Source: Lachnospiraceae bacterium (lineage in GTDB: Bacteria > Bacillota > Clostridia > Lachnospirales > Lachnospiraceae). From it: a stretch of DNA of 64,000 bases. The stretch spans positions 1 to 64,000 of the forward strand of contig JAFUFI010000027.1 in assembly GCA_017469945.1 (NCBI GenBank). Direction: 5' to 3'. Position 1 is the first letter of the stretch. Every line of letters starts with the position of its first letter. The position numbers were made by a program, and so were the translations under genes. Under the pieces are notes generated by a model. It ran no database searches. It saw nothing but the letters and a program-made list of their open reading frames with translations, and was not told the DNA's origin. This document shows, one piece after another, positions 1 through 64,000 of this stretch.

Positions 1-163
1 ATAAAGACTAACTATTAGAAATAGTCAATAAAAAGTTTTTAAAACAGAAAAGTTTTGAATATCGTGGCGATGACCATATCATCGCAATCAGTACATTGAA
101 AATTGCATGACAAATAGAGCATCAGTAATGGTGCTCTGACAAGAAGATATGATATTGGAATGA
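1..163. other. Noncoding flank downstream of the IS110 transposase
   Basis: No open frame here looks real. Two hairpins are visible: GCGATGA (67-73) pairs with TCATCGC (79-85), and AGAGCA (116-121) pairs with TGCTCT (132-137). This stretch lies 3' of the transposase gene and probably includes the right end of the element, but the boundary with host DNA cannot be placed because the window starts here. In the IS1111 subgroup the guide RNA is encoded on this side, so these hairpins are an alternative location for it. Confidence 0.4.
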
Positions 164-1339
164 TTAATTAGCTTTTATGTATTGCTGATCAGATGATTCA
201 AGTTGATATATAACTCGAATGAGTTTCTTTGTAGCATGGGACAATGCGACATAGTAATGTTTGCCTTCGGATCGCTTCTTGGCTAAGTAAGCCTTGAATG
301 TTGGATCCCATAAGCAGACATACGCGGTGGCATTATACAAGGCATATCGTAGATATCTGGATCCACGCTTTTCCATACGGGCATAGCAATTATCTAGTTG
401 TCCAGATTGATAAGTGGAAGGCGACATACCAGCAAAGGCAAGTATCTTATCAGGAGAATCGAACTTACTAAAATCACCTATCTCGGCAATAATCATTGCT
501 CCCATACGGTAACTGATTCCGGGAATGCTAAGAATTGGGGAGTTGATTTCATCCATGATGATTTTGATTTCGTTTTCAATCTCTTCAATTTCGGTATCAA
601 GTTCGCGAATGAGTTTTATGGTGTGCTTAAGTTCAAGAGATTTAGCTGGCATGTTTGAACCAATCGATGTTCTGGCAACTTCTCTGAATGTAATAGCAGT
701 ATCTTTGGTGTAATGGCCTTTGGATGCTGTTTCTACAAGATTAGATAACCTTGTAAGATGAGCATTAGCTACGTGCTTTGCTCCAGGGAATTCGTAAAGA
801 AGTTCATATACAGAATTCTGATGAAGAGTTGGAACGAGCTTTTCTAGTTCTGGAAATAGGATGCATACAAGGCGAGAAATTGACTGTTTGAGCTGTGCAC
901 GTTCCTTAACTTTATCAAAGCGATAACGTGTTAGTGACTTGAGTTCTTCGTTGTGGTACGATGTGTCTGAGTAGGACTTTAAGTTCACATCAGACATTAG
1001 CATAGAAGCAATTGTATGGGCATCTACCTTATCCGTTTTCGTCTGTCTAAGGCTTAGACTTTTTCTGTACAGATTTGTATGTAGCGGGTTGATAACGTAG
1101 GTCGGCAAACCTTTATCAAGAAGATATCCAAGAAGATTGTAACTATAGTGTCCAGTGGCTTCTAGGCCTACTTTTACTTTAGAAACATCTTCCATAACGG
1201 ATTCTATTTTCTGATAAAGTTCATCGAACCCATCAAGGTTGTTGGTGATGGTAAAGGACTTGAAAAGAACTTCTCCATCGGTGTTAGTGATAAAGCAATC
1301 ATGCTTATCTTTAGCGACATCAATTCCTACAAAAATCAT
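164..1339 (-). CDS. IS110-family transposase (DEDD recombinase)
   Basis: This 391-residue protein is a complete IS110-type recombinase, which moves its element by site-specific recombination guided by an element-encoded RNA. The N-terminal RuvC-like DEDD domain (about residues 2-160) shows D7 in GIDVAKDKHD, E60 in LEATGHY, and D103/D106 in KTDKVDAH. A coiled segment (about 240-265) leads to the C-terminal Transposase_20 domain (about 268-355), with a helix-hairpin-like SIPGIS stretch and AFAGMSPSTYQSGQ. S312 in QSG is the likely serine nucleophile, by family analogy. I start at 1339 because AAGGAGG lies just upstream; a longer frame from 1396 adds 19 residues without a ribosome binding site. 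No disruption is visible, so the element may be active. Confidence 0.93.
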   Translation of the reverse strand: MIFVGIDVAKDKHDCFITNTDGEVLFKSFTITNNLDGFDELYQKIESVMEDVSKVKVGLEATGHYSYNLLGYLLDKGLPTYVINPLHTNLYRKSLSLRQTKTDKVDAHTIASMLMSDVNLKSYSDTSYHNEELKSLTRYRFDKVKERAQLKQSISRLVCILFPELEKLVPTLHQNSVYELLYEFPGAKHVANAHLTRLSNLVETASKGHYTKDTAITFREVARTSIGSNMPAKSLELKHTIKLIRELDTEIEEIENEIKIIMDEINSPILSIPGISYRMGAMIIAEIGDFSKFDSPDKILAFAGMSPSTYQSGQLDNCYARMEKRGSRYLRYALYNATAYVCLWDPTFKAYLAKKRSEGKHYYVALSHATKKLIRVIYQLESSDQQYIKAN

Positions 1340-1540
1340 ATAGGACCTCCTTAAAATAGATTGATACTGTTTTAAGATCCACAGGGCTCCTTGCAATCGT
1401 AACCTACTTCTTGATAAACCGTCATGCGGTAACTAACTGATTAACAAATAAACAAAGAGACTGTGGTTGGAGCCTTTATTAAACCATCAAGTGGTAGGGG
1501 GAAAACACCAATCCACAGTATCTTAAAATAGCATAGTCAA
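1340..1540 (-). ncRNA. Candidate IS110 bridge RNA region
   Basis: The 200 bases upstream of the transposase have no open frame but are rich in paired segments. ACCG (1418-1421) pairs with CGGT (1427-1430). CTGTGGTTGG (1461-1470) pairs with CCAATCCACAG (1508-1518) with one bulge and encloses a smaller ACCA/TGGT hairpin (1483-1495). CTGTTTTAAGAT (1368-1379) pairs 11 of 12 with 1520-1531. ATCCACAG occurs as a direct repeat at 1377-1384 and 1511-1518. In IS110-subgroup elements the bridge RNA is made from exactly this position and has two internal loops that base-pair with target and donor DNA. The RNA limits and loop guides are inferred, not shown. Confidence 0.5.
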
Positions 1541-1595
1541 ACCTATAGAAAAGGTAAAGAAAGACTATGACTTTATATAATAGTAGGAGGATACT

Positions 1596-3113
1596 ATGAA
1601 AAAGAGAAAACTTGTAGCTGCCCTTTTAACGGTAGCTATGGCAGTTACGCTTCTTGCAGGCTGCGGCAAGTCCGGTGGAAAGACCGGAGGAACCGGCGGA
1701 GTTGACGAGAACGGCGTAACTACCGACAACATCACACTCACCTATTGGCATTACGAAGATGAGACCACAGTAGCTCTTATGGCTGAGGCTTTCATGAAAA
1801 AGTACCCCAATATCAAGGTTGAGTGCAAGCAGATTGCAGATATGTCTACTGACCTTTCTGCAGCAGCTGCAGCAGGAACATTCCCCGATGTATTCTCGGG
1901 TACCGATTCCGATACTGCACTTGCAAACATGTACTGGATGGACATCACCGACTATGTTGAGAATGATCCCGATATGGACAATATGATGGTATCTATCAAA
2001 AACTACGGTATCGGAAAGTTTGATACAGACAGATGGTTCGGACTTCCCACCTGGTATCAGCCCAGCGCTGTCTTCATCGACAGAAACGTTATCACAAAAC
2101 TCAATCTCCAGATGCCCAGAACCGACTGGACATGGGACGAGATGATCCAGCTTATCAAGGACGCTACTGTTGATGACCGTTCAGGTATGAAGTACTACGG
2201 ACTCGGATTCTACAACAGACTTGACTCCCTTTACGGAATTGCTGCCTGCGCTACGTCAGAGCGTGCCATCAAGGGTGAGTTCGGATTCGACGGAACCGAT
2301 TTCGACCTTAGATACTGGGCAATCGGCGAGCAGGAATTCGGCGATCTTCAGACCGGTGGATACGTTGCTCCCAAGCAGAACACTCAGCAGATGGAAGACT
2401 GGTCCGGAGACTGGGGAACCTGGTTCGGTGCTACCGGACACGTAGCAGTATTCTCAGAGGGCTTTTGGTCATATCAGAACCTTTGGGGAACCGATGGTTA
2501 TCAGGAACAGTACGGACTTGATATCGTGCCTTACGTAACACCCAACGTTGTAGACGAGAAAGACCACAACATCATCGCTAACATGTATATCGGAGGCGTT
2601 TCAACCTCTTGCAAGCATCCTTACGAAGCATACCTTCTTCTTAAATTCATGGGTATCGGAACCGAAGGATGGAAGGCAAGACTTGACATCTACGAGGATG
2701 AGAGCATCACAAATGCTTCAGGTGTAGCGCTTAAGCATGCTAACATGCCTGTTCCCATGACTCTTGATACAGAAGTTTGGGAAAGATATAAGGCAATGTT
2801 CCCGACAGACGCCGATCATAAGCAGTATTGGGATGACTATTTTGCATCGATCACAAGACCTGTTCCTTACGGCTGGTACTCAATCGCAGGATACTGGAAC
2901 TTCTGTGACCAGTACTTCAACAAGATCGGTATCCACGATCTCGTAGACGCCGGAACAGCTAAGGCTGCAGACTACGCTGCAGAGGCTACAGAGCAGGCAA
3001 ACTACTATCATGCAGAGGCGATGATCTCTTACTTCGGTCCCAGTGGATACGATGTTCTTTCAGACGAAGAGATCGCTCAGTATCAGGCAGTTGTTGATTC
3101 ATTCGGAAAGTAA
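1596..3113 (+). CDS. Sugar ABC transporter substrate-binding lipoprotein
   Basis: This 505-residue lipoprotein is a family 1 extracellular sugar-binding protein for a CUT1-type importer. The signal peptide ends in the lipobox LLAGC, with C23 as the predicted lipidated residue, followed by a Gly-rich linker. The mature part begins ITLTYWHYEDETTVALMAEA, the usual first strand and helix of the fold, and is rich in Trp and Tyr as in oligosaccharide binders. AGGAGG at 1585-1590 fixes the start. No permease or ATPase gene follows; partners may lie beyond the IS110 element to the left or elsewhere. The neighbouring arabinan enzymes suggest arabino-oligosaccharide as ligand, which is an inference. 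Confidence 0.85.
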   Translation: MKKRKLVAALLTVAMAVTLLAGCGKSGGKTGGTGGVDENGVTTDNITLTYWHYEDETTVALMAEAFMKKYPNIKVECKQIADMSTDLSAAAAAGTFPDVFSGTDSDTALANMYWMDITDYVENDPDMDNMMVSIKNYGIGKFDTDRWFGLPTWYQPSAVFIDRNVITKLNLQMPRTDWTWDEMIQLIKDATVDDRSGMKYYGLGFYNRLDSLYGIAACATSERAIKGEFGFDGTDFDLRYWAIGEQEFGDLQTGGYVAPKQNTQQMEDWSGDWGTWFGATGHVAVFSEGFWSYQNLWGTDGYQEQYGLDIVPYVTPNVVDEKDHNIIANMYIGGVSTSCKHPYEAYLLLKFMGIGTEGWKARLDIYEDESITNASGVALKHANMPVPMTLDTEVWERYKAMFPTDADHKQYWDDYFASITRPVPYGWYSIAGYWNFCDQYFNKIGIHDLVDAGTAKAADYAAEATEQANYYHAEAMISYFGPSGYDVLSDEEIAQYQAVVDSFGK

Positions 3114-3131
3114 TTGCCCGGAGAGCAATTA
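3111..3131 (+). promoter_or_regulatory. Intercistronic hairpin after binding-protein gene
   Basis: TAATTGC (3111-3117, including the stop codon) pairs with GCAATTA (3125-3131) around a 7-base loop, followed by TTTATAAAA. It is too weak for a clear terminator. It may protect the upstream message or reduce read-through into the next gene. Confidence 0.35.
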
Positions 3132-3157
3132 TTTATAAAAAACAGGAGGAAAGCTAA

Positions 3158-5992
3158 ATGAAAAAGAAGCTTTTAAGCGTTCTTCTTTGCGGAGCTATGG
3201 CGGCAGCAATGCTTGCGGGATGCTCTAAGGGAGGAGATACGGGGGCAAATGCTCAGGCAGGCGGCGAGACCGCAAGCGCTATTCCCCAGGACTACAAGTA
3301 CTACTATTCATTCGATCAGGCAGACGACAAGGAAACCATCAGAAAGGTTACCTGCGAGGCAGGAGCTACCATGGTTCCCGTGGAAAAGGAAAAGAACTAT
3401 ATCCCCGGTGTAAAGGGTGAGGCTCTTTACAATGACGGTGTATTCGGATATGACCTTGAGGATGTTAACGGCGTAGGAAATTCATACACCATCTCTTACT
3501 GGACATACTGCCAGAGAAGCGCTCTTTATATGCCCAACACAATCTGGGGACCCGACATCAAGGGTAACAAGGACATCGGAGCAGAGCAGTGGGCTGCATT
3601 TGACTGGCTTGCATCTGACGATGATTCAACCCAGCAGGTATTCCCCGGAGTCTGGTCAAACGAGGGAGCAGGCGTAGGACGTGCAGAATGGAAGGCAGCA
3701 GGAGCAGATCCTCAGACCGGACACTGGATGCACCTTGCACTCGTTGTTGACGAGAACAATGTTTCTGCAGACGGAAACCTCTACTATGCTAAGGTTTATG
3801 TTGACGGACAGGAATATCAGAAGATAACCAACGGTGAAGTTGTTCCCGTAAATATCGTTAAGAGCGCAATGGCTCCTGCCGATTCCTTCGAGTTCCTTCT
3901 CGGTATCAACTACTGGGATGCAGTATTCAAGGGAGCTTTCGATGAACTCTATATCTACGACAGAGCTCTTGATGCATCAGAGATCGCAGCACTTGCTGCT
4001 GACGGAGATTCTTCAGTAGCTCTTCAGGAGCCTGAGAGAGTAATCGAGCCCGTAGCAAGCGCAGAATTTATTACCGCTCTCGGAGATCTTTCTCTTAAGG
4101 CTGAGGAAGGCAAGTTTACATCAGACGCATATCCCATCAAGGACGGCGAGACCTTTAAGTTCTCCTTAAAGAACTGGTCGGACGGAGCTGACGTAAAGAA
4201 CAACTACATCCTTAAGTTCGCTACAGAGAGCAAGGATATCGCTACCATCTACGCCGATGCATCAGGATCGGTAAACGGAACGGACATCACAAATGACTTT
4301 ACTTATACCTGGGGTAACTGGAATTCATGGCTCCAGAACACTATGAGAGAGGCATCACCCGTGATCACTGTATCAAGAGCAGCAGATGCCATCACTCTTT
4401 CCTGCGATAACGTAGACATCTACGGATCTGTAGGAGCTAACGTTGCAAATATCACCTTTGAGACCGGCGTAGCTGACGATGAAGTTATCAATCTTACCTT
4501 TACCAACAAGGACAGCTATGTAGAGCTCCTTTCCGTAAAGGATATGACTCCCAAGGCAGGCGGAATCGTTGTAGGTAACACCGACAGAACAACAGGCTGG
4601 TGGAGCGCATTCTCAGATATCTTCGGAATTCCTTACGGTGAGACTGTAACCAAGACCTTTACAAACTACAATGACGGTGGAGACAACTGGCACAACTTCG
4701 TTGTTATCCTTCAGAACACTCCTACCGGACACAGCGCAGATACCGAAGGCTACGCAGAGTATGCGGTAGTAAGAGCAGACAACTTTGGCTGGGGCGCAGG
4801 ATACGACGGAATCGTAACTCCCGAGTGTGACTGGAACTGGGATACCTTCATGGCAGACATGGATGGTGCCAAGATCACAACAAGCATCACCAACAACGGC
4901 GAGACCGCTGATATCAGCATTGTAGCCGAGACTACAACCGGAGCTGTTTACCATCAGGATTACAAGGGAATCGACATCGCAGGCGGAGATCTTTATGCTT
5001 GCTTCTCTTGCGAAGCATCCTACATCAGCTTTGACACTGTAACCGTTGGAAATACCGACAGAACAAGTCCTTTCTGGTCAGCATTCTCAGACATTTACGC
5101 TGTTCCCGAAGGAAGCTCCAAGACTATCTACTTCAAGAACTTTACTTCAGGAGCTGAAAACTGGAACAACTTCAACGTAGTACTTCAGAATACTCCTACC
5201 GGACACTCAGCAGAGGCTACCGAAGGATACGCAGAGTACGCAGTAGTACGTTCCGACAACTATGGCTGGGGCGCAGGATACGAAGGAATCTGCACACCTT
5301 CGTGCGATTGGAACTGGGACAGCTTCAAGGCTGATATGGATGGAGCGTATGTAGCCCTTACCGTATTTAACCGCGGAGAGACTGCTGACGTACACGCAAG
5401 AGTTACCACAGCTGACGGAAGCAAGATCTACACCCAGGATTATCCCGGAATCGCAATTGACGGCGACCTTTACTTCTGCCTTGTAATGGATGGCTCTTAC
5501 GTTACCATCGAGTCCGAGAGAGTAGGTAATACCGATCTTTCAAGCGGATTCTGGACAGCATTCTCAAACATCTATCCCGTTAAGGATGGAGATACTGTTT
5601 ACAAGAGCTTTACCAACTACACCTCAGGAGCTGAAAACTGGAACAACTTCAATGTAGTACTTCAGAAGACTCCTACCGGACATGCTGATACTACCGAAGG
5701 ATACGGCGAGTACGCAGTAGTTCGTTCCGACAACTACGGCTGGGGCGCAGGTTACGAAGGTATCGCAACTGCTGAGTGCAACTGGAACTGGGATTCCTTC
5801 AAGGAAGAAATGAACGGTGCGCACGTTCTTGTAGCAGTTACCAACAACGGAGACACAGCTGATGTTAAGGCTTATGTTACTACCGAAGCAGGTGCAACCT
5901 ACACCCAGAGCTACACCGGAATCGCTGTTGACGGTGACCTTTACTTCACATTCGTAATGGATGGCTCTTACATCCTTATCGACGGACAGTAA
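3158..5992 (+). CDS. Modular surface lipoprotein: LamG-like domain plus four beta modules
   Basis: This 944-residue protein has a signal peptide with lipobox MLAGC, so it should be anchored on the outer face of the membrane. Residues about 45-290 look like a LamG/concanavalin-type jelly roll (DGVFGYDLEDVNG, MHLALVVD, FKGAFDELYIYDRAL). A divergent module follows (about 305-465). Three closely similar modules of about 158 residues come last, each starting VGNTD and containing FTNY, NW.NF, TPTGH, EGY.EYAVVR, GWGAGY and WNWD.F. No catalytic motif is apparent, so glycan binding is the best guess; similar VGNTD modules occur attached to bacterial glycoside hydrolases. It sits 44 bases after the sugar-binding protein and before two GH43 genes, which suggests it holds arabinan at the cell surface. 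Confidence 0.75.
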   Translation: MKKKLLSVLLCGAMAAAMLAGCSKGGDTGANAQAGGETASAIPQDYKYYYSFDQADDKETIRKVTCEAGATMVPVEKEKNYIPGVKGEALYNDGVFGYDLEDVNGVGNSYTISYWTYCQRSALYMPNTIWGPDIKGNKDIGAEQWAAFDWLASDDDSTQQVFPGVWSNEGAGVGRAEWKAAGADPQTGHWMHLALVVDENNVSADGNLYYAKVYVDGQEYQKITNGEVVPVNIVKSAMAPADSFEFLLGINYWDAVFKGAFDELYIYDRALDASEIAALAADGDSSVALQEPERVIEPVASAEFITALGDLSLKAEEGKFTSDAYPIKDGETFKFSLKNWSDGADVKNNYILKFATESKDIATIYADASGSVNGTDITNDFTYTWGNWNSWLQNTMREASPVITVSRAADAITLSCDNVDIYGSVGANVANITFETGVADDEVINLTFTNKDSYVELLSVKDMTPKAGGIVVGNTDRTTGWWSAFSDIFGIPYGETVTKTFTNYNDGGDNWHNFVVILQNTPTGHSADTEGYAEYAVVRADNFGWGAGYDGIVTPECDWNWDTFMADMDGAKITTSITNNGETADISIVAETTTGAVYHQDYKGIDIAGGDLYACFSCEASYISFDTVTVGNTDRTSPFWSAFSDIYAVPEGSSKTIYFKNFTSGAENWNNFNVVLQNTPTGHSAEATEGYAEYAVVRSDNYGWGAGYEGICTPSCDWNWDSFKADMDGAYVALTVFNRGETADVHARVTTADGSKIYTQDYPGIAIDGDLYFCLVMDGSYVTIESERVGNTDLSSGFWTAFSNIYPVKDGDTVYKSFTNYTSGAENWNNFNVVLQKTPTGHADTTEGYGEYAVVRSDNYGWGAGYEGIATAECNWNWDSFKEEMNGAHVLVAVTNNGDTADVKAYVTTEAGATYTQSYTGIAVDGDLYFTFVMDGSYILIDGQ
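4571..5992 (+). repeat. Three tandem in-frame repeats of about 475 bp
   Basis: Copies run 4571-5044, 5045-5521 and 5522-5992. Each encodes about 158 residues beginning VGNTD, and long stretches are near identical at the DNA level, for example around TGGGGCGCAGG and the TCAGGAGCTGAAAACTGG segments of copies 2 and 3. A fourth, strongly diverged copy precedes them (about 4070-4570). The gradient suggests recent unequal duplication of the last three copies. Confidence 0.85.
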
Positions 5993-6061
5993 AACCAAAC
6001 ATATATTATCCTGTCGCAGAAAGCTCTTGTCAGTCACAAGCGGTAGGCTTATATAAAAGTT

Positions 6062-6098
6062 TCCCGGGATGCGGATACTTTGCATCCCGGGATTTTTT
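6062..6098 (+). terminator. Rho-independent terminator
   Basis: TCCCGGGATGC (6062-6072) pairs perfectly with GCATCCCGGGA (6082-6092) around a 9-base loop, followed by six T. It ends the transcript of the two lipoprotein genes. Confidence 0.92.
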
Positions 6099-6135
6099 AA
6101 AAAGATAAACGCAATTTTCTAAATTTTGTACTTTA

Positions 6136-6159
6136 CGGCGTGACTTCCCCGTCACGCCG
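6136..6159 (+). promoter_or_regulatory. GC-rich hairpin in leader of GH43 gene
   Basis: CGGCGTGAC (6136-6144) pairs perfectly with GTCACGCCG (6151-6159) around TTCCCC. There is no T tract. It lies about 60 bases before the next start codon, so it is either an mRNA-stabilising structure or part of an operator; its role is unknown. Confidence 0.4.
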
Positions 6160-6218
6160 CAAGGTATGAAATTTATTAAGGTTTCGGTAAAGCGGAACTG
6201 TCAAATAGGAGTAAACAG

Positions 6219-7199
6219 ATGGAAGAAAGACCGAGAAACGGAAAATTAACAGAGTACAATACCCCTTTTATTGAGCAAAGGGCAGATCCTTATATTACAA
6301 GAAGCAAGGATGGAAAGTATTACTTTACCGCTTCCGTGCCTGCATACGACAGGATCGTACTTCGCTGCTCGGATACTCTTGAAGGTCTTAAGAGCGCCGA
6401 TGAAAAGACAATCTGGACTAAGCATGTCTCGGGGGATATGAGCCGTCACATCTGGGCGCCGGAGCTGCATTTTCTTTTTGGAAAGTGGTATATATATTTT
6501 GCCGCGTCAAGAGAGGAAGATATCTGGAGACTTCGCCCATATATCCTTGAATGCACAGGGGATGACCCTATGAAGGATGAATGGATCGAGAAGGGGATGA
6601 TGAAGAGGAGCGATGATGACATTTACTCCTTTGAGGCTTTTTCTCTTGATGGTACAATATTTGAAAATAAGGGTGAGTATTACTATGTTTGGGCAGAGAA
6701 AGTAAGCGTAGGAATACAGATTTCCAACCTTTATATCGCGCGAATGGAAAGCCCTACAAAGCTTGCTACGGCCCAGGTGCTTTTAACTACTCCGGATTAC
6801 GACTGGGAGAGGGTTGATATCTGGGTAAACGAAGGCCCTGCTGTTATAAAGCATAACGGAAAGATTTTTCTTACTTATTCAGCCAGCGCTACGGGAGAAT
6901 GCTACTGTATGGGAATGCTCTCCATTTCGGAAGATGCGGACTTGCTTGACCCCAGAGCCTGGAAAAAGGAAAGACAGCCCGTCCTTAGGTCCGACAGGGA
7001 AAAAGGCTTCTACGGTCCGGGACACAATTCCTTTACCGTAACGGAGGATGGAAGAGATGTTTGCGTTTACCATGCAAGAACATATCTCGAGATAGTAGGA
7101 GACCCTCTCTACGATCCCAATCGACATACGATGCTGATGGAAGTAAAGTGGGACAAGGACGGAAGCCCTGTATTTGATTATAAAAACAGGATTTTTTAG
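6219..7199 (+). CDS. GH43 exo-arabinofuranosidase, cytoplasmic
   Basis: This 326-residue protein is a single-domain glycoside hydrolase family 43 enzyme that resembles the exo-1,5-alpha-L-arabinofuranosidase group (subfamily 26). It should release L-arabinose from imported arabino-oligosaccharides. The catalytic residues are in family positions: general base D23 in RADPYI, pKa-tuning D144 in SFEAFSLDGTIF, and general acid E205 in WVNEGPAVIKHNGK. The HIWAPELHFLFGKWYIYFA-type segment is a GH43 hallmark. There is no signal peptide. The gene follows a terminator and precedes the lipoprotein arabinanase with almost no gap, so the pair forms an outside/inside degradation system feeding araA and the kinase. 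Confidence 0.85.
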   Translation: MEERPRNGKLTEYNTPFIEQRADPYITRSKDGKYYFTASVPAYDRIVLRCSDTLEGLKSADEKTIWTKHVSGDMSRHIWAPELHFLFGKWYIYFAASREEDIWRLRPYILECTGDDPMKDEWIEKGMMKRSDDDIYSFEAFSLDGTIFENKGEYYYVWAEKVSVGIQISNLYIARMESPTKLATAQVLLTTPDYDWERVDIWVNEGPAVIKHNGKIFLTYSASATGECYCMGMLSISEDADLLDPRAWKKERQPVLRSDREKGFYGPGHNSFTVTEDGRDVCVYHARTYLEIVGDPLYDPNRHTMLMEVKWDKDGSPVFDYKNRIF

Positions 7200-7212
7200 T
7201 ATTGAACAGGTG

Positions 7213-9213
7213 ATGAAGAAGATGAAGACGGATGTAAGTATTCTTGGAAAAAAGATAATTTCTATTGTTTTAGCGGCGGCTCTGGCTCTTCCTCTGGCAG
7301 CATGCTCGGGCGGAAATGAGGGAGGAAATGTTGCGGCTAATATACCCGATGGTTATAACGGAGGAATAGATTCCCAGACCGAAAACGGGATAACAGTAAC
7401 CCTCGCAACAGATAAATCCTCAGTTAAAAAAGGAGAAACCATTGGTTATTCTTTGACCGTCAGCAATGAACGAAACGGATATACCGTTAGTATGGTGTCG
7501 GTAGAAAGCTCCAATGACAAGGCTTTCGGAGAAACAAAAGTGCCCTCTTTCTCGGGACAGATTTTTTACGGAGAGAGCAGTTCCTACGAGGGAACCCTTA
7601 CCGCTTATCCCGATGAGGAAATGACCTCTAAAGCGGGAACGAAGCTTGCTCTTTCCGGAGATATTGATAAAGTAACCCTTCGCCCCTACGTAAAGGTTAA
7701 GTGCGGCGACGAAGAACTGATGATAAGATACATCGTGGAGGTAATCATGTACCAGCAAAAAGTTGAGATCGATCCGGCAGATAAAGTTACTTTAAAGACC
7801 GTTTCCTGCCATGATCCTTCGATCATCGTCGGAGAGGACAAGGAAGGAAAGAAGTGTTACTATATTTTTGGATCCCATAGAGCCTGGGCTAAGTCATACG
7901 ACCTCCAAAACTGGACTAATTTCAGCAACAATTTAAGTACCGATTATGCAAAGATATTAGAGGAACCTGCGGCCTGGTCTGCTCACGGAAGCAAGAATTA
8001 TAAAGTTGACGGATATATGTGGGCCCCGGATATGATCTACAATAAAGCCATGGGAAAGTGGTGTATGTATCTGTCTGTTGACGGTGACAACTGGTATTCA
8101 TCAATTGTACTTCTTACCGCAGATACCATCGAAGGAGACTGGACCTACGAAGGAATAGTGGTATATTCCGGATTCCACAGCGATGAATTCTATGCCGAGA
8201 CCGATGTAGCGGAAGTAACCGGAGAGACGGAATATCCCGAGAGATACAATAAGGGAAAGAAGTGGGGAGATTATTATCCCAATAATATTGATGCATGTGT
8301 ATTCTACGATGATGACGGAAATCTCTGGATGACCTACGGATCCTGGAGCGGCGGTATTTTTATGCTTGCTCTTGACGAGGAGACAGGCTTTAGAGATAAA
8401 TCCGTAACCTACGCTGACAACATTCACAGCGATCCTTATTTTGGAAAGAAGATTGCCGGAGGCTGTTACGTATCCGGAGAAGCATCATACATTCAAAAAA
8501 TCGGAGATTATTACTGGCTCTTTATGTGCTACGGTGGTCTTGAAGCAAAGGGCGGATATAATGTAAGAGTGTTCAGAAGCGAAAGAACCGATGGTGATTT
8601 CGTTGATATGATGGACAATACACCTTACTTTGACAGCTGGGTGCAGAACTTCAATCTTCCCATCGGAGTAAGACTCTTCGGAGGCTACAAGTGGCGCACT
8701 TTCACCCAGGGACAGGTGGCCCAGGGGCACAACTCAGCCTTTGTTGATGACGATGGAAAAGCTTATATGGTTTTCCATACCCGTACTACTGACGGAAGCG
8801 AAGGCCACTACGTAAAGGTTCATCAGCTTTTCTTAAATAAAGAGGGTTGGCTTGTGGCGGCTCCTTACCAGACAAGTGGAGAGACGCTCAAAACCGACGG
8901 TTATTCGGTTTCGGAAGTTGCGGGTAACTATGACCTTATCATTCACGAGCTGAATATTGACTATGCAAATCTTGAGGTAAACAAGCCTTCATCGGTTACT
9001 CTTAATGAAGACGGAACCGTTACCGGAGACTGCGAGGGAACCTGGAGCCTCGAGGCGGGAACTCCTTATATAAATATCGTAATAGGCGGTGTGACGTATT
9101 CCGGAGTTACTCTTTCGATGAACGTTGAGGGAACTTCTATAGAGACGATGACCTTTACGGCTCTTGGAGATACAAATCAGATCACAATCTGGGGAAGCAA
9201 GTCTTTGGAATAA
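7213..9213 (+). CDS. GH43 endo-arabinanase-like lipoprotein
   Basis: This 666-residue enzyme has a signal peptide with lipobox PLAAC (C31), so it acts outside the cell. Residues about 45-190 form an extra beta domain of unknown role. The GH43 five-bladed propeller (about 195-560) shows HDPSII (general base Asp), GYMWAPDMIYN, NIDACVFYDDDGNLW (Asp) and VSGEASYIQK (acid Glu). GQVAQGHNSAFV carries the His expected near the metal site of arabinanases. A lipocalin-like C-terminal domain (about 570-666) matches that of long AbnB-type arabinanases. I prefer the start at 7213 because it gives a normal Lys-rich signal peptide; the frame is open from 7174, inside the previous gene. Cleavage of arabinan to oligomers is inferred from the family. 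Confidence 0.82.
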   Translation: MKKMKTDVSILGKKIISIVLAAALALPLAACSGGNEGGNVAANIPDGYNGGIDSQTENGITVTLATDKSSVKKGETIGYSLTVSNERNGYTVSMVSVESSNDKAFGETKVPSFSGQIFYGESSSYEGTLTAYPDEEMTSKAGTKLALSGDIDKVTLRPYVKVKCGDEELMIRYIVEVIMYQQKVEIDPADKVTLKTVSCHDPSIIVGEDKEGKKCYYIFGSHRAWAKSYDLQNWTNFSNNLSTDYAKILEEPAAWSAHGSKNYKVDGYMWAPDMIYNKAMGKWCMYLSVDGDNWYSSIVLLTADTIEGDWTYEGIVVYSGFHSDEFYAETDVAEVTGETEYPERYNKGKKWGDYYPNNIDACVFYDDDGNLWMTYGSWSGGIFMLALDEETGFRDKSVTYADNIHSDPYFGKKIAGGCYVSGEASYIQKIGDYYWLFMCYGGLEAKGGYNVRVFRSERTDGDFVDMMDNTPYFDSWVQNFNLPIGVRLFGGYKWRTFTQGQVAQGHNSAFVDDDGKAYMVFHTRTTDGSEGHYVKVHQLFLNKEGWLVAAPYQTSGETLKTDGYSVSEVAGNYDLIIHELNIDYANLEVNKPSSVTLNEDGTVTGDCEGTWSLEAGTPYINIVIGGVTYSGVTLSMNVEGTSIETMTFTALGDTNQITIWGSKSLE

Positions 9214-9258
9214 GCGAAGTAATAAATCCATTCCGTCACGGTAAAGGAAAGCAGACCT

Positions 9259-9687
9259 ATGACTGAAACAGACAAGAGGTTAAATGACAACCGGATAAAT
9301 GAAGCAGGTACCGATATGAATCTGTCCGAGCTTTATAAGGATGAGATCCAGGATACGGTTAAATCTATGCAAAAAAGCGCGGATGTTATGACGGAGAATT
9401 ATCATGACCATCCCTATACTGCCGGGGACATAGTAAGGGATATTATAATGTTCTTTGTGACAGTAGGAGTAACCTTTGGTTGGCTTCTTATAATGCAGCT
9501 TATCATAAGTTTTGTATTTCTTTCATACATCCACATGAAGTTCGACAATATGCTTATAGTGTCTATAGTGGGCGCTGTCCTGGCAGCAGTCGTATACAGT
9601 ATTGTTAAATCAAGAAAATATATAAGACTTAATGATGAGAAGAATAAGAGGAAAGCCCTTAAGAAAGAGCAAAGGAAAGACGTCTGA
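9259..9687 (+). CDS. Small membrane protein of unknown function
   Basis: I do not recognise this 142-residue protein. It has a polar N-terminus (1-55), a long hydrophobic segment (about 61-91, one or two membrane passes), a second one (about 98-116), and a very basic tail ending KNKRKALKKEQRKDV. It starts 45 bases after the arabinanase and is nearly fused to the next gene (2-base gap), so it is probably cotranscribed with both. Nothing ties it to arabinan use beyond position. Confidence 0.6.
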   Translation: MTETDKRLNDNRINEAGTDMNLSELYKDEIQDTVKSMQKSADVMTENYHDHPYTAGDIVRDIIMFFVTVGVTFGWLLIMQLIISFVFLSYIHMKFDNMLIVSIVGAVLAAVVYSIVKSRKYIRLNDEKNKRKALKKEQRKDV

Positions 9688-9689
9688 TA

Positions 9690-9935
9690 ATGGCCGGGAA
9701 TTTTTGTAAAAAATGTTTATTAAGAGAGATGGCGGAAGCCGACAAGGCGATGATCGAGAAATATAAGAACGCCATAAAGCAGGCGGATCAGCCCTCGCCC
9801 GAGGAATACGAAAGACGTCTCGGAATCTGTAAGGAATGCGAGAAGCTAAACGCGGGAACCTGCGACGCCTGTGGGTGCTATGTTGAGCTTCGCGCCGCTT
9901 CAAAGATCAGTCATTGCCCCTATAAAAAGTGGTGA
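9690..9935 (+). CDS. Small cysteine-rich protein, possible DUF6171
   Basis: This 81-residue protein has CKKC near the N-terminus (C6, C9) and a cluster CKEC, CDACGC and C76 near the C-terminus, arranged like one or two metal-binding knuckles. A helical linker with QADQPSPEEYERRLGIC joins them. It resembles the small Firmicute family annotated DUF6171, though I recall this only by pattern. The function is unknown. The start ATG at 9690 follows the upstream stop codon by two bases. Confidence 0.6.
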   Translation: MAGNFCKKCLLREMAEADKAMIEKYKNAIKQADQPSPEEYERRLGICKECEKLNAGTCDACGCYVELRAASKISHCPYKKW

Positions 9936-10079
9936 TAAATCGCTATTTTCGGGGAATCGTCCGCAATATTTAGGCAGACTTAAAAGTTATTGCGATGATA
10001 AAATTTGCTTATGATGGGGCATTAGTGACAGAAAATGCCCCTTGGTAACATGTAGATAATTATTTTTCGGAGGCATTAT
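9936..10079 (+). promoter_or_regulatory. Leader region of the arabinose operon with hairpin
   Basis: No gene fits here. GGGGCATT (10016-10023) pairs with AATGCCCC (10034-10041) around a 10-base loop; there is no T run, so it is not a standard terminator. TATGAT at 10010-10015 could serve as a -10 box but I find no matching -35 at good spacing. The kinase has a clear GGAGG ribosome binding site just upstream of 10080. Confidence 0.4.
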
Positions 10080-11678
10080 ATGAACAGTGCAAAAGAGTGC
10101 ATTGAGAGCGGAAAGGCCGTTCTCGGAATCGAGTTTGGTTCAACAAGAATTAAAGGAGTACTTATAGGCGAGGATCATGTGCCTATCGCATCCGGCGATC
10201 ATGAATGGCAGAACCGCCTTGAAAACGGGGTTTGGACATATTCTCTTGATGATATCTGGAACGGACTTCAGGATTGCTATTCAAATCTCAGAGCGGATGT
10301 CAAGGAAAGATACGATATCGAGATCAAGAACCTTGCAGCTATCGGTTTTTCCGGTATGATGCACGGTTATATGCCTTTCGACAAGGAAGGAAACCTTCTC
10401 ACCCCTTTCAGAACCTGGAGAAATACTATTACCGGACAGGCTGCAAAGGAACTTACCGATCTTCTCGGATTCAATATCCCTCAGCGCTGGAGCATTGCTC
10501 ATCTTTATCAGGCAATCTTAAACGGCGAGGACCATATAGATAAGATCGATTTCTTTACCACTCTTGCCGGTTACATCCATTGGCAGATGACAGGAGAGAA
10601 GGTTATGGGTATCGGAGAGGCTTCCGGTATGTTCCCCATCGACTCTTCTAAATGTGATTACAACAGCGAGATGCTTGATAAGTTTGACGCGCTTCCTAAT
10701 GTTAAAAAGCTTCCCTGGAACATCCGTGAGATTCTTCCCAAGGTACTTGTAGCCGGAGAAAATGCCGGAAAGCTTACGGAGGAAGGTGCTAAGAAACTTG
10801 ACGTATCCGGAAACCTTCAGGCCGGAATCCCCATCGCTCCTCCCGAGGGAGATGCGGGTACAGGTATGGTAGCTACCAATTCCGTTGCGGTAAGAACGGG
10901 TAATGTTTCCGCGGGAACCAGCGTATTTGCTATGGTAGTACTTGAGGAAGACTTAAAGAAGGTTCATGAAGAACTCGACCTTGTTACTACTCCTGCGGGA
11001 CCTGCAGTAGCGATGGTTCATTGCAACAACTGTACTTCCGACTTAAACGCATGGGTAGGACTTTTCAAAGAGTTCGCAGATATGTTCGGAATGGACGTAA
11101 GCTTAAATACCATCTACGGTATGCTTTACAATAACGCTCTTAAGGGAGAGAAGGACTGCGGTGGACTTCTTGCTTTCAATACTCTTTCGGGAGAGCCTGT
11201 TATCGGAACCGACGAAGGACGTCCTATGTTCGCAAGAAAGCCCGATTCACAGATGAATCTTGCAAACTTTGTAAGAACTCACCTCTACGCATCTCTCGCT
11301 ACCTTGAAGATCGGATGCGATATCCTTTTCAAGGAGGAGAAGGTTAAGGTAGATACCATCTACGGACATGGCGGACTCTTTAAGACAAAGGGTGTAGGAC
11401 AGAGCATCCTTGCGGCAGCTATGAACGCTCCCGTAGCCGTAATGGAGACCGCCGGAGAAGGCGGACCCTGGGGAATGGCTCTCCTTGCCGCTTATATGAT
11501 CAGAAAAGAAGCCGGAGAAGGTCTTGATAAATATCTTTCAGACAAGGTATTCCACGGCGAAAAGGGAAGCGTTATGCAGCCCGATGCAGCGGATGTAGCC
11601 GGATTTGATAAGTATATCGAAACCTACGTAAAGGCTATCCCCGCCCAGAAGGATATCTGCAAGGCTATAGATCTGTAA
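10080..11678 (+). CDS. FGGY-family carbohydrate kinase, probable L-ribulokinase
   Basis: This 532-residue kinase has the two-domain FGGY/actin-like ATPase fold: [15 protein letters not shown] (phosphate 1 loop, about 15-29), the [13 protein letters not shown] substrate segment (about 89-101), [15 protein letters not shown] (phosphate 2), and [14 protein letters not shown] and [13 protein letters not shown] near the C-terminus. Its length and style fit the ribulokinases found in Bacteroides and Lachnospiraceae arabinose loci rather than the longer E. coli AraB. It should phosphorylate L-ribulose made by the adjacent isomerase. A xylulokinase role cannot be excluded from sequence alone; the next gene being araA supports L-ribulose. 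Confidence 0.75.
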
Positions 11679-11740
11679 AGCAATAAATGACTTATTTAGT
11701 GCAATAATTAATAGGCAAAAGGATATAGGAGGATTATAAA

Positions 11741-13237
11741 ATGTTAACTGTTAAGAAATATCAGTTCTGGTTTTGCACCGGATCTCAGGATCTCTACGGA
11801 GACGAGTGCCTTGAGCACGTTGCAGCTCATGCAAAGGAGATGGTGGAAGGCCTTAACGCATCGGGAGTGCTTCCTTTTGAGGTGGTTTGGAAGCCTACGC
11901 TCCTTACTGCGGATATGATCAGAAAGACCTTTAACGAGGCCAATAATGATGAAAATTGCGCCGGTGTTATTACCTGGATGCACACCTTCTCACCTGCCAA
12001 GAACTGGATTTTTGGACTTCAGGAGCTTAGAAAGCCCCTTCTTCACCTTCATACACAGTATAACGAAGAGATTCCGTACGAAACCATGGATATGGATTTT
12101 ATGAACGAGAATCAGGCTGCGCACGGTGACAGAGAGTACGCGCATATCCTTTCGAGAATGCGTATCGAGAGAAAGATCGTTGTCGGATTCTGGAAAGATA
12201 AGGCCGTACAGGAAAAGATCGCAGGATGGATGCGTACCGCTGTAGGTATCGTTGAGTCCGGACATATCCGTGTTATGCGTATTGCCGACAATATGAGAAA
12301 TGTTGCGGTAACCGAAGGTGATAAGGTAGAAGCACAGCTTAAGTTCGGATGGACTGTAGACGCTTATCCCGTAAATGAGATTGCTGAGGCTGTTGCGGCT
12401 GTATCCGCATCGGATACAAATGCACTTGTAGATGAGTACTATTCAAAGTACGATATCTGCCTTGAGGGAAGAGATCCCGAAGAGTTTAAGAAGCATGTTG
12501 CCGTTCAGGCACAGATCGAGCTTGGCTTCGAGAGATTCCTTAAGGAAAAGAATTACCATGCCATCGTTACTCACTTTGGCGACCTTGGCGCTTTAAAGCA
12601 GCTTCCCGGTCTCGCTATTCAGAGACTTATGGAAAAGGGATACGGCTTTGGAGCAGAAGGCGACTGGAAGGTTGCTGCTATGGTCCGCCTTATGAAGATC
12701 ATGAGCTACGGTATGAAGGATCCCAAGGGAACTTCGATGCTTGAGGATTATACCTACAACCTTGTTAAGGGAAAAGAGGGAATCATCCAGGCTCATATGC
12801 TTGAGATCTGCCCTACTATTTCCGACGGACCTATCCAGATCAAGTGCCAGCCGCTATCCATGGGTGACAGAGAAGATCCTGCGAGACTTGTATTCCAGTC
12901 AAAGACCGGAGCCGGTATCGCTACTTCCCTTATCGACCTTGGCAACAGATTCCGTCTTATTATTCAGGATGTTGACTGCAAGAAGGTTGAGAAGCCTTTA
13001 CCTAAGCTTCCTACAGCTATCAATTTCTGGACTCCCCAGCCCGACTTCTATACCGGTACCGAAGCATGGCTTCTTGCCGGCGGAGCGCACCATACCGCTT
13101 TCTCCTACGATATTACCGCGGAGCAGATGGGCGATTGGGCAGCAGCTATGGGAATCGAGGCTGTATTTATCGACAAGAACACAAATATCCGTGACTTCAA
13201 GAAAGATTTGATGCTCGGAGAAGTTTTTTACAAATAA
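11741..13237 (+). CDS. araA: L-arabinose isomerase
   Basis: This 498-residue protein is a full-length L-arabinose isomerase, converting L-arabinose to L-ribulose in the cytoplasm. The N-terminal motif KKYQFWFCTGSQDLYG is typical. The metal ligands fall in FGAEGDWK, TSMLEDYTYNL, IQAHMLEICP and GGAHHTAFSYD. AGGAGG precedes the start. It lies 62 bases after the kinase and 21 before the aldolase, so the three form an operon. L-ribulose-5-phosphate 4-epimerase (araD), needed to complete the route, is not in the window. Confidence 0.95.
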   Translation: MLTVKKYQFWFCTGSQDLYGDECLEHVAAHAKEMVEGLNASGVLPFEVVWKPTLLTADMIRKTFNEANNDENCAGVITWMHTFSPAKNWIFGLQELRKPLLHLHTQYNEEIPYETMDMDFMNENQAAHGDREYAHILSRMRIERKIVVGFWKDKAVQEKIAGWMRTAVGIVESGHIRVMRIADNMRNVAVTEGDKVEAQLKFGWTVDAYPVNEIAEAVAAVSASDTNALVDEYYSKYDICLEGRDPEEFKKHVAVQAQIELGFERFLKEKNYHAIVTHFGDLGALKQLPGLAIQRLMEKGYGFGAEGDWKVAAMVRLMKIMSYGMKDPKGTSMLEDYTYNLVKGKEGIIQAHMLEICPTISDGPIQIKCQPLSMGDREDPARLVFQSKTGAGIATSLIDLGNRFRLIIQDVDCKKVEKPLPKLPTAINFWTPQPDFYTGTEAWLLAGGAHHTAFSYDITAEQMGDWAAAMGIEAVFIDKNTNIRDFKKDLMLGEVFYK

Positions 13238-13258
13238 TAAATCAAAAGGAGATGTATC

Positions 13259-13915
13259 ATGAAAATTTTCGTTGACACCGGAAAGATCGAAGAGATCAAG
13301 AAAGCTAATGACATGGGCGTTATCTGCGGAGTTACCACAAACCCTTCTCTTATCGCTAAAGAAGGCGGACGTCCCCAGGAAGAGATCCTCAAAGAGATCG
13401 CTTCAATCGTAGACGGACCTATCTCAGGTGAAGTAAAGGCTACCACCGTTGATGCGGAAGGGATGATCAAGGAAGGCCGCGAGATTGCTGCTCTTCATCC
13501 CAATATGGTTGTTAAGATCCCCATGACTGTTGAAGGCCTTAAGGCTGTTAAGGTTCTCAGCAAGGAAGGAATCAAGACCAATGTAACCCTTATCTTCTCC
13601 GCTAACCAGGCAATCCTTGCTGCAAACGCAGGAGCTACCTACGTATCTCCTTTCCTTGGAAGACTTGATGACATCTCTACTCCCGGAATCGAGCTTATCC
13701 GCCAGATCGCTGATATCTTCGCTATCTACGGATACGAGACCGAGATCATCGCAGCTTCCATCCGTAATCCTATCCATGTTACCGATTGCGCTCTTGCAGG
13801 AGCTGACATCGCAACTATCCCTTACTCTGTAATCGAGCAGATGACAAAGCATCCTCTTACCGATCAGGGTATCGAGAAGTTCCAGAAGGATTACCTTAAG
13901 GTATTTGGAAACTAA
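13259..13915 (+). CDS. Small transaldolase / fructose-6-phosphate aldolase
   Basis: This 218-residue protein belongs to the short TalC/FSA-type transaldolase family. The Schiff-base lysine is K86 in [20 protein letters not shown] and [14 protein letters not shown] form the first strands of the barrel, and [22 protein letters not shown] and [10 protein letters not shown] continue it. It would act in the nonoxidative pentose phosphate pathway, taking carbon from arabinose and xylose to glycolysis. Whether it works as a transaldolase or as an aldolase cleaving fructose 6-phosphate cannot be told from the motifs I can see. Confidence 0.88.
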
Positions 13916-13956
13916 GTAATTCAAAGATGGTATTGGATATTATATGGAATAATAGA

Positions 13957-13991
13957 GAAGGCATCTGCTTAATCGGCAGATGCCTTCTTTT
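13957..13991. terminator. Bidirectional terminator between aldolase and tadA
   Basis: GAAGGCATCTGC (13957-13968) pairs perfectly with GCAGATGCCTTC (13976-13987) around a 7-base loop, with TTTT on the plus side. The downstream arm lies inside the last codons of tadA, whose stop codon is in the loop, so the two convergent genes share one terminator. Confidence 0.88.
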
Positions 13992-14472
13992 CATCACGTT
14001 CGGTTTTCAGCCGCTTTCTTAAGTCAGAGAAAAAGTCCTTAAGCATTTTGCTGCATTCTTCTTCAAGAACGCCTTTAACGGTTTCTACCTGATGATTAAA
14101 AGCTGGATGATTGAGTATATTTAAAATCGATCCTGCGCATCCTGCCTTTGGATTGTCACAACCGATCACAACCTTGGGAATCCGGGCCTGGACGATTGCT
14201 CCGGAGCACATCTGGCAGGGTTCAAGCGTAACGTAGAGGGTGCAATCCTCAAGGCGCCAGTCCCCGATTTTTTTGCTGGCTTTGTTGATCGCCGTAATCT
14301 CAGCGTGGGCAAGGGTATTCTTGTCTGTATTTCTTCTGTTGTAGCCTCTTCCGATGATCTTACCGTCGTAAACTATTACGCAACCGATGGGTACTTCGCC
14401 GAGCTCTTTTGCTTTTTTTGCCTGCCCGATCGCAAGCTTCATATATTTTTCATCAACTGTTAGTTTTGCCAT
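13969..14472 (-). CDS. tadA: tRNA-specific adenosine deaminase
   Basis: This 167-residue enzyme converts A34 to inosine in tRNA-Arg(ACG). The zinc site and proton shuttle are intact: HAEI (His ligand and catalytic Glu) and PCQMCSGAI (two Cys ligands). The order of motifs, including GEVPIGCVIVYDG and NTLAHAEITAI, is that of TadA rather than cytidine deaminase. It runs opposite to its neighbours and appears monocistronic. Confidence 0.93.
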   Translation of the reverse strand: MAKLTVDEKYMKLAIGQAKKAKELGEVPIGCVIVYDGKIIGRGYNRRNTDKNTLAHAEITAINKASKKIGDWRLEDCTLYVTLEPCQMCSGAIVQARIPKVVIGCDNPKAGCAGSILNILNHPAFNHQVETVKGVLEEECSKMLKDFFSDLRKRLKTERDEKKASAD

Positions 14473-14562
14473 TTATCCGCACCTGATCTTTATTTTTCAA
14501 AGATAATTATATATTGATTGAACGGAAGAAAGCAAGATGCCATCTGGGATGGCGCACGCCTT

Positions 14563-14599
14563 GCGAAATTTCGCGAAATCTGCCGAAATATGGTATGAT
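14563..14599 (+). promoter_or_regulatory. Promoter with overlapping palindrome before esterase
   Basis: An extended -10 box TGGTATGAT (14591-14599) stands 17 bases after TCGCGA (14571-14576), a weak -35. The perfect 12-base palindrome GCGAAATTTCGC (14563-14574) overlaps that -35 and could bind a repressor. Confidence 0.45.
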
Positions 14600-14653
14600 T
14601 AATTCGCAAAATGATCATTGCGATGAATAACTAATAGTTTAACGGGAGGTATT

Positions 14654-15508
14654 ATGAAAGACTATACGAAAAGGGTACCAAAGGAATACTACGAGGAGAT
14701 CGCGGGAGGGGAACTGGAAGAGATAACCTACGGATCGGTAGTTTATTGCGCGGATAAAGAGAAGGTTACAAAAAGAGCGCTTGTATATTTACCCGACGGT
14801 TACTACGAAGGTGACAGAAGATACAAGGTCCTGTATCTTATGCATGGCGGCGGGGGAAATGAAGAGGAGTTTATGTACTGCCAAAGCAGAAGCCTTGCTT
14901 TAAAGCATATCCTTGACCATATGATAAAAAACGGGGATATCGAACCAATAATAGTAGTTACGCCGAGTTTTTATTACAGTGACTCCCAAAGCGCTTTGCA
15001 CGATATAAAGGAAGCAGGGGTACTTACTAAGTTTTATCATAACGAATTTAGAAACGATCTCCTTCCACTGATCGATTCAAAATATCGTACCATAGCCGAC
15101 AGAGACCACAGAGCCTTTGGCGGATTTTCTATGGGAGGCGAGACAACCTGGGAAGTATTCCTTAATGCTCTCGATCTTGTTAAAAACTATATGCCGCTAA
15201 GCGGAGACTGCTGGATCGTGGAGAAAAAGGGAGGAGCTACTTACCCTGAAAAGACTGCAAAGCTGATGAAAGATTATCTGGAGAAGAAAGGCTTTTCGGA
15301 TCTTTCTTATAATGTATTTGCCTTCACGGGAGATGAGGATATAGCATATCCCGCACTCAGCGCGCAGATAAAGGCTATGCTGTCTGAAGGGTTTGATGAA
15401 GGCGCAGATAAAAAGCTTCGCTTCGAGTCCTGGAAAGAGGGAACCCACTGCTACGAGTATATTTATGAATATATTTACAATTGTTTGAAAGATGTTTGCG
15501 AGGATTGA
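14654..15508 (+). CDS. CE1-like esterase (feruloyl/acetyl esterase family)
   Basis: This 284-residue alpha/beta hydrolase resembles esterase D and family CE1 carbohydrate esterases. LYLMHGGGGNEEEF forms the oxyanion region, S159 sits in the nucleophile elbow GGFSMGGET, and the catalytic His is probably in KEGTHCYEYIY near the C-terminus. There is no signal peptide, so it would act on imported feruloylated or acetylated oligosaccharides. Its substrate is not determined by the sequence. It has its own promoter region and GGGAGG ribosome binding site. Confidence 0.78.
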   Translation: MKDYTKRVPKEYYEEIAGGELEEITYGSVVYCADKEKVTKRALVYLPDGYYEGDRRYKVLYLMHGGGGNEEEFMYCQSRSLALKHILDHMIKNGDIEPIIVVTPSFYYSDSQSALHDIKEAGVLTKFYHNEFRNDLLPLIDSKYRTIADRDHRAFGGFSMGGETTWEVFLNALDLVKNYMPLSGDCWIVEKKGGATYPEKTAKLMKDYLEKKGFSDLSYNVFAFTGDEDIAYPALSAQIKAMLSEGFDEGADKKLRFESWKEGTHCYEYIYEYIYNCLKDVCED

Positions 15509-15535
15509 TTTTTCGGGTTTCATCTGTGGTATAAT
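15505..15535 (+). promoter_or_regulatory. Extended -10 promoter for TerB-like gene
   Basis: TGGTATAAT (15527-15535) is an extended -10 with a perfect TATAAT. TTGATT at 15505-15510 is 19 bases upstream, rather far for a -35, so the extended element probably carries it. The -35 overlaps the esterase stop codon. Confidence 0.6.
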
Positions 15536-15610
15536 ACCTATATAAATATTTGTTTAAGGAGCGTAGTCAGGTTTAGTTTTTATAATTCAAAGTTAAAAAG
15601 GAGGTCCCAT

Positions 15611-16006
15611 ATGTTTTTACACGAACTTAGCAAGGATGAAAAAAAGTCTTTTTGGGTGATCGCGAACTATCTTACTATGGTTGATGGCGTGTTGCAGGAC
15701 GAAGAGCAGGAACTGCTTGATGCGTATGATGCGGAAATGAATGAGACCTTCTCGGAGATACACCCTTCTCAGGTGGATTTCAGAAGAGCAATCGATAGCT
15801 TTAAATCAAGTACTGAAAGGATCAAAAAGATCGTATACTTTGCCCTTTTCGGTATTGCGGCGGCTGACGGAGAGTATACTACCGAAGAGGAGAGGATGAT
15901 CGAACTGACAAGACGCGAGTTTCTTATAAGCGATTCGGACGGAAGTCTGCTTGAGAAATGCATTAGAGACGGATCGGACGAGACCGGCGTTGCGCAGTAC
16001 CTGTAG
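15611..16006 (+). CDS. TerB-like helical protein
   Basis: This 131-residue all-helical protein shows the TerB-family pattern of two acidic helix-loop segments, MVDGVLQDEEQELL and AADGEYTTEEERMIEL, each able to bind a metal ion. Family members occur with stress and membrane-associated systems, but many are stand-alone with no known role. It is preceded by a strong promoter and AAAAAGGAGG, and followed by the separate EAL gene. Confidence 0.65.
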   Translation: MFLHELSKDEKKSFWVIANYLTMVDGVLQDEEQELLDAYDAEMNETFSEIHPSQVDFRRAIDSFKSSTERIKKIVYFALFGIAAADGEYTTEEERMIELTRREFLISDSDGSLLEKCIRDGSDETGVAQYL

Positions 16007-16048
16007 CATAGTTGTGAAATATTCTGATAAATATAACAAATTATGGGA

Positions 16049-16077
16049 TTGACAAAGCACGGGTAAGGTTCTATTAT
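16049..16077 (+). promoter_or_regulatory. Sigma-A-type promoter for EAL gene
   Basis: TTGACA (16049-16054) and TATTAT (16072-16077) are 17 bases apart, close to the ideal vegetative promoter. The start codon of the EAL gene is at 16102, leaving a very short leader. Confidence 0.85.
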
Positions 16078-16101
16078 AGAAACTCGTGTTGAGGTTTCAT
16101 A

Positions 16102-16806
16102 ATGATATATTTTGAAGATTTGCCTTTAGATAAAGAAATAGTAAAAGCTTTAGGAGAGCTCTCGATTAACTACGTTTTTCAGTCCATATTTTATCCGGAC
16201 GGAAAAACAATTTTTGCCAGAGAGGCTCTGATGCGTCCGACGGATATGACCGTTACGGAACTTATAGAGAAGTACAGACAGCAGGAAAAACTTCACATAA
16301 TAGAAGTAGCGACTTGTTTTGGAGCACTGCAGGAGTATCAACTTCGAGGATACACTGAAAATTTATGTATTAATTCTTTCCCTACTGAATATTTTACCCA
16401 GAGAGAGATCGAAGTCCTTTTTCAATACTACGGACGCCAGTCAGCTGATGTAATACTCGAGATTTTGGAATATCCATTCTTTTCCCAGGAAGTTGCAAGG
16501 CTGAAGAAATGGTATTGTGCGGAAGCGAAATCCCCTTTGTCGATCGATGATTTCGGTACCGGACTCAACAACATGGAAGTTGTCGATTTTTACGAGCCTG
16601 CCTTTGTTAAGTTGGACAGATCTCTTATCTCCGGAATAGACTCTAACAGCGAGAAGCAGGAGAATGTGAAGTCACTTATTAGCTCATTCCACGGTCGCAA
16701 GATAAAGGTCATCGCCGAGGGTGTTGAGACAAAGGGAGAATTCGAGTATCTGGTAGAAGCCGGAGCCGATTATTTTCAAGGATTCTATTTACACAGGCCT
16801 GAATAA
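16102..16806 (+). CDS. EAL-domain cyclic di-GMP phosphodiesterase
   Basis: This 234-residue protein is a stand-alone EAL domain. The signature EALMRP, the metal ligands in LEILEY and IDDFGTG, the FVKLDRSLI lysine and VIAEGVET with the DYFQGFYLHRP end are all present, so it should be catalytically competent in cleaving c-di-GMP. No sensor or membrane segment is attached. A perfect consensus promoter suggests constitutive expression. The PBP-GGDEF protein at 50091 is a possible counterpart making the same messenger. Confidence 0.85.
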   Translation: MIYFEDLPLDKEIVKALGELSINYVFQSIFYPDGKTIFAREALMRPTDMTVTELIEKYRQQEKLHIIEVATCFGALQEYQLRGYTENLCINSFPTEYFTQREIEVLFQYYGRQSADVILEILEYPFFSQEVARLKKWYCAEAKSPLSIDDFGTGLNNMEVVDFYEPAFVKLDRSLISGIDSNSEKQENVKSLISSFHGRKIKVIAEGVETKGEFEYLVEAGADYFQGFYLHRPE

Positions 16807-16833
16807 GTTTATACTCTTTTTAGAATTTTAATC

Positions 16834-16864
16834 AAGTTGCCCTATTGACGGGGCAACTTTTTTA
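16834..16864 (+). terminator. Terminator of EAL gene
   Basis: AAGTTGCCC (16834-16842) pairs with GGGCAACTT (16851-16859), followed by a T run. The loop and right arm contain the -35 of the next promoter. Confidence 0.88.
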
Positions 16865-16873
16865 TGACATAAT
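16845..16873 (+). promoter_or_regulatory. Promoter for glutathione peroxidase, nested in a terminator
   Basis: TTGACG (16845-16850) and CATAAT (16868-16873) are exactly 17 bases apart, and TGA just before the -10 gives an extended -10. The -35 lies in the loop of the upstream terminator hairpin. Confidence 0.65.
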
Positions 16874-16930
16874 CAATTGCGTAAAACCTAATTGAATCAA
16901 ACCGAATATCGCTTTAAAGGAGGACAACTA

Positions 16931-17470
16931 ATGATTTACGATTATGAAGTAACAACCGGAACCGGCGAAACACTTAAACTTGCAGACTTCAAGGGAAAAG
17001 TAATTCTTGTCGTAAATACTGCAACAGGATGTGGCTTTACTCCTCAGTATGAGCCCATTGAGCAGCTTTATAGAGATTATCATGAAAAGGGACTTGAGAT
17101 CCTTGATATCCCCTGCAACCAGTTTGGCGGACAGGCTCCCGGAAGCGACGAAGAGATCCACGAGTTCTGCACTATGCATTTTAACACCACCTTCCCTCAG
17201 ATGAAGAAATCTGATGTAAACGGAGAGAACGAGCTCCCTCTTTACACCTATCTTAAGTCTCAGAAGGGATTCGAAGGATTTGATGAGCATGAGTTTCGTG
17301 GAATCCTTGAAGATATGTTCAACAAGGTAGATCCCAATTGGGCTTCTACTCCCGATATTAAGTGGAATTTCACAAAGTTCCTCGTTGACAGTGAAGGAAA
17401 CGTTGTAGCTCGTTTCGAGCCTACAGCCGATATGAAGAAGGTCGAAGAGTGCATTAAAGCTTTACTTTAA
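16931..17470 (+). CDS. Glutathione peroxidase-family peroxidase
   Basis: This 179-residue thioredoxin-fold enzyme reduces hydroperoxides. The peroxidatic residue is cysteine, C34 in NTATGCGFTPQ, as usual in bacterial non-selenium members, which generally use thioredoxin. The other active-site residues are in CNQFGGQ (Gln) and KWNFTKFL (Trp, Asn). I start at 16931 because AAAGGAGG precedes it; the frame is open 13 codons further upstream without a ribosome binding site. A shrunken paralogue follows 18 bases downstream. Confidence 0.92.
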   Translation: MIYDYEVTTGTGETLKLADFKGKVILVVNTATGCGFTPQYEPIEQLYRDYHEKGLEILDIPCNQFGGQAPGSDEEIHEFCTMHFNTTFPQMKKSDVNGENELPLYTYLKSQKGFEGFDEHEFRGILEDMFNKVDPNWASTPDIKWNFTKFLVDSEGNVVARFEPTADMKKVEECIKALL

Positions 17471-17488
17471 TTTTGGAGGTTTTTTCTA

Positions 17489-17743
17489 ATGAATCTTTAC
17501 GATTTTACAGTTAAGGACAACAAGGGAAATGACGTTTCCCTTTCAGAATATAAAGGAAAGGTGCTTCTTGTAGTGAACACAGCTCCCGTATACAAGTACT
17601 TAAAGGAACAGATTCCCGGACGTATTCAGTGGAATTTCGCAAAGTTCCTTATCGACAAGGAAGGAAACGTTGTAGCTCGCTTCGCACCTTCTGAAAAGCC
17701 CGAGACTCTCGTAAAGAGCATCGAGTCAGAACTTAGCAAGTAA
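17489..17743 (+). CDS. Internally deleted glutathione peroxidase paralogue
   Basis: This 84-residue frame keeps the first part of a glutathione peroxidase (MNLYDFTVKDNKG through LLVVNTA) and its last part (PVYKYLKEQ, QWNFAKFLIDKEGNVVARF), but about 70 residues between them are gone. The lost part contains the peroxidatic Cys and the CNQFGGQ motif, so peroxidase activity is not expected. The deletion is in frame, the gene has a good TTTTGGAGG ribosome binding site and no stop codons. It is either a remnant of a tandem duplication or a small protein with a new role. Confidence 0.7.
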   Translation: MNLYDFTVKDNKGNDVSLSEYKGKVLLVVNTAPVYKYLKEQIPGRIQWNFAKFLIDKEGNVVARFAPSEKPETLVKSIESELSK

Positions 17744-17793
17744 TTTAATTATATACTGGTGACTCTCTCAGCCACGAATTAATGAGATTATTA

Positions 17794-17839
17794 ATAACAC
17801 AAAAAGTCCACTTCGAAAGAGGTGGATTTTTTGTGTTAT
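17794..17839 (+). terminator. Terminator after the peroxidase pair
   Basis: An 18-base stem pairs 17794-17811 (ATAACACAAAAAGTCCAC) with 17822-17839, with one G-U pair. The A-rich left arm gives its own U-rich right arm, as in bidirectional terminators. Its right end overlaps the palindrome at 17835. Confidence 0.8.
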
Positions 17840-17855
17840 AAGCATTACTTATAAC
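17835..17855. promoter_or_regulatory. Candidate operator of the sulfur operon
   Basis: GTTATAAG (17835-17842) and CTTATAAC (17848-17855) form a perfect 8-base inverted repeat with a 5-base spacer, about 110 bases before the first gene of the sulfur operon. The size and symmetry suit a dimeric regulator. Clostridial relatives control such clusters with an Rrf2-type regulator (CymR), but I cannot assign this site to it. Confidence 0.5.
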
Positions 17856-17967
17856 AAACCATAGTTTTGCGGTATTAGACGATATCACGGAGGCATGGTA
17901 ATCTTCTTTTCAGAAAAGTCAGAACGACAATCTAAAAAAGAATATATAAAACAAGAGGAGAAAAATT

Positions 17968-19005
17968 ATGAAAAGAAACGGCGTAATTCAGAAATTAGTA
18001 CTTGCTTTAGTGGGTATCCTTATCTTAGCTTCATTAGGTGCATGCGGAAAAGCTGACAGCAAGAAGACCGGGGTATACAAGGATGGAAAACTTGTTGTAA
18101 GATTCGGAACCCCCAATAACGGAGGAAAACCTCTTTTTGAGCTTCTTGAGGTTGCTCTTGAACAGGGAATTCTCGACGAAGAGCTCGAGGCTATCGGCGC
18201 TGTCGGAGAGTACAACATCATCGACGCAGCAGGCCCCGGAGTTAATGAAGCTTTTGCAGCAGGAAACATCGACCTTGCGGTATACGGCGACTTCCCTGCT
18301 ACCAGCGCAAAGGTAAACGGTATTGATACAACCATCATCGGTGTTGCAAACGCTATTCAGGCTCAGGCGATTTTCGTAGGAACCAACTCAGGAATCGAAA
18401 GCATTGAAGACCTTGAAGGCAAAACTGTTGCAGTTGGTCTCGGAACAAACTATCAGTTTTTCTGGGAGAATTTTGTAAACGGCGAAGGACTTGACTTAAA
18501 CAAGATCTCAGTTGTTAACTCTTTTGATTATTCAACACTTCTTGCAACAGAGGATGTTGATGCTGCTTCCATCGGACTTGTACAGGCAATCTATTTTGAA
18601 GCACAGGGTCTTGGACATACACTTGTTGACTCTACTTCTCATCCCGATTGGACTACCCAGTTCCTTGTAGCTGCTTACACTCCCTTTATCCAGGATCATC
18701 CTGAGGTAGGTGTAGCGGTAAACAAAGCCCTTATCCGTGCTTATGATCTTATCCACGAAGATCCCACTACTCTCTATCAGGCGGGCTCTTCAGACAATAT
18801 TCCTGTCGAACTTGTTGCGGCAGTTAACCAGATCACAAAGATGGAAGGTTATGACCCTTCATTTATCGTAGGCGCTACCCCTGACAAGCTTCAGGCAGTA
18901 ATCGACCTTATGTATGCAGACGGACTGATCAGCAAGAGCATTGTTGCTAAGGACTGGATCGATGCACAGTACTACGAGAAGGCTGTAAAAGAATTAGGCA
19001 AATAA
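17968..19005 (+). CDS. Sulfonate/sulfate-type ABC substrate-binding lipoprotein
   Basis: This 345-residue lipoprotein has lipobox SLGAC and the two-lobe fold of the SsuA/TauA/NrtA group (NMT1-like): VRFGTPNNGGKPLFELLEVA, AAGPGVNEAFAAGNIDLAVYGD, and LEGKTVAVGLGTNYQFF. It would capture an oxidised sulfur compound for the permease and ATPase encoded at 20319-21878. The operon contains an alkylsulfatase, so alkyl sulfates, sulfonates or sulfate itself are all possible ligands. A similar gene stands in the sulfate assimilation cluster of Clostridium acetobutylicum. Confidence 0.82.
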   Translation: MKRNGVIQKLVLALVGILILASLGACGKADSKKTGVYKDGKLVVRFGTPNNGGKPLFELLEVALEQGILDEELEAIGAVGEYNIIDAAGPGVNEAFAAGNIDLAVYGDFPATSAKVNGIDTTIIGVANAIQAQAIFVGTNSGIESIEDLEGKTVAVGLGTNYQFFWENFVNGEGLDLNKISVVNSFDYSTLLATEDVDAASIGLVQAIYFEAQGLGHTLVDSTSHPDWTTQFLVAAYTPFIQDHPEVGVAVNKALIRAYDLIHEDPTTLYQAGSSDNIPVELVAAVNQITKMEGYDPSFIVGATPDKLQAVIDLMYADGLISKSIVAKDWIDAQYYEKAVKELGK

Positions 19006-19045
19006 AACGCATAAAGTAACGCATAAAGAAACGAGGTAGGACATC

Positions 19046-20311
19046 ATGGCAGAAAAAAGTAAGAAATACAACGAAATCTATGCAGCATACAATTACGCAT
19101 ATGCAGCGGTATTACAGGAACTAACCAGGAGACTTTCTCTTGCAACGGGAACGGAAAAGAATAAGTATTTCCATTCTAAGGTCTTGGCGAATCCGACTTT
19201 TAAAGCTGTTGTATGTCCTAATATCGATAATATTTATTCCCAGATTTTTGTTGATCTGACGGCAGGTCCACTTGTACTCGAGAAGCCTGAAACAGACAGA
19301 TACCTTTCGATAGCTCTATTAGATGCATATACCAATTGCGAGATACTTCTAGGAACAGGCGGAGATGGAAACGAAGCGAAGACTTATTTCCTTACAGGCC
19401 CCGAATATACGGGAGAGATTCCTAAAGAGTACACGCATATTGAGGCACCGGGTAACTTCCTTTGGGGAATAGTAAGAACCATCATCTATAACGAAGCAGA
19501 TCTTGAAAATGTTTTTGCACTTCAGGAAAAACTTACGGTAAGAGCATTTGAACCTAACAAAAAGCCTCTTGGGGAAGAGTATAAATTATCTCCCTTCAAG
19601 CCCAGCATCAAGATTCAGGAATTATCGCTTAAAGAATTTTTCGATATTTTTAATTTTGTTCATACATACAATAAGGATAAGTATGAACCTGCAGAGCTCG
19701 AGAATGTTTGGGCAGCGTACGGTATCGGAGCGGGAAAAAGCTTTACAGATGAGATTGATGAGGAGATAAAGAGTATTCCGGCGGATTTCCACAAGGCACT
19801 GTATGCAAATCTTAGCTTTGGTAAATCTATAAACGGATGGGGATATCCGGCAGATCACCTCGGAATCTACAAGACGGACTATGCACTCAGATCGGCGACC
19901 GCATTCTTTGGACTCGGTGCAAACCCTGTTTCAATGTGCATTTATCCTGCTACTACGGTGGATGCGGACGGAAATCAGATAAACGGCGAGAATGATTATG
20001 TACTTCATTTGGATTCTTTGCCGCCCCTTAAAAAGGATGGTTTCTGGTCCGTAACCTTATACGACAATAAAGAGCGTTACCTTGTTGAAAATGAGATCGA
20101 CAGATACGGCATCACCGATCGTACGAAGCTTCGTCAGAATGCTGATGGCAGCTACGATCTGTATATTCAGAATACAAAGCCTGAAGGCGATAAGGCTGAT
20201 AACTGGCTTCCCGCACCTCGTGAGGATTTCTTGCTGGTATTTAGAATCTATCTGCCCGGAGAAGCTGTTACTAACGGCAGTTGGGTGATCCCGGCCGTAA
20301 AGAAGGTATAG
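19046..20311 (+). CDS. DUF1254/DUF1214 protein in sulfur operon
   Basis: This 421-residue protein has an N-terminal DUF1254-like part (about 25-170; NPTFKAVVCPNIDNIYSQIFVDL, DRYLSIALLDAYTN) and a C-terminal DUF1214-like part (about 310-415; GFWSVTLYDN, DLYIQNTKP, PREDFLLVFRIYLPG). The family has no established biochemical activity that I know. There is no signal peptide or membrane segment. It sits between the binding protein and ATPase of the importer, with 40 and 7 bases of spacing, so it is certainly cotranscribed and likely acts on, or senses, the imported sulfur compound. That role is inferred from context only. Confidence 0.8.
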   Translation: MAEKSKKYNEIYAAYNYAYAAVLQELTRRLSLATGTEKNKYFHSKVLANPTFKAVVCPNIDNIYSQIFVDLTAGPLVLEKPETDRYLSIALLDAYTNCEILLGTGGDGNEAKTYFLTGPEYTGEIPKEYTHIEAPGNFLWGIVRTIIYNEADLENVFALQEKLTVRAFEPNKKPLGEEYKLSPFKPSIKIQELSLKEFFDIFNFVHTYNKDKYEPAELENVWAAYGIGAGKSFTDEIDEEIKSIPADFHKALYANLSFGKSINGWGYPADHLGIYKTDYALRSATAFFGLGANPVSMCIYPATTVDADGNQINGENDYVLHLDSLPPLKKDGFWSVTLYDNKERYLVENEIDRYGITDRTKLRQNADGSYDLYIQNTKPEGDKADNWLPAPREDFLLVFRIYLPGEAVTNGSWVIPAVKKV

Positions 20312-20318
20312 AAGATAA

Positions 20319-21092
20319 ATGAGCGATTCTATTATAAACATCGAACATTTGAATAAAACTTTTGAAGTTGACAAAACCAAGATGGAAATTCTCAGGGATA
20401 TAAATCTCAAGATTTCTCCCGGGGAGTTTGTAACCATCGTTGGACACAGCGGATGCGGAAAGAGTACGCTTCTAAAGATCATCTGCGGACTTGTTTCTTA
20501 CGAGGACGGAAAAGTTGAAAGAAGCGGTAAGGCTGTTTCCGGTCCCGGACCCTCCTGCGGAATGGTCTTTCAGGAACACAGACTTCTTCCATGGCTTAAG
20601 ATCAAGGACAATATCAGTTTTGGTTTAAAACTCTCTAAAGAGGAAAAGGACAAAAGAGTGGGCCATTATCTTGAGATGGTCGGGCTTAAGGATTTTGCAA
20701 ACAGTTATCCTGCTCAGCTTTCCGGAGGAATGAGCCAGAGAGCGGCTATAGCAAGAGGCTTGGCAAACAATCCGGAGATACTGCTCTTGGACGAACCTTT
20801 CGGAGCTCTTGACGCACTTACCCGTATCCAGATGCAAAAAGAGATTCTTTCAATCCAGGAGAAGGAAGGAACGACGATGGTGCTCGTAACTCACGATATT
20901 GACGAGGCAATCTACCTCGGAGACCGTATAGTTGTTATGAGCGCACGCCCCGGAGAGATCAAAGACATAATCAAAACGGATCGTTACGCGTCAAGAAGAC
21001 GTAACAGCCCGGAGTTTGCGAACTATCGTAAAAAAATCTACGACTATTTCTTTGAGGATGTACAGGATTACGAGATCGAATATAACATCTGA
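20319..21092 (+). CDS. Sulfonate/sulfate-type ABC transporter ATPase
   Basis: This 257-residue ATPase is of the SsuB/TauB/NrtD kind. Walker A is GHSGCGKST, the Q-loop FQEH, the signature LSGGMSQR, Walker B ILLLDEPFGALD, and the switch His is in VTHDID. It energises the permease encoded next. It starts 7 bases after the DUF1254 gene. Confidence 0.92.
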   Translation: MSDSIINIEHLNKTFEVDKTKMEILRDINLKISPGEFVTIVGHSGCGKSTLLKIICGLVSYEDGKVERSGKAVSGPGPSCGMVFQEHRLLPWLKIKDNISFGLKLSKEEKDKRVGHYLEMVGLKDFANSYPAQLSGGMSQRAAIARGLANNPEILLLDEPFGALDALTRIQMQKEILSIQEKEGTTMVLVTHDIDEAIYLGDRIVVMSARPGEIKDIIKTDRYASRRRNSPEFANYRKKIYDYFFEDVQDYEIEYNI

Positions 21093-21107
21093 CGACTGGA
21101 AGGGTTT

Positions 21108-21878
21108 ATGAATACAAATTTGAGAAAAGTTTTAAACGGAATAGCGATACCCGTCGTGGTAGTGATTTTGTGGTGGTATGTGACTACATTCGGTTCGATA
21201 CCTGAGGGAATTCTTCCCAATCTGCCTAAAGTCGGAGCAACCTTTAAAGAGATGATAGCAAGCGGACAGCTCTTTTCAGATCTCGGTATAAGCATCTCGA
21301 GAGTCCTGAAAGGATACGGACTTGCGGTAACCATTGGCATCACACTTGGATCGCTGATCGGTATGTTCAGACCTGTTAGAGAATTGTTTCTACCGATGCT
21401 TACCGTAATAAGACAGATCCCCATCATCGCATGGATCCCGCTCATCATACTCTGGGCAGGAATCGGGGAAGCATCAAAAGTGATAATCATTGTTCTTGCA
21501 GCATTCTTCCCGATACTTGTTAATACAGAAAGCGGGATCAGCGGAACACCCGGAGGATTTCTTGAAGTTGCGAAGCTGTATGGACTCAGCCCTTGGAAAA
21601 CATTCGTAAAGGTGTATTTACCACATGCGCTGCCGAGCATCTTAGTAGGATTAAGATTAGGGCTTGGCGTCTCATGGATGGCGGTTGTAGCGGCGGAACT
21701 TATTGCAGCGGCTTCAGGTGTAGGATACCGGATGAGTAATGCGAGAAGCATGATGAGATCGGATATCGTAATAGTTTGTATGATCGTGATCGGACTGGTC
21801 GGAGTTCTTATGGACAGACTGATCGGTTTTGGATTTGGAAAACTGACCCCCTGGAAAAAGCACGAAGCTAAGAGGTAA
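21108..21878 (+). CDS. Sulfonate/sulfate-type ABC transporter permease
   Basis: This 256-residue protein has about six membrane segments and the inner-membrane coupling loop typical of SsuC/TauC permeases (EVAKLYGLSPWKTFVKVYLP, then a GLRLGLGVSWMAVVAAEL helix). It pairs with the preceding ATPase and the lipoprotein at 17968. Confidence 0.9.
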   Translation: MNTNLRKVLNGIAIPVVVVILWWYVTTFGSIPEGILPNLPKVGATFKEMIASGQLFSDLGISISRVLKGYGLAVTIGITLGSLIGMFRPVRELFLPMLTVIRQIPIIAWIPLIILWAGIGEASKVIIIVLAAFFPILVNTESGISGTPGGFLEVAKLYGLSPWKTFVKVYLPHALPSILVGLRLGLGVSWMAVVAAELIAAASGVGYRMSNARSMMRSDIVIVCMIVIGLVGVLMDRLIGFGFGKLTPWKKHEAKR

Positions 21879-21885
21879 TAGTTTC

Positions 21886-23823
21886 ATGGCATCTATAGAA
21901 TTAAACGCAGAGCAAAAGCCTGCAAGCGAATATACGAAGGCACTTCAATATGAGGTTGCCGAAAAACTTGATATCGACAGGGAGAATGCAGATAACAGCG
22001 AGTGTGAATACGCTGCGCGTCACTGCATCCTCCCTCTGGAAAAAGGATACAGTATTAAGACTGCCGGCGGTCAGGAAGCTTGGAGTCTTGACGGCTATCA
22101 GTTTTTGAAGCGTGATAAAATCTCCGATACGGTAAACCCCAGTCTTTGGCTTAATGGAAAAGCAAGTTTAGAGGCGGGGGTATTTGAAGTATTACCCGGA
22201 AAGATTTACCAGGTGCGCGGAGTCGATATTGCAAACATCACATTTGTCAGAAGTAAAACAGGATGGATTGTGATGGATGTAACGACCTGCATTGAGTCGG
22301 CAAGCAGCGGGATCGAACTCCTGGAAAAGGCTATCGGAGAGGATGTAAAAGGGAATATACGCGCTGTGATCATCAGCCATTCCCATATGGACCATTTTGG
22401 CGGTATCAAGGGAGTAGTTGATGAGAAAAACGTCGGACCGCTATCAAGCGGAAAGATCCCCGTGATCGTACCGGCCGGATTTGATACTGAGACCGTAAAG
22501 GAAAATGTCTTTGCAGGGCCTGCGATGATGAGAAGATCCGGGTATCAGTTCGGTATGCGGCTGAGGGCCGGAGAAAGAGGTAAAGTAAGCGCCGGTCTTG
22601 GAATAAATATGAGTCATGGAACGGTTTCTTACATAGCACCTACAGATTTTATAAGCGAGGATACTACGCTTGTAATTGACGGTCTTGAAGTTGTTTTCCA
22701 GCTTACGCCCGGAACGGAAGCTCCCGCTGAGATGAACAATTATTTCCCTGAATACAGAGCCTTTTGGGCAGCGGAAAACTGCACGGCTACTCTTCATAAC
22801 CTCTATCCTATAAGAGGAGCACAGCTCAGGGACAGCGACGGATGGTGGAGATATATCATGGAGGCCTATATAAAGTTTGGAGATAAGACTGATGTAGTTT
22901 TTCAGTCGCACCACTGGCCTCATGAAAATACCGAGGACGACCCGGAGATGGTAAAAAGGTATCTTCTTGATACTGCCGCTACTTATAAGTATATTCACGA
23001 CAAGACCCTCTACTTTGCCAACAGAGGAAAGACAGAAAAAGAGACGGCAAAGCTTGTTAAAATGCCGGAGAGCCTTGAAAAGTCATGGTACACGAGACCT
23101 TATTACGGCTCAAGGGAGATAAATGTAAGAGCGGTATTTAATAAGTACCTGGGATTTTATAATGCGGATCCGGTTACTCTCGATCCTTTGACCGAGCGCG
23201 AAGAGGCAGAGATGTTTCTTGAGTACGCAGGTTCGGATGAGTACGTACTTGAAAAGGCTTTCGAAGATTTTGAAAAGGGCGAGTACAGAAAGGCTGCAAG
23301 AGCCGCCGGTTATATTGTATCAGCAAGACCGGATAATGAGAGAGCAAGATTCCTTTGCGCCGATGCCTTGGAACAGCTTGGATATCAGGCGGAATCTTCA
23401 ATCTGGAGAAATGCATATCTTGTACGGGCAGCAGAGCTTAGAGAAAATGCGGCGCCTTTGGAATTCAGAGAGGCCGGTGGAGATATAGTGAAAAGCATGC
23501 CTACAAGGTTAAAACTTGCATACCTTGGAACTGTTGTGGACAGCAAGGCATTTGAAGATCTGAATGAGGAGTTTGATCTGTCTGTAATCTCGGAGAGCGG
23601 CGAAGTAAAAGAAATCTACAGGATATATTTATATAAGGGAACTCTCCTTTACAGCGAAGTAAAAGAAATCGGATCCGAAAGGTATGCGAAGATCCCGGAT
23701 AAGGTATTGCCCGCGCTGCTTATCGGACAGATTGACAAAGCAGCTGATCTGATAGATACCAATTGCTTTGAACTGCTAAGAAAGATCGGTTCTGCGGTAA
23801 GATCTCCCTTCAGTCCGGAATAG
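21886..23823 (+). CDS. Alkylsulfatase, metallo-beta-lactamase fold
   Basis: This 645-residue enzyme matches the SdsA1/YjcS-type alkylsulfatases, which hydrolyse primary alkyl sulfates to alcohol and sulfate. The binuclear zinc motif HSHMDH is at 165-170, followed by GTEAPAEMNNYFPEYRA, HNLYPIRGAQLRD and FQSHHWPHENTEDD, all family hallmarks. A dimerisation domain (about 400-520) and an SCP2-like C-terminal domain (about 530-645) follow. There is no signal peptide, whereas many relatives are exported, so here the ester would be cut after import and the sulfate passed to CysDN. It starts 7 bases after the permease. Confidence 0.85.
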   Translation: MASIELNAEQKPASEYTKALQYEVAEKLDIDRENADNSECEYAARHCILPLEKGYSIKTAGGQEAWSLDGYQFLKRDKISDTVNPSLWLNGKASLEAGVFEVLPGKIYQVRGVDIANITFVRSKTGWIVMDVTTCIESASSGIELLEKAIGEDVKGNIRAVIISHSHMDHFGGIKGVVDEKNVGPLSSGKIPVIVPAGFDTETVKENVFAGPAMMRRSGYQFGMRLRAGERGKVSAGLGINMSHGTVSYIAPTDFISEDTTLVIDGLEVVFQLTPGTEAPAEMNNYFPEYRAFWAAENCTATLHNLYPIRGAQLRDSDGWWRYIMEAYIKFGDKTDVVFQSHHWPHENTEDDPEMVKRYLLDTAATYKYIHDKTLYFANRGKTEKETAKLVKMPESLEKSWYTRPYYGSREINVRAVFNKYLGFYNADPVTLDPLTEREEAEMFLEYAGSDEYVLEKAFEDFEKGEYRKAARAAGYIVSARPDNERARFLCADALEQLGYQAESSIWRNAYLVRAAELRENAAPLEFREAGGDIVKSMPTRLKLAYLGTVVDSKAFEDLNEEFDLSVISESGEVKEIYRIYLYKGTLLYSEVKEIGSERYAKIPDKVLPALLIGQIDKAADLIDTNCFELLRKIGSAVRSPFSPE

Positions 23824-23831
23824 GAAAACAA

Positions 23832-25538
23832 ATGGGAAAATTGGAAGTAAAAGAATTTAATACGGATGTCCTGATAATCGGTGGCGGCACAGCAGGCTGC
23901 TTTGCAGCGATCACTCTGGGAGGGGAAAAAGACCTTAAAGTCATCATCGCAGAGAAAGCTGATATAAAGAGGAGCGGATGCCTGGCAGCAGGAGTTAATG
24001 CGATCAATGCGTATATAACCAAAGGCTATAAACCGGAGGATTATGTAGAGTACGCAAGACAGGATGCGGAAGGTATCATCAGAAATGACCTCGCCATTTC
24101 AGCGGCAAGACGTTTTAACAAGGTGACCGCCGATCTTGAAAAGTTTGGTCTTGTAATCTTAAAGGATGAAAACGGAGAGTACGTTGCGAGAGGAAAGCGA
24201 AATATCAAGATAAACGGCGAGAACATTAAGCCGATCCTGGCAGAGCAGGTACGAAAGTCGGAGAATGTTACAGTACTTAACCGTGTAAACATTACGGATC
24301 TTATAACCGATGGAAGCGAGGTAAAAGGAGCGGTTGGATTTTCTGTTACAGAAAACGAAGCTTATGTGATCAGGGCAGGAGCAGTACTTATTGCAACCGG
24401 AGGGGCAGCAGGTCTGTACAGATCGAACAATCCCGGATTTTCCAGACATAAGATGTGGTATCCGCCCTTTAATACCGGAGCCGGATACGCGATGGGGATC
24501 CGCGCAGGAGCGGAGATGACTACTTTCGAGATGAGATTTGTAGCTCTTCGCTGCAAGGATACGATCGCACCAACGGGTACTATAGCCCAGGGAGTAAGAG
24601 CACCACAGGTCAATGCATCCGGAGAAGTTTACGAAACAAAGTACGGCCTTAAAACTTCGGAGAGAATCTACGGAACCGTTATGGAAAACAGACGGGGCGC
24701 AGGTCCCTGCTATCTCGAAACGAAAGGAATAGCAAAGGAATCAGGGGACTCTCTTTTAAGAGCATATCTGAATATGGCTCCCGCCCAGACTCTGAAGTGG
24801 ATCGAGAGCGGAAAGAGACCTGAAGAGCAAAACGTTGAGATTGAAGGAACCGAACCCTACGTTGTCGGAGGACATACTGCCAGTGGTTACTGGGTTGATA
24901 CCGGAAGAGAGACTACTGTAAAAGGTCTTTTTGCGGCAGGAGACGTAGCCGGAGGATTTCCTCAAAAGTATGTTACCGGAGCTCTGGCTGAAGGCGAGAT
25001 AGCCGCAGAAAGCATTATTAAAAGATTAAAGAATAGGATTGTAAGAAATCCGGATTCCGGATTTGACGAAAAGGCCTTGGAAATCCTCAAGGGGTATGAG
25101 AAAGCTTTAGATGATAAGAGCGAGAGTCTTTATTCATACGAAGATATTGAGGAGGCGATGCAGAAGGTGATGGATACCTACGCAGGCGGTATTTCGGCCG
25201 GATACGGATACAACGAAAAACAGCTTCTTGCGGCGGGGGAAAGGATTGACAAACTGTCGGTTCTTGCTGAAGGGTTGAAGGCAGAAAATATGCATGAGCT
25301 GCTCTTTTTGTACGAGATCCGGGAAAGGATTACGGTCTGCAGATCGCTTATAGCTCATCTTCTCGCGCGTAAAGAGACAAGATGGCATGTCTTCGGAGAA
25401 AACTTAGATCATCCGGACAAAGATAAAAACTTTGAAAAGTACGTAAATTCGAGGCTTTCAAATGGCGAGATCGAGATAATACTGAGGGATCTGGTTACCG
25501 GAGAGACGTACGAACATGAGGCTTCGGAGGTGAGCTAG
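23832..25538 (+). CDS. APS reductase flavoprotein subunit (AprA-type)
   Basis: This 568-residue flavoprotein belongs to the fumarate reductase/AprA superfamily, with FAD-binding VLIIGGGTAGCFAAI near the N-terminus, LIATGGAAGLYRSNNPG, GIRAGAEMTTFEMRFV, and GLFAAGDVAGGFPQKYVTGAL. It reduces adenylylsulfate to sulfite and AMP together with the iron-sulfur subunit encoded next. It is about 90 residues shorter than the enzyme of dissimilatory sulfate reducers, like the version in the sulfate assimilation cluster of C. acetobutylicum. CysD and CysN follow immediately, supporting an assimilatory role. Confidence 0.87.
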   Translation: MGKLEVKEFNTDVLIIGGGTAGCFAAITLGGEKDLKVIIAEKADIKRSGCLAAGVNAINAYITKGYKPEDYVEYARQDAEGIIRNDLAISAARRFNKVTADLEKFGLVILKDENGEYVARGKRNIKINGENIKPILAEQVRKSENVTVLNRVNITDLITDGSEVKGAVGFSVTENEAYVIRAGAVLIATGGAAGLYRSNNPGFSRHKMWYPPFNTGAGYAMGIRAGAEMTTFEMRFVALRCKDTIAPTGTIAQGVRAPQVNASGEVYETKYGLKTSERIYGTVMENRRGAGPCYLETKGIAKESGDSLLRAYLNMAPAQTLKWIESGKRPEEQNVEIEGTEPYVVGGHTASGYWVDTGRETTVKGLFAAGDVAGGFPQKYVTGALAEGEIAAESIIKRLKNRIVRNPDSGFDEKALEILKGYEKALDDKSESLYSYEDIEEAMQKVMDTYAGGISAGYGYNEKQLLAAGERIDKLSVLAEGLKAENMHELLFLYEIRERITVCRSLIAHLLARKETRWHVFGENLDHPDKDKNFEKYVNSRLSNGEIEIILRDLVTGETYEHEASEVS

Positions 25539-25850
25539 TTGAGTGTAAAGATTGATACAGATAAATGCGTAGGATGCGGAAGGTGCGCTTCGGTCTGCCC
25601 CGGAACTCTTATCTCGGTTGAGAACGGGAAGGCGGTCATGAACTATCCTAAAGACTGCTGGGGGTGCGTTTCCTGCGTGAAGGAATGTCCGTGCTGTGCG
25701 ATAAAGTACTATCTGGGAGCAGATATCGGCGGCAAGGGAAGCGTGCTCAGCGTTAAACAGGATGGCGAGATACTCAGGTGGACGGTAGAAAAAGCGGATG
25801 GCACCACCGAGGTTATAGAAATCAATCGAAAGGATGCCAACAAATATTAG
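25539..25850 (+). CDS. APS reductase iron-sulfur subunit (AprB-type)
   Basis: This 103-residue ferredoxin has two 4Fe-4S motifs, C10/C13/C16/C20 and C40/C43/C46/C50, with two extra cysteines directly after (PCCAIKYY), as in AprB. The C-terminal tail (about 65-103) is shorter than in dissimilatory enzymes. It starts at TTG directly after the AprA stop codon, with GGAGGTGAG as ribosome binding site, so the two subunits are translationally coupled. Confidence 0.88.
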   Translation: MSVKIDTDKCVGCGRCASVCPGTLISVENGKAVMNYPKDCWGCVSCVKECPCCAIKYYLGADIGGKGSVLSVKQDGEILRWTVEKADGTTEVIEINRKDANKY

Positions 25851-25868
25851 GTAAACGGTAAGTAATAG

Positions 25869-26771
25869 ATGAACACATTGTCACATTTGGACGAATTGGA
25901 AGCGGAAGCGATATACATAATAAGAGAGGTTGCGGCAGAGTGCGAAAAGCCTGTAATGCTGTATTCTATCGGTAAGGATTCATCGGTTATGCTGCATCTT
26001 GCGCTTAAAGCATTCTACCCGGAAAAGCCGCCATTTCCTTTTTTGCATGTCAATACGACATGGAAATTTAAGGAGATGATCGAATTCAGGGACAGAAGGG
26101 CCAAGGAACTTGGAATTGAGATGCTCGAGTACATCAACGAAGACGGTGTAAAGCAGGGCATAAACCCCTTTGATCACGGCTCGGCATATACGGATATCAT
26201 GAAGACCCAGGCTCTTAAACAGGCGCTGGACAAATACGGATTTACAGCAGCTTTTGGCGGCGGACGAAGAGATGAAGAAAAGTCCAGAGCAAAGGAAAGA
26301 ATCTTTTCCTTTAGAAGCGCCGGACATGCATGGGATCCAAAGAATCAGCGGCCGGAGATGTGGAAACTTTACAACACTGAGATAAACCGAGGTGAGAGCA
26401 TCAGAGTCTTCCCCATATCAAACTGGACCGAAAAAGATATATGGCAGTATATTCAAAGGGAGAATATTCCGATCGTACCGCTGTACTTTGCGGCTGAGCG
26501 CCCGGTTGTTTACCGCGACGGAAACATCATAATGGTGGATGACGACAGAATGCGTCTTTTACCCGGAGAAAAGCCGGAGATGAAGATGGTAAGGTTCAGA
26601 ACCTTGGGCTGCTATCCTTTGTCGGGTGGTGTTGAATCGACTGCAACTACTCTTCCCGAAATTATCGAGGAGACATTAAGCTCCGTTGAGTCCGAGAGAA
26701 CCAGCAGGGTTATCGACAAGGACGGCGGATCGGCAAGTATGGAAAAAAGAAAGAGAGAGGGCTATTTCTAA
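25869..26771 (+). CDS. cysD: Sulfate adenylyltransferase subunit 2
   Basis: This 300-residue protein is the adenylylating subunit of the CysDN ATP sulfurylase, making APS from ATP and sulfate. The PP-loop is [18 protein letters not shown], and [16 protein letters not shown] and [15 protein letters not shown] are family hallmarks. The last residues ([11 protein letters not shown]) match the usual C-terminus. The next gene starts one base after the stop codon. Confidence 0.95.
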
Positions 26772-26772
26772 A

Positions 26773-28461
26773 ATGAAAGGTCTGTTAAAATTTATAACCT
26801 GCGGCAGTGTTGATGACGGAAAGTCCACACTGATCGGACATATTTTATACGATTCAAAGCTCCTGTATGCGGATCAAAAGGATGCGCTTATACTTGACAG
26901 TAAAGTTGGATCGAGAGGCGGGGAGATTGATTATTCGCTTCTTCTTGACGGACTGATGGCGGAAAGAGAACAGGGAATTACAATCGACGTGGCGTACAGG
27001 TATTTTACTACCGACAAGCGCAGTTTTATTGTTGCGGACACTCCGGGACATGAGCAATATACAAGGAACATGGCAGTTGGCGCATCATTTGCCAGCCTTG
27101 CTATAGTGATGGTAGACGCAAGACACGGAGTACTTGTACAGACAAGGCGACACGCAAGAATCTGCGCGCTTATGGGTATCAAGTATTTTGTATTTGCCGT
27201 AAACAAGATGGATCTTGTCGACTACTCCAAGGAGCGCTTTGACGAGATTACAGCGCAGATAAACGAGCTTTCAGAGTCACTTTCTCTGCATAGCGTGGAG
27301 ATCATACCTGTATCTGCAACCGAAGGAGATAATATTACAAAGAAATCCGATAATACTCCCTGGTATCCCGGAGGATCTCTTTTATCTTATCTTGAAGAGG
27401 TTGATGTAACCGAGAGCGAGGAAGCGGATCATTTCTATCTTCCTATTCAGCGAGTATGCAGACCCAGCCTTGATTTTAGAGGATTTCAGGGACAGATTGA
27501 AAAAGGTGCCCTTAAAAAGGGACAGACGATACATACCTTACCCGGCGGAGAGGATGCGACCGTAGTCCGCATCTATGTTGGCGATAAGGAGTCGGACGAG
27601 GCTGTAGCCGGTCAGGCTGTTACGGTATGCCTTGACAGAGAGGTGGATGTAAGCCGCGGAAGCGTTCTTACCGATTTTGATACTCTTGAGCCGGTCAGCG
27701 AATTCGAAGCGACAATTCTCTGGATGGATGACGAGAAGCTGACTGCAGGAAAAGATTATCTTTTAAAGATAGGTACAAAGAAGACAGGAGCTATAGTCAG
27801 CAGCCTTCTTTACAGTATTGATGTTAATACCGGAGAGCAGAAAAATGTTTCCGAGCTTACCAAGAACGGTATCGCCCGTTGCAGGATCACTCTTACAGAC
27901 AAGGCTATAGTTGATACTTTTAAGAATAACAAAACTCTCGGAGAATTGATCCTGATCGACAGAGTAAGCCACCAGACATCTGCCTGCGGAGTTGTTGAGA
28001 AAGTTAAATCCGGCAAAAATGTATATTTCGAGAAAGATGAGCTGACAACCGGTGGTTATATTTTTGAGGAGTTTTATTTTAATCTTGATAATGCTTCTCT
28101 TTCAAGAGATAAGGAATCGGATAAGGTATACCATGTGGGCGATAGGGTAAATGTTGAAGGAGAATCCTTCAGCTATCCGGCTTTCTTTGATATCGTTGCT
28201 GCGAATGATAAGGCGGTGATATTTATCCGTGACAAGAAGGTCTTTGATATTATTCCCCTTGAGGAATACAGGTATCAGGGACTTCCTCTTACCGACGAGC
28301 GCGGTTTTGCAATCAAGATTGGAAGTACTGAGGACTACGAAAGATTTATCCGTGAGTTTGAGGAGACTCCTGAAGACCAAAGACAGGCTTTCCATAACAG
28401 GTGGACACGTTTTGAAACATACAGACGGATTATCTGTAATGAAAACTTTTGGATAATCTGA
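26773..28461 (+). CDS. cysN: Sulfate adenylyltransferase subunit 1 (GTPase)
   Basis: This 562-residue translation-factor-type GTPase drives APS formation by CysD. G1 is CGSVDDGKSTLIG (about 10-22), G3 DTPGHEQYTRNM, G4 NKMD. No APS kinase domain is fused at the C-terminus, so APS goes to AprAB and not to PAPS. I place the start at 26773, one base after the cysD stop; an upstream extension of 29 codons lies inside cysD. A terminator follows, closing the first sulfur operon. Confidence 0.93.
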   Translation: MKGLLKFITCGSVDDGKSTLIGHILYDSKLLYADQKDALILDSKVGSRGGEIDYSLLLDGLMAEREQGITIDVAYRYFTTDKRSFIVADTPGHEQYTRNMAVGASFASLAIVMVDARHGVLVQTRRHARICALMGIKYFVFAVNKMDLVDYSKERFDEITAQINELSESLSLHSVEIIPVSATEGDNITKKSDNTPWYPGGSLLSYLEEVDVTESEEADHFYLPIQRVCRPSLDFRGFQGQIEKGALKKGQTIHTLPGGEDATVVRIYVGDKESDEAVAGQAVTVCLDREVDVSRGSVLTDFDTLEPVSEFEATILWMDDEKLTAGKDYLLKIGTKKTGAIVSSLLYSIDVNTGEQKNVSELTKNGIARCRITLTDKAIVDTFKNNKTLGELILIDRVSHQTSACGVVEKVKSGKNVYFEKDELTTGGYIFEEFYFNLDNASLSRDKESDKVYHVGDRVNVEGESFSYPAFFDIVAANDKAVIFIRDKKVFDIIPLEEYRYQGLPLTDERGFAIKIGSTEDYERFIREFEETPEDQRQAFHNRWTRFETYRRIICNENFWII

Positions 28462-28466
28462 TGACG

Positions 28467-28507
28467 GGGCCGGTGATAGGAAATACCTATTACCGGCTCT
28501 TTTATTT
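28467..28507 (+). terminator. Terminator of the first sulfur operon
   Basis: A 14-base arm (28467-28480) pairs, with two non-Watson-Crick positions, with 28486-28499 around AAATA, and is followed by TTTTATTT. Confidence 0.82.
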
Positions 28508-28605
28508 ACGTATTTCCCACGGTGATAGGCTTTGACTATACTATATCTATCAGTTATTTGAAAAGCCGAAATGAAAGATGACCGGAAGATGAGAGGAATA
28601 AAAAA
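28508..28605 (+). promoter_or_regulatory. Promoter region of the metY operon with inverted repeat
   Basis: TGATAG (28523-28528) and CTATCA (28547-28552) form an inverted repeat enclosing TTGACT (28532-28537), a good -35 candidate. The matching -10 at 17 bases would be TATTTG (28555-28560), which is weak, as expected for a regulated promoter. I found no SAM riboswitch pattern here. Confidence 0.4.
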
Positions 28606-29844
28606 ATGAATTTCAATACGGCACTTCTCCATGACGGAGTTGATAAAAAAGAAAAATACGGATCGACCCTTACTCCGATTTATCAGACCAGCGCTTTCTT
28701 TCAGCAAAGCGCGGAGGATCTTGCGGGCATATTCGGAGGAAAGAACCCGGGATACTGCTATACGAGAGTTCAAAACCCTACGATCGCTGTATTTGAGAAC
28801 AGGATTAATAAGCTCGAGGGCGGTATAGGAACTGTCGCAACGGCTTCGGGAATGGCAGCAATTTTTAATGCGCTTACAAATATCCTGATGACCGGAGACG
28901 AGATAGTCTCAAGCGCATCTTTATACGGAGGAACGATCGACCTTTTCAGAGATCTCGAGGCCTTTGGGATTAAGACAAAGTATGTTGAGAACAACAACTG
29001 GGATGAGATTGAATCAGCTATAAACGATAATACAAAGCTGATCTTTGCAGAGACAATCGGAAACCCCTGTCTTGACGTTACAGATATCGATAGACTGGCG
29101 GAGATTGCACACGCGCACGGACTTCCACTTTTTATCGACAATACGGTTGCTACGGCTTACCTGATAAAACCTATAGAGCACGGCGCGGATATTGTGATCA
29201 ATTCCACATCGAAATATATAAACGGAAGTAGTAATGCTATCGGCGGAGTACTAACCGATGGTGGAAAGTTTAAATGGACTGCCGAAAGATATCCTGTTCT
29301 TAAGGACTATCTTAAGTTTGGCCCTTTTGCTTATATAGCGAGGCTACGGGCAGGGCTTCAGAGAAACGCGGGAGCCTGTATGGCGCCGCAGACAGCCTAC
29401 TTAAACCAGATCGGCCTAGAGACCATGGGGCTTCGTATGGAGCGCCAATGTACGAACGCCGCTTCGCTTGCGAAGCACTTGCAGGATAAATATCCGTCGG
29501 TTACGGTTAATTATCCCGGGCTTGAGACAAGTAAGTGGCATAGTATTGCAGATAAGGTTTTAAAAGGCGGATACGGAGCTATCGTAACGATCCGCGTTGG
29601 GAGCAAGGAAAGAGCCTTCAAGCTTTTAAACTTCCTTGAACTCGCATACAGGCTTTCAAACATTGGAGATACGAAAACGCTGGTGCTTCATCCTTCATCG
29701 ACTATATCGCTGCACTCTACCGATAAACAAAAGGAGGACGCGGGAGTATTCGAGGACCTTATAAGGATCAGCGTAGGAATTGAGGATATCGAGGACCTGA
29801 TCGCAGATTTTGACAAGGCATTCGAAAAGCTGGATCAGGAATAG
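28606..29844 (+). CDS. metY: O-acetylhomoserine sulfhydrylase
   Basis: This 412-residue PLP enzyme of the Cys/Met metabolism family makes homocysteine from O-acetylhomoserine and a sulfide donor. The PLP lysine is K203 in NSTSKYINGSSNAIGG; YTRVQNPT and SGMAAIFNALTNIL are further landmarks, and the long C-terminal VLHPSSTISLHS loop is typical of MetY. It is the first gene of an operon that also encodes a sulfite reductase and a ThiS-type carrier, so the sulfur donor may be a protein thiocarboxylate rather than free sulfide. Confidence 0.92.
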   Translation: MNFNTALLHDGVDKKEKYGSTLTPIYQTSAFFQQSAEDLAGIFGGKNPGYCYTRVQNPTIAVFENRINKLEGGIGTVATASGMAAIFNALTNILMTGDEIVSSASLYGGTIDLFRDLEAFGIKTKYVENNNWDEIESAINDNTKLIFAETIGNPCLDVTDIDRLAEIAHAHGLPLFIDNTVATAYLIKPIEHGADIVINSTSKYINGSSNAIGGVLTDGGKFKWTAERYPVLKDYLKFGPFAYIARLRAGLQRNAGACMAPQTAYLNQIGLETMGLRMERQCTNAASLAKHLQDKYPSVTVNYPGLETSKWHSIADKVLKGGYGAIVTIRVGSKERAFKLLNFLELAYRLSNIGDTKTLVLHPSSTISLHSTDKQKEDAGVFEDLIRISVGIEDIEDLIADFDKAFEKLDQE

Positions 29845-29917
29845 TTTTTTAGAAGAAGAAAACAGTAGAAAAAGTTTTGAAGAAGAAAAAGAAAGCTATG
29901 TATGGAGGAAAGTAAAG

Positions 29918-30787
29918 ATGGCTGATGCGATCGATTATTCATCACTTAAAAAAGGCGGCTTTATGAGACAGAAGCAAAAGGGCTACTTCTCATTAAGACT
30001 TGCCGTAGTAGGAGGAAATCTTACAGCCGAAAATATAAAGACCATTGCTGAGGTTGCAGAAAAGTACGGACACGGGTACGTACATATGACCTCAAGACAG
30101 GGAGTCGAGATTCCTTTTATCAACTTCAATGATATCGAAGAGGTAAGAGGAAAGCTTGCAGAGGGCGGAGTTAAGCCCGGCGTCTGCGGACCGAGAGTAA
30201 GAACGGTTACCGCCTGTCAGGGAAGCGCGATCTGTCCCAGCGGATGTATTGATTCCTATGAGCTGGCTAAAGAATTTGACGAAAGATATTTCGGAAGAGA
30301 GCTTCCTCATAAATTCAAATTCGGTGTAACAGGTTGTATGAACAACTGTCTAAAGAGCGAGGAGAACGACCTCGGAGTTAAGGGCGGATATATCATCGAT
30401 TACAAGCCCGAGACCTGTATCTCCTGCGGTGTCTGCATCAAGGCCTGCAGGGAAGGGGCTTTGAGCCTTGTTGATGGCAAGGTTGTCCTTGATACATCTA
30501 AGTGTAACAACTGTGGACGCTGCGTAAAGAGCTGCCCTGTCGATGCCTGGGATTACACGCCGGGATACATCGTTTCATTCGGAGGACTTTTCGGTAACCA
30601 GATTTATAAAGGTGAACAGATCGTTCCCATCATCAAGGATAAGGAGACTCTCTTTAGAGTTGCAGATGCCGCAATCGATTTCTTTGATAAGAATGCAAAG
30701 CCTGGAGAGAGATTCCGCCTGACTTTGCAGAGAGTTGGGGAAGAGGAATTCAGAAAAGTTATACAGAAAGCGTACGAAGGAGTTTAA
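29918..30787 (+). CDS. Compact siroheme sulfite reductase with two ferredoxin clusters
   Basis: This 289-residue protein combines one ferredoxin-like half domain of sulfite/nitrite reductases (about 10-80), the siroheme and 4Fe-4S ligands C100, C106, C140 and C144 (TACQGSAICPSGC, GVTGCMNNC), and two inserted ferredoxin clusters, C167/C170/C173/C177 and C196/C199/C202/C206. It should reduce sulfite to sulfide with electrons delivered through its own clusters. It is half the size of a classical assimilatory enzyme and resembles AsrC-like and Wolinella Sir-like proteins. I start at 29918, after ATGGAGGAAAG; an upstream in-frame stretch overlaps metY and is not convincing. Confidence 0.85.
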   Translation: MADAIDYSSLKKGGFMRQKQKGYFSLRLAVVGGNLTAENIKTIAEVAEKYGHGYVHMTSRQGVEIPFINFNDIEEVRGKLAEGGVKPGVCGPRVRTVTACQGSAICPSGCIDSYELAKEFDERYFGRELPHKFKFGVTGCMNNCLKSEENDLGVKGGYIIDYKPETCISCGVCIKACREGALSLVDGKVVLDTSKCNNCGRCVKSCPVDAWDYTPGYIVSFGGLFGNQIYKGEQIVPIIKDKETLFRVADAAIDFFDKNAKPGERFRLTLQRVGEEEFRKVIQKAYEGV

Positions 30788-30790
30788 AAC

Positions 30791-31036
30791 ATGGCTGATA
30801 TTAAGATTGACGAAGAAGTAGATATTACGGATAAAGTTTGCCCCCTGACCTTTGTCAAGGCAAAGGTTGCGCTGGATGAGCTTGATGAAGGGCAGATCAT
30901 CGCAATACGTATGAACGACGGAGAACCCGTTCAAAACGTTCCCCGTTCCATCAAGGACGAGGGCCACAGGATCTTAAAACTTGAGGACAACGAAGACGGA
31001 ACCTACACCCTCTTCGTCCAAAAAATCGGAGAATAA
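30791..31036 (+). CDS. TusA-family sulfur carrier protein
   Basis: This 81-residue protein has the TusA fold signature with the sulfur-carrying Cys in DKVCPLTFVKAKVALDEL; the usual CPxP motif is CPLT here. The rest (GQIIAIRMNDGEPVQNVPRS, LFVQKIGE) fits the family. It starts 3 bases after the sulfite reductase and may accept sulfide from it as a persulfide or hand it to the carrier encoded next. Confidence 0.85.
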   Translation: MADIKIDEEVDITDKVCPLTFVKAKVALDELDEGQIIAIRMNDGEPVQNVPRSIKDEGHRILKLEDNEDGTYTLFVQKIGE

Positions 31037-31039
31037 AAT

Positions 31040-31114
31040 GACCCCCGGGGACGGGGTTGGGGGTTCATTGTCAGAATATTCTGACAATGACACATAACCC
31101 CCGTCCCCCTGTGT
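31040..31114. repeat. REP-like palindromic repeat inside the operon
   Basis: A perfect 24-base palindrome (31066-31089, CATTGTCAG/CTGACAATG about AATATT) is flanked by GGGGACGGGG-type sequence on the left (31047-31063) and its near complement ACCCCCGTCCCC on the right (31096-31109). G/C-rich GGGGACGG ends with GTGTCA words are typical of REP-type intergenic elements in Firmicutes. It separates the tusA-like and thiS-like genes and could slow or stabilise the message. Confidence 0.65.
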
Positions 31115-31138
31115 CAAAATTATATGGAGGATTATGAA

Positions 31139-31345
31139 ATGACAATAACAGTTGCAGGAGAAAAGAAAGAGTATAAAGAGGGGCTTACACTTCCCGAGCT
31201 TCTAGAGCTTGAAAATGTTGAGATGCCGGAGTATGTTACCGTATCTATAAATGAGGAGTTTGTTGATTCCGATAAAAAGGCTACCACCGTTTTAAAGGAA
31301 GGGGACAATGTTGAGTTCCTCTATTTCATGGGAGGTGGATGCTAA
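31139..31345 (+). CDS. hcyS: ThiS-like sulfur carrier ending GGGC (HcyS-like)
   Basis: This 68-residue beta-grasp protein (MTITVAGEKKEYKEG, VSINEEFV, LKEGDNVEFLYFMGGGC) is a ThiS/MoaD-type sulfur carrier. Normal carriers end in Gly-Gly; this one has an additional C-terminal Cys, which must be removed to expose the reactive glycine. The JAMM protease at 32188 can do this and the ThiF-like enzyme at 31345 can then adenylate it. This is the gene set called HcyS/HcyD/HcyF in Wolinella methionine synthesis. The start at 31139 has GGAGG 8 bases upstream; a start at 31124 would have no site. Confidence 0.85.
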   Translation: MTITVAGEKKEYKEGLTLPELLELENVEMPEYVTVSINEEFVDSDKKATTVLKEGDNVEFLYFMGGGC

Positions 31346-32163
31346 TGGCACTTACAGACGAGCAGCTTGAGCGTTACTCAAGACATATCATATTAAAAGA
31401 GGTGGGCGCAAAGGGCCAAAAGAAGCTTCTTAACGCAAAGGTTCTTATCATCGGAGCCGGTGGACTCGGAGCCCCCGCTGCAATGTATCTTGCGGCAGCA
31501 GGAGTAGGAACCATTGGCATTGTTGATGCTGACGAGGTTGACCTTTCTAACCTTCAGCGTCAGATAATCCACGGAACAGCTGACGTAGGTAAGCCTAAGG
31601 TACAGTCTGCAAAAGAGACGATGAATGCTATGAACCCGGATGTGGAAGTTAAGACTTATCATATGTTCGTTGATTCAACAAATATCAGAGAGCTTGTGCG
31701 CGAGTATGATTTTATCATCGACGGAACGGACAATTTTCCTGCAAAGTTTTTGATAAACGATGCATGCGTAATCGAGAAAAAGCCTTTTTCTCACGCGGGA
31801 ATCATCCGTTTTAAGGGACAGCTTATGACTTATGTTCCCGGTCAGGGCCCCTGCTACAGATGCGTATTTAAGAATCCCCCGCCAAAGGATGCGGTTCCTA
31901 CCTGTAAGCAGGCAGGCGTAATCGGCGCAATGGGCGGTGTCATCGGAAGCCTGCAGGCTATGGAAGCGGTAAAGTATATAATCGGAGTCGGAAATCTTCT
32001 TACCGGTTATCTTCTTACTTACGATGCTCTTACTATGGAGTTTCATAAGATCAAGCTCCCTGCCGATACACATAAGTGCCCCGTTTGCGGAGATAATCCG
32101 ACAATCTTAGAGCCTATCGATTACGAGCAGGCTGCTTGTGAGTTTAAACCGGGCGGACATTAA
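31345..32163 (+). CDS. hcyF: ThiF/MoeB-like adenylyltransferase (HcyF-like)
   Basis: This 272-residue E1-like enzyme activates the C-terminus of the carrier protein with ATP. It shows IGAGGLGAPAAMYLA (nucleotide loop), DADEVDLSNLQRQ, DGTDNFPAKFLIND, a catalytic-type Cys in VPTCKQAGVIG, and zinc ligands CYRC and CPVC. Its ATG overlaps the stop codon of the carrier gene by one base (TAATG), so the pair is translationally coupled. By sequence alone it could be thiF or moeB; coupling to the GGGC carrier and MetY context favours homocysteine synthesis. Confidence 0.85.
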   Translation: MALTDEQLERYSRHIILKEVGAKGQKKLLNAKVLIIGAGGLGAPAAMYLAAAGVGTIGIVDADEVDLSNLQRQIIHGTADVGKPKVQSAKETMNAMNPDVEVKTYHMFVDSTNIRELVREYDFIIDGTDNFPAKFLINDACVIEKKPFSHAGIIRFKGQLMTYVPGQGPCYRCVFKNPPPKDAVPTCKQAGVIGAMGGVIGSLQAMEAVKYIIGVGNLLTGYLLTYDALTMEFHKIKLPADTHKCPVCGDNPTILEPIDYEQAACEFKPGGH

Positions 32164-32187
32164 AGCCTAGAAAGACGAGGAATCGAG

Positions 32188-32619
32188 ATGGGAATTGTCA
32201 GAATAGACTACCACCTTTATGACGAAATAGTAGAGTATGCAAGGGAGCATCTCCCGGAGGAAGCGTGTGGCCTTATCGCCGGAAGCGAAGACGAAAACGG
32301 GAAAAAGGTTGAGAAGGTTTACTATCTTACCAATGTCGACCATGCCGAAGATCATTTCACTATGGACCCCAAGGAGCAGCTTGAGGCAGTCAAGGATATG
32401 CGTGCCAATGGTTACAAGCCTCTCGGAAACTGGCATTCCCATCCCGAATCTCCCTCAAGACCTTCCGAGGAAGATATAAGGCTTTCTTACGATAAGAATG
32501 CAAGCTATTTTATCCTTTCGCTTATGGCGAAAAATCCTGTCCTTAACTCGTTTCATGTAGAAAACGGGGAAGTGACAAAAGAGGACCTGAGGATGTTCTC
32601 TGAAAAGTATTATTATTAG
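32188..32619 (+). CDS. hcyD: JAMM metalloprotease (HcyD-like, Mec+ family)
   Basis: This 143-residue protein is a minimal JAMM/MPN peptidase. The catalytic Glu is E25 in PEEACGLIAG and the zinc site is H83, H85, S93 and D96 in NWHSHPESPSRPSEED. Family members such as Mec+ of mycobacteria and HcyD of Wolinella trim the C-terminus of, or release amino acids from, sulfur carrier proteins. The obvious substrate is the GGGC carrier encoded at 31139. Confidence 0.88.
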   Translation: MGIVRIDYHLYDEIVEYAREHLPEEACGLIAGSEDENGKKVEKVYYLTNVDHAEDHFTMDPKEQLEAVKDMRANGYKPLGNWHSHPESPSRPSEEDIRLSYDKNASYFILSLMAKNPVLNSFHVENGEVTKEDLRMFSEKYYY

Positions 32620-32633
32620 AACGGAATTAAATT

Positions 32634-33689
32634 ATGAAAAAATTGATCGTATCATTACTTTTAAGCGTGACTGTAATCCTTACCGCAGCAGGATGCGGCA
32701 AGGAGCAGCAGGCAGATGCGAAAGATGAGGTTACTGCAGTAGAGGAGACTGTTGTAGCTGAAGACGCTGAGGCTGTTACCGAAGCGGAAGCTGAGGAAGA
32801 AGGAGGGGAGAAGGTTAGCGGACCTGTATCATTTACCGACGCCCTCGGCCGTCAGGTTACTGTAGAGAGTCCAAAGAAGGTTGCTGTCCTTCTCGGAAGC
32901 TTTGCAGATGTTTGGACTCTTGCCGGCGGAGAAGTATCTGCGACCGTAAAGGATGCCTGGACATCATTTGACTTAGGGCTTTCAGAGACGACTGTTAATG
33001 TCGGAAGCTTTATGGAGCCGGATCTTGAAAAGCTCTTTGATGCAGAGCCTGACTTTATCATCGCAAGCGCAGGCACGTCAGCTCAGGTAGAGCTTCTTGA
33101 TACCTTCGAGATAAGCGGAGTAACCGTTGCTTACTTTGAAGTATCTGATTTTGATGATTATTTAAATATGCTCGGAATCTGCACAAGGATAACCGGAAAC
33201 ACAGAAAACTACGAAAAGTACGGTACTGCTGTTTCGGCATCTATAGAGGATATCAAGGAAAAGGCAAAACAGGATCTTGACGCTAGAATCGCCGGAGGCG
33301 AAGAAGCGCCTACAGTATTATTTATCAGAGCTGCCGCAAGCTCGGTAAAGGCAAAGGGTAGCGAAGGTACTGTGGGAGGAGAGATACTTGCAGATCTCGG
33401 TACTATAAATATAGCCGATGGTGATAGTGCATTACTTGACGACTTAAGCCTTGAAGCTATTGTTGCGGCAGATCCCGATTATATCTTTGTTACTACTCAA
33501 GGAGAGGACAAGGAGGCGGCTCTTTCTAATGTAGCCGATCTTTTAAGCAACAATCCCGCATGGTCGGAGCTCTCTGCCGTAAAAAGCGGAAGATACTTCG
33601 AGATTGAAAAAGAGCTTTACAATTCAAAGCCCAATGCCCGCTGGGGCGAGGCGTACGAAAAAATCGCAAATATTTTATACGGAGAATAA
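32634..33689 (+). CDS. FepB/BtuF-type chelate-binding lipoprotein
   Basis: This 351-residue lipoprotein has lipobox TAAGC and a long acidic Ala/Glu/Val linker (about 25-65) before a class III periplasmic-binding domain (VTVESPKKVAVLLGSFADVW, EPDLEKLFDAEPDFIIASAG, YEKIANILYGE). It would capture an iron chelate, heme or corrinoid for the FecCD permease and ATPase encoded at 34322-36104. Its place in a sulfur operon that needs much iron favours an iron compound; the ligand is not determined. Confidence 0.82.
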   Translation: MKKLIVSLLLSVTVILTAAGCGKEQQADAKDEVTAVEETVVAEDAEAVTEAEAEEEGGEKVSGPVSFTDALGRQVTVESPKKVAVLLGSFADVWTLAGGEVSATVKDAWTSFDLGLSETTVNVGSFMEPDLEKLFDAEPDFIIASAGTSAQVELLDTFEISGVTVAYFEVSDFDDYLNMLGICTRITGNTENYEKYGTAVSASIEDIKEKAKQDLDARIAGGEEAPTVLFIRAAASSVKAKGSEGTVGGEILADLGTINIADGDSALLDDLSLEAIVAADPDYIFVTTQGEDKEAALSNVADLLSNNPAWSELSAVKSGRYFEIEKELYNSKPNARWGEAYEKIANILYGE

Positions 33690-33691
33690 AA

Positions 33692-34300
33692 GTGTCGGTA
33701 TTTCCGTTTTTCTTTGAACTAAGTGGAAAAAAAGGTGTAATAATCGGGGGCGGAAAGATTGCGCTTGAAAAGGTGGAAGCTCTTTCCGGTTTCGGAGCTG
33801 AATTAAATCTTATAGCGCCAGATATACTTCCTGAAATTGAAGAATATACTTTTGTTAATTGTATAAGAAAAGATTTTACTCCCGCAGATTTAAGCGGCGC
33901 GGATTACTGCATAGCGGCCACCGGAATCCGGACGATAAATGAGGAAATATATAAAATATGCAGAGCAAAAAAGATTCCTGTTAATGTTGTGGACAATCAG
34001 GATCTTTGCGACTTTATATTCCCCTCAGTAGTAAAGCGCGGAAAGCTCATAGCCGGGATTACGAGCTCCGGCGCAAGCCCTGCTGTCGCGGTGCACTTGC
34101 GTAAGGAATTCGAAAAGGTAATACCCGGTGATATAGAAGAGATCCTCGATTATTTAGCAGGTATAAGACCTTACGTAAAGGAAAAGATTTCGGATCCAAA
34201 GGTTAGGCATAGAATATTTAAAGCCGCCGGAGCAGAGTGCCTTAGACTTGGAAGAAGCCTTAAGGATGAAGAACTTGAGGAAATCCTGAAATCTGTATAA
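33692..34300 (+). CDS. Precorrin-2 dehydrogenase / sirohydrochlorin ferrochelatase-like
   Basis: This 202-residue protein matches the CysG N-terminal/Met8p family, with the NAD-binding loop GVIIGGGKIALEKVEAL, and SGADYCIAATGIRTIN, VNVVDNQDLCDFIFPSVV and AGITSSGASPAVAVHLRKE. It makes siroheme precursors, and siroheme is the cofactor of the sulfite reductase in the same operon. It starts at GTG two bases after the lipoprotein gene. The uroporphyrinogen methyltransferase that provides precorrin-2 is not in the window. Confidence 0.9.
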   Translation: MSVFPFFFELSGKKGVIIGGGKIALEKVEALSGFGAELNLIAPDILPEIEEYTFVNCIRKDFTPADLSGADYCIAATGIRTINEEIYKICRAKKIPVNVVDNQDLCDFIFPSVVKRGKLIAGITSSGASPAVAVHLRKEFEKVIPGDIEEILDYLAGIRPYVKEKISDPKVRHRIFKAAGAECLRLGRSLKDEELEEILKSV

Positions 34301-34321
34301 CTTTGTCAGAAAGGAGAGCAA

Positions 34322-35353
34322 ATGGCTAAGATAAACATTAAAAACAAAGGCATCATGATCGTGGTCCTCTTTGTTCTTCTTTTTATATTATTTATCCTTT
34401 GCCTGTCTTTAGGAAGCGTCAAGATATCACCAACGGATATCTTCAGAGCGCTAATTCCCGGAGGCAAGCTAAATGACGCGGGAGATATACCGCAAAAAAC
34501 GATCATTATAATCCGAAATATCAGATTCCCGAGAGTGATCGGCGGACTGCTCGCCGGAGTCGGGTTATCTGTAGCCGGAGTAATACTCCAGGGCGTAATG
34601 AACAATGCATTAGCCAGTCCAAACACAATCGGCGTCGGAAGCGGCGCCGGATTTTTTGTAATGCTTTCCTTGCTGCTCTTTCCCGGTAAGGTCTGGGCGC
34701 AGCCGGTATTTGCATTTTTGGGCGCTCTTATTGCAACTCTCGCGATATTCGTACTGGCATACTTTTCCGATACTTCCCGTATAACCATCATCCTGGCCGG
34801 TATCACTGTTTCCAGCTTTTTATCCGCGGGGATCAATCTGATCAAAACACTTAATACGGATATCATCATCAATATCAATTCCTTTTTGATGGGAAATCTA
34901 AGCGGAGTCACGTTTAAATCCATAGCTCTTCCGAGTATTGGAATAACCGCCGGTTTTATACTTGCACTTTTCTTTTCAAGACATCTTAATCTTCTTGGCC
35001 TCGGAGAAAATGTAGCGGCCTCTCTTGGGATGAGGGTAAATCTTGTAAGGTTTCTGTTACTTGTAATATCCAGCGTGCTCGCCGGATGTGTCGTAAGTTT
35101 TGGCGGAATCTTAAGCTTTGCCGGACTGATCGTTCCCCATATCTGCAGAAAACTCTTCGGAAATGATGCAAGATTCCTGATTCCCTGCAGCGCCCTTTTG
35201 GGCGGAAGTTTTGTAATGCTCTGCGATCTTTTGAGCAGAATACTCTTTGCACCCTACGAGCTGCCAACGGGTATTATAATGTCCTTTGTCGGCGGGCCTT
35301 TCTTTATGTACCTGATACTTAGAAAGAAAGGGGGACGAAGGCTGCATGCTTAA
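34322..35353 (+). CDS. FecCD-type ABC permease
   Basis: This 343-residue protein has about nine to ten membrane helices and the FecCD/BtuC hallmarks RNIRFPRVIGGLLAGVGLSV, GVMNNALASPNTIGVGSGAG, SFGGILSFAGLIVPHICRKL and ELPTGIIMSFVGGPFFMYLI. It moves an iron chelate, heme or corrinoid across the membrane. GAAAGGAGAG precedes the start. Confidence 0.92.
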   Translation: MAKINIKNKGIMIVVLFVLLFILFILCLSLGSVKISPTDIFRALIPGGKLNDAGDIPQKTIIIIRNIRFPRVIGGLLAGVGLSVAGVILQGVMNNALASPNTIGVGSGAGFFVMLSLLLFPGKVWAQPVFAFLGALIATLAIFVLAYFSDTSRITIILAGITVSSFLSAGINLIKTLNTDIIININSFLMGNLSGVTFKSIALPSIGITAGFILALFFSRHLNLLGLGENVAASLGMRVNLVRFLLLVISSVLAGCVVSFGGILSFAGLIVPHICRKLFGNDARFLIPCSALLGGSFVMLCDLLSRILFAPYELPTGIIMSFVGGPFFMYLILRKKGGRRLHA

Positions 35354-36104
35354 ATATGAAAATGTTGATATCCTTGCCGGAGGCGAGAAGATTCTTTCGG
35401 ACATAAATATAGAGTTCAAAGAGGGAAAGCTTACGACGATAATCGGCCCCAACGGATGCGGAAAGACTAGTCTTGTCAGCGCCTTAAACGGGTCGGTACG
35501 GGTAAGTAAGGGAAAGATACTTTTGGATGGGGAGGATTACTTATCCTTTGATCCTAAAAAGAGAGGAAGGATCCTTTCTTTTTTACCACAGGTTAGAAAT
35601 ACGATTCCCTCAATATCTACCGGACTTCTTGTATCCCATGGCAGATTCCCTTATCTTGGATTTGCGCGAAGTATGTCGGCTCGGGATAAGGAGGCGGTAG
35701 AGAAAGCGATGGAAGTATCCGACGTAAAAAAGTACGAAAAGATTCCTGTGGATGTTTTGTCCGGAGGAGTCAGACAGCGCAGCTTTTTTGCGCTTTCTCT
35801 TGCCCAGGAATGCGAATACATGATAGCGGACGAACCTACTACTTTTCTCGATATACAGGGTCAAAGGAGAATTCTCGGATTATACAGAAAGCTCCGGGAC
35901 GAGGGGAAGACTGTCGTACTTGTACTTCACGATATTTTGAGCGCTCTGAATATCTCAGACGAAATCGTCGTGATGAACGATAGAAAGATAGTTTTTAAGG
36001 GGACTCCTGCTGATATACTTGAGAGCGGGATCATAGAAAAGGTTTTTGGAGTACGGATCAAAAGCTTTTCGGACCCTGAAGGCGTGTATTATGTGATTTG
36101 CTAA
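35346..36104 (+). CDS. FecE-type ABC transporter ATPase
   Basis: This 252-residue ATPase shows Walker A GPNGCGKTS, Q-loop LPQ, signature LSGGVRQRSF, Walker B CEYMIADEPTTFLD and switch VLHDI. It overlaps the permease gene by 8 bases. The pair plus the lipoprotein at 32634 form one importer. It is the last gene of the sulfur/siroheme operon; I see no clear terminator after it. Confidence 0.92.
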   Translation: MLKYENVDILAGGEKILSDINIEFKEGKLTTIIGPNGCGKTSLVSALNGSVRVSKGKILLDGEDYLSFDPKKRGRILSFLPQVRNTIPSISTGLLVSHGRFPYLGFARSMSARDKEAVEKAMEVSDVKKYEKIPVDVLSGGVRQRSFFALSLAQECEYMIADEPTTFLDIQGQRRILGLYRKLRDEGKTVVLVLHDILSALNISDEIVVMNDRKIVFKGTPADILESGIIEKVFGVRIKSFSDPEGVYYVIC

Positions 36105-36137
36105 AAAAGAGAGCATATAAAAAACGGCAAATTTACG

Positions 36138-36149
36138 GAAAACGTTTTC
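36138..36149. promoter_or_regulatory. LacI-type operator O1 of glgP
   Basis: GAAAACGTTTTC is a perfect 12-base palindrome upstream of the glgP -35 box. It matches the motifs at 36205, 42468 and 42811, and its centre is 67 bases from the second glgP operator. Confidence 0.7.
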
Positions 36150-36158
36150 TAAAAGTTC

Positions 36159-36187
36159 TTGCAATTCGTTTTTCAGTGTGATATCTT
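36159..36187 (+). promoter_or_regulatory. Promoter of glgP
   Basis: TTGCAA (36159-36164) and TATCTT (36182-36187) are 17 bases apart, between two LacI-type operators. The predicted transcript starts near 36194. Confidence 0.6.
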
Positions 36188-36204
36188 ATATTCAGATCCC
36201 CTAG

Positions 36205-36216
36205 GAAAACGTTTTT
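36205..36216. promoter_or_regulatory. LacI-type operator O2 of glgP
   Basis: GAAAACGTTTTT lies just downstream of the predicted transcript start, where a bound repressor would block RNA polymerase. One base differs from the palindrome at 36138. Confidence 0.7.
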
Positions 36217-36250
36217 AATGCGGTTATCTTATCCGTTAGGAAGGAGAAAT

Positions 36251-38521
36251 ATGGCACTCGAGCAGGAACTTACTTCACTTACCAAAAAGCTTTATGGAAA
36301 GACTATTAAGGGCTGTAACAATACTCAGCTTTATGATGCAGTCTTACAGCTTACCAAGGATCGTATGGACGCTGTCAAGACAAATGACGGAAAACGTAAG
36401 GTCTATTATATCTCTATGGAATTCCTTATTGGAAAACTTCTTTCCAATAATCTTATCAATCTTGGAATTTATGATGAATTAAAGGATCTTCTTGCCGCAA
36501 ATGGCAAGGATCTTTCAAAGATAGAAGATGCTGAGCCCGAACCTTCTTTAGGAAACGGCGGACTCGGACGTCTTGCTGCTTGCTTCCTTGATTCAATCGC
36601 AACTTTAGGTCTCCCCGGAGACGGAATCGGACTTAATTATCATTACGGTCTCTTTAAGCAGGTATTTAAAAAGAAGATGCAGACTGCTGAGAAGAACGAC
36701 TGGATAGAGGATGAATCCTGGCTTCGCAAGACCGGTACCACATTTAAAGTAAAGTTCGGAAGCGGAACAGTTACTTCGGTTCTTTATGACATTGATGTCG
36801 TTGGATATGAGAGCGGTAAAAACAAGCTTCATCTCTTTGATATCAAGTCAATTGACGAAAGCCTTGTTACTAAGGGCATTAATTTCGACAAGACACAGGT
36901 GGACAAAAACCTTACTCTCTTCCTTTATCCCGATGATTCGGACAAGGACGGAAATCTCCTCAGAATCTATCAGGAGTACTTTATGGTATCAAATGCCGCT
37001 CAGCTTATAATCGCTGAGGAAAAGGCTAAAGGACACGATCTTCATAAACTTGACAAGCATGTCGCAATTCAGATAAACGATACTCATCCTACTATGGTTA
37101 TCCCTGAGCTCATCAGGATCCTTACCAAGAAGGAAGGATTTACGATGGACGAGGCGATAAGCGTTGTATCAAAGACCTGCTCTTATACAAACCACACAAT
37201 CCTCGCCGAGGCTCTTGAAAAGTGGCCGCTTGATTATCTAAAGGAAGTTGTGCCTCAGCTCATCCCTATTATCAAGGAACTTGACAAGAGGGTTAAAGCT
37301 AAATACTCCGATCCTACGGTTCAGATAATCGACAAGCAAAAGCGCGTGCACATGGCTCATATCGACATCCACTACGGATATAGCGTAAACGGCGTTGCGG
37401 CGATCCATACAGAGATATTGAAGGATACTGAGCTTAACAACTTCTACAAGATTTATCCCAAGAAGTTCAACAATAAGACAAACGGTATTACCTTCCGTCG
37501 CTGGCTCCTTAGCTGCAATAGAGAGCTTACCGCCCTTCTTGATAAGACTATCGGAACCGGATACAAGAAGGATGCCGATGAGCTTGAAAAGCTCCTTGAG
37601 TTTAAGGACGATAAAAAGGTTCTCGACGCTATCGCAGATATCAAGATGGAGAAAAAGAAGGCACTTGCCGAGTACCTTAAGAAGAAGGAAAAGGTGGATG
37701 TTGATCCTGAATCTATTTTTGATATACAGGTTAAGAGGATGCATGAGTACAAGCGTCAGCAGATGAACGCATTGTACATCATTCACAAGTATCTTGAAAT
37801 CAAGAGCGGAAAGCTCCCCAAGAGGCCGATCACCTTCATCTTTGGAGCAAAGGCGGCACCCGCGTATATCATTGCGCAGGATATTATCCATTTGATCCTT
37901 GTGCTTTCGGATATTGTAAATAATGACGCAGATGTCAATAAGTATATGAAGGTTGTAATGGTAGAAAACTACAACGTTTCATACGCAGAGAAGCTTATTC
38001 CCGCCTGCGATATTTCCGAGCAGATCTCTCTTGCTTCAAAGGAAGCTTCAGGAACCGGAAATATGAAGTTTATGCTTAACGGAGCAGTTACCTTGGGAAC
38101 AAGCGACGGTGCTAACGTGGAGATCGGAGATCTTGTGGGAGAGGACAATATCTACATCTTCGGTGAGAAGTCAGATACTGTTATCGAGCACTACGCAAAG
38201 GCTGATTATGTATCGAAGGACTTCTACAATAAGAGCAAGGTGATAAAGCAGGCCGTTGACTTTATCGTAAGCGATGAGGTAATTAAGAGGGGCAATAAGA
38301 AGAGCCTTACAAGGCTTTATAACGAGCTCCTTAACAAGGACTGGTTTATGACGCTCCTTGATCTCGAGGATTATATCAAGGTAAAAGACAAGGCCGTTGG
38401 GGATTACGAAAAGAGAACCGAGTGGAAGAAGAAGGCTCTCGTAAATATCGCAAAGGCCGGCTTCTTCTCCAGCGACAGAACCATCGCCGAGTACAACAGA
38501 GATATCTGGAAATTGAAATAG
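36251..38521 (+). CDS. glgP: Glycogen/alpha-glucan phosphorylase
   Basis: This 756-residue enzyme releases glucose 1-phosphate from storage glucan. [19 protein letters not shown], the HYGLFKQ segment, [26 protein letters not shown] and the PLP site [14 protein letters not shown] with its lysine are all present. It is about 50 residues shorter than typical bacterial GlgP, without an obvious missing motif. I start at 36251 after AAGGAGAAAT; an 11-codon extension upstream would overlap an operator region. Two palindromic operators and the LacI gene at 42844 suggest that it is controlled with cellobiose phosphorylase. Confidence 0.93.
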
Positions 38522-38556
38522 AAATAGAAATGCATTTCGGTTAACTGCATTTCAAG

Positions 38557-38585
38557 TTGTCTACAAACCGCGATTAATGTATAAT
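38557..38585 (+). promoter_or_regulatory. Promoter for zinc-ribbon protein
   Basis: TTGTCT (38557-38562) and TATAAT (38580-38585) are 17 bases apart. A weak hairpin, GAAATGCA/TGCATTTC (38527-38553), lies just upstream and may end the glgP message, though it has no T run. Confidence 0.7.
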
Positions 38586-38678
38586 TGACCTTGCCGGCGA
38601 TATACATTTGTCGCGGTTTTCATTTGGTATTCTATTGTTTTTGTTCTAAAAAAGGAGAGTTTCAGGAGGTATTTTTAA

Positions 38679-39866
38679 ATGGCAGATCAGGTATTGGACA
38701 GCACGGGAGAATTAAAAGATTCCGCGAAGCTGATGTCCGCTACGGAGAAAAAGTGTCCTTCCTGCGGAGCTGCGCTGGAGTTTAACGCAGCAGTAGGAAA
38801 GTTAAAGTGTCCTTATTGCGAGACGGAAGTTGATATTCCCGACGCATCAAAGCCCGAAGAGGAGGGCGCTCCCAAGAAAATAGTTGGTGTAGGACAGGTT
38901 CAAAAGGAAGGCGCGGCTGATGAGAACGAGCTTGACTTAAAGAATCTCGAAAAGACCGGCAACAGAGACTGGGGTACCGCTACTAAGGTCTTTAACTGTA
39001 AGTATTGCGGCGCTGAGATCGTTATGGATGTAAACAGTCTTTCGACTACTTGTCCCTACTGCGGTTCGAATCATGTTACGGAAGCTACAGATGATAAAGG
39101 TACGCTTTCACCCGGAGGAGTTGTTCCTTTCAAGATTACCCAGGAACAGGCCGGAGAGCTCTTTAGAAAGTGGATCGGTGGAAAGCTTTTTGCGCCGAAT
39201 GCAGCGAAAAAGAGCGCGAAAGCGGAGAGTTTCCAAGGAATTTACCTTCCTTACTGGACCTTTGATGCACAGACTGAGACCGATTATACCGGTGAATACG
39301 GAATAGAAAGAACAGAGCACTACAAAGACAGCGACGGCCATACCCAGACAAGGACGGTAACCGACTGGTACGACACCAGAGGACACCACAGCGAATTTAT
39401 CGACGATGCGCTTGTTTGTGCCTCCAAGAACCATACCGAAAAGTTCCTTAAGTCTATCGAGCCTTTCGATACAGGGGACAATAAAGTTTATTCACCCGAG
39501 TATCTTTCCGGATTCCTTGCAGAACGCTATACCGTTCCTCTTGAGGAAGGCTGGAACAGCGCTACAAAGCAGATTGAGAGTCATCTCCACAGCGTTATCT
39601 TAAGAGAGATCGAGCATAATAATAACGCTGACGACAGTCGTATCCACAAGATGGATGTAGCTTTCTCAAAGATGACATACAAGTATCTGCTCCTTCCTGT
39701 TTGGATGAGTAGCTTTACCTTTAACGGAAAGGTATTCCAGTTTGTAGTAAACGGACAGACCGGTAAGGTAGGCGGTAAGTCACCTGTATCTCCCTGGAAG
39801 GTCGCTCTTGCGATACTTATCGGAATTATTGCGCTTATCATTATCTACAACATTTTTGGCGATTGA
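38679..39866 (+). CDS. Zinc-ribbon protein with C-terminal membrane anchor
   Basis: This 395-residue protein has two zinc ribbons near the N-terminus, CPSCGAALEF...CPYC (about 26-48) and CKYCGAEIV...CPYCGS (about 108-130), a central soluble domain rich in Tyr and Trp (about 150-360), and one C-terminal membrane helix (VALAILIGIIALIIIYNIF). Related TFIIB-type zinc-ribbon proteins are widespread in Firmicutes with no proven function. It is probably a cytoplasmic domain tethered to the membrane. It has its own promoter and GGAGG site, so it is likely monocistronic. Confidence 0.72.
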   Translation: MADQVLDSTGELKDSAKLMSATEKKCPSCGAALEFNAAVGKLKCPYCETEVDIPDASKPEEEGAPKKIVGVGQVQKEGAADENELDLKNLEKTGNRDWGTATKVFNCKYCGAEIVMDVNSLSTTCPYCGSNHVTEATDDKGTLSPGGVVPFKITQEQAGELFRKWIGGKLFAPNAAKKSAKAESFQGIYLPYWTFDAQTETDYTGEYGIERTEHYKDSDGHTQTRTVTDWYDTRGHHSEFIDDALVCASKNHTEKFLKSIEPFDTGDNKVYSPEYLSGFLAERYTVPLEEGWNSATKQIESHLHSVILREIEHNNNADDSRIHKMDVAFSKMTYKYLLLPVWMSSFTFNGKVFQFVVNGQTGKVGGKSPVSPWKVALAILIGIIALIIIYNIFGD

Positions 39867-39880
39867 TATTTAATTTCAAA

Positions 39881-39916
39881 GAACCCCGGATCATACCTGA
39901 TCCGGGGTTCTTTTTT
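39881..39916. terminator. Terminator between convergent genes
   Basis: GAACCCCGGATCA (39881-39893) pairs perfectly with TGATCCGGGGTTC (39898-39910), followed by six T on the plus strand. On the minus strand TTTGAAATT follows, so it may also serve cellobiose phosphorylase. Confidence 0.92.
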
Positions 39917-39944
39917 ACTTACTTACAAAGAAGCTATTATGCGG

Positions 39945-42377
39945 TTACATTACTACTTCTACTTCGTAATCGGTCTGGCCCTTTACGTAAGGAACGATGT
40001 GGCCATCAACAGCCTTGCCGTTTACGGTCATAGACTTAACACCCTTCTGGGTACCGTTCTGTTTAACGGTGATATGATAGGTGCCTTCGCGGAACTTTCT
40101 TGTGATCTTGAAATCGCCGAAGTCTGCGGGTACGCAAGGATCAACGGAGAGTCCTTCGTGGGTAGGATATACACCCAGGATGTACTGGGAGATATTTACG
40201 AAGGTCCAAGCTGCGGTACCGGTAAGCCAGCTGTTCTTGCCCTGACCGTGGAACTTAGCGTCACGTCCTGCTACCATCTGGCAGTAGATGTAAGGCTCAG
40301 TTTTGTGAATCTCGGAAATCTCTTCGGTGTAAGCAGGGCAGGTCTTCTTGTAGATTTCGAAAGCTCTGTCTCCGCGTCCCACAACGGTCTCTGCGATAGA
40401 TACCCAAGGGTTATTGTGACAGAAGATTCCGGCGTTCTCCTTGTATCCCGGGGGATAAGAGGAAACCTCACCGAGTTCTTCGTGGTAAACGGTGTAAGCG
40501 GGCTGGAGGATCATAATACCGTAATCGGTATCAAGTCTTTCCTTTACGGAATCGAGAGCTGTAATAGCCTGGCCGCTCTCTACGCCGACGCCTGCAAGTA
40601 CGCAGAAGCCCTGGGGCTCGATGAAGATCTGACCTTCTTCGCATTCAGCGCCGCCGACTTTGTTTCCGTAGGAGTCGTAAGCTCTTACGAACCACTTGCC
40701 ATCCCAACCTGCGTCGGAAAGGAGTACCTTCTCCATCTCGGCAACTTCTTTAAGAACGCGCTCTGCCTCGTCGTTCTTTCCCTGAAGCTTGCAAAGGTCA
40801 GCATACTCGCGGCCGTACTTAACGAACATACCGCCGATGAATACTGACTCTGCAACGGGGCCTTCGGAAGGACCGAAGGTCTGGAAGGATTCGCCGGGCT
40901 GAGTTGAGTGGCAGTTAAGATTTAAGCAGTCATTCCAGTCAGCACGTCCGATAAGAGGAAGCTTGTGAGGCCCCTTGTGGTTAACGATGTAATCAAAGGA
41001 TCTCTTTAAGTGCTCCATAAGGGGCTGTGCGACAGACATGTCATTATCAAAAGGAACGATCTCGTCAAGGATTGTCATATCGCCGGTCTCGCGGATGTAA
41101 GCGCTGGTTCCTGCGATGAGCCAAAGAGGATCGTCGTTGAATCCGGATCCGATATCGGAGTTGCCCTTCTTGGTAAGGGGCTGATACTGGTGGTAAGCGC
41201 TACCGTCCTGGAACTGAGTAGATGCGATGTCGATGATTCTCTGGCGGGCACGATCGGGGATAAGATGTACAAATCCGAGAAGGTCCTGACAGGAATCTCT
41301 GAATCCCATACCACGTCCGATACCTGACTCGTAGTAGGATGCGGAACGTGACATGTTAAAGGTAACCATACACTGATACTGGTTCCAGATGTTGACCATA
41401 CGGTTAACCTTGTCGTTAGCCGATTCAACGGTGTACTTGGAAAGAAGTCCGTCCCAGTAAGCGTTAAGCTCTTTGAAAGCCTCGTCGAACTTAGCGTCTG
41501 TATCGAACTTGGCGATCATAGCCTCTGCGGGCTTCTTATTGATAACCTGGTGGGATTCCCACTTCTGGTCTTCGGGATTTTCTACATATCCTAATAAGAA
41601 GATATAGTTCTTTGATTCTCCGGGTGCGAGGGTCACATCAAGCTGGTGGGAAGCGATAGGGCTCCATCCGCTGGCCATAGAGTTTGTGCACTTGCCGGCC
41701 TTAACGGCATCGGGCTTATCGGGTCCGTTGTAGGCGCCGAGGAAATCGTCACGGCTTGTATCGAAGCCTGCGATAGGAGCGTTTACGGAGTAGATAGCGT
41801 AGTGGTTACGTCTCTCGCGGTACTCGGTCTTGTGGAAGATGGTTGATCCCTTAACTTCAACTTCACCGGTTGAGAGGTTTCTCTGGAAGTTTTTCATATC
41901 GTCGTCTGCGTTCCAGAGACACCATTCTACATATGAAAATACGGAGAATTTCTTCTCGGCGGAAGACTCGTTGGTAAGAGTAAGTCTTGAGAGCTCGCAG
42001 TTATTGTTAATAGGAACAAATGAAAGAACGTTAGCCTTTAAGCCGTTCTTTGATCCGGAAAACTTACTGTATCCGATACCGTGACGGCACTCGTAGCTGT
42101 CGAGTTCGGTCTTGGTAGGCTGCCAGCCGGGATTCCAAATGGTATCTCCATCTTTAATATAGAAGTATTTTCCGTTTGTGTCCGTAGGACAATCGTTGTA
42201 ACGATAACGGGTTAAGCGAAGGAGCTTTGCATCCTTATAGAAAGTATAGCCTCCGCAGGTGTTGGAGATGAGGGAGAAGAACTCGTTGCATCCGAGGTAG
42301 TTGATCCAGGGAAGAGGAGTCTTCGGGGTGGTGATAACGTACTCTTTGTTCGCATCGTCAAAATAACCGAACTTCAT
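39945..42377 (-). CDS. Cellobiose phosphorylase (GH94)
   Basis: This 810-residue enzyme splits cellobiose with phosphate into glucose 1-phosphate and glucose. The N-terminal [20 protein letters not shown] and [19 protein letters not shown] segments are typical of GH94 cellobiose phosphorylases, and the catalytic Asp is in [14 protein letters not shown]. It has no signal peptide and therefore uses imported cellobiose. AAAGGAGA precedes the start. Its promoter carries a LacI-type operator shared with the adjacent divergent lacI gene and with glgP. Confidence 0.95.
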
Positions 42378-42467
42378 ACTTTTTTCTCCTTTGGTAAATA
42401 TAGTGTGTGTTGTTTACGTTTCCTTATTTAAAGCTTGTAAATCCTGTAAATCTGCAATTCTAAATAG

Positions 42468-42481
42468 CTTAAACGTTTTCG
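42468..42481 (-). promoter_or_regulatory. LacI-type operator of cellobiose phosphorylase
   Basis: On the minus strand the site reads CGAAAACGTTTAAG. It begins about 7 bases after the -10 box, at the predicted transcript start, an ideal position for repression. It differs by one base from the lacI operator at 42811. Confidence 0.75.
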
Positions 42482-42487
42482 AAAAAA

Positions 42488-42516
42488 ATTATACTTAATA
42501 AAAATAAAAAAATCAA
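42488..42516 (-). promoter_or_regulatory. Promoter of cellobiose phosphorylase
   Basis: On the minus strand TTGATT (42516-42511) and a perfect TATAAT (42493-42488) are 17 bases apart. The leader to the start codon is about 100 bases. Confidence 0.8.
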
Positions 42517-42615
42517 TCTCAATTTATAGTGAAAAATCCCGAAAAACCGCTATATTTGTGGTACAAAATCAGAGCAAACGGTTGCGCAAGTGAGCAATGT
42601 AATCTCTTACAATCC

Positions 42616-42632
42616 TTACGAAACTTTCGTAA
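42616..42632. promoter_or_regulatory. Perfect inverted repeat in divergent intergenic region
   Basis: TTACGAAA (42616-42623) and TTTCGTAA (42625-42632) flank a single C. It is about 100 bases upstream of the cellobiose phosphorylase -35 and differs from the LacI motif, so a second regulator may bind here. Confidence 0.5.
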
Positions 42633-42677
42633 AAGCCTTGATAATAGCGAGGTTCGCCATGAAAATGTTAATAAAAT

Positions 42678-42698
42678 ATTAACTGTCTGTCAGTTAAT
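42678..42698. promoter_or_regulatory. Second perfect inverted repeat in the same region
   Basis: ATTAACTG (42678-42685) and CAGTTAAT (42691-42698) are separated by TCTGT. It lies about 77 bases upstream of the lacI -35. No gene occupies 42517-42774; these two repeats are the only structure I see there. Confidence 0.5.
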
Positions 42699-42774
42699 GT
42701 ATACAAAATGACCTTGATTTTGTTGTTAAAAAGCACAAAATTGTCAAAATTGTATATTTTTTTGAAAAATGCAT

Positions 42775-42803
42775 TTGCAAATTGTTAAGATTGGGTTTAT
42801 ATT
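42775..42803 (+). promoter_or_regulatory. Promoter of lacI-type regulator
   Basis: TTGCAA (42775-42780) and TATATT (42798-42803) are 17 bases apart. The predicted transcript start is at about 42810, directly before the operator. Confidence 0.65.
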
Positions 42804-42810
42804 TAAACTA

Positions 42811-42824
42811 CGAAAACGATTAAG
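42811..42824 (+). promoter_or_regulatory. LacI-type operator, autoregulation site
   Basis: CGAAAACGATTAAG stands at the predicted transcript start of the regulator gene and differs by one base from the site in the cellobiose phosphorylase promoter. This placement implies autorepression, and control of the downstream transporter genes if they are cotranscribed. Confidence 0.72.
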
Positions 42825-42843
42825 TGAGTATAGGACATTAGCT

Positions 42844-43866
42844 ATGGCTTCTTTAAAAGATATCTCCCGTCAATGCGGAGTATCGGTAGCCACGGTAAGC
42901 AAAGCGCTCAATAATCATACAGACATCAGTGAAGAAACCAGGGAAAGAGTCAGAAAGGCCGCCAAGGAACTTGGCTATTCGCCGAACTTTTCGGCCAGGG
43001 CTCTTAAGACCAACAAAACGCACGGTATCGGAGTTCTTTTTGTTGATGAGGCGAGGAGCGGACTGACTCATGACTATTTCGCAGGGGTGTTGGACAGTTT
43101 CAAGAGTACTGTTGAGGATAAGGGGTATGATATAACCTTCATCAACTGCAGCAAGAAACAGCCAAACCGGATGACATTCCTTGAACATGTCCGCTATCAT
43201 GGTTTCGATGGCGTGGTTATTGCCTGTATCGATTTTAACGCTCCCGAGGTTGCGGAACTGGTTCAGAGCGACATACCGGTTGTGACTATCGACCATGTAT
43301 TTAACAATAAAATAGCGATCATGTCCGACAACATCACGGGAATGACAGCCCTCACAGACTACTGTATTTCAAAAGGGCATAAAAAGATAGCTTATCTTCA
43401 CGGTGAACCTTCTACGGTTACGACCGCCAGACTTACCGGTTTTTACCGGGCGACGGATAAAAAAGGCATCGTGATCCCTGATGAATATGTAGTCGGAACA
43501 AAATACAGAGACACAGTCGGTACATATAAGGAAACGTTAAAACTCCTTAAGATGAAAGACCGGCCGACATGCATACTCTATCCCGATGATTTTGCCGCTC
43601 TCGGCGGAATCAATGCGATCAGAGAGATGGGCCTTAGGATCCCCGAGGATATTTCGGTAGCGGGATACGACGGAATCAAGGCAATCATCGACAGAGAACC
43701 ACAACTTACAACGGTTCTCCAGGCTACCGACCTGATAGGCGAAAGAGCTGCGAAAAAGCTTGTAAGCCTTATCGAAAAGCCCAAGACAACGATCATAGAA
43801 CAGGTTGTCATACCGGGCACCTTAATGGAAGGCAGAACAATCGCCGACCTTAACAAAAATAATTAG
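42844..43866 (+). CDS. LacI-family transcriptional regulator
   Basis: This 340-residue regulator has the LacI helix-turn-helix and hinge at the N-terminus (ASLKDISRQCGVSVATVSKA, then TDISEETRERVRKAAKELGY) and a sugar-binding periplasmic-protein-like core (about 60-335; GVLFVDEARSGLTHDYFAG, DDFAALGGINAIREMGL, EDISVAGYDG). I start at 42844, where the HTH begins directly; a longer frame from 42769 would include the operator. The effector is probably a glucan-derived sugar, since the matching operators sit at cellobiose phosphorylase and glgP. Confidence 0.93.
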   Translation: MASLKDISRQCGVSVATVSKALNNHTDISEETRERVRKAAKELGYSPNFSARALKTNKTHGIGVLFVDEARSGLTHDYFAGVLDSFKSTVEDKGYDITFINCSKKQPNRMTFLEHVRYHGFDGVVIACIDFNAPEVAELVQSDIPVVTIDHVFNNKIAIMSDNITGMTALTDYCISKGHKKIAYLHGEPSTVTTARLTGFYRATDKKGIVIPDEYVVGTKYRDTVGTYKETLKLLKMKDRPTCILYPDDFAALGGINAIREMGLRIPEDISVAGYDGIKAIIDREPQLTTVLQATDLIGERAAKKLVSLIEKPKTTIIEQVVIPGTLMEGRTIADLNKNN

Positions 43867-43896
43867 AATATAGAAGCTATATTATGGAGGAACAAG

Positions 43897-44811
43897 ATGA
43901 ATAAATTTCAGTATTTCGTTAAGAATACATGGAAGCACAGAGCACACGTTGTAATGGCTCTTCCTGTATTCATTATTCTTCTTCTCTTTGCCTACGTTCC
44001 TATGGGTGGACTTGTAATGGCATTTAAGAAGTTTGATTACACCTTAGGAATTTGGAGAAGCCCTTTCAACGGAATCGAAAACTTCAAGTTCCTTATCGCT
44101 TCTAAGCAGATTTTCCTTGAGATGACAAGAAATACTCTTATGTATTATGTCATCTTCACGGTACTGGGAACTTTCTTAAACGTAGCCCTTGCAATCGCAA
44201 TCGACCAGTTCATTGTTAAGCAGGCAGCGAAAGTAATGCAGACCTTGATGATCATCCCCGTGTTCATCTCCTTCGCAGCAGTACAGTTCATCGTATTTGC
44301 TTTCCTTAACGGAGATACCGGTATCATCGCTCACCTTACGGGAGTCAACTACAGGTTCTACTCCAACGCTAAATACTGGCCGGCGGTTCTGACGGTGGTT
44401 AAGATATGGAACAGCGTAGGATACGGATCGGTACTTTATATGTCGGTTCTCGCCGGAATCGACCAGGAGCTTTACGAAGCAGCCGAGATCGACGGTGCAA
44501 ACAGATGGCAGAAGATCTTCCACATCACCATCCCTTCACTGATCCCGATGATCACGGTTATGCTCCTTCTTTCAGTCGGCGGTATTATGAGATCTGACAC
44601 AGGTCTTTTCTACCAGGTAACACGTAACGTCGGAGGTCTTTACAGCACTACACAGGTTATCGACTCCTACGTACTGAATGCGATCTTTAAGAACTCCAAC
44701 TTTGGATATGTTGCTGCGGCAACCTTGTTCCAGTCGGTTATCGGACTTGTAATGATGCTGATAGCCAACGGCGTAGTCCGAAAGATAGAACCGGACGGAG
44801 CATTATTCTAA
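43897..44811 (+). CDS. CUT1 sugar ABC permease, LplB type
   Basis: This 304-residue permease has about six membrane helices and the EAA-type coupling loop YEAAEIDGANRWQKIFHITIP. The N-terminal KNTWKHRAHVVMALPVFIILLL segment is characteristic of LplB/YteP-like permeases. It lies 30 bases after the LacI gene and pairs with the permease encoded next. No ATPase is encoded in the cluster. Confidence 0.9.
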   Translation: MNKFQYFVKNTWKHRAHVVMALPVFIILLLFAYVPMGGLVMAFKKFDYTLGIWRSPFNGIENFKFLIASKQIFLEMTRNTLMYYVIFTVLGTFLNVALAIAIDQFIVKQAAKVMQTLMIIPVFISFAAVQFIVFAFLNGDTGIIAHLTGVNYRFYSNAKYWPAVLTVVKIWNSVGYGSVLYMSVLAGIDQELYEAAEIDGANRWQKIFHITIPSLIPMITVMLLLSVGGIMRSDTGLFYQVTRNVGGLYSTTQVIDSYVLNAIFKNSNFGYVAAATLFQSVIGLVMMLIANGVVRKIEPDGALF

Positions 44812-44829
44812 GGAGGAGGAAGAAAGAAA

Positions 44830-45756
44830 ATGGCAAAGAAAAATTTAGACTTAGCTCCTTCGGGAAAGAAACAAAAGTTTACAATAGGACAGTTCTTCTT
44901 GGGACTTATCCTCTTACTCTACACACTGTTTTGCTTTATCCCTGTACTCCTGGTTGTAACCAGTGCGTTCACGGATGAGAAAACCCTTTCAAAGAACGGA
45001 TTCAGTCTGTTCCCCGAAAAGTGGTCAATGGTTGGTATGAACGCCGTTCTTAAATACGGAAAGCAGCTTGCTATTTCATACGGAGTAACCATTGGTATTA
45101 CAATCGCCGGTGTTGTTATCGGACTTTTCGTAATGAGCCTTTTCGCTTATGCAATAAGCCGCAGAGACTTCGAGTTCAGAAAGTTCCTTAACATTTACCT
45201 TATAATCCCGATGCTTTTCTCGGGTGGACAGCTTTCTTGCTATATCATCTATACTTCAATGTATGGACTTAAGGACACCTTCGCACTCCTTGTACTTCCG
45301 ATATGTGTAAGTACAATGAACGTAGTAATCCTAAGAACCTACATTGCAAACAGTATACCCGAGGAGCTGATGGAAGCTGCAAAGATCGACGGTGCCGGAG
45401 AGTACCGCACATTCTTCCAGATCACATTCCCTCTCCTTAAGCCCTCACTTGCGGCTGTAGGATTTATGATGGCGACAATGTACTGGAACGAGTGGCAGAA
45501 CGCCCTCCTCTACATCACCAGCGACAAGAAGAAACCCTTACAGCTCTTACTTGTAAGTATTCAGAAGAGTATCGAGTTCCTTCTTAACAACACAAACGTT
45601 CCTTCATCCGTAAAGGCAGCAATGGGTGGTACGATTCCTCAGTACTCCTCAACAATGGCTACAGTGCTTATCGTTGTAGGACCTATCGTAATCGTATATC
45701 CTTTCTTCCAGAAGTACTTTGTAAAGGGACTTACAGTCGGATCCGTAAAGGGATGA
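44830..45756 (+). CDS. CUT1 sugar ABC permease, LplC type
   Basis: This 308-residue permease is the second membrane subunit, with six helices and the coupling loop MEAAKIDGAGEYRTFFQITFP. It ends YFVKGLTVGSVKG, the typical C-terminus of YtcP/LplC permeases. GGAGGAGGAAGAAAG precedes the start. Confidence 0.9.
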   Translation: MAKKNLDLAPSGKKQKFTIGQFFLGLILLLYTLFCFIPVLLVVTSAFTDEKTLSKNGFSLFPEKWSMVGMNAVLKYGKQLAISYGVTIGITIAGVVIGLFVMSLFAYAISRRDFEFRKFLNIYLIIPMLFSGGQLSCYIIYTSMYGLKDTFALLVLPICVSTMNVVILRTYIANSIPEELMEAAKIDGAGEYRTFFQITFPLLKPSLAAVGFMMATMYWNEWQNALLYITSDKKKPLQLLLVSIQKSIEFLLNNTNVPSSVKAAMGGTIPQYSSTMATVLIVVGPIVIVYPFFQKYFVKGLTVGSVKG

Positions 45757-45827
45757 TCAACTAATTTGATATCACTGGTCGCACAGTGCGGCTTGTAGAT
45801 ATAGAAGACCAAAGGGAGGTTTTATTA

Positions 45828-47363
45828 ATGAAAAAAAGAATTTTTTCATCATTGCTCGCTGTGGCAATGGCAGCAACTATGATTGCTGGATGTGGCGCTA
45901 AAGACACCACCTCAACTAGCAGCACAGATTCTTCAAGCACTACAAGTTCTTCAAGTTCTTCAACTGATGCTGGTACTTCAGATGCAAGCGGACTCGTAAA
46001 GGTTAGAGTTATGAGAGACTGCTTCAACCTTGGTACTACTTCTGAGGAGAGAACAAAGGAAGTTCAGGACGCTATCAATGCTTACATCGCAGACAAGATT
46101 GGCGTAGAAATCGAACTTACCGACATCGACAATGGTTCATATGCTGATAAGGCAAACCTTGCAATCGCAAACAACGAAGTTGATCTTCTTTGGACTGCAG
46201 CTTGGATGGGAACCGTAGGAACAAAGGATCTCTTCCGTGCAAACGCTGCAAAGGATATCACTGATCTTCTTCCCGGAACTGCACTCTATGATTCAATGGA
46301 TGCTAACACTTGGGAAGCTACCAAGTATGATGGAAGAAACTACTTCATCCCTGTTTACAAGGATAACGTAGAAGGATACAACTTCATGTTCCGTACCGCT
46401 TTCATCGACGAGGCAGGACTTGATGTTTCAGGCGTTAAGACTCTTGCAGATCTCGAGCCCGTTCTCGTAGCTGCTAAGGATGCAGGACTTAAGTATCCCT
46501 TCCTTACCCAGAAGACTGCAATGTTCTATCGTTGGTACATCGACAGCTTCGATTTCTTCACCGGTGACTCTACTTCAGACTGGGTTGCTGTAGACAGAGA
46601 TACCAACGAAGTTGTTAACACCATCGCTACCGATGAGTACAAAGAGTTCGTAACTCTTATCGCTAAGTGGGCTGATGCCGGATACATCTCTGAGGAAGAA
46701 GCTCAGAAGGCTACTTCAGAGCAGGCTACTTCTTCTCAGGATTGGGCAGTTTCATGGTGGACTGATATCCCTAACAACGGCGAAGCTAAGGGACGTTACA
46801 GCCAGGATGTAACCATGGTTAAGGCTACCAAGAACTATCTCCACACCGATTCAGCTCTTGGATCATGCTATGCAATCGCTGCATCTGCTTCTGACGAAGC
46901 TACTAAGGGTGCTATCGATTTCATGGGACTCCTTTACACCGATTCAAAGCTTGCTGACCTTTATACCTATGGTATCGAAGGAACCGACTTCAACTACGAT
47001 GATAACGGATACGTTGCAAAGGTTGCTGATGCTACCTACAACCACTCAATGTGGGAGTCTGCAAACGCTACCGTAGTTACCTGCGAAGCTGAGAACCCTT
47101 ACACTCCTGAGATGTACAAGGACTTCAACGGAAGCGCTGTTATCTCTTGCGCAAACGGATTCCAGTTCGACAAGGGACCTGTAGAAGACAAGTATGCTGC
47201 ATGCCAGAACGTATTTGAGACCTACGGATTCATGCTTGAGAACGGTGGAGTTGCTGAAGCTGATGTAGAGTCTACTCTTGCAGACTATCAGGCAGCTCTT
47301 GACGCAGCAGGATACCAGGATGTACTTGCTGAGTTCCAGAAGCAGTACAACGAGTGGAAGTAA
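45828..47363 (+). CDS. Sugar-binding lipoprotein, LplA type
   Basis: This 511-residue protein has lipobox MIAGC (C22), a Ser/Thr-rich linker (about 24-50), and a family 1 sugar-binding fold of the LplA type, ending in an all-helical segment similar to DUF3502 (VEDKYAACQNVFETYGFML). It is the specificity subunit of the preceding permeases. I start at 45828 because GGGAGG lies just before it. The ligand is probably a cello-oligosaccharide or other beta-glucan product, inferred from the nearby phosphorylase and shared regulator. Confidence 0.88.
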   Translation: MKKRIFSSLLAVAMAATMIAGCGAKDTTSTSSTDSSSTTSSSSSSTDAGTSDASGLVKVRVMRDCFNLGTTSEERTKEVQDAINAYIADKIGVEIELTDIDNGSYADKANLAIANNEVDLLWTAAWMGTVGTKDLFRANAAKDITDLLPGTALYDSMDANTWEATKYDGRNYFIPVYKDNVEGYNFMFRTAFIDEAGLDVSGVKTLADLEPVLVAAKDAGLKYPFLTQKTAMFYRWYIDSFDFFTGDSTSDWVAVDRDTNEVVNTIATDEYKEFVTLIAKWADAGYISEEEAQKATSEQATSSQDWAVSWWTDIPNNGEAKGRYSQDVTMVKATKNYLHTDSALGSCYAIAASASDEATKGAIDFMGLLYTDSKLADLYTYGIEGTDFNYDDNGYVAKVADATYNHSMWESANATVVTCEAENPYTPEMYKDFNGSAVISCANGFQFDKGPVEDKYAACQNVFETYGFMLENGGVAEADVESTLADYQAALDAAGYQDVLAEFQKQYNEWK

Positions 47364-47405
47364 TTCATAGCGAGAGCTTGAAAATTCCAATTAGTTAAAA
47401 CAATT

Positions 47406-47444
47406 AACCCCTGAACCAACTTGATTGGCTCAGGGGTTTTTTTA
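47406..47444 (+). terminator. Terminator of the sugar transporter operon
   Basis: AACCCCTGA and CCAA (47406-47419) pair with TTGG and TCAGGGGTT (47425-47438), followed by a T run. Confidence 0.92.
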
Positions 47445-47505
47445 TGCGGTAAAGTGCTTTTGCATATGCCGACGTTAAAGTGATCATATAGTTAGATTAA
47501 AAAGC

Positions 47506-48426
47506 CTACAGTACTGCGGGGAGAGCGTTCTCTCTTCTGTATTCAAGAGGAGTAGAACCTGTAGCGGATCTGAAGCATTCGCCGAAATAGCTGGGGCTGG
47601 AAAAGCCGGTCTCATAGCTGATGTCGGTTATGGAAAGGTCGCTTGTCTTTAAAAGGTCCATGCTCTGCTCGATACGGTAATCCCTTAAGAATTCGAAGGG
47701 GGTGCGATTTACGTAGGTGGAGAAGAGTTTTGTGCACATAGTCTTTCCTACGGCTCCGGCATTTGCAATATCCTCTAGGGAAATCTTTTCCTGATAGTGC
47801 TGCTGGATGTAGGAGATCATCTCCTTAAGGGTATTTAAGTGATGGTTAGACTTAATATGCTCTATAACAGTAGCCTTTCCCTGCCTGTAGATATTAACCC
47901 AGACGGAGAAAAAGAGCATCTGTATCTTAAGCTCAGATTCGGATTCCTCCGTAGCAAAATACATCTTTTCGATGTCGTCTAAAATCTCTTTTTGCCAGTC
48001 AACCTTTTCATCGAGGAACATATACTTAAGGGATGAGTTCCTTATGATGGGTTCAATGTACTGCCTGTCTACATGTTTTGATGCGCAAAGAAGCATAGGG
48101 TGCAGGATCACGCAATAAAAAACGCAAGGATTATCACCGTCGGCGCTTCCTACGTGAAGCTTTCTGGAGTTGATAAAAAGCCCCTGACCTGCGCTAAGTT
48201 TGATGGGAGTTCCCTCTACGGTATATATTAGGCTTCCGCTCTTGCAGTAGAGGAATTCCACTTCGTCGTGCCAGTGGTCTGTGACGCAAAAAGGATACAT
48301 TTCCGGATATGAATTCTTCTTTATATCCGAGAAAAAGCCCGGCGTTTTATACAGAAAGATCTGGGAGCCGTCCTCGCCGACACTGCAGTGTCTCGGGGGC
48401 GCTTGTTTATTTTTGTCGTAATCCAT
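47506..48426 (-). CDS. AraC-family transcriptional regulator
   Basis: This 306-residue regulator has an N-terminal cupin sensor (about 40-110; HWHDEVEFLYCKSGSLIYTV, LSAGQGLFINSRKLH) and a C-terminal pair of helix-turn-helix motifs (about 205-300; ISLEDIANAGAVGKTMCTKL, SITDISYETGFSSPSYFGEC). Sensors of this shape usually bind sugars. It is downstream of, and in the same direction as, the MATE gene with 12 bases between, so they are cotranscribed. Its targets are not evident. Confidence 0.88.
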   Translation of the reverse strand: MDYDKNKQAPPRHCSVGEDGSQIFLYKTPGFFSDIKKNSYPEMYPFCVTDHWHDEVEFLYCKSGSLIYTVEGTPIKLSAGQGLFINSRKLHVGSADGDNPCVFYCVILHPMLLCASKHVDRQYIEPIIRNSSLKYMFLDEKVDWQKEILDDIEKMYFATEESESELKIQMLFFSVWVNIYRQGKATVIEHIKSNHHLNTLKEMISYIQQHYQEKISLEDIANAGAVGKTMCTKLFSTYVNRTPFEFLRDYRIEQSMDLLKTSDLSITDISYETGFSSPSYFGECFRSATGSTPLEYRRENALPAVL

Positions 48427-48438
48427 TTTAATGCCTCT

Positions 48439-49815
48439 TTATTGTTTCTCTTTATAAGGTTTCTTATACCAGATTCCTGAAAAATATCTCAAGTTGCATA
48501 TAAGGGCTGTCACAAGCCAAGTAAGTCCGGTCGCATACCAGATTCCCATTTCGGAGATAGCTGTAATACTTGTAAGCGCGTAAGAAAATACCACTCGGCA
48601 TACAACTTCGGTAATTCCGTTGATCAAAGAAAAGTTAGCGTCTCCGACTCCGTTAAGGGTTCCTCTCGGAACGTAGATCAGTCCGAGAGCAAGATACATG
48701 ATGCTTGTGATATGTATTGCTCTGATGCTGAGATCAATAACCTCCGGTTCGTTTACAAAGAATCCGGAAATAAGTCTTGCGAAGATAAATACTATGGGTA
48801 TGATAACGACGTTGTAAATCGTAATAAGTCCCATACCGAGCTTGTATCCGCCCTTAACACGGTCAAACTGCTTTGCACCGAAGTTCTGGCCGCAGTAGGT
48901 GGTAAGAGCGCTGCTGATGGCGTTGTAAAACATTGATACAACGATATCTACTTTTGATGTGATGGTGAAAGCACTCATCGCGGTATGTCCGAAGCCGTTT
49001 ACAACTCTCTGAAGAACGATAAGTGAGATCGCAATCATAGAGCTCTGGATGGCAAGAGGTATACCGAGCCTGAAGGAGTGCCCGATAATATGCATATTGG
49101 GCTTTAAGTCGGCTCTTGTCAGCCTGAAGTAAGGCACTTTGACAAATGCGTAAATGAGGCTGATCAAAGCGGATATAGCCTGAGCTATTACTGTTGCGAG
49201 AGCTACACCGAATACGCCCATATCAAACTCTATTACAAGCAAAAGGTCCATTCCTACGTTGAGGAAGCTGGAGATAATAAGGAATATAAGGGGCGTCTTG
49301 GAATCTCCGAGAGCTCTCAGGACAGATGATACGCCGTTGTATATTGCTATAAAGAAAATTCCGCATACGGTTGTGCGAAGATAAACTACTGCATTCTCGA
49401 GGATGGGACCTTCGGGTGTGTTTAGGAAAACAAGGATCGGCCTTGCGAGGAAGAAACCGATGGCAGTAACAACAAGGGCCGAAAATGTGAGAACATAGAA
49501 AGAACTCGATATGGTCTCACGTATCTTGTTAGAATCGCCGGCTCCGAAGTATTGAGCTACGATTATTCCGATACCAATCGCCAGACCAGCGCTTAAGGAA
49601 AAGAATAAAAAGCTTAAAGAGCCACAGCTTCCGGTTGCGGCGAGGGCGTCGGCGTTAATGTACTTTCCGACGATAACGGAGTCCACCATATTATAGAACT
49701 GCTGAAAAAGGTTGCCTATAAACAGTGGGAGAGCGAAAATCAGGATATGCTTTACGGGATTACCGACGGTCATATCTGTGGTATTTTTTGTCTTTGTATT
49801 TTTTATATCACTCAT
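48439..49815 (-). CDS. MATE-family efflux transporter
   Basis: This 458-residue transporter has twelve predicted helices in two halves; MTVGNPVKHILIFALPLFIGNLFQQFYNMVD... opening, VDSVIVGKYINADALAA, and GQNFGAKQFDRVKGGYKLG are typical of the DinF/NorM-like MATE group in Firmicutes. It exports a cationic or drug-like compound using a sodium or proton gradient. I start at 49815; the frame is open 32 codons further upstream with no ribosome binding site. The substrate is unknown. Confidence 0.9.
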   Translation of the reverse strand: MSDIKNTKTKNTTDMTVGNPVKHILIFALPLFIGNLFQQFYNMVDSVIVGKYINADALAATGSCGSLSFLFFSLSAGLAIGIGIIVAQYFGAGDSNKIRETISSSFYVLTFSALVVTAIGFFLARPILVFLNTPEGPILENAVVYLRTTVCGIFFIAIYNGVSSVLRALGDSKTPLIFLIISSFLNVGMDLLLVIEFDMGVFGVALATVIAQAISALISLIYAFVKVPYFRLTRADLKPNMHIIGHSFRLGIPLAIQSSMIAISLIVLQRVVNGFGHTAMSAFTITSKVDIVVSMFYNAISSALTTYCGQNFGAKQFDRVKGGYKLGMGLITIYNVVIIPIVFIFARLISGFFVNEPEVIDLSIRAIHITSIMYLALGLIYVPRGTLNGVGDANFSLINGITEVVCRVVFSYALTSITAISEMGIWYATGLTWLVTALICNLRYFSGIWYKKPYKEKQ

Positions 49816-50007
49816 AGCCAATCCTCTATAAAAACAATCAACATTATTGCTTATAATGATATATCCCACAATCTGATATAAAAATATATAAATCCAACAG
49901 AAAAATATCAAAATAATTCAATTTGCTAAAATCTGCTACTGAATATAGGTATTATAACCACAGATTTAAAGAAAATAAATATAGATAAGAAAAAGTTTAT
50001 AAAATTT

Positions 50008-50035
50008 TTGGATTTAAAAAAATATATGATATAAT
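50008..50035 (+). promoter_or_regulatory. Promoter of the diguanylate cyclase gene
   Basis: TTGGAT (50008-50013) and a perfect TATAAT (50030-50035) are 16 bases apart, with TGA before the -10. The rest of the divergent region (49816-50090) is AT-rich; I see no other clear site. Confidence 0.7.
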
Positions 50036-50090
50036 TAAAATAACTATTTTTCTAAACTGTTGCGTAGGTAGGGTTCTTTCGGAGGTTTTG

Positions 50091-52421
50091 ATGCGACGAA
50101 CTGGCAATAGCAAAAGAAAGTTAATAGGGCTTTTGGTCAGCAGTATCACGGATACATTTTCAATCCAGCTGATCAGAGGCGTTGTGCGCGCCGCAAAGGC
50201 TCGTGGGGTAGATGTTGTTATTTTTCCGGGGAAATATCTTGACAGAGATCTGTCTGACCGAACTGAGATCATGTATGAATATCAGTTCGCTACATTGTTT
50301 TCATACGCTGATATACACACGGTTGACGGACTTATAATCTCGGCTAACAGCATCGGATGCCATACAAATGATGAGAGGATGAGACAGTTTGTGGATGAGT
50401 ATTCGGACATCCCTTCTGTGCTTGTGGCTACGCGTTTTGAAGGCCATACATGCATTTGCTATGACAATATGAATGCTGTCAGAGAAGGTGTTGACTACCT
50501 TATTAAAAGAGAGGGCTGCAAAAAAATCTGTCAGCTTGCAGGGCCCGAGTGCAATACCGATGTTATCGAGCGCCAGCAGGCATACGTTGAGACTCTTGAA
50601 TCCAATGGTCTTTCCTTTAGCGAAGAGATGAGTGTAAACGGCGACTTTATGGAGTCGGATGTAACTAAGGCTGCCATGGAGCAGCTTATGGACAAAAATC
50701 CTGACATGGATGCCGTTTTTTGCCACAACGACAATATGGCGATGGTGGCTTACGAAGTTATAAGGAGCCGCGGATTGGAGCCCGGAGTAGATGTTAAGGT
50801 TCTCGGATATGACAATGTTCGCGAGAGCGCTTCTTTTGATCCGCCTCTTGCGACGATAAGCGCCGATCCTATCCTGCTTGGAGAAAAGGCTTTTAACTGT
50901 CTTGAAGAAAAGATGGACGGAAAGCAGTTTGGGGATATTACGCTTCCCGCAAAGCTTATCGGAAGAGAATCTCTCGGTCCAAAGTATGCCGAGGAAAGAC
51001 GTCATCTTATTACTGATGAAATGACTCTCCGCGAGGATTTTGCGGAAGTTTTCTACAGATATATAAATGAAAAGAGCCCCGAGGAAACGGAAGAAGTTTA
51101 CCAAAAGTTCGAGGTTCTTATGAGGGCTGTGCTTAAATCTCTTGGAAAACAGCTCGATCTTTCAAACACATCTGACGATATTGTCAGAAAGTTTGAAGAC
51201 CTTATCAAGTCCGATGCCGTATATTATATGGATACTGAGGCGATGATAAGATTTATAGACAGGCAGGGAACAAGATCGATCGAAGTAAGAGAATCTGATC
51301 CCGAAGGCGCTATGAGAAGCAGAGCCCTTGTTGCCGAAATCTATAAAAGACTTGTACAGGCGGTCGAAAAGCGTATGAATACCAACGAGTACCGCAAAAA
51401 GGAGATCGACAGCCAGACCAAGAATTTCGTAAAAGAGTCTATGAGCTTCAGGCACGGAACGGACCAAAGCTACCAGGTACTTCTTGAGCATTTGCGCTGG
51501 GCCGGAGTTACCGACGGATGTATTTATACATTTGAAAACCCTATCATCCATCTTGAAGGCGAGAGATATATCCCTCCCGCTACCAACTATCTGAAGGCTT
51601 ATCTTCTTGACAATAAAGTTGCGATACCTCCTACCGGTAAGCAAAAAAGACCCCTTACCGGAGGCCTTATACCTGAGGAACTTTGGGATACTCCGAAGCA
51701 GATGATAATCGCTCCCCTATTCTTTACCGAGGAATTGTACGGATTTTTTATGTGCAATATGAGTGAGGAGCTTTTCTCTGAAGGAGAGTTCATAATAAAC
51801 CAGCTTGGAGCGGCGGCGCGTATGCTCGATATCCTTAGAGAAAACGAGGAAAACCAGCAGCGGCTTGAAGATAACCTCTCTCTTGCAAATGAGATGAACG
51901 CCCAGCTTGATACTATGTCAAGATCGGATCCGCTTACGGGCCTTTTAAACAGAAGAGGCTTTACCGATGCGGCCAATGACTTCCTTATAAGATCTCAAAA
52001 CGCAAGACAATCCTGTATCGTCGGATATGTGGATATGAATAACCTTAAAGTCGTTAATGACAGGTTTGGCCATGAAGAAGGAGATTTCTCCCTTAAGAGT
52101 ATCGCTGCCGTTATGGCGAAGGTTTTAAGCGGAGGAAAATCCGTTGTCGGACGTATAGGCGGAGATGAATTTGCGTTTATCACCGTGGGTTATACCGCTG
52201 AAGCGGATGAAATCGAAGAGAAGGTTAAATCGAGCTTCATAGCTTTCAATAAATCCACGGATAAGGAGTACAACGTTACGGCTTCAATCGGAATGTATCC
52301 CATAAAAGGCGGTGAAGAGATAAGCCTTGAGGATGCCCTTTCTTACGCTGACGAAGCTTTGTATGTGGCTAAGCAGACAAAAGACAGAAATGTCTTAAAG
52401 AACGTCAATTCCCAAAACTGA
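50091..52421 (+). CDS. Diguanylate cyclase with LacI-like sugar-binding sensor
   Basis: This 776-residue cytoplasmic protein has an unusual order of domains. Residues about 9-305 form a LacI/periplasmic-binding-protein-type sensor without any DNA-binding head (KLIGLLVSSITDTFSIQLI, AVFCHNDNMAMVAYEVI, VKVLGYDNVRESASFDPPLA). A helical region and a GAF-like domain follow (about 310-595), then a coiled coil (about 595-620) and a GGDEF domain with DPLTGLLNRRGF and the active-site motif RIGGDEFAF near residue 690. It should make c-di-GMP in response to a small ligand, probably a sugar. No signal peptide or membrane segment is visible. I start at ATG 50091 with GGAGG 5 bases upstream. Confidence 0.88.
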   Translation: MRRTGNSKRKLIGLLVSSITDTFSIQLIRGVVRAAKARGVDVVIFPGKYLDRDLSDRTEIMYEYQFATLFSYADIHTVDGLIISANSIGCHTNDERMRQFVDEYSDIPSVLVATRFEGHTCICYDNMNAVREGVDYLIKREGCKKICQLAGPECNTDVIERQQAYVETLESNGLSFSEEMSVNGDFMESDVTKAAMEQLMDKNPDMDAVFCHNDNMAMVAYEVIRSRGLEPGVDVKVLGYDNVRESASFDPPLATISADPILLGEKAFNCLEEKMDGKQFGDITLPAKLIGRESLGPKYAEERRHLITDEMTLREDFAEVFYRYINEKSPEETEEVYQKFEVLMRAVLKSLGKQLDLSNTSDDIVRKFEDLIKSDAVYYMDTEAMIRFIDRQGTRSIEVRESDPEGAMRSRALVAEIYKRLVQAVEKRMNTNEYRKKEIDSQTKNFVKESMSFRHGTDQSYQVLLEHLRWAGVTDGCIYTFENPIIHLEGERYIPPATNYLKAYLLDNKVAIPPTGKQKRPLTGGLIPEELWDTPKQMIIAPLFFTEELYGFFMCNMSEELFSEGEFIINQLGAAARMLDILRENEENQQRLEDNLSLANEMNAQLDTMSRSDPLTGLLNRRGFTDAANDFLIRSQNARQSCIVGYVDMNNLKVVNDRFGHEEGDFSLKSIAAVMAKVLSGGKSVVGRIGGDEFAFITVGYTAEADEIEEKVKSSFIAFNKSTDKEYNVTASIGMYPIKGGEEISLEDALSYADEALYVAKQTKDRNVLKNVNSQN

Positions 52422-52447
52422 AAAAATCTTTACATTATATAAATGAA

Positions 52448-52477
52448 AAAATGCTCTGCCAACAGGCAGAGCATTTT
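52448..52477. terminator. Bidirectional terminator
   Basis: AAAATGCTCTGCC (52448-52460) pairs perfectly with GGCAGAGCATTTT (52465-52477) around AACA. The A/T ends give a U run on both strands, serving the cyclase gene and the convergent XRE gene. Confidence 0.9.
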
Positions 52478-52517
52478 GCGTTTAACAATTGCGTTCAATT
52501 TTGAAAAGCGTCCCGGA

Positions 52518-52850
52518 TCAAACAAGTTTATTGTAATAAGCTACAACTTTGTTGAATACCTTTTCATCGCAGCTCTGAAGAGCTTTGACGAGGGTAAAGA
52601 GCTCGGGATCTTCCTTTTTGGTGATCACGACTCTGTCGGGAGCGGGAGTTTTCTTTGCTCCGGTCAGATATTCGTAAGAAACACCGAACTTTTCAGCGAT
52701 AAACTGTATAATCTGGTAAGAAGGCGTGCGCTCGCCGCGTTCGTATCTTCCGTATCCCATAGCGGACATGTTAAGAAGCTTAGCGGCTTCAGCTTTGTTT
52801 AAACCGAGCTTTTTTCTAGATGCTTCGAGTCTTTCAGGCATGAATTCCAT
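52518..52850 (-). CDS. XRE-family helix-turn-helix regulator
   Basis: This 110-residue protein has a Cro/C1-type helix-turn-helix (about 7-62; RLEASRKKLGLNKAEAAKLL, GYGRYERGERTPSYQIIQFI, FGVSYEYLTG) and a short C-terminal tail. AAAGGAGG stands 8 bases before the start codon. Its targets are unknown; the opp operon transcribed divergently from it is the nearest candidate. Confidence 0.85.
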   Translation of the reverse strand: MEFMPERLEASRKKLGLNKAEAAKLLNMSAMGYGRYERGERTPSYQIIQFIAEKFGVSYEYLTGAKKTPAPDRVVITKKEDPELFTLVKALQSCDEKVFNKVVAYYNKLV

Positions 52851-52875
52851 AAGAGTACCTCCTTTATACTATTTA

Positions 52876-52903
52876 ATTATAACCAACAATAAAAAATCTG
52901 TAA
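52876..52903 (-). promoter_or_regulatory. Promoter of the XRE gene
   Basis: On the minus strand TTACAG (52903-52898) and a perfect TATAAT (52881-52876) are 16 bases apart, close to the start codon at 52850. Confidence 0.6.
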
Positions 52904-53232
52904 CCATTGGATAGCGTAACACAGTTTACATATTTTTTCAAGTGTTTTATAATCATTAACTTGGAAACCGCGTATAAAAATGCATGATAAAAAAGGTCAA
53001 GAAAAATCGCATTTCTCGGAAGAAAACGATTTTATCCAAGGAAACTGCAATATTTTTTAAACATTTTTGTCTTGATAATTGATTTATTATATCATACATG
53101 CTAAAATTATTACGCTTATTTCTTGGAAAAGGTGGATTATTGTATACAATAACACAATTCCTTTCTCCGCAATCGTTCCCGCTATATAAAACGGGTAATA
53201 TAGATTGAAAATATAATTAGGAGGAACCATTT
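52904..53232. promoter_or_regulatory. AT-rich control region of the opp operon
   Basis: No gene is visible. A likely oppA promoter is TTGTCT (53067-53072) with TATCAT (53090-53095), 17 bases apart. About 35 bases upstream, GAAAACGATTTTA (53022-53034) resembles the LacI-type sites at 36138, 42468 and 42811. The remaining leader of about 130 bases ends in TTAGGAGGAACC before the start codon. Confidence 0.45.
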
Positions 53233-55692
53233 ATGAAAAAGTGGAACAAAGCACTTGCAGCTGTTCTTTCTCTTACTATGGTAGCCGGCATGATGGCAGG
53301 CTGCGCTAATAAGAACACTGATCAGCCTGCTGCCACTGACGATGGCAACAACACCGTAGTTTCTACGGACAACACCGAAGTTGCTGCAGCCGGAAAAGAG
53401 TATACTTACCATACTTATGCAACCGCCCTTGCAGACAACTGGAACCCTCACACCTGGGAAATGAACTCAGACGACGAGATGAGACGTTATTTTAAGACTC
53501 AGCTTGTTGATGCAACCGTAAAGGATTCTGAGGCAGGCGAGTACCAGCTCATTTTTGAAGCAGCTACCGCTGTTGATGACGTTACTGCTGAACACCAGGA
53601 CGACCTTGACAAGTACGGATGTACTCTTCCTGAAGGAAAGACTTCCGCAGATATCACCGAGGGATATGTTTACGAGATTAAGCTCAATCCCGAATTATGC
53701 TGGGAAGATGGAACTCCCATCAATGCTGATACATTTATCTATTCAATGCAGCAGCTCCTTAACCCTGAGATGAAGAACTATCGTGCCAACAACTACTATG
53801 ATGGCGATTATGCTGTAGCCGGCGGACGTAAGTACTTCTACTCAAAGACCGAAGGCTACTATGTAAGCTATGCAGACAAGTTTGATACTATCGAAGACGC
53901 AGTTGCTGCTGGAGATGTATTCATCGACTGCTGGGGACTTTGGGGAGCTGAAGGATATGTTGATGCTGACGGAAACGAAGTTCCTCAGTACATCAACATC
54001 AATGATGAAGTTGCATACAGCGCTGACGGTGCAGGAAACGACGAGTTTACCGGTAAGATGCTCTTCACCGATTATGCAGATTATCTTGATGCAAGCAATG
54101 TATACGTATGGACTGAGAACGAGGATCTTGATGTAAGCTTTGACGTAGTCGGATTCTACAAGGTTGACGATTACACTCTTCGTTATGTAGGTCAGGAAGC
54201 TACCGATTACAACCTTATGGTTATCGGACACATCGGAGATATCGACCTTGTTTATGAGCCTCTTTACGAGTCTCTCAAGGACACCACCGGTGAGCTTGTA
54301 ACTACCAGCTACGGAACCTCAAAAGAGACTACAATGTCTTGGGGTGCTTACAAGCTTGAATCTTTCCAGGATGACAAGCAGGTTGTCCTTACACGTAACG
54401 AGAAGTGGTTCGGATGGGAAGAAGATGAGAACGGAAATCTTGTTTCTTACACCACTGTTGACGTTGACGGACAGAAGGTACAGCAGTACCAGACCACAAA
54501 GATCGTTATCGACGTTATGACCGATGATGCTGCTAAGCAGGCATTCCTTAAGGGAGATCTTGATATTTGGACTCCTTCAAGCGCTGACCTTACTACTTAC
54601 TCACTTTCCGACAAGATGTACAAGGCTCCCGAGACCTACACCGAGAGACTTTTCTTCAACTGCGGATTAGACAACTTAAAGACTATGGACGCTTCTAAGG
54701 GCAACACCAACTCAGTTGTTCTTAGCAACGACAACTTCCGTAAGGCATTCTCACTCTGCATCGATCGTGCAGAATGGGTAGGAAAGACTGCCGGATTCCT
54801 TCCTGCATACGCTATCCTTAACAACCTTTACTACTATGATTTCTACAATGATCCTACCTCTAAGTACAGAGGAACCGACGCCGCTATGCAGGCTATCTGC
54901 AATGTTTACGGCGTAGAATACGGCGAAGGCAAGGCTTATGCTACTCTTGAGGAAGCATACGAATCCATCAACGGATACAACCTTACCGAAGCTAAGGAAC
55001 TTATGGCTACTGCTTGCCAGGAGCTTGTTGATGCAGGACTTTACACTGCAGGCGAAGATATTCACATCCGTGTTGCCTGGATGAAAGGACCCCTTGATTC
55101 AGACGCAGAAGCTCAGGTAGCTCTTCTTCAGGACTACGTAAACGCTGCTCTTGACGGATCAGGATTTGGTAAGCTTACCCTCGAGGCTCTTGGAAACATT
55201 ACAGACCGTTATGGTGATACCGCTAACGGTGAGTATGCAATCGGATACGGTGCATGGGGTGGAGCTGCTTTCTATCCTTTCACAATCTTCCAGGTATACT
55301 GTGATCCCGATTACACTCAGATTCACGAGGCAGGATGCTGGGATCCCAAGACCGAGACTCTTACCCTTAATGTAAAGGGCGAAGATGTTACTATGACTTG
55401 GCAGGAGTGGTCAGGATGCATGGCAGGAACCGGAAAGTTTGCTGCTGAAGATTTCGAGACCAAGCTTCAGATCCTTGCAGGTATCGAGGAAAATTACATC
55501 GAGAAGTACTACTGCATCCCTCTTGCAAGTATGACCACTTGCCAGATGATCTCTTACAAGGTTAACAACTATGCAGAAGAGTACAACCTTATGTATGGCT
55601 TCGGTGGTATTCGTCTTATGACTTACAACTACGACGATGCTGAGTGGGCAGAGTTCGTTGCTTCACAGAACGGAGCATTAAGCTACGAATAA
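53233..55692 (+). CDS. oppA: Oligopeptide ABC substrate-binding lipoprotein
   Basis: This 819-residue lipoprotein has lipobox MMAGC (C24) and a family 5 (OppA/DppA) binding fold: LCWEDGTPINADTFIYSMQQ, MSWGAYKLESFQDDKQVVLTR, FRKAFSLCIDRAEW and NVYGVEYGEGKAYATLEEA. It is some 250 residues longer than typical OppA, with extra material in the first 300 residues (about 180-280) and elsewhere. It should capture oligopeptides or similar oligomers for the permeases and ATPases encoded next. A stable hairpin separates it from them, so it is probably made in excess. Confidence 0.87.
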   Translation: MKKWNKALAAVLSLTMVAGMMAGCANKNTDQPAATDDGNNTVVSTDNTEVAAAGKEYTYHTYATALADNWNPHTWEMNSDDEMRRYFKTQLVDATVKDSEAGEYQLIFEAATAVDDVTAEHQDDLDKYGCTLPEGKTSADITEGYVYEIKLNPELCWEDGTPINADTFIYSMQQLLNPEMKNYRANNYYDGDYAVAGGRKYFYSKTEGYYVSYADKFDTIEDAVAAGDVFIDCWGLWGAEGYVDADGNEVPQYININDEVAYSADGAGNDEFTGKMLFTDYADYLDASNVYVWTENEDLDVSFDVVGFYKVDDYTLRYVGQEATDYNLMVIGHIGDIDLVYEPLYESLKDTTGELVTTSYGTSKETTMSWGAYKLESFQDDKQVVLTRNEKWFGWEEDENGNLVSYTTVDVDGQKVQQYQTTKIVIDVMTDDAAKQAFLKGDLDIWTPSSADLTTYSLSDKMYKAPETYTERLFFNCGLDNLKTMDASKGNTNSVVLSNDNFRKAFSLCIDRAEWVGKTAGFLPAYAILNNLYYYDFYNDPTSKYRGTDAAMQAICNVYGVEYGEGKAYATLEEAYESINGYNLTEAKELMATACQELVDAGLYTAGEDIHIRVAWMKGPLDSDAEAQVALLQDYVNAALDGSGFGKLTLEALGNITDRYGDTANGEYAIGYGAWGGAAFYPFTIFQVYCDPDYTQIHEAGCWDPKTETLTLNVKGEDVTMTWQEWSGCMAGTGKFAAEDFETKLQILAGIEENYIEKYYCIPLASMTTCQMISYKVNNYAEEYNLMYGFGGIRLMTYNYDDAEWAEFVASQNGALSYE

Positions 55693-55734
55693 TAGCTTAT
55701 ACATATGAACGGTAATTAAAGCATGAAAATGCGT

Positions 55735-55758
55735 GGAGGGGCACGTTGCTGCCCCTCC
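55735..55758 (+). promoter_or_regulatory. Stable hairpin between oppA and oppB
   Basis: GGAGGGGCA (55735-55743) pairs perfectly with TGCCCCTCC (55750-55758) around CGTTGC, with no T run. It is placed to protect the 3' end of the oppA message and reduce expression of the downstream membrane subunits. Confidence 0.65.
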
Positions 55759-55880
55759 AATTGCTGTGTTATTTACGGGAAACTGTTTTTTTCCTGGTGT
55801 CGCTGCCCAGCGGCATATGGAAAAGCATAGTTTTATGTTTTAAAACTTTACTAAAATACACGTACGGAGGAGTTTTTCCA

Positions 55881-56846
55881 ATGCGAATGTTTAAATACGT
55901 GCTGAAGCGTATTGCGCTAATGTTTTTTGTTCTTTTTGTTATTACCACAATCTGCTTTATCCTGATCAGGATATTACCCAGAGATTTGCCTCTTGAGAAT
56001 TCTCAGAAAGAGGTTATCCTTGCCAGATGGGAGGCTCTCGGATACAATAAGCCGCTTCTCGTCCAGTACGGAATTTATTGGAAAAACATCATAACAAAAT
56101 GGGACTTTGGTACAAGCTGGTATATTTCATACCGTAAGCCCGCCTGGGATCTCCTTGTAAGCAGACTTACCCCTACCGTACTTATAAACGTGTATTCCCT
56201 TCTTTTCTCAATTCCTTTGGGACTTGCACTGGGCGTATACGCTGCTATTAAGAAAAACAAGTGGCAGGACAACGTTATTTCAACGCTGGTTATCGTCTTC
56301 ATTTCCGTACCCAGTTATGTATACGCGTTCCTTGTTCAGTATCTGTTTTTCTTTAAGCTCGGCTGGCTGCCTTTGCAGCTCCACTCCCTTGCCGATGCCG
56401 GAAACAGCTATTTTACATGGAAGATGTTCCACTCTATGATCGGCCCCATCATCGCAATGAGCTTCGGCGAAATTGCAGGTCTGTGCCGTTTCTCAAGAGC
56501 GGAGCTTACCGAGACGCTTACTTCGGATTATATGCTTCTTGCGAGAACAAAAGGTCTTACAAGAGCTCAGGCGACCGCAAGACATGCCTTTAAAAATGCC
56601 ATGGTGCCCGTACTTCCTTCTATCATCGGAAGTTTCCTCGCGATTATGAGCGGATCTATGATTATCGAGCAGATTTTCTCTGTTCCCGGTGTAGGTCCTC
56701 TTTATCTTCGTTCGATTGCTACCCTTGACTATGATGTGTTTATGCTTGACTGCCTGTTCTACACATTCATCGGTCTTGTCGGCGGAATCGTGATAGACCT
56801 TAGTTATGGATTTATCGATCCTAGAATCAGAATGGGAGAGAAGTAA
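55881..56846 (+). CDS. oppB: Oligopeptide ABC permease OppB
   Basis: This 321-residue permease has six helices and a typical OppB/DppB coupling loop (LTRAQATARHAFKNAMVPVLP) with RFSRAELTETLTSDYMLLARTKG before it. I start at 55881 with GGAGGAG upstream; an upstream extension of 45 codons runs through the intercistronic hairpin and is rejected. Confidence 0.92.
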   Translation: MRMFKYVLKRIALMFFVLFVITTICFILIRILPRDLPLENSQKEVILARWEALGYNKPLLVQYGIYWKNIITKWDFGTSWYISYRKPAWDLLVSRLTPTVLINVYSLLFSIPLGLALGVYAAIKKNKWQDNVISTLVIVFISVPSYVYAFLVQYLFFFKLGWLPLQLHSLADAGNSYFTWKMFHSMIGPIIAMSFGEIAGLCRFSRAELTETLTSDYMLLARTKGLTRAQATARHAFKNAMVPVLPSIIGSFLAIMSGSMIIEQIFSVPGVGPLYLRSIATLDYDVFMLDCLFYTFIGLVGGIVIDLSYGFIDPRIRMGEK

Positions 56847-56847
56847 T

Positions 56848-58428
56848 ATGAGCACCGAAAACATCAAAGATATTAAAATAGATCCGAGCAAGTTTAGCTT
56901 CGTAAATGAAGCTGATAAGCTCCATGATAAGAAATTTGAAGATAAACCCATTGGTTACTTTAAGGATGCGTGGATCCGCTTCCGCAAGAGTAAAGCCTCC
57001 GTAGTTGCCGCTATAATCATCCTTGCTGTCATCGCTTTTTCCATAATCGCACCTTTCTGCATAAAAAGCCATGACCAGTCCTTTATGGTAACTACCTACG
57101 CAAAGAATTCGCCCAGAATTGTTGTTCTCAGAAATCTTGGATTTAAGACCGGATATACATCTCGTGATTTCTCCGACAGAAGCCTTATGAAGGCTCTTGC
57201 AATCGGAGTTGGAGCTGAAGAGTACAAGGGACAGGATGTAAGCTTTGCCGACGCAATGGACAGCGAGTATATGCCTATTCTTGAGATCAAGAAGATCACT
57301 CAGTCTGTCGGCCCTGACAAAAAGCCTATCAATACATATACTGCCGATATCGAGACATATCTTGAGGTGGGATTCCTTTACAAGAGCATTGAACAGCAGG
57401 AACTTGAGAGCATCCTTGCATGGGAACAGGAAACCGGCAAGAAGATCCTCTATCCGCTTGTTGAAAACAATGAATACAATATGGACCCTACCGACGGAAA
57501 CTGCTGGTACAAATCAGACGCTAAAGGAAATCCTCTTAAGGAAAAAGGTGACAAGGTTACTAAGATCAAGGAATACGATCCTTCCCTTATCCTTGCCGAC
57601 AACTATAAGAGAGACAGAGACGGCAACCCTGTTTATTATGAGTATACCGGTGGTGGAAGCGTAGACACGGCACAGTACAAGATCCGTGTTCTTTATATAA
57701 ATTATTACGAGTACCTCTACGGTGCAGAGCCCAACTATGTATTTGGTACCGATGCACAGGGACGTGACCTTATGCTCCGTCTTGCAGGTGGTATTCGATT
57801 GAGCCTTCTTATCGCAATAGTTGTATCTGTTGTAAACTTTATTATTGGTGCATTCTACGGTTCAACCGAAGGTTATTACGGTGGAGTGATTGACCTTATT
57901 ATGGAGCGTATATCTGATATTCTCTCCAATGTACCTTTCATAGTAGTTGCTACACTTTTCCAGATTCACCTTGCAAAGAAGGTGGGACCTATTCCGTGCC
58001 TTCTCTTTGCGTACTTTACAACGGGATGGATCGGAACCGCTTACCGCGTACGTACACAGTTCTACCGCTTTAAGAACCAGGAATATGTTATGGCAGCAAG
58101 AACCCTTGGCGCCAAGGATAAGAGAATTATCTGGAAGCACATCTTCCCGAACTCTCTTGGTACCATTATTACATCCGCTGCTCTTACAATCCCTTCGGTA
58201 ATCAACTCTGAGTCAATGCTCAGTTACCTCGGAATTGTTAAGCTTGGTTCAGCCGCAAGAACATCACTTGGTACGCTCCTTTCCGACGCTGCAGCCATTT
58301 GGACAAACTACCCTCACCTTTTGTTCTTCCCTGCGGTTACACTTTCTCTTTTAATGATCTGTTTTAACCTTTTCGGTAACGGACTCAGAGATGCATTTAA
58401 CCCTGCTCTTCGCGGTGTGGATGAATAA
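56848..58428 (+). CDS. oppC: Oligopeptide ABC permease OppC with large external insertion
   Basis: This 526-residue permease is about 200 residues longer than a normal OppC. The first helix (about 50-70) is followed by some 230 residues before YVFGTDAQGRDLMLRLAGG (about 293-312), where 40-60 are usual. The extra part is hydrophilic, should face outside, and has no motif I recognise. The rest is standard, with the coupling loop MAARTLGAKDKRIIWKHIFP. The start at 56848 is one base after the oppB stop codon. Confidence 0.9.
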   Translation: MSTENIKDIKIDPSKFSFVNEADKLHDKKFEDKPIGYFKDAWIRFRKSKASVVAAIIILAVIAFSIIAPFCIKSHDQSFMVTTYAKNSPRIVVLRNLGFKTGYTSRDFSDRSLMKALAIGVGAEEYKGQDVSFADAMDSEYMPILEIKKITQSVGPDKKPINTYTADIETYLEVGFLYKSIEQQELESILAWEQETGKKILYPLVENNEYNMDPTDGNCWYKSDAKGNPLKEKGDKVTKIKEYDPSLILADNYKRDRDGNPVYYEYTGGGSVDTAQYKIRVLYINYYEYLYGAEPNYVFGTDAQGRDLMLRLAGGIRLSLLIAIVVSVVNFIIGAFYGSTEGYYGGVIDLIMERISDILSNVPFIVVATLFQIHLAKKVGPIPCLLFAYFTTGWIGTAYRVRTQFYRFKNQEYVMAARTLGAKDKRIIWKHIFPNSLGTIITSAALTIPSVINSESMLSYLGIVKLGSAARTSLGTLLSDAAAIWTNYPHLLFFPAVTLSLLMICFNLFGNGLRDAFNPALRGVDE

Positions 58429-58445
58429 AGGCTGGAGAAAACAAA

Positions 58446-60617
58446 ATGGATAAGATATTAGAAGTAAAAAATTTAAAAATATCATTTAGAACCAACGCCG
58501 GAATAGTAAGAGCGGTTCGCGATATTTCCTTTGATCTTGAAAAAGGAAAAACTCTTGCTATCGTAGGAGAATCCGGCTCCGGTAAGTCCGTTACCAGTAA
58601 GGCAATCCTCGGTATCCTTGCGGGTAACTCCATCGTAGAGGGCGGTGAGATCCTCTATGACGGTATGGATCTTTTGAAGATAGATGAAAGCGAGATGCAT
58701 AAAGTCCGCGGAGACAAGATCTCTATGATCTTCCAGGACCCTCTTTCGTCTCTTAACCCTATCGTTAAGATCGGTCGCCAGATTACAGAGGCTACCCTTC
58801 TTAAAAACAAAGCAAACAGAAAAGAGGCACGTAAGCAGTTTAACAGCGTTCTTGCTCTACTACGCCAGGCGATGATTGAATCCGGCGCTGCAAGCGAAGA
58901 AAAGGCAAAAGAGATGTGTGGAACTTTCGATACATTTTGTATCAAAGCTAACAAATTTGAGCACCTCTATAATGTGGACGAGGAAGTTTGCGAGGACTGC
59001 ACAGCGCATCTTAAGGATCTTCTTTTTAAAGCAGAGAAGAACCAGAAGCAGAACGTTAAATATATTGCCGGGGATGTAGTTGCAAAGGCCAATAAATTCA
59101 AGAGTGAATTCTTTGTACATGAATACAGAGACCGTCTTCAGGCGGCATCAAAGAAGGTGAAAGACCTTCTTCCCGAGTACAAGCCCACTGCCGAGGACAA
59201 TCATTTAAGCGAGAATCTCGATAGGGCAATTCGTGAATTGACAGCTATTCTTGAGGAGATGTGCGGACAGGTAAAGCCCAACTTCTTCAGAATCGGATTC
59301 TATTCACTGAAGAACCCTAACGAGGATATCTACAAGGTGGATACAGAAGCCCTTAACGAAAAGGCTCTCAAGTTCCTTGATGAGAACTTTATGCTTGAGT
59401 TTCTCGGTTACTGTGAGAAGGCTCTTAAGTACAGTTCAGAGAAGTACCTTTCAAAGAAGCGCGAGGCAGTTAGGGTATTAAAAGAGCAGCTTCCGTATTT
59501 TGAAGGAAAGATTTTCGAGAAAGAGAGCAAAGATCGCGTTAAAGTTATGGTTAAGGCTGTTCTTGAAAGTATCGATCCTCTCGAGATTAAGAAGGACAAC
59601 CGCGCGTACACTTTTGATACCAGTATCAATGATGCGGTAGAGCGTTACTTCAGATTTGAAAAGCAGAATCCCAAGGAACAGGCTCGATTTGATAAGCAGA
59701 CCGCAAAGGTCGAGAAATTAAAGGCCAAAGGAAGAAAGATTGATTGGAAGGTTGTTCCCGCAAACATCGTTGATCTAGATCTCCTTAAGAAAAATATCTG
59801 TAACGTTATCTCGGGACTTATTGACAAGTACGAAGAGTTTGATAAGAATTTTGAAAGCATTGATTTCTCCCAGCGTAAGGTCGAGATTGTAGATTTCTTC
59901 AAGGATCGTGCATCTAAGGTTGTATATAAGATTACAAGATCCATGGCAAAAGAAAACGCAATCAAGCTAATGGAGGAAGTTGGAATTTCCGAGCCTCGTA
60001 TGAGATACAACCAGTATCCTTTCGAGTTCTCCGGAGGTATGAGACAGAGAATCGTAATTGCCATTGCTCTTACTGCAGATCCTGAGATTCTTATCTGCGA
60101 CGAGCCCACAACTGCTCTTGATGTTACAATTCAGGCGCAGATTCTTGAACTTATCAATGAGCTTAAGGCAAAGAGAAATCTTTCGATTATCTTTATTACA
60201 CATGACCTCGGCGTAGTTGCCAATATGGCAGATGATATCGCCGTTATGTATGCAGGTAAGATTGTTGAACAGGGTTCGGCAAGCGACATATTCTATGATC
60301 CCAGACATCCTTACACCTGGGCGCTTCTTTCGTCTATGCCGGATCTTGATACAAAGGAGAAGCTCGAGTCCATACCCGGTACTCCTCCTAATATGATCTA
60401 TCCTCCTGTTGGAGACGCTTTTGCTGATCGTAACAAATATGCGATGCAGATTGATTACGAGATGCAGCCTCCTATGTTTGAGATTTCCGAGACACACAGG
60501 GCAGCTACATGGCTTCTCCATCCCGATGCTCCCAAGCTCGAAACTCCGCAGATCATCCGTGATCGTATCGCACGTATGAAGGCCAAGAATAACAACGGAG
60601 GTGAGAACAATGCCTGA
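58446..60617 (+). CDS. oppD: Oligopeptide ABC ATPase OppD with giant insertion
   Basis: This 723-residue ATPase has Walker A GESGSGKS (41-48) and Q-loop FQDP (Q97), but the signature FSGGMRQR comes only at about residue 529, where about 160 is usual. An insertion of about 365 residues (roughly 125-500) therefore lies in the helical subdomain. It is charged and helical and contains CGTFDTFC and CEDC, a possible metal site. After it, Walker B EILICDEPTTALD, the switch FITHDLG and the C-terminal oligopeptide domain (PRHPYTWALLSSMPDLD) are normal. The reading frame is intact, so this is not a sequencing artefact of a frameshift. Confidence 0.9.
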   Translation: MDKILEVKNLKISFRTNAGIVRAVRDISFDLEKGKTLAIVGESGSGKSVTSKAILGILAGNSIVEGGEILYDGMDLLKIDESEMHKVRGDKISMIFQDPLSSLNPIVKIGRQITEATLLKNKANRKEARKQFNSVLALLRQAMIESGAASEEKAKEMCGTFDTFCIKANKFEHLYNVDEEVCEDCTAHLKDLLFKAEKNQKQNVKYIAGDVVAKANKFKSEFFVHEYRDRLQAASKKVKDLLPEYKPTAEDNHLSENLDRAIRELTAILEEMCGQVKPNFFRIGFYSLKNPNEDIYKVDTEALNEKALKFLDENFMLEFLGYCEKALKYSSEKYLSKKREAVRVLKEQLPYFEGKIFEKESKDRVKVMVKAVLESIDPLEIKKDNRAYTFDTSINDAVERYFRFEKQNPKEQARFDKQTAKVEKLKAKGRKIDWKVVPANIVDLDLLKKNICNVISGLIDKYEEFDKNFESIDFSQRKVEIVDFFKDRASKVVYKITRSMAKENAIKLMEEVGISEPRMRYNQYPFEFSGGMRQRIVIAIALTADPEILICDEPTTALDVTIQAQILELINELKAKRNLSIIFITHDLGVVANMADDIAVMYAGKIVEQGSASDIFYDPRHPYTWALLSSMPDLDTKEKLESIPGTPPNMIYPPVGDAFADRNKYAMQIDYEMQPPMFEISETHRAATWLLHPDAPKLETPQIIRDRIARMKAKNNNGGENNA

Positions 60618-61668
60618 AGTTAAGCACGGTGAGGAACTGCTCCGCGTTGAGAATCTCTGCCAGTATTTCGGCAGAACCAAGGCAGTGGATGACGTTAGTT
60701 TCTCTGTATATAAAGGTGAGGTGTTCGGACTTGTAGGTGAGTCCGGATGCGGAAAGACCACAACGGGTCGTTCAATCATAAAGATATACGACATTACATC
60801 CGGTAATATTTTCCTTGAAGGAAAGCGTGTAGCCGCCGGTGTTATGTCATACAAGAAAGCTATTGCCGAGGCAAAACAGAAGTTAAAGACTGCAAAGACA
60901 GATGCTGAGAAGGCAGAGCTCAAAAAGGAAATAGCAAGAAATCGCGAAGAGATAAAGAGTGCGCTTGCTGTTCAAAAGAAGGAAAAGGTAGTAGATAAGG
61001 TTCAGATGATATTCCAGGATCCTATCGCTTCCCTTGACCCTCGTATGACTGTACGTGAGATTATCGCCGAAGGACTAATCATCAAAGGCGAGAAAGATAA
61101 CAAGGTTATTGACGAGAAAGTATTTGAGGCTCTTGAGAAAGTAGGACTTGTCCGTGAGCACGCAGGACGTTATCCTCATGAATTTTCCGGCGGACAGAGA
61201 CAGAGAATCGGTATCGCAAGAAGCGTTATTATGCATCCTGAGATGATTATCGCCGATGAGCCTGTATCGGCTCTTGACGTTTCGATTCAGGCGCAAGTTA
61301 TCAACCTTCTTAATGACCTCAGAAGAGAATACGGAATTACGATCATGTTTATCGCTCATGATCTTTCCGTTGTTAAGTATTTCTCCGATCGTATCGGCGT
61401 TATGTATTACGGAAAGCTTGTAGAGCTTGCATCTTCAGATGAGCTTTTTGCTCATCCTCTGCATCCTTACACAAAGTCGCTTCTTTCCGCAATACCTCTT
61501 CCCGATCCTGACACCGAGAAGAACCGTAAGCGTATAGTTTACGACAAACTCAAGGATCATGATTACAGCAAGCAGGGTCCTACAATGCGTGAGGTCGTTC
61601 CCGGACACTTTGTATATTGCAATGACGAAGAAGAAGAGCGATATAAAAAGATCTGTGCTGAGACCTGA
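60610..61668 (+). CDS. oppF: Oligopeptide ABC ATPase OppF with coiled-coil insertion
   Basis: This 352-residue ATPase shows Walker A GESGCGKT (43-50), Q-loop FQDP (Q136), signature FSGGQRQR, Walker B MIIADEPVSALD and switch IAHDLS. Between Walker A and Q-loop an added Lys/Glu/Ala-rich stretch of about 45 residues (about 78-125) looks like a coiled coil. It starts at 60610, overlapping oppD by 8 bases, with GGAGGTG upstream. The C-terminus keeps HPLHPYTKSLLSAIPLPDPD. Confidence 0.92.
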   Translation: MPEVKHGEELLRVENLCQYFGRTKAVDDVSFSVYKGEVFGLVGESGCGKTTTGRSIIKIYDITSGNIFLEGKRVAAGVMSYKKAIAEAKQKLKTAKTDAEKAELKKEIARNREEIKSALAVQKKEKVVDKVQMIFQDPIASLDPRMTVREIIAEGLIIKGEKDNKVIDEKVFEALEKVGLVREHAGRYPHEFSGGQRQRIGIARSVIMHPEMIIADEPVSALDVSIQAQVINLLNDLRREYGITIMFIAHDLSVVKYFSDRIGVMYYGKLVELASSDELFAHPLHPYTKSLLSAIPLPDPDTEKNRKRIVYDKLKDHDYSKQGPTMREVVPGHFVYCNDEEEERYKKICAET

Positions 61669-61700
61669 TGCATCGGATCAGATAGAAAGGCAACCAATTA

Positions 61701-62117
61701 GTGAAGTCTTCTTTAATCAGAAACCTTATAAGTTACGGAGTATCGATCCTATCCGGAGGCGGAATAGTGTATCTTTACATTTCGCTTCGTGAATTTCCTG
61801 CGGAATCAGCTGCAGAGAATTATCGCATGCTTGCCGACGCCTTTACGATTCCGGGCCTTTTGTTTATTATGTTCGGAGCGCTTCTTTGGGCAGCGGGCAA
61901 GGGGGCCCTTGACGGAATAGGATATGCCCTCGGTTACGCTTTGAGGGGGCTTCTTCCGGGAGGAAGATTCATTAAGGAAGGCACCTTTGCCGAATACCTT
62001 GAGGAAAAGAAGGCGAAAAGAAAAAAAGCAGTAGCTTATTCCTTCCTGTTTTTTACGGGAATCGCTTTTTTGATCGTGTCCGGAGTTTTTATCTACCTTT
62101 TTTACAAGAATGGATAA
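61701..62117 (+). CDS. DUF3899-like small membrane protein
   Basis: This 138-residue protein has three membrane helices (about 8-28, 44-66 and 112-135) and the DUF3899-like pattern AFTIPGLLFIMFGALLW followed by GALDGIGYAL. Its function is unknown. It starts at GTG 61701, 32 bases after oppF, with AAAGG somewhat far upstream; it probably rides on the opp transcript and is followed by a terminator. Confidence 0.65.
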   Translation: MKSSLIRNLISYGVSILSGGGIVYLYISLREFPAESAAENYRMLADAFTIPGLLFIMFGALLWAAGKGALDGIGYALGYALRGLLPGGRFIKEGTFAEYLEEKKAKRKKAVAYSFLFFTGIAFLIVSGVFIYLFYKNG

Positions 62118-62144
62118 AAGCATAACAGAATACATGTAACTGAT

Positions 62145-62183
62145 CGTGGTTTATGGATTATGTCCATAGACCACGTTTTTATT
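62145..62183 (+). terminator. Terminator of the opp operon
   Basis: A 13-base arm (62145-62157, CGTGGTTTATGGA) pairs with 62163-62175 with a single mismatch, followed by TTTTTATTT. It closes the transcript that began before oppA. Confidence 0.88.
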
Positions 62184-62333
62184 TATGCAACATATACAAA
62201 ACGAAAGCCTAATTATATTAATTTATAGTCAAAAAGTAAAATAAATGCTAAATAAGGTAAAAGATTTCTATTCTATTCCCACTGAAAAAAAACTATATTT
62301 ATTTTAGTAAATAGTGAAAAAGAGGCGCTATAT

Positions 62334-62879
62334 ATGAAGATTAAAAGTATCTTGTTAACTATTTCTTTAATATTATCCGCTCTGCTGATTACCGGATGCG
62401 GCAAAAAAGGCGAGAGCTGGGCTTATGACTATGAACCCGAAACCGAGGTCCTTGCTCTTTACGAAGACGGGACTGCCAAGTATAAGGGTGAAAAATATAC
62501 ATATACAGAAGACAATACCTATATTCGTTTAAAGAATAACTCGAGAAATATTGATATCCGATACGAAAAAGACGGAGACAGCTTTGTAATATACGAGAAG
62601 TCAACCTATAAACAGCCCGGAAAGCAGGAAGATGGGCTGGGAGGAATCTGGGTGGCTGACAATGGTTGGAGCTTCGCCTTCGGAGAGGACGGAAAGTTCA
62701 GCGAGGAAAACATCTTTTTCGGACACTACTCGGTGGATGAAAAAACTTCTTGTATCAAGCTTATGTACGATGACCCGATTCCGGATATTCATATGTACTT
62801 TGAACTAAACGGCGATGAGCTAACTATTGAGTATCCCTGGCCCCTTGTGGGGACAGTCAAATCATCCAAAAAAGGATGA
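62334..62879 (+). CDS. Lipoprotein of unknown function
   Basis: This 181-residue protein has a signal peptide with lipobox LITGC (C22). The mature part is beta-rich with repeated Tyr, Asp and Gly (VLALYEDGTAKYKGEKYTY, GGIWVADNGWSFAFGEDGKF), suggesting a small lipocalin-like barrel of two similar halves. I know no function. The preceding 150 bases (62184-62333) are AT-rich without a clear site. Confidence 0.65.
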   Translation: MKIKSILLTISLILSALLITGCGKKGESWAYDYEPETEVLALYEDGTAKYKGEKYTYTEDNTYIRLKNNSRNIDIRYEKDGDSFVIYEKSTYKQPGKQEDGLGGIWVADNGWSFAFGEDGKFSEENIFFGHYSVDEKTSCIKLMYDDPIPDIHMYFELNGDELTIEYPWPLVGTVKSSKKG

Positions 62880-62961
62880 GTAAATCTGAAATCTAAAAGC
62901 TGCTAGCGCTTTTATGGATTTATAGTAACTGTATTTTAAAAGACAAAGGAGAGGCTTAATT

Positions 62962-64000
62962 ATGAAAATGAAGCGTTTATTTGGAGGCGCTTTGGCCGGA
63001 ATTATGGCCATCGCGATGGTTGGCTGTGGCAAACCCGCTGCTAATAACGGCGGCGCAGCTAGCGGAGAGAAGATTTCTCTGAACATGTGGTGTATCGCTA
63101 CTGAGAGTGACTCAAACCGCAAGTCCTATGAGAAGGCAATCGCTGATATGCAGGCAAAATATCCTGATATCAACTTCACATGGGAAGCATTTGAGAACCA
63201 GTCTTACAAGACAAAGATCAAAGCAGCAGTTTCTGCAAATGAGATGCCTGACATCTTCTTTACCTGGTCATGTGCATTCCTCGGAGATTTCGTAGATGCA
63301 GGAAAAGTTTACTGCCTTGATGAGGTTTATGAGAAGTATAAGGATGAACTTCCTGAGAAGATGCTTGCCAATACAACATACAACGGAAAGCATTACGGCG
63401 TTCCTACAACAATGAACATCGTTGGTCTTTTCGCTAATATGGATCTCCTTGGACAGGTAGGATATACCGAGATCCCCGGAACCTACGACGAGTTCATCGA
63501 GTGCTGCGACAAGCTTAAGGAAGCAGGAATCATTCCTTTCGGATGTGCAGGAAAAGAGACATGGTGTGTTACCGAGTATCTTGAATCTGTAATCGAGAAG
63601 AGCGCAGGTGCTGACACTCTTAACGCAATCTTTGCAGGCGAAGCTACCTGGAATAACCAGGACGTTGCAGATGCAGTTGATACCTTCCAGAGCCTTGTAA
63701 ACAATGGTTACTTCGATCCTTCAGGTGTTGGACTTACCAACGATGAAGTTAAGAACAACTTCATGGCAGGCAAGTATGCGTTCTACATGAACGGAACTTG
63801 GAACTGCGCAGACTTTGCTGCAAACGAAGAGTTCTTCCCTAAGGTAAAGGTTGGAGAGTTCCCCGTTATCAACGCTGACAAGTCAAAGCTTGGACAGCTT
63901 ATCGGCGGACCTTCAGATACCCTTGCTGTAGCAGCATCTTCACCCAACGCAGCAGCAGCTGCTGACTATGCTATGGAGCTCGGAAAGCTTATCTGCCACT
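62962..64000 (+). CDS. Sugar ABC substrate-binding lipoprotein (partial)
   Basis: This gene runs off the window; 346 codons are visible. The signal peptide ends in lipobox AMVGC (C22), and the mature part is a family 1 sugar-binding fold (ISLNMWCIATESDSNRKSYE, MPDIFFTWSCAFLGDFV, HYGVPTTMNIVGLFANMDLL, GKYAFYMNGTWNCADF). AAAGGAGAGG precedes the start. Permease genes would be expected to the right of the window. The ligand is not indicated by the visible part. Confidence 0.88.
   Translation, partial: MKMKRLFGGALAGIMAIAMVGCGKPAANNGGAASGEKISLNMWCIATESDSNRKSYEKAIADMQAKYPDINFTWEAFENQSYKTKIKAAVSANEMPDIFFTWSCAFLGDFVDAGKVYCLDEVYEKYKDELPEKMLANTTYNGKHYGVPTTMNIVGLFANMDLLGQVGYTEIPGTYDEFIECCDKLKEAGIIPFGCAGKETWCVTEYLESVIEKSAGADTLNAIFAGEATWNNQDVADAVDTFQSLVNNGYFDPSGVGLTNDEVKNNFMAGKYAFYMNGTWNCADFAANEEFFPKVKVGEFPVINADKSKLGQLIGGPSDTLAVAASSPNAAAAADYAMELGKLICH

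What the first reader, a model, noticed from the sequence alone, without database searches (positions are those of the whole stretch)
31139..32619. Protein-thiocarboxylate route to homocysteine with a Cys-capped carrier
A ThiS-like carrier ends MGGGC, so its reactive Gly-Gly end is blocked by one Cys. Directly downstream are a ThiF-like activating enzyme and a JAMM protease with intact zinc ligands, and upstream are MetY and sulfite reductase. The same gene set works in Wolinella succinogenes methionine synthesis (HcyS, HcyF, HcyD, MetY). Finding it in a probable Lachnospiraceae, with Cys as the cap, is unusual and suggests that free sulfide is avoided in this anaerobe.
Basis: partly seen in the sequence, partly recalled or inferred. 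Interest (0 to 1): 0.78.

Follow-up and report, generated by a model that had tools for sequence, protein, structure and literature searches.

The report
Protease-uncapped sulfur carrier for homocysteine
A Lachnospiraceae-type bacterium carries a gene set of an already known kind that is predicted to build homocysteine, the precursor of methionine, on a small sulfur-carrying protein whose last residue is likely first clipped off by a partner protease; in the related bacteria sampled such tails vary, and they occur almost only in genomes that also carry a gene for this kind of protease.

Summary
Observation confirmed: hcyS (31139-31345) ends MGGGC and lies between metY-sirC-tusA and a ThiF/MoeB-type E1 plus a JAMM protease with intact motifs. 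It is a new member of a known operon type (row 4e of Iyer et al. 2006, which lists Wolinella and clostridia), most likely the HcyS/HcyF/HcyD/MetY homocysteine route. The genome has no other ThiS-family protein over cut-off, no ThiG and no MoaE; the operon MetY groups with Wolinella MetY (3RI6) and shares its missing SYHG loop. Cys is not an unusual cap: 46 of 46 HcyS-type carriers in the family sample are capped, by R (14), C (10), Q (5), AR (5) or others. Sulfide avoidance is untested. New here: caps track the protease. Strong JAMM occurs in 47 of 48 genomes with a capped or fused carrier and 0 of 43 with only bare ones; outside the family 14 of 14 and 1 of 61. In 12 relatives the thiamine carrier itself is capped or fused, with thiF beside it in 0 of 12, against 42 of 50 bare ones. 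All functions are predicted from sequence.

The parts
28606..29844 (+). metY: PLP O-acylhomoserine sulfhydrylase, thiocarboxylate-type by phylogeny and by a missing SYHG loop (predicted)
   Evidence: Pfam PF01053 382 bits; below the TIGR01326 cut-off (456.7 against 495.1); loop absent; same side of the tree as 3RI6, 100/99
29915..30787 (+). sirC: small siroheme sulfite reductase with extra 4Fe-4S clusters (AsrC/Dsr-like; predicted)
   Evidence: PF01077 103.6 bits, PF03460 72.9 bits, Fer4; TIGR02912 154.9 bits, below its cut-off of 324.1
30791..31036 (+). tusA (SirA): sulfurtransferase family protein with Cys-Pro motif, predicted sulfur relay
   Evidence: PF01206 72.2 bits; present at 44 of 46 HcyS loci
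31139..31345 (+). hcyS: ThiS-like sulfur carrier, 68 aa, ends MGGG-C (one-residue cap)
   Evidence: only ThiS-family protein over cut-off in the genome (one further match, 18.7 bits, is below it)
31345..32163 (+). hcyF: MoeB/ThiF-type E1; GxGGLG, TDN, two CxxC pairs and the TCKQAG cysteine kept
   Evidence: PF00899 297.6 bits; aligned to E. coli MoeB and ThiF
32188..32619 (+). hcyD: JAMM/Prok-JAB metalloprotease, predicted to remove the cap and to release homocysteine
   Evidence: PF14464 86.8 bits; 131 bits to PDB 2kks; HxHx7SxxD read from the sequence
23832..25538 (+). aprA-like APS reductase flavoprotein
   Evidence: NF005331 898 bits, cut-off 557; TIGR02061 aprA 327 bits, below its cut-off of 642
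25539..25850 (+). aprB-like ferredoxin subunit
   Evidence: TIGR02060 47.3 bits, below its cut-off of 135.65; gene order
25869..26771 (+). cysD, sulfate adenylyltransferase small subunit
   Evidence: TIGR02039 480 bits, cut-off 396.6
26764..28461 (+). cysN, GTPase subunit of sulfate adenylyltransferase (by gene order and family)
   Evidence: PF00009 144 bits; downstream of cysD
33692..34300 (+). precorrin-2 dehydrogenase (siroheme supply, predicted)
   Evidence: TIGR01470 129.7 bits, cut-off 62.3
32634..33689 (+). substrate-binding lipoprotein of a FecCD-type importer
   Evidence: PF01497 109.2 bits
34322..36104 (+). FecCD permease (34322-35353) and ABC ATPase (35346-36104)
   Evidence: PF01032 297.8 bits; PF00005 81.8 bits

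Best explanation
The six genes at 28606-32619 are most likely the Lachnospiraceae version of the protein-thiocarboxylate route to homocysteine, in which a JAMM protease would clip the C-terminal Cys from the carrier HcyS before the carrier is charged with sulfur. Predicted steps, none tested here: (1) HcyD cuts after the last Gly of MGGG-C. (2) HcyF adenylates the freed Gly end with ATP. (3) Sulfur from sulfate (CysDN, AprAB-like, SirC), handed over as sulfide or by TusA, gives the HcyS thiocarboxylate. (4) MetY joins it to O-acylhomoserine, giving HcyS-homocysteine. (5) HcyD cuts again after the last Gly and frees homocysteine. The protease must accept homocysteine at the cut in step 5; that would explain why the encoded cap is loosely constrained (R, C, Q, A, S, E, N and T all follow the Gly run in relatives) and why Cys, which is homocysteine less one methylene, works as one of them. 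What the sequence shows directly: the genes, their order, the intact motifs, the cap and its distribution.
For: Gene set and intact motifs. No other ThiS-family protein over cut-off, no ThiG and no MoaE in the 94%-complete genome, so thiamine and molybdopterin uses lack their partner enzymes. Conserved module: hcyF 46, tusA 44, jamm 42, sirC 40 and metY 34 of 46 HcyS loci. Operon MetY plus Wolinella 3RI6 on one side of a 100/99 branch; SYHG loop absent in 34 of 34 operon MetY and in 3RI6, present in 30 of 31 paralogue rows and in both reference enzymes. HcyS-type carriers 46 of 46 capped. Strong JAMM in 47 of 48 genomes with a capped or fused carrier against 0 of 43 bare-only, and 14 of 14 against 1 of 61 outside the family. 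Published precedent: operon row 4e (PMC1779556); methionine route in Wolinella cited in PMC6225789.
Against: No biochemistry. The Krishnamoorthy and Begley paper is not held, so its steps and its Ala cap are recalled. Wolinella itself was not found in genome contigs, so its HcyS was not compared. 3RI6 sits on a very long branch and the tree is unrooted. The genome has two further MetY enzymes, so the route may be redundant. For HcyS, cap and JAMM travel in one operon, so that part of the correlation is not independent. Exceptions: G029 has two capped carriers and no JAMM found; G331 (68% complete) has a strong JAMM and no ThiS-like match; G668 has a JAMM and only a bare carrier found; the JAMM of G382, counted as present, has an in-frame TGA.
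Confidence: 0.86

Rival explanations
1. The carrier serves thiamine or molybdopterin synthesis and lies beside sulfur genes because these supply its sulfur.
For: Best NCBIfam match is thiS. In relatives, ThiS with the same kind of cap sits in thiG-thiH operons.
Against: This genome has neither ThiG nor MoaE. In family genomes with both types, HcyS-type (FLYFMGGG) and thiamine-type carriers are separate genes; 19 genomes have both.
Confidence: 0.05
2. The carrier makes cysteine, as CysO with Mec+ does (CysM-type partner; recalled).
For: Same carrier, E1 and JAMM logic. MetY family members can use O-acetylserine (recalled). PALP-family genes exist elsewhere in the genome.
Against: The PLP enzyme in the operon is MetY, not a PALP enzyme, in this and 33 other loci, and it groups with Wolinella MetY. 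The three PALP-family genes lie on other contigs.
Confidence: 0.07
3. The tail is a neutral read-through residue with no role: JAMM exists only to release homocysteine, and any tail is tolerated because the protease removes it.
For: Cap sequence and length are loosely constrained: 1 to 7 residues in the family sample. ThiS caps needed nine changes on the ThiG tree.
Against: 46 of 46 HcyS-type carriers are capped, none bare, which suggests that the cap is kept. This reading shares the chemistry of the best explanation and differs only on whether the cap is selected, so the two confidences overlap.
Confidence: 0.35

Closest known systems
[quoted passage not shown] seen only as citations in PMC6225789 and PMC5764234, details recalled)
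   Same: Carrier with a one-residue cap, E1, JAMM, a loop-less MetY and sulfate-reduction genes (all but the MetY loop recalled)
   Different: Cap is Cys here, Ala there (recalled); different phylum; TusA is conserved beside the carrier here and its part there is not known to me
Operon type 4e of Iyer, Burroughs and Aravind 2006 (PMC1779556, passages read)
   Same: ThiS/MoaD-like, JAB, E1 without rhodanese, SirA, sulfite reductase and O-acetylhomoserine sulfhydrylase; list includes C. thermocellum, Caldicellulosiruptor, Desulfitobacterium and Wolinella
   Different: APS reduction here by AprAB-like genes rather than PAPS reductase; the passages I read do not describe the tail residue or its variation
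CysO-Mec+ cysteine synthesis of Mycobacterium tuberculosis (recalled)
   Same: Carrier thiocarboxylate, amino-acid adduct, JAMM release
   Different: Partner enzyme is MetY, product homocysteine
QbsE/QbsD of thioquinolobactin synthesis (recalled; Cys-Phe tail removed by a JAMM)
   Same: A carrier whose tail after Gly-Gly begins with Cys and is removed by a JAMM protease
   Different: Siderophore pathway; two-residue tail

Membership tests
HcyS/HcyF/HcyD/MetY homocysteine system | ThiS-like carrier ending in Gly-Gly plus a removable residue | tested here: met
   MGGG-C; 46 of 46 HcyS-type carriers capped; removal itself not tested
HcyS/HcyF/HcyD/MetY homocysteine system | Adjacent E1 and JAMM with intact catalytic motifs | tested here: met
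HcyS/HcyF/HcyD/MetY homocysteine system | MetY of the thiocarboxylate-dependent kind | tested here: met
   by sequence only: groups with 3RI6 (100/99) and shares the loop deletion; activity not tested
HcyS/HcyF/HcyD/MetY homocysteine system | JAMM trims the carrier and releases homocysteine | not testable with these tools
   needs protein assays
Operon type 4e (Iyer et al. 2006) | ThiS-like, JAB, E1 without rhodanese, SirA, sulfite reductase, MetY together | tested here: met
   PMC1779556 passages
Thiamine ThiS system | ThiG in the genome | tested here: not met
   0 matches; the control search rang in 14 of 14 genomes
Molybdopterin MoaD system | MoaE in the genome | tested here: not met
   0 matches; control in 11 of 14 genomes
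CysO-Mec+ cysteine system | PALP-type cysteine synthase in the operon | tested here: not met
   the three PALP-family genes of the genome lie on other contigs

The most novel reading that the evidence does not exclude
The HcyF-HcyD pair is a shared trim-and-charge station, and the cap is the mark of carriers that depend on it. In relatives of this organism the pair has taken over the thiamine carrier again and again: each time ThiS became capped, or fused end to end to ThiG, and the dedicated ThiF was lost. Two pathways, homocysteine and thiazole, then draw sulfur from one protease-gated E1, and a bare or capped last residue predicts which E1 charges a carrier.
Probability: 0.58. Interest if true: 0.66.

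Novelty: new member of a known kind. Interest (0 to 1): 0.5.

Why it matters
The finding itself extends a known methionine route to a named gene set in a Lachnospiraceae-type bacterium. The wider point is a simple sequence rule that would tell which ubiquitin-like sulfur carriers need a protease, and probably which activating enzyme charges them. It also offers an explanation for thiamine operons that lack thiF: they likely borrow the homocysteine E1. Homologues here are named ThiS by their sources, so methionine and thiamine capability is likely misread in such genomes.

Tried and rejected
Rejected: Cys as a special cap. Rejected: thiamine or molybdopterin role in this genome. Not supported: sulfide avoidance. 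HcyS was not found in plasmid records. No structure was predicted; the place of the missing MetY loop relative to the active site is therefore unknown. Papers: at least 3 of the terms HcyD, HcyF, HcyS-Ala, metalloprotease, homocysteine gave no hit; at least 4 of ThiF, ThiG, ThiH, C-terminal extension, JAMM gave none.

Counts and drops: JAMM presence means Prok-JAB at E 1e-14 or better, read by hand (49 genomes). At E 1e-3, 131 of 397 family genomes have some match; most of the extra ones are weak (about 20-24 bits) and many lie in frames of about 230-260 residues, which by recall suits RadC. Weaker hits over the Pfam cut-off exist in 4 of the 43 bare-only family genomes (G201, G258, G175, G323); weaker ones at 1e-6 or better exist in 3 of the 61 bare-only class genomes (G498, G666, G746). 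G209 was dropped from the cap count (its carrier frame lacks the Gly tail). In the ThiG comparison 4 of 66 thiamine-type rows had no thiG in the fetched stretch and were dropped; one of these, in G029, is capped. Bare ThiS without a neighbouring thiF: 8 of 50, some near contig ends; in one of them, G368, an E1-like frame begins just at the end of the stretch I fetched, so 8 may be 7. The MetY set used 34 of 39 hits (five were fragments or weak, under 381 residues); the tree then left out three more rows.

Full report
What is there. The window holds one long plus-strand gene run. The core is metY (28606-29844), sirC (29915-30787), tusA (30791-31036), hcyS (31139-31345), hcyF (31345-32163) and a JAMM gene (32188-32619). 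hcyS encodes 68 residues ending MGGGC; a GGAGG lies upstream of its ATG, and hcyF starts in the overlap TAATG (sequence). Upstream lie AprA/AprB-like genes, cysD and cysN. Downstream are a FecCD-type importer and a precorrin-2 dehydrogenase, which would serve siroheme. HcyF aligns with E. coli MoeB and ThiF and keeps the GxGGLG loop, TDN, both CxxC pairs and the TCKQAG cysteine. The JAMM protein keeps E-x-C-G and HxHx7SxxD and matches PDB 2kks, an uncharacterised protein, at 131 bits.

Not thiamine, not molybdopterin. The genome (2.6 Mb, 94% complete) has one ThiS-family protein over cut-off, this one, and one weak match below it in a long frame; it has no ThiG and no MoaE. The last two searches rang in 14 and 11 of 14 control genomes.

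MetY. The genome has three full-length MetY-like enzymes. The two outside the operon pass the curated sulfhydrylase model (614 and 560 bits, cut-off 495); the operon one does not (457). On a tree of 66 rows, the 32 operon MetY and Wolinella MetY (3RI6) lie on one side of a branch with support 100/99, apart from the paralogues and the T. maritima and M. tuberculosis enzymes (organism names of the three PDB chains recalled). The tree is unrooted and 3RI6 has a very long branch. A loop ending in SYHG is missing in 34 of 34 operon MetY and in 3RI6, and present in 30 of 31 paralogue rows and in both reference enzymes. My inference is that the missing loop makes room for the carrier tail; I did not test this.

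Already known as a kind. Iyer et al. 2006 (PMC1779556; passages read) describe operon type 4e: ThiS/MoaD-like, JAB, E1 without rhodanese, SirA, sulfite reductase and O-acetylhomoserine sulfhydrylase, in Wolinella, Geobacter, several clostridia and others. They also note that thiamine and molybdopterin operons never contain a JAB gene. The Wolinella methionine route is cited in PMC6225789 and PMC5764234 (passages read); the original paper is not held. From recall, its HcyS ends in a removable Ala and HcyD both trims the carrier and frees homocysteine.

I searched 397 genomes of the window's family (unnamed; the named homologues listed are from Lachnospiraceae). 92 have a ThiS-like match. HcyS-type carriers number 46 in 45 genomes, and 46 of 46 are capped: R 14, C 10, Q 5, AR 5, QR 2 and ten single cases. 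Cap lengths are 1 (29), 2 (12) and 4-7 (5). Among the 120 listed of 2683 homologues, 93 end GGGC, 16 GGGQ, 5 GGGR, 1 GGGK and 5 otherwise. So Cys is common near this sequence and one of many beyond it.

Cap and protease go together. Strong Prok-JAB (E 1e-14 or better) occurs in 47 of 48 family genomes with a capped or fused carrier and 0 of 43 with only bare carriers; one genome, G209, was unclear. The exception, G029, has two capped carriers and no JAMM found. One more genome, G331 (68% complete), has a strong JAMM and no ThiS-like match. Outside the family, in a class-level draw of 391 genomes with 75 non-family genomes holding a match, the figures are 14 of 14 and 1 of 61. Within the HcyS operon the two genes are inherited together, so the stronger test is the thiamine-type carriers alone: 12 of 13 capped or fused ones, against 9 of 52 bare ones, lie in genomes with JAMM.

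The thiamine carrier. In 12 family genomes ThiS itself, beside thiG, is capped (SK, SF, AR, C, SL, Q, CY, SC) or fused to ThiG (L101, L112). None of the 12 has thiF nearby, against 42 of 50 with bare ThiS (Fisher p 6e-8). Within JAMM genomes only, it is 0 of 12 against 6 of 9 (p 0.0015). On a ThiG tree the capped state needs nine changes, at least seven on well-supported branches; of seven independent pairs about six go the same way and none the other (median p 0.03). The tree is weakly supported (18 of 59 branches starred). Searched with a thiamine-type ThiF, the 12 genomes give nothing better than E 8e-18, while the 6 JAMM genomes with bare ThiS and a neighbouring thiF give 5e-66 or better; the 3 bare ones without it also lack it (best 1e-19). 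Each of the 12 has the HcyF-type E1. Eleven of the 12 (not G151) also have one or two other E1-like frames elsewhere in the genome; by recall most would be TcdA, which I did not test. G176 and G192 carry an HcyF-like E1 and a JAMM side by side and no HcyS-type match. So in these genomes the HcyF-type enzyme is the likely charger of ThiS, after trimming. This was seen in relatives, not in the window's genome.

Sulfur donor. tusA is present at 44 of 46 HcyS loci; both misses are beside contig ends. sirC and tusA matches lie within 150 bases in 37 of 39 other loci with both, the remaining two within 175. A direct hand-over from SirC to TusA, so that little free sulfide is needed, is possible but untested. 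The two other MetY enzymes and three PALP-family genes speak against a cell that avoids sulfide altogether.

Verdict. A real and well-formed member of a known operon type, with a likely known mechanism. The new content is the cap survey, the cap-JAMM rule and the repeated capping of ThiS with loss of ThiF. I know of no paper on the last: one search listed none, and one search listed five papers, of which I read passages of one (PMC1779556) and only the listing of the other four. That is not proof that none exists.

Noticed in passing
L061, L065, L067, L071, L075 (between metY and hcyS) and L045 (upstream of metY): Six relatives carry a family-2A encapsulin shell gene, a second JAMM and an E1 of about 490-530 residues; in L061, where the genes were scanned, the E1 is a ThiS-E1-rhodanese fusion, and a cysteine-desulfurase cargo and a CysE-like gene follow. 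The encapsulin is in these six of the 16 genomes I chose to test and absent in the window's genome.
   Followed up: partly
31034-31138: The tusA-hcyS gap holds the perfect palindrome GTCAGAATATTCTGAC, once in the window, inside a long hairpin (-45 kcal/mol, z -3.7). Possibly a mobile or regulatory repeat.
   Followed up: partly
17968-23823: An ABC importer with an NMT1-type binding protein, a DUF1254/DUF1214 protein and an alkylsulfatase-like protein lie just upstream, so organic sulfate esters may feed this operon.
   Followed up: partly
L101, L112, L272: ThiS fused to ThiG through a linker after the Gly run, in three genomes, all with a strong JAMM. The protease would have to cut the fusion.
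   Followed up: partly
G116 (same genus as the window's genome): A 99%-complete genome of the same genus has no HcyS match and no strong JAMM, so the system is patchy even within the genus.
   Followed up: no
G029 (L082, L100): Two capped carriers and an HcyF but no JAMM found: an assembly gap, or a true exception to the rule.
   Followed up: partly
L153, about 9184-10937: In G176 the E1-JAMM pair without HcyS lies beside a gene with an SGGKDS motif, as in TtcA-like tRNA thiolases (recalled motif).
   Followed up: no
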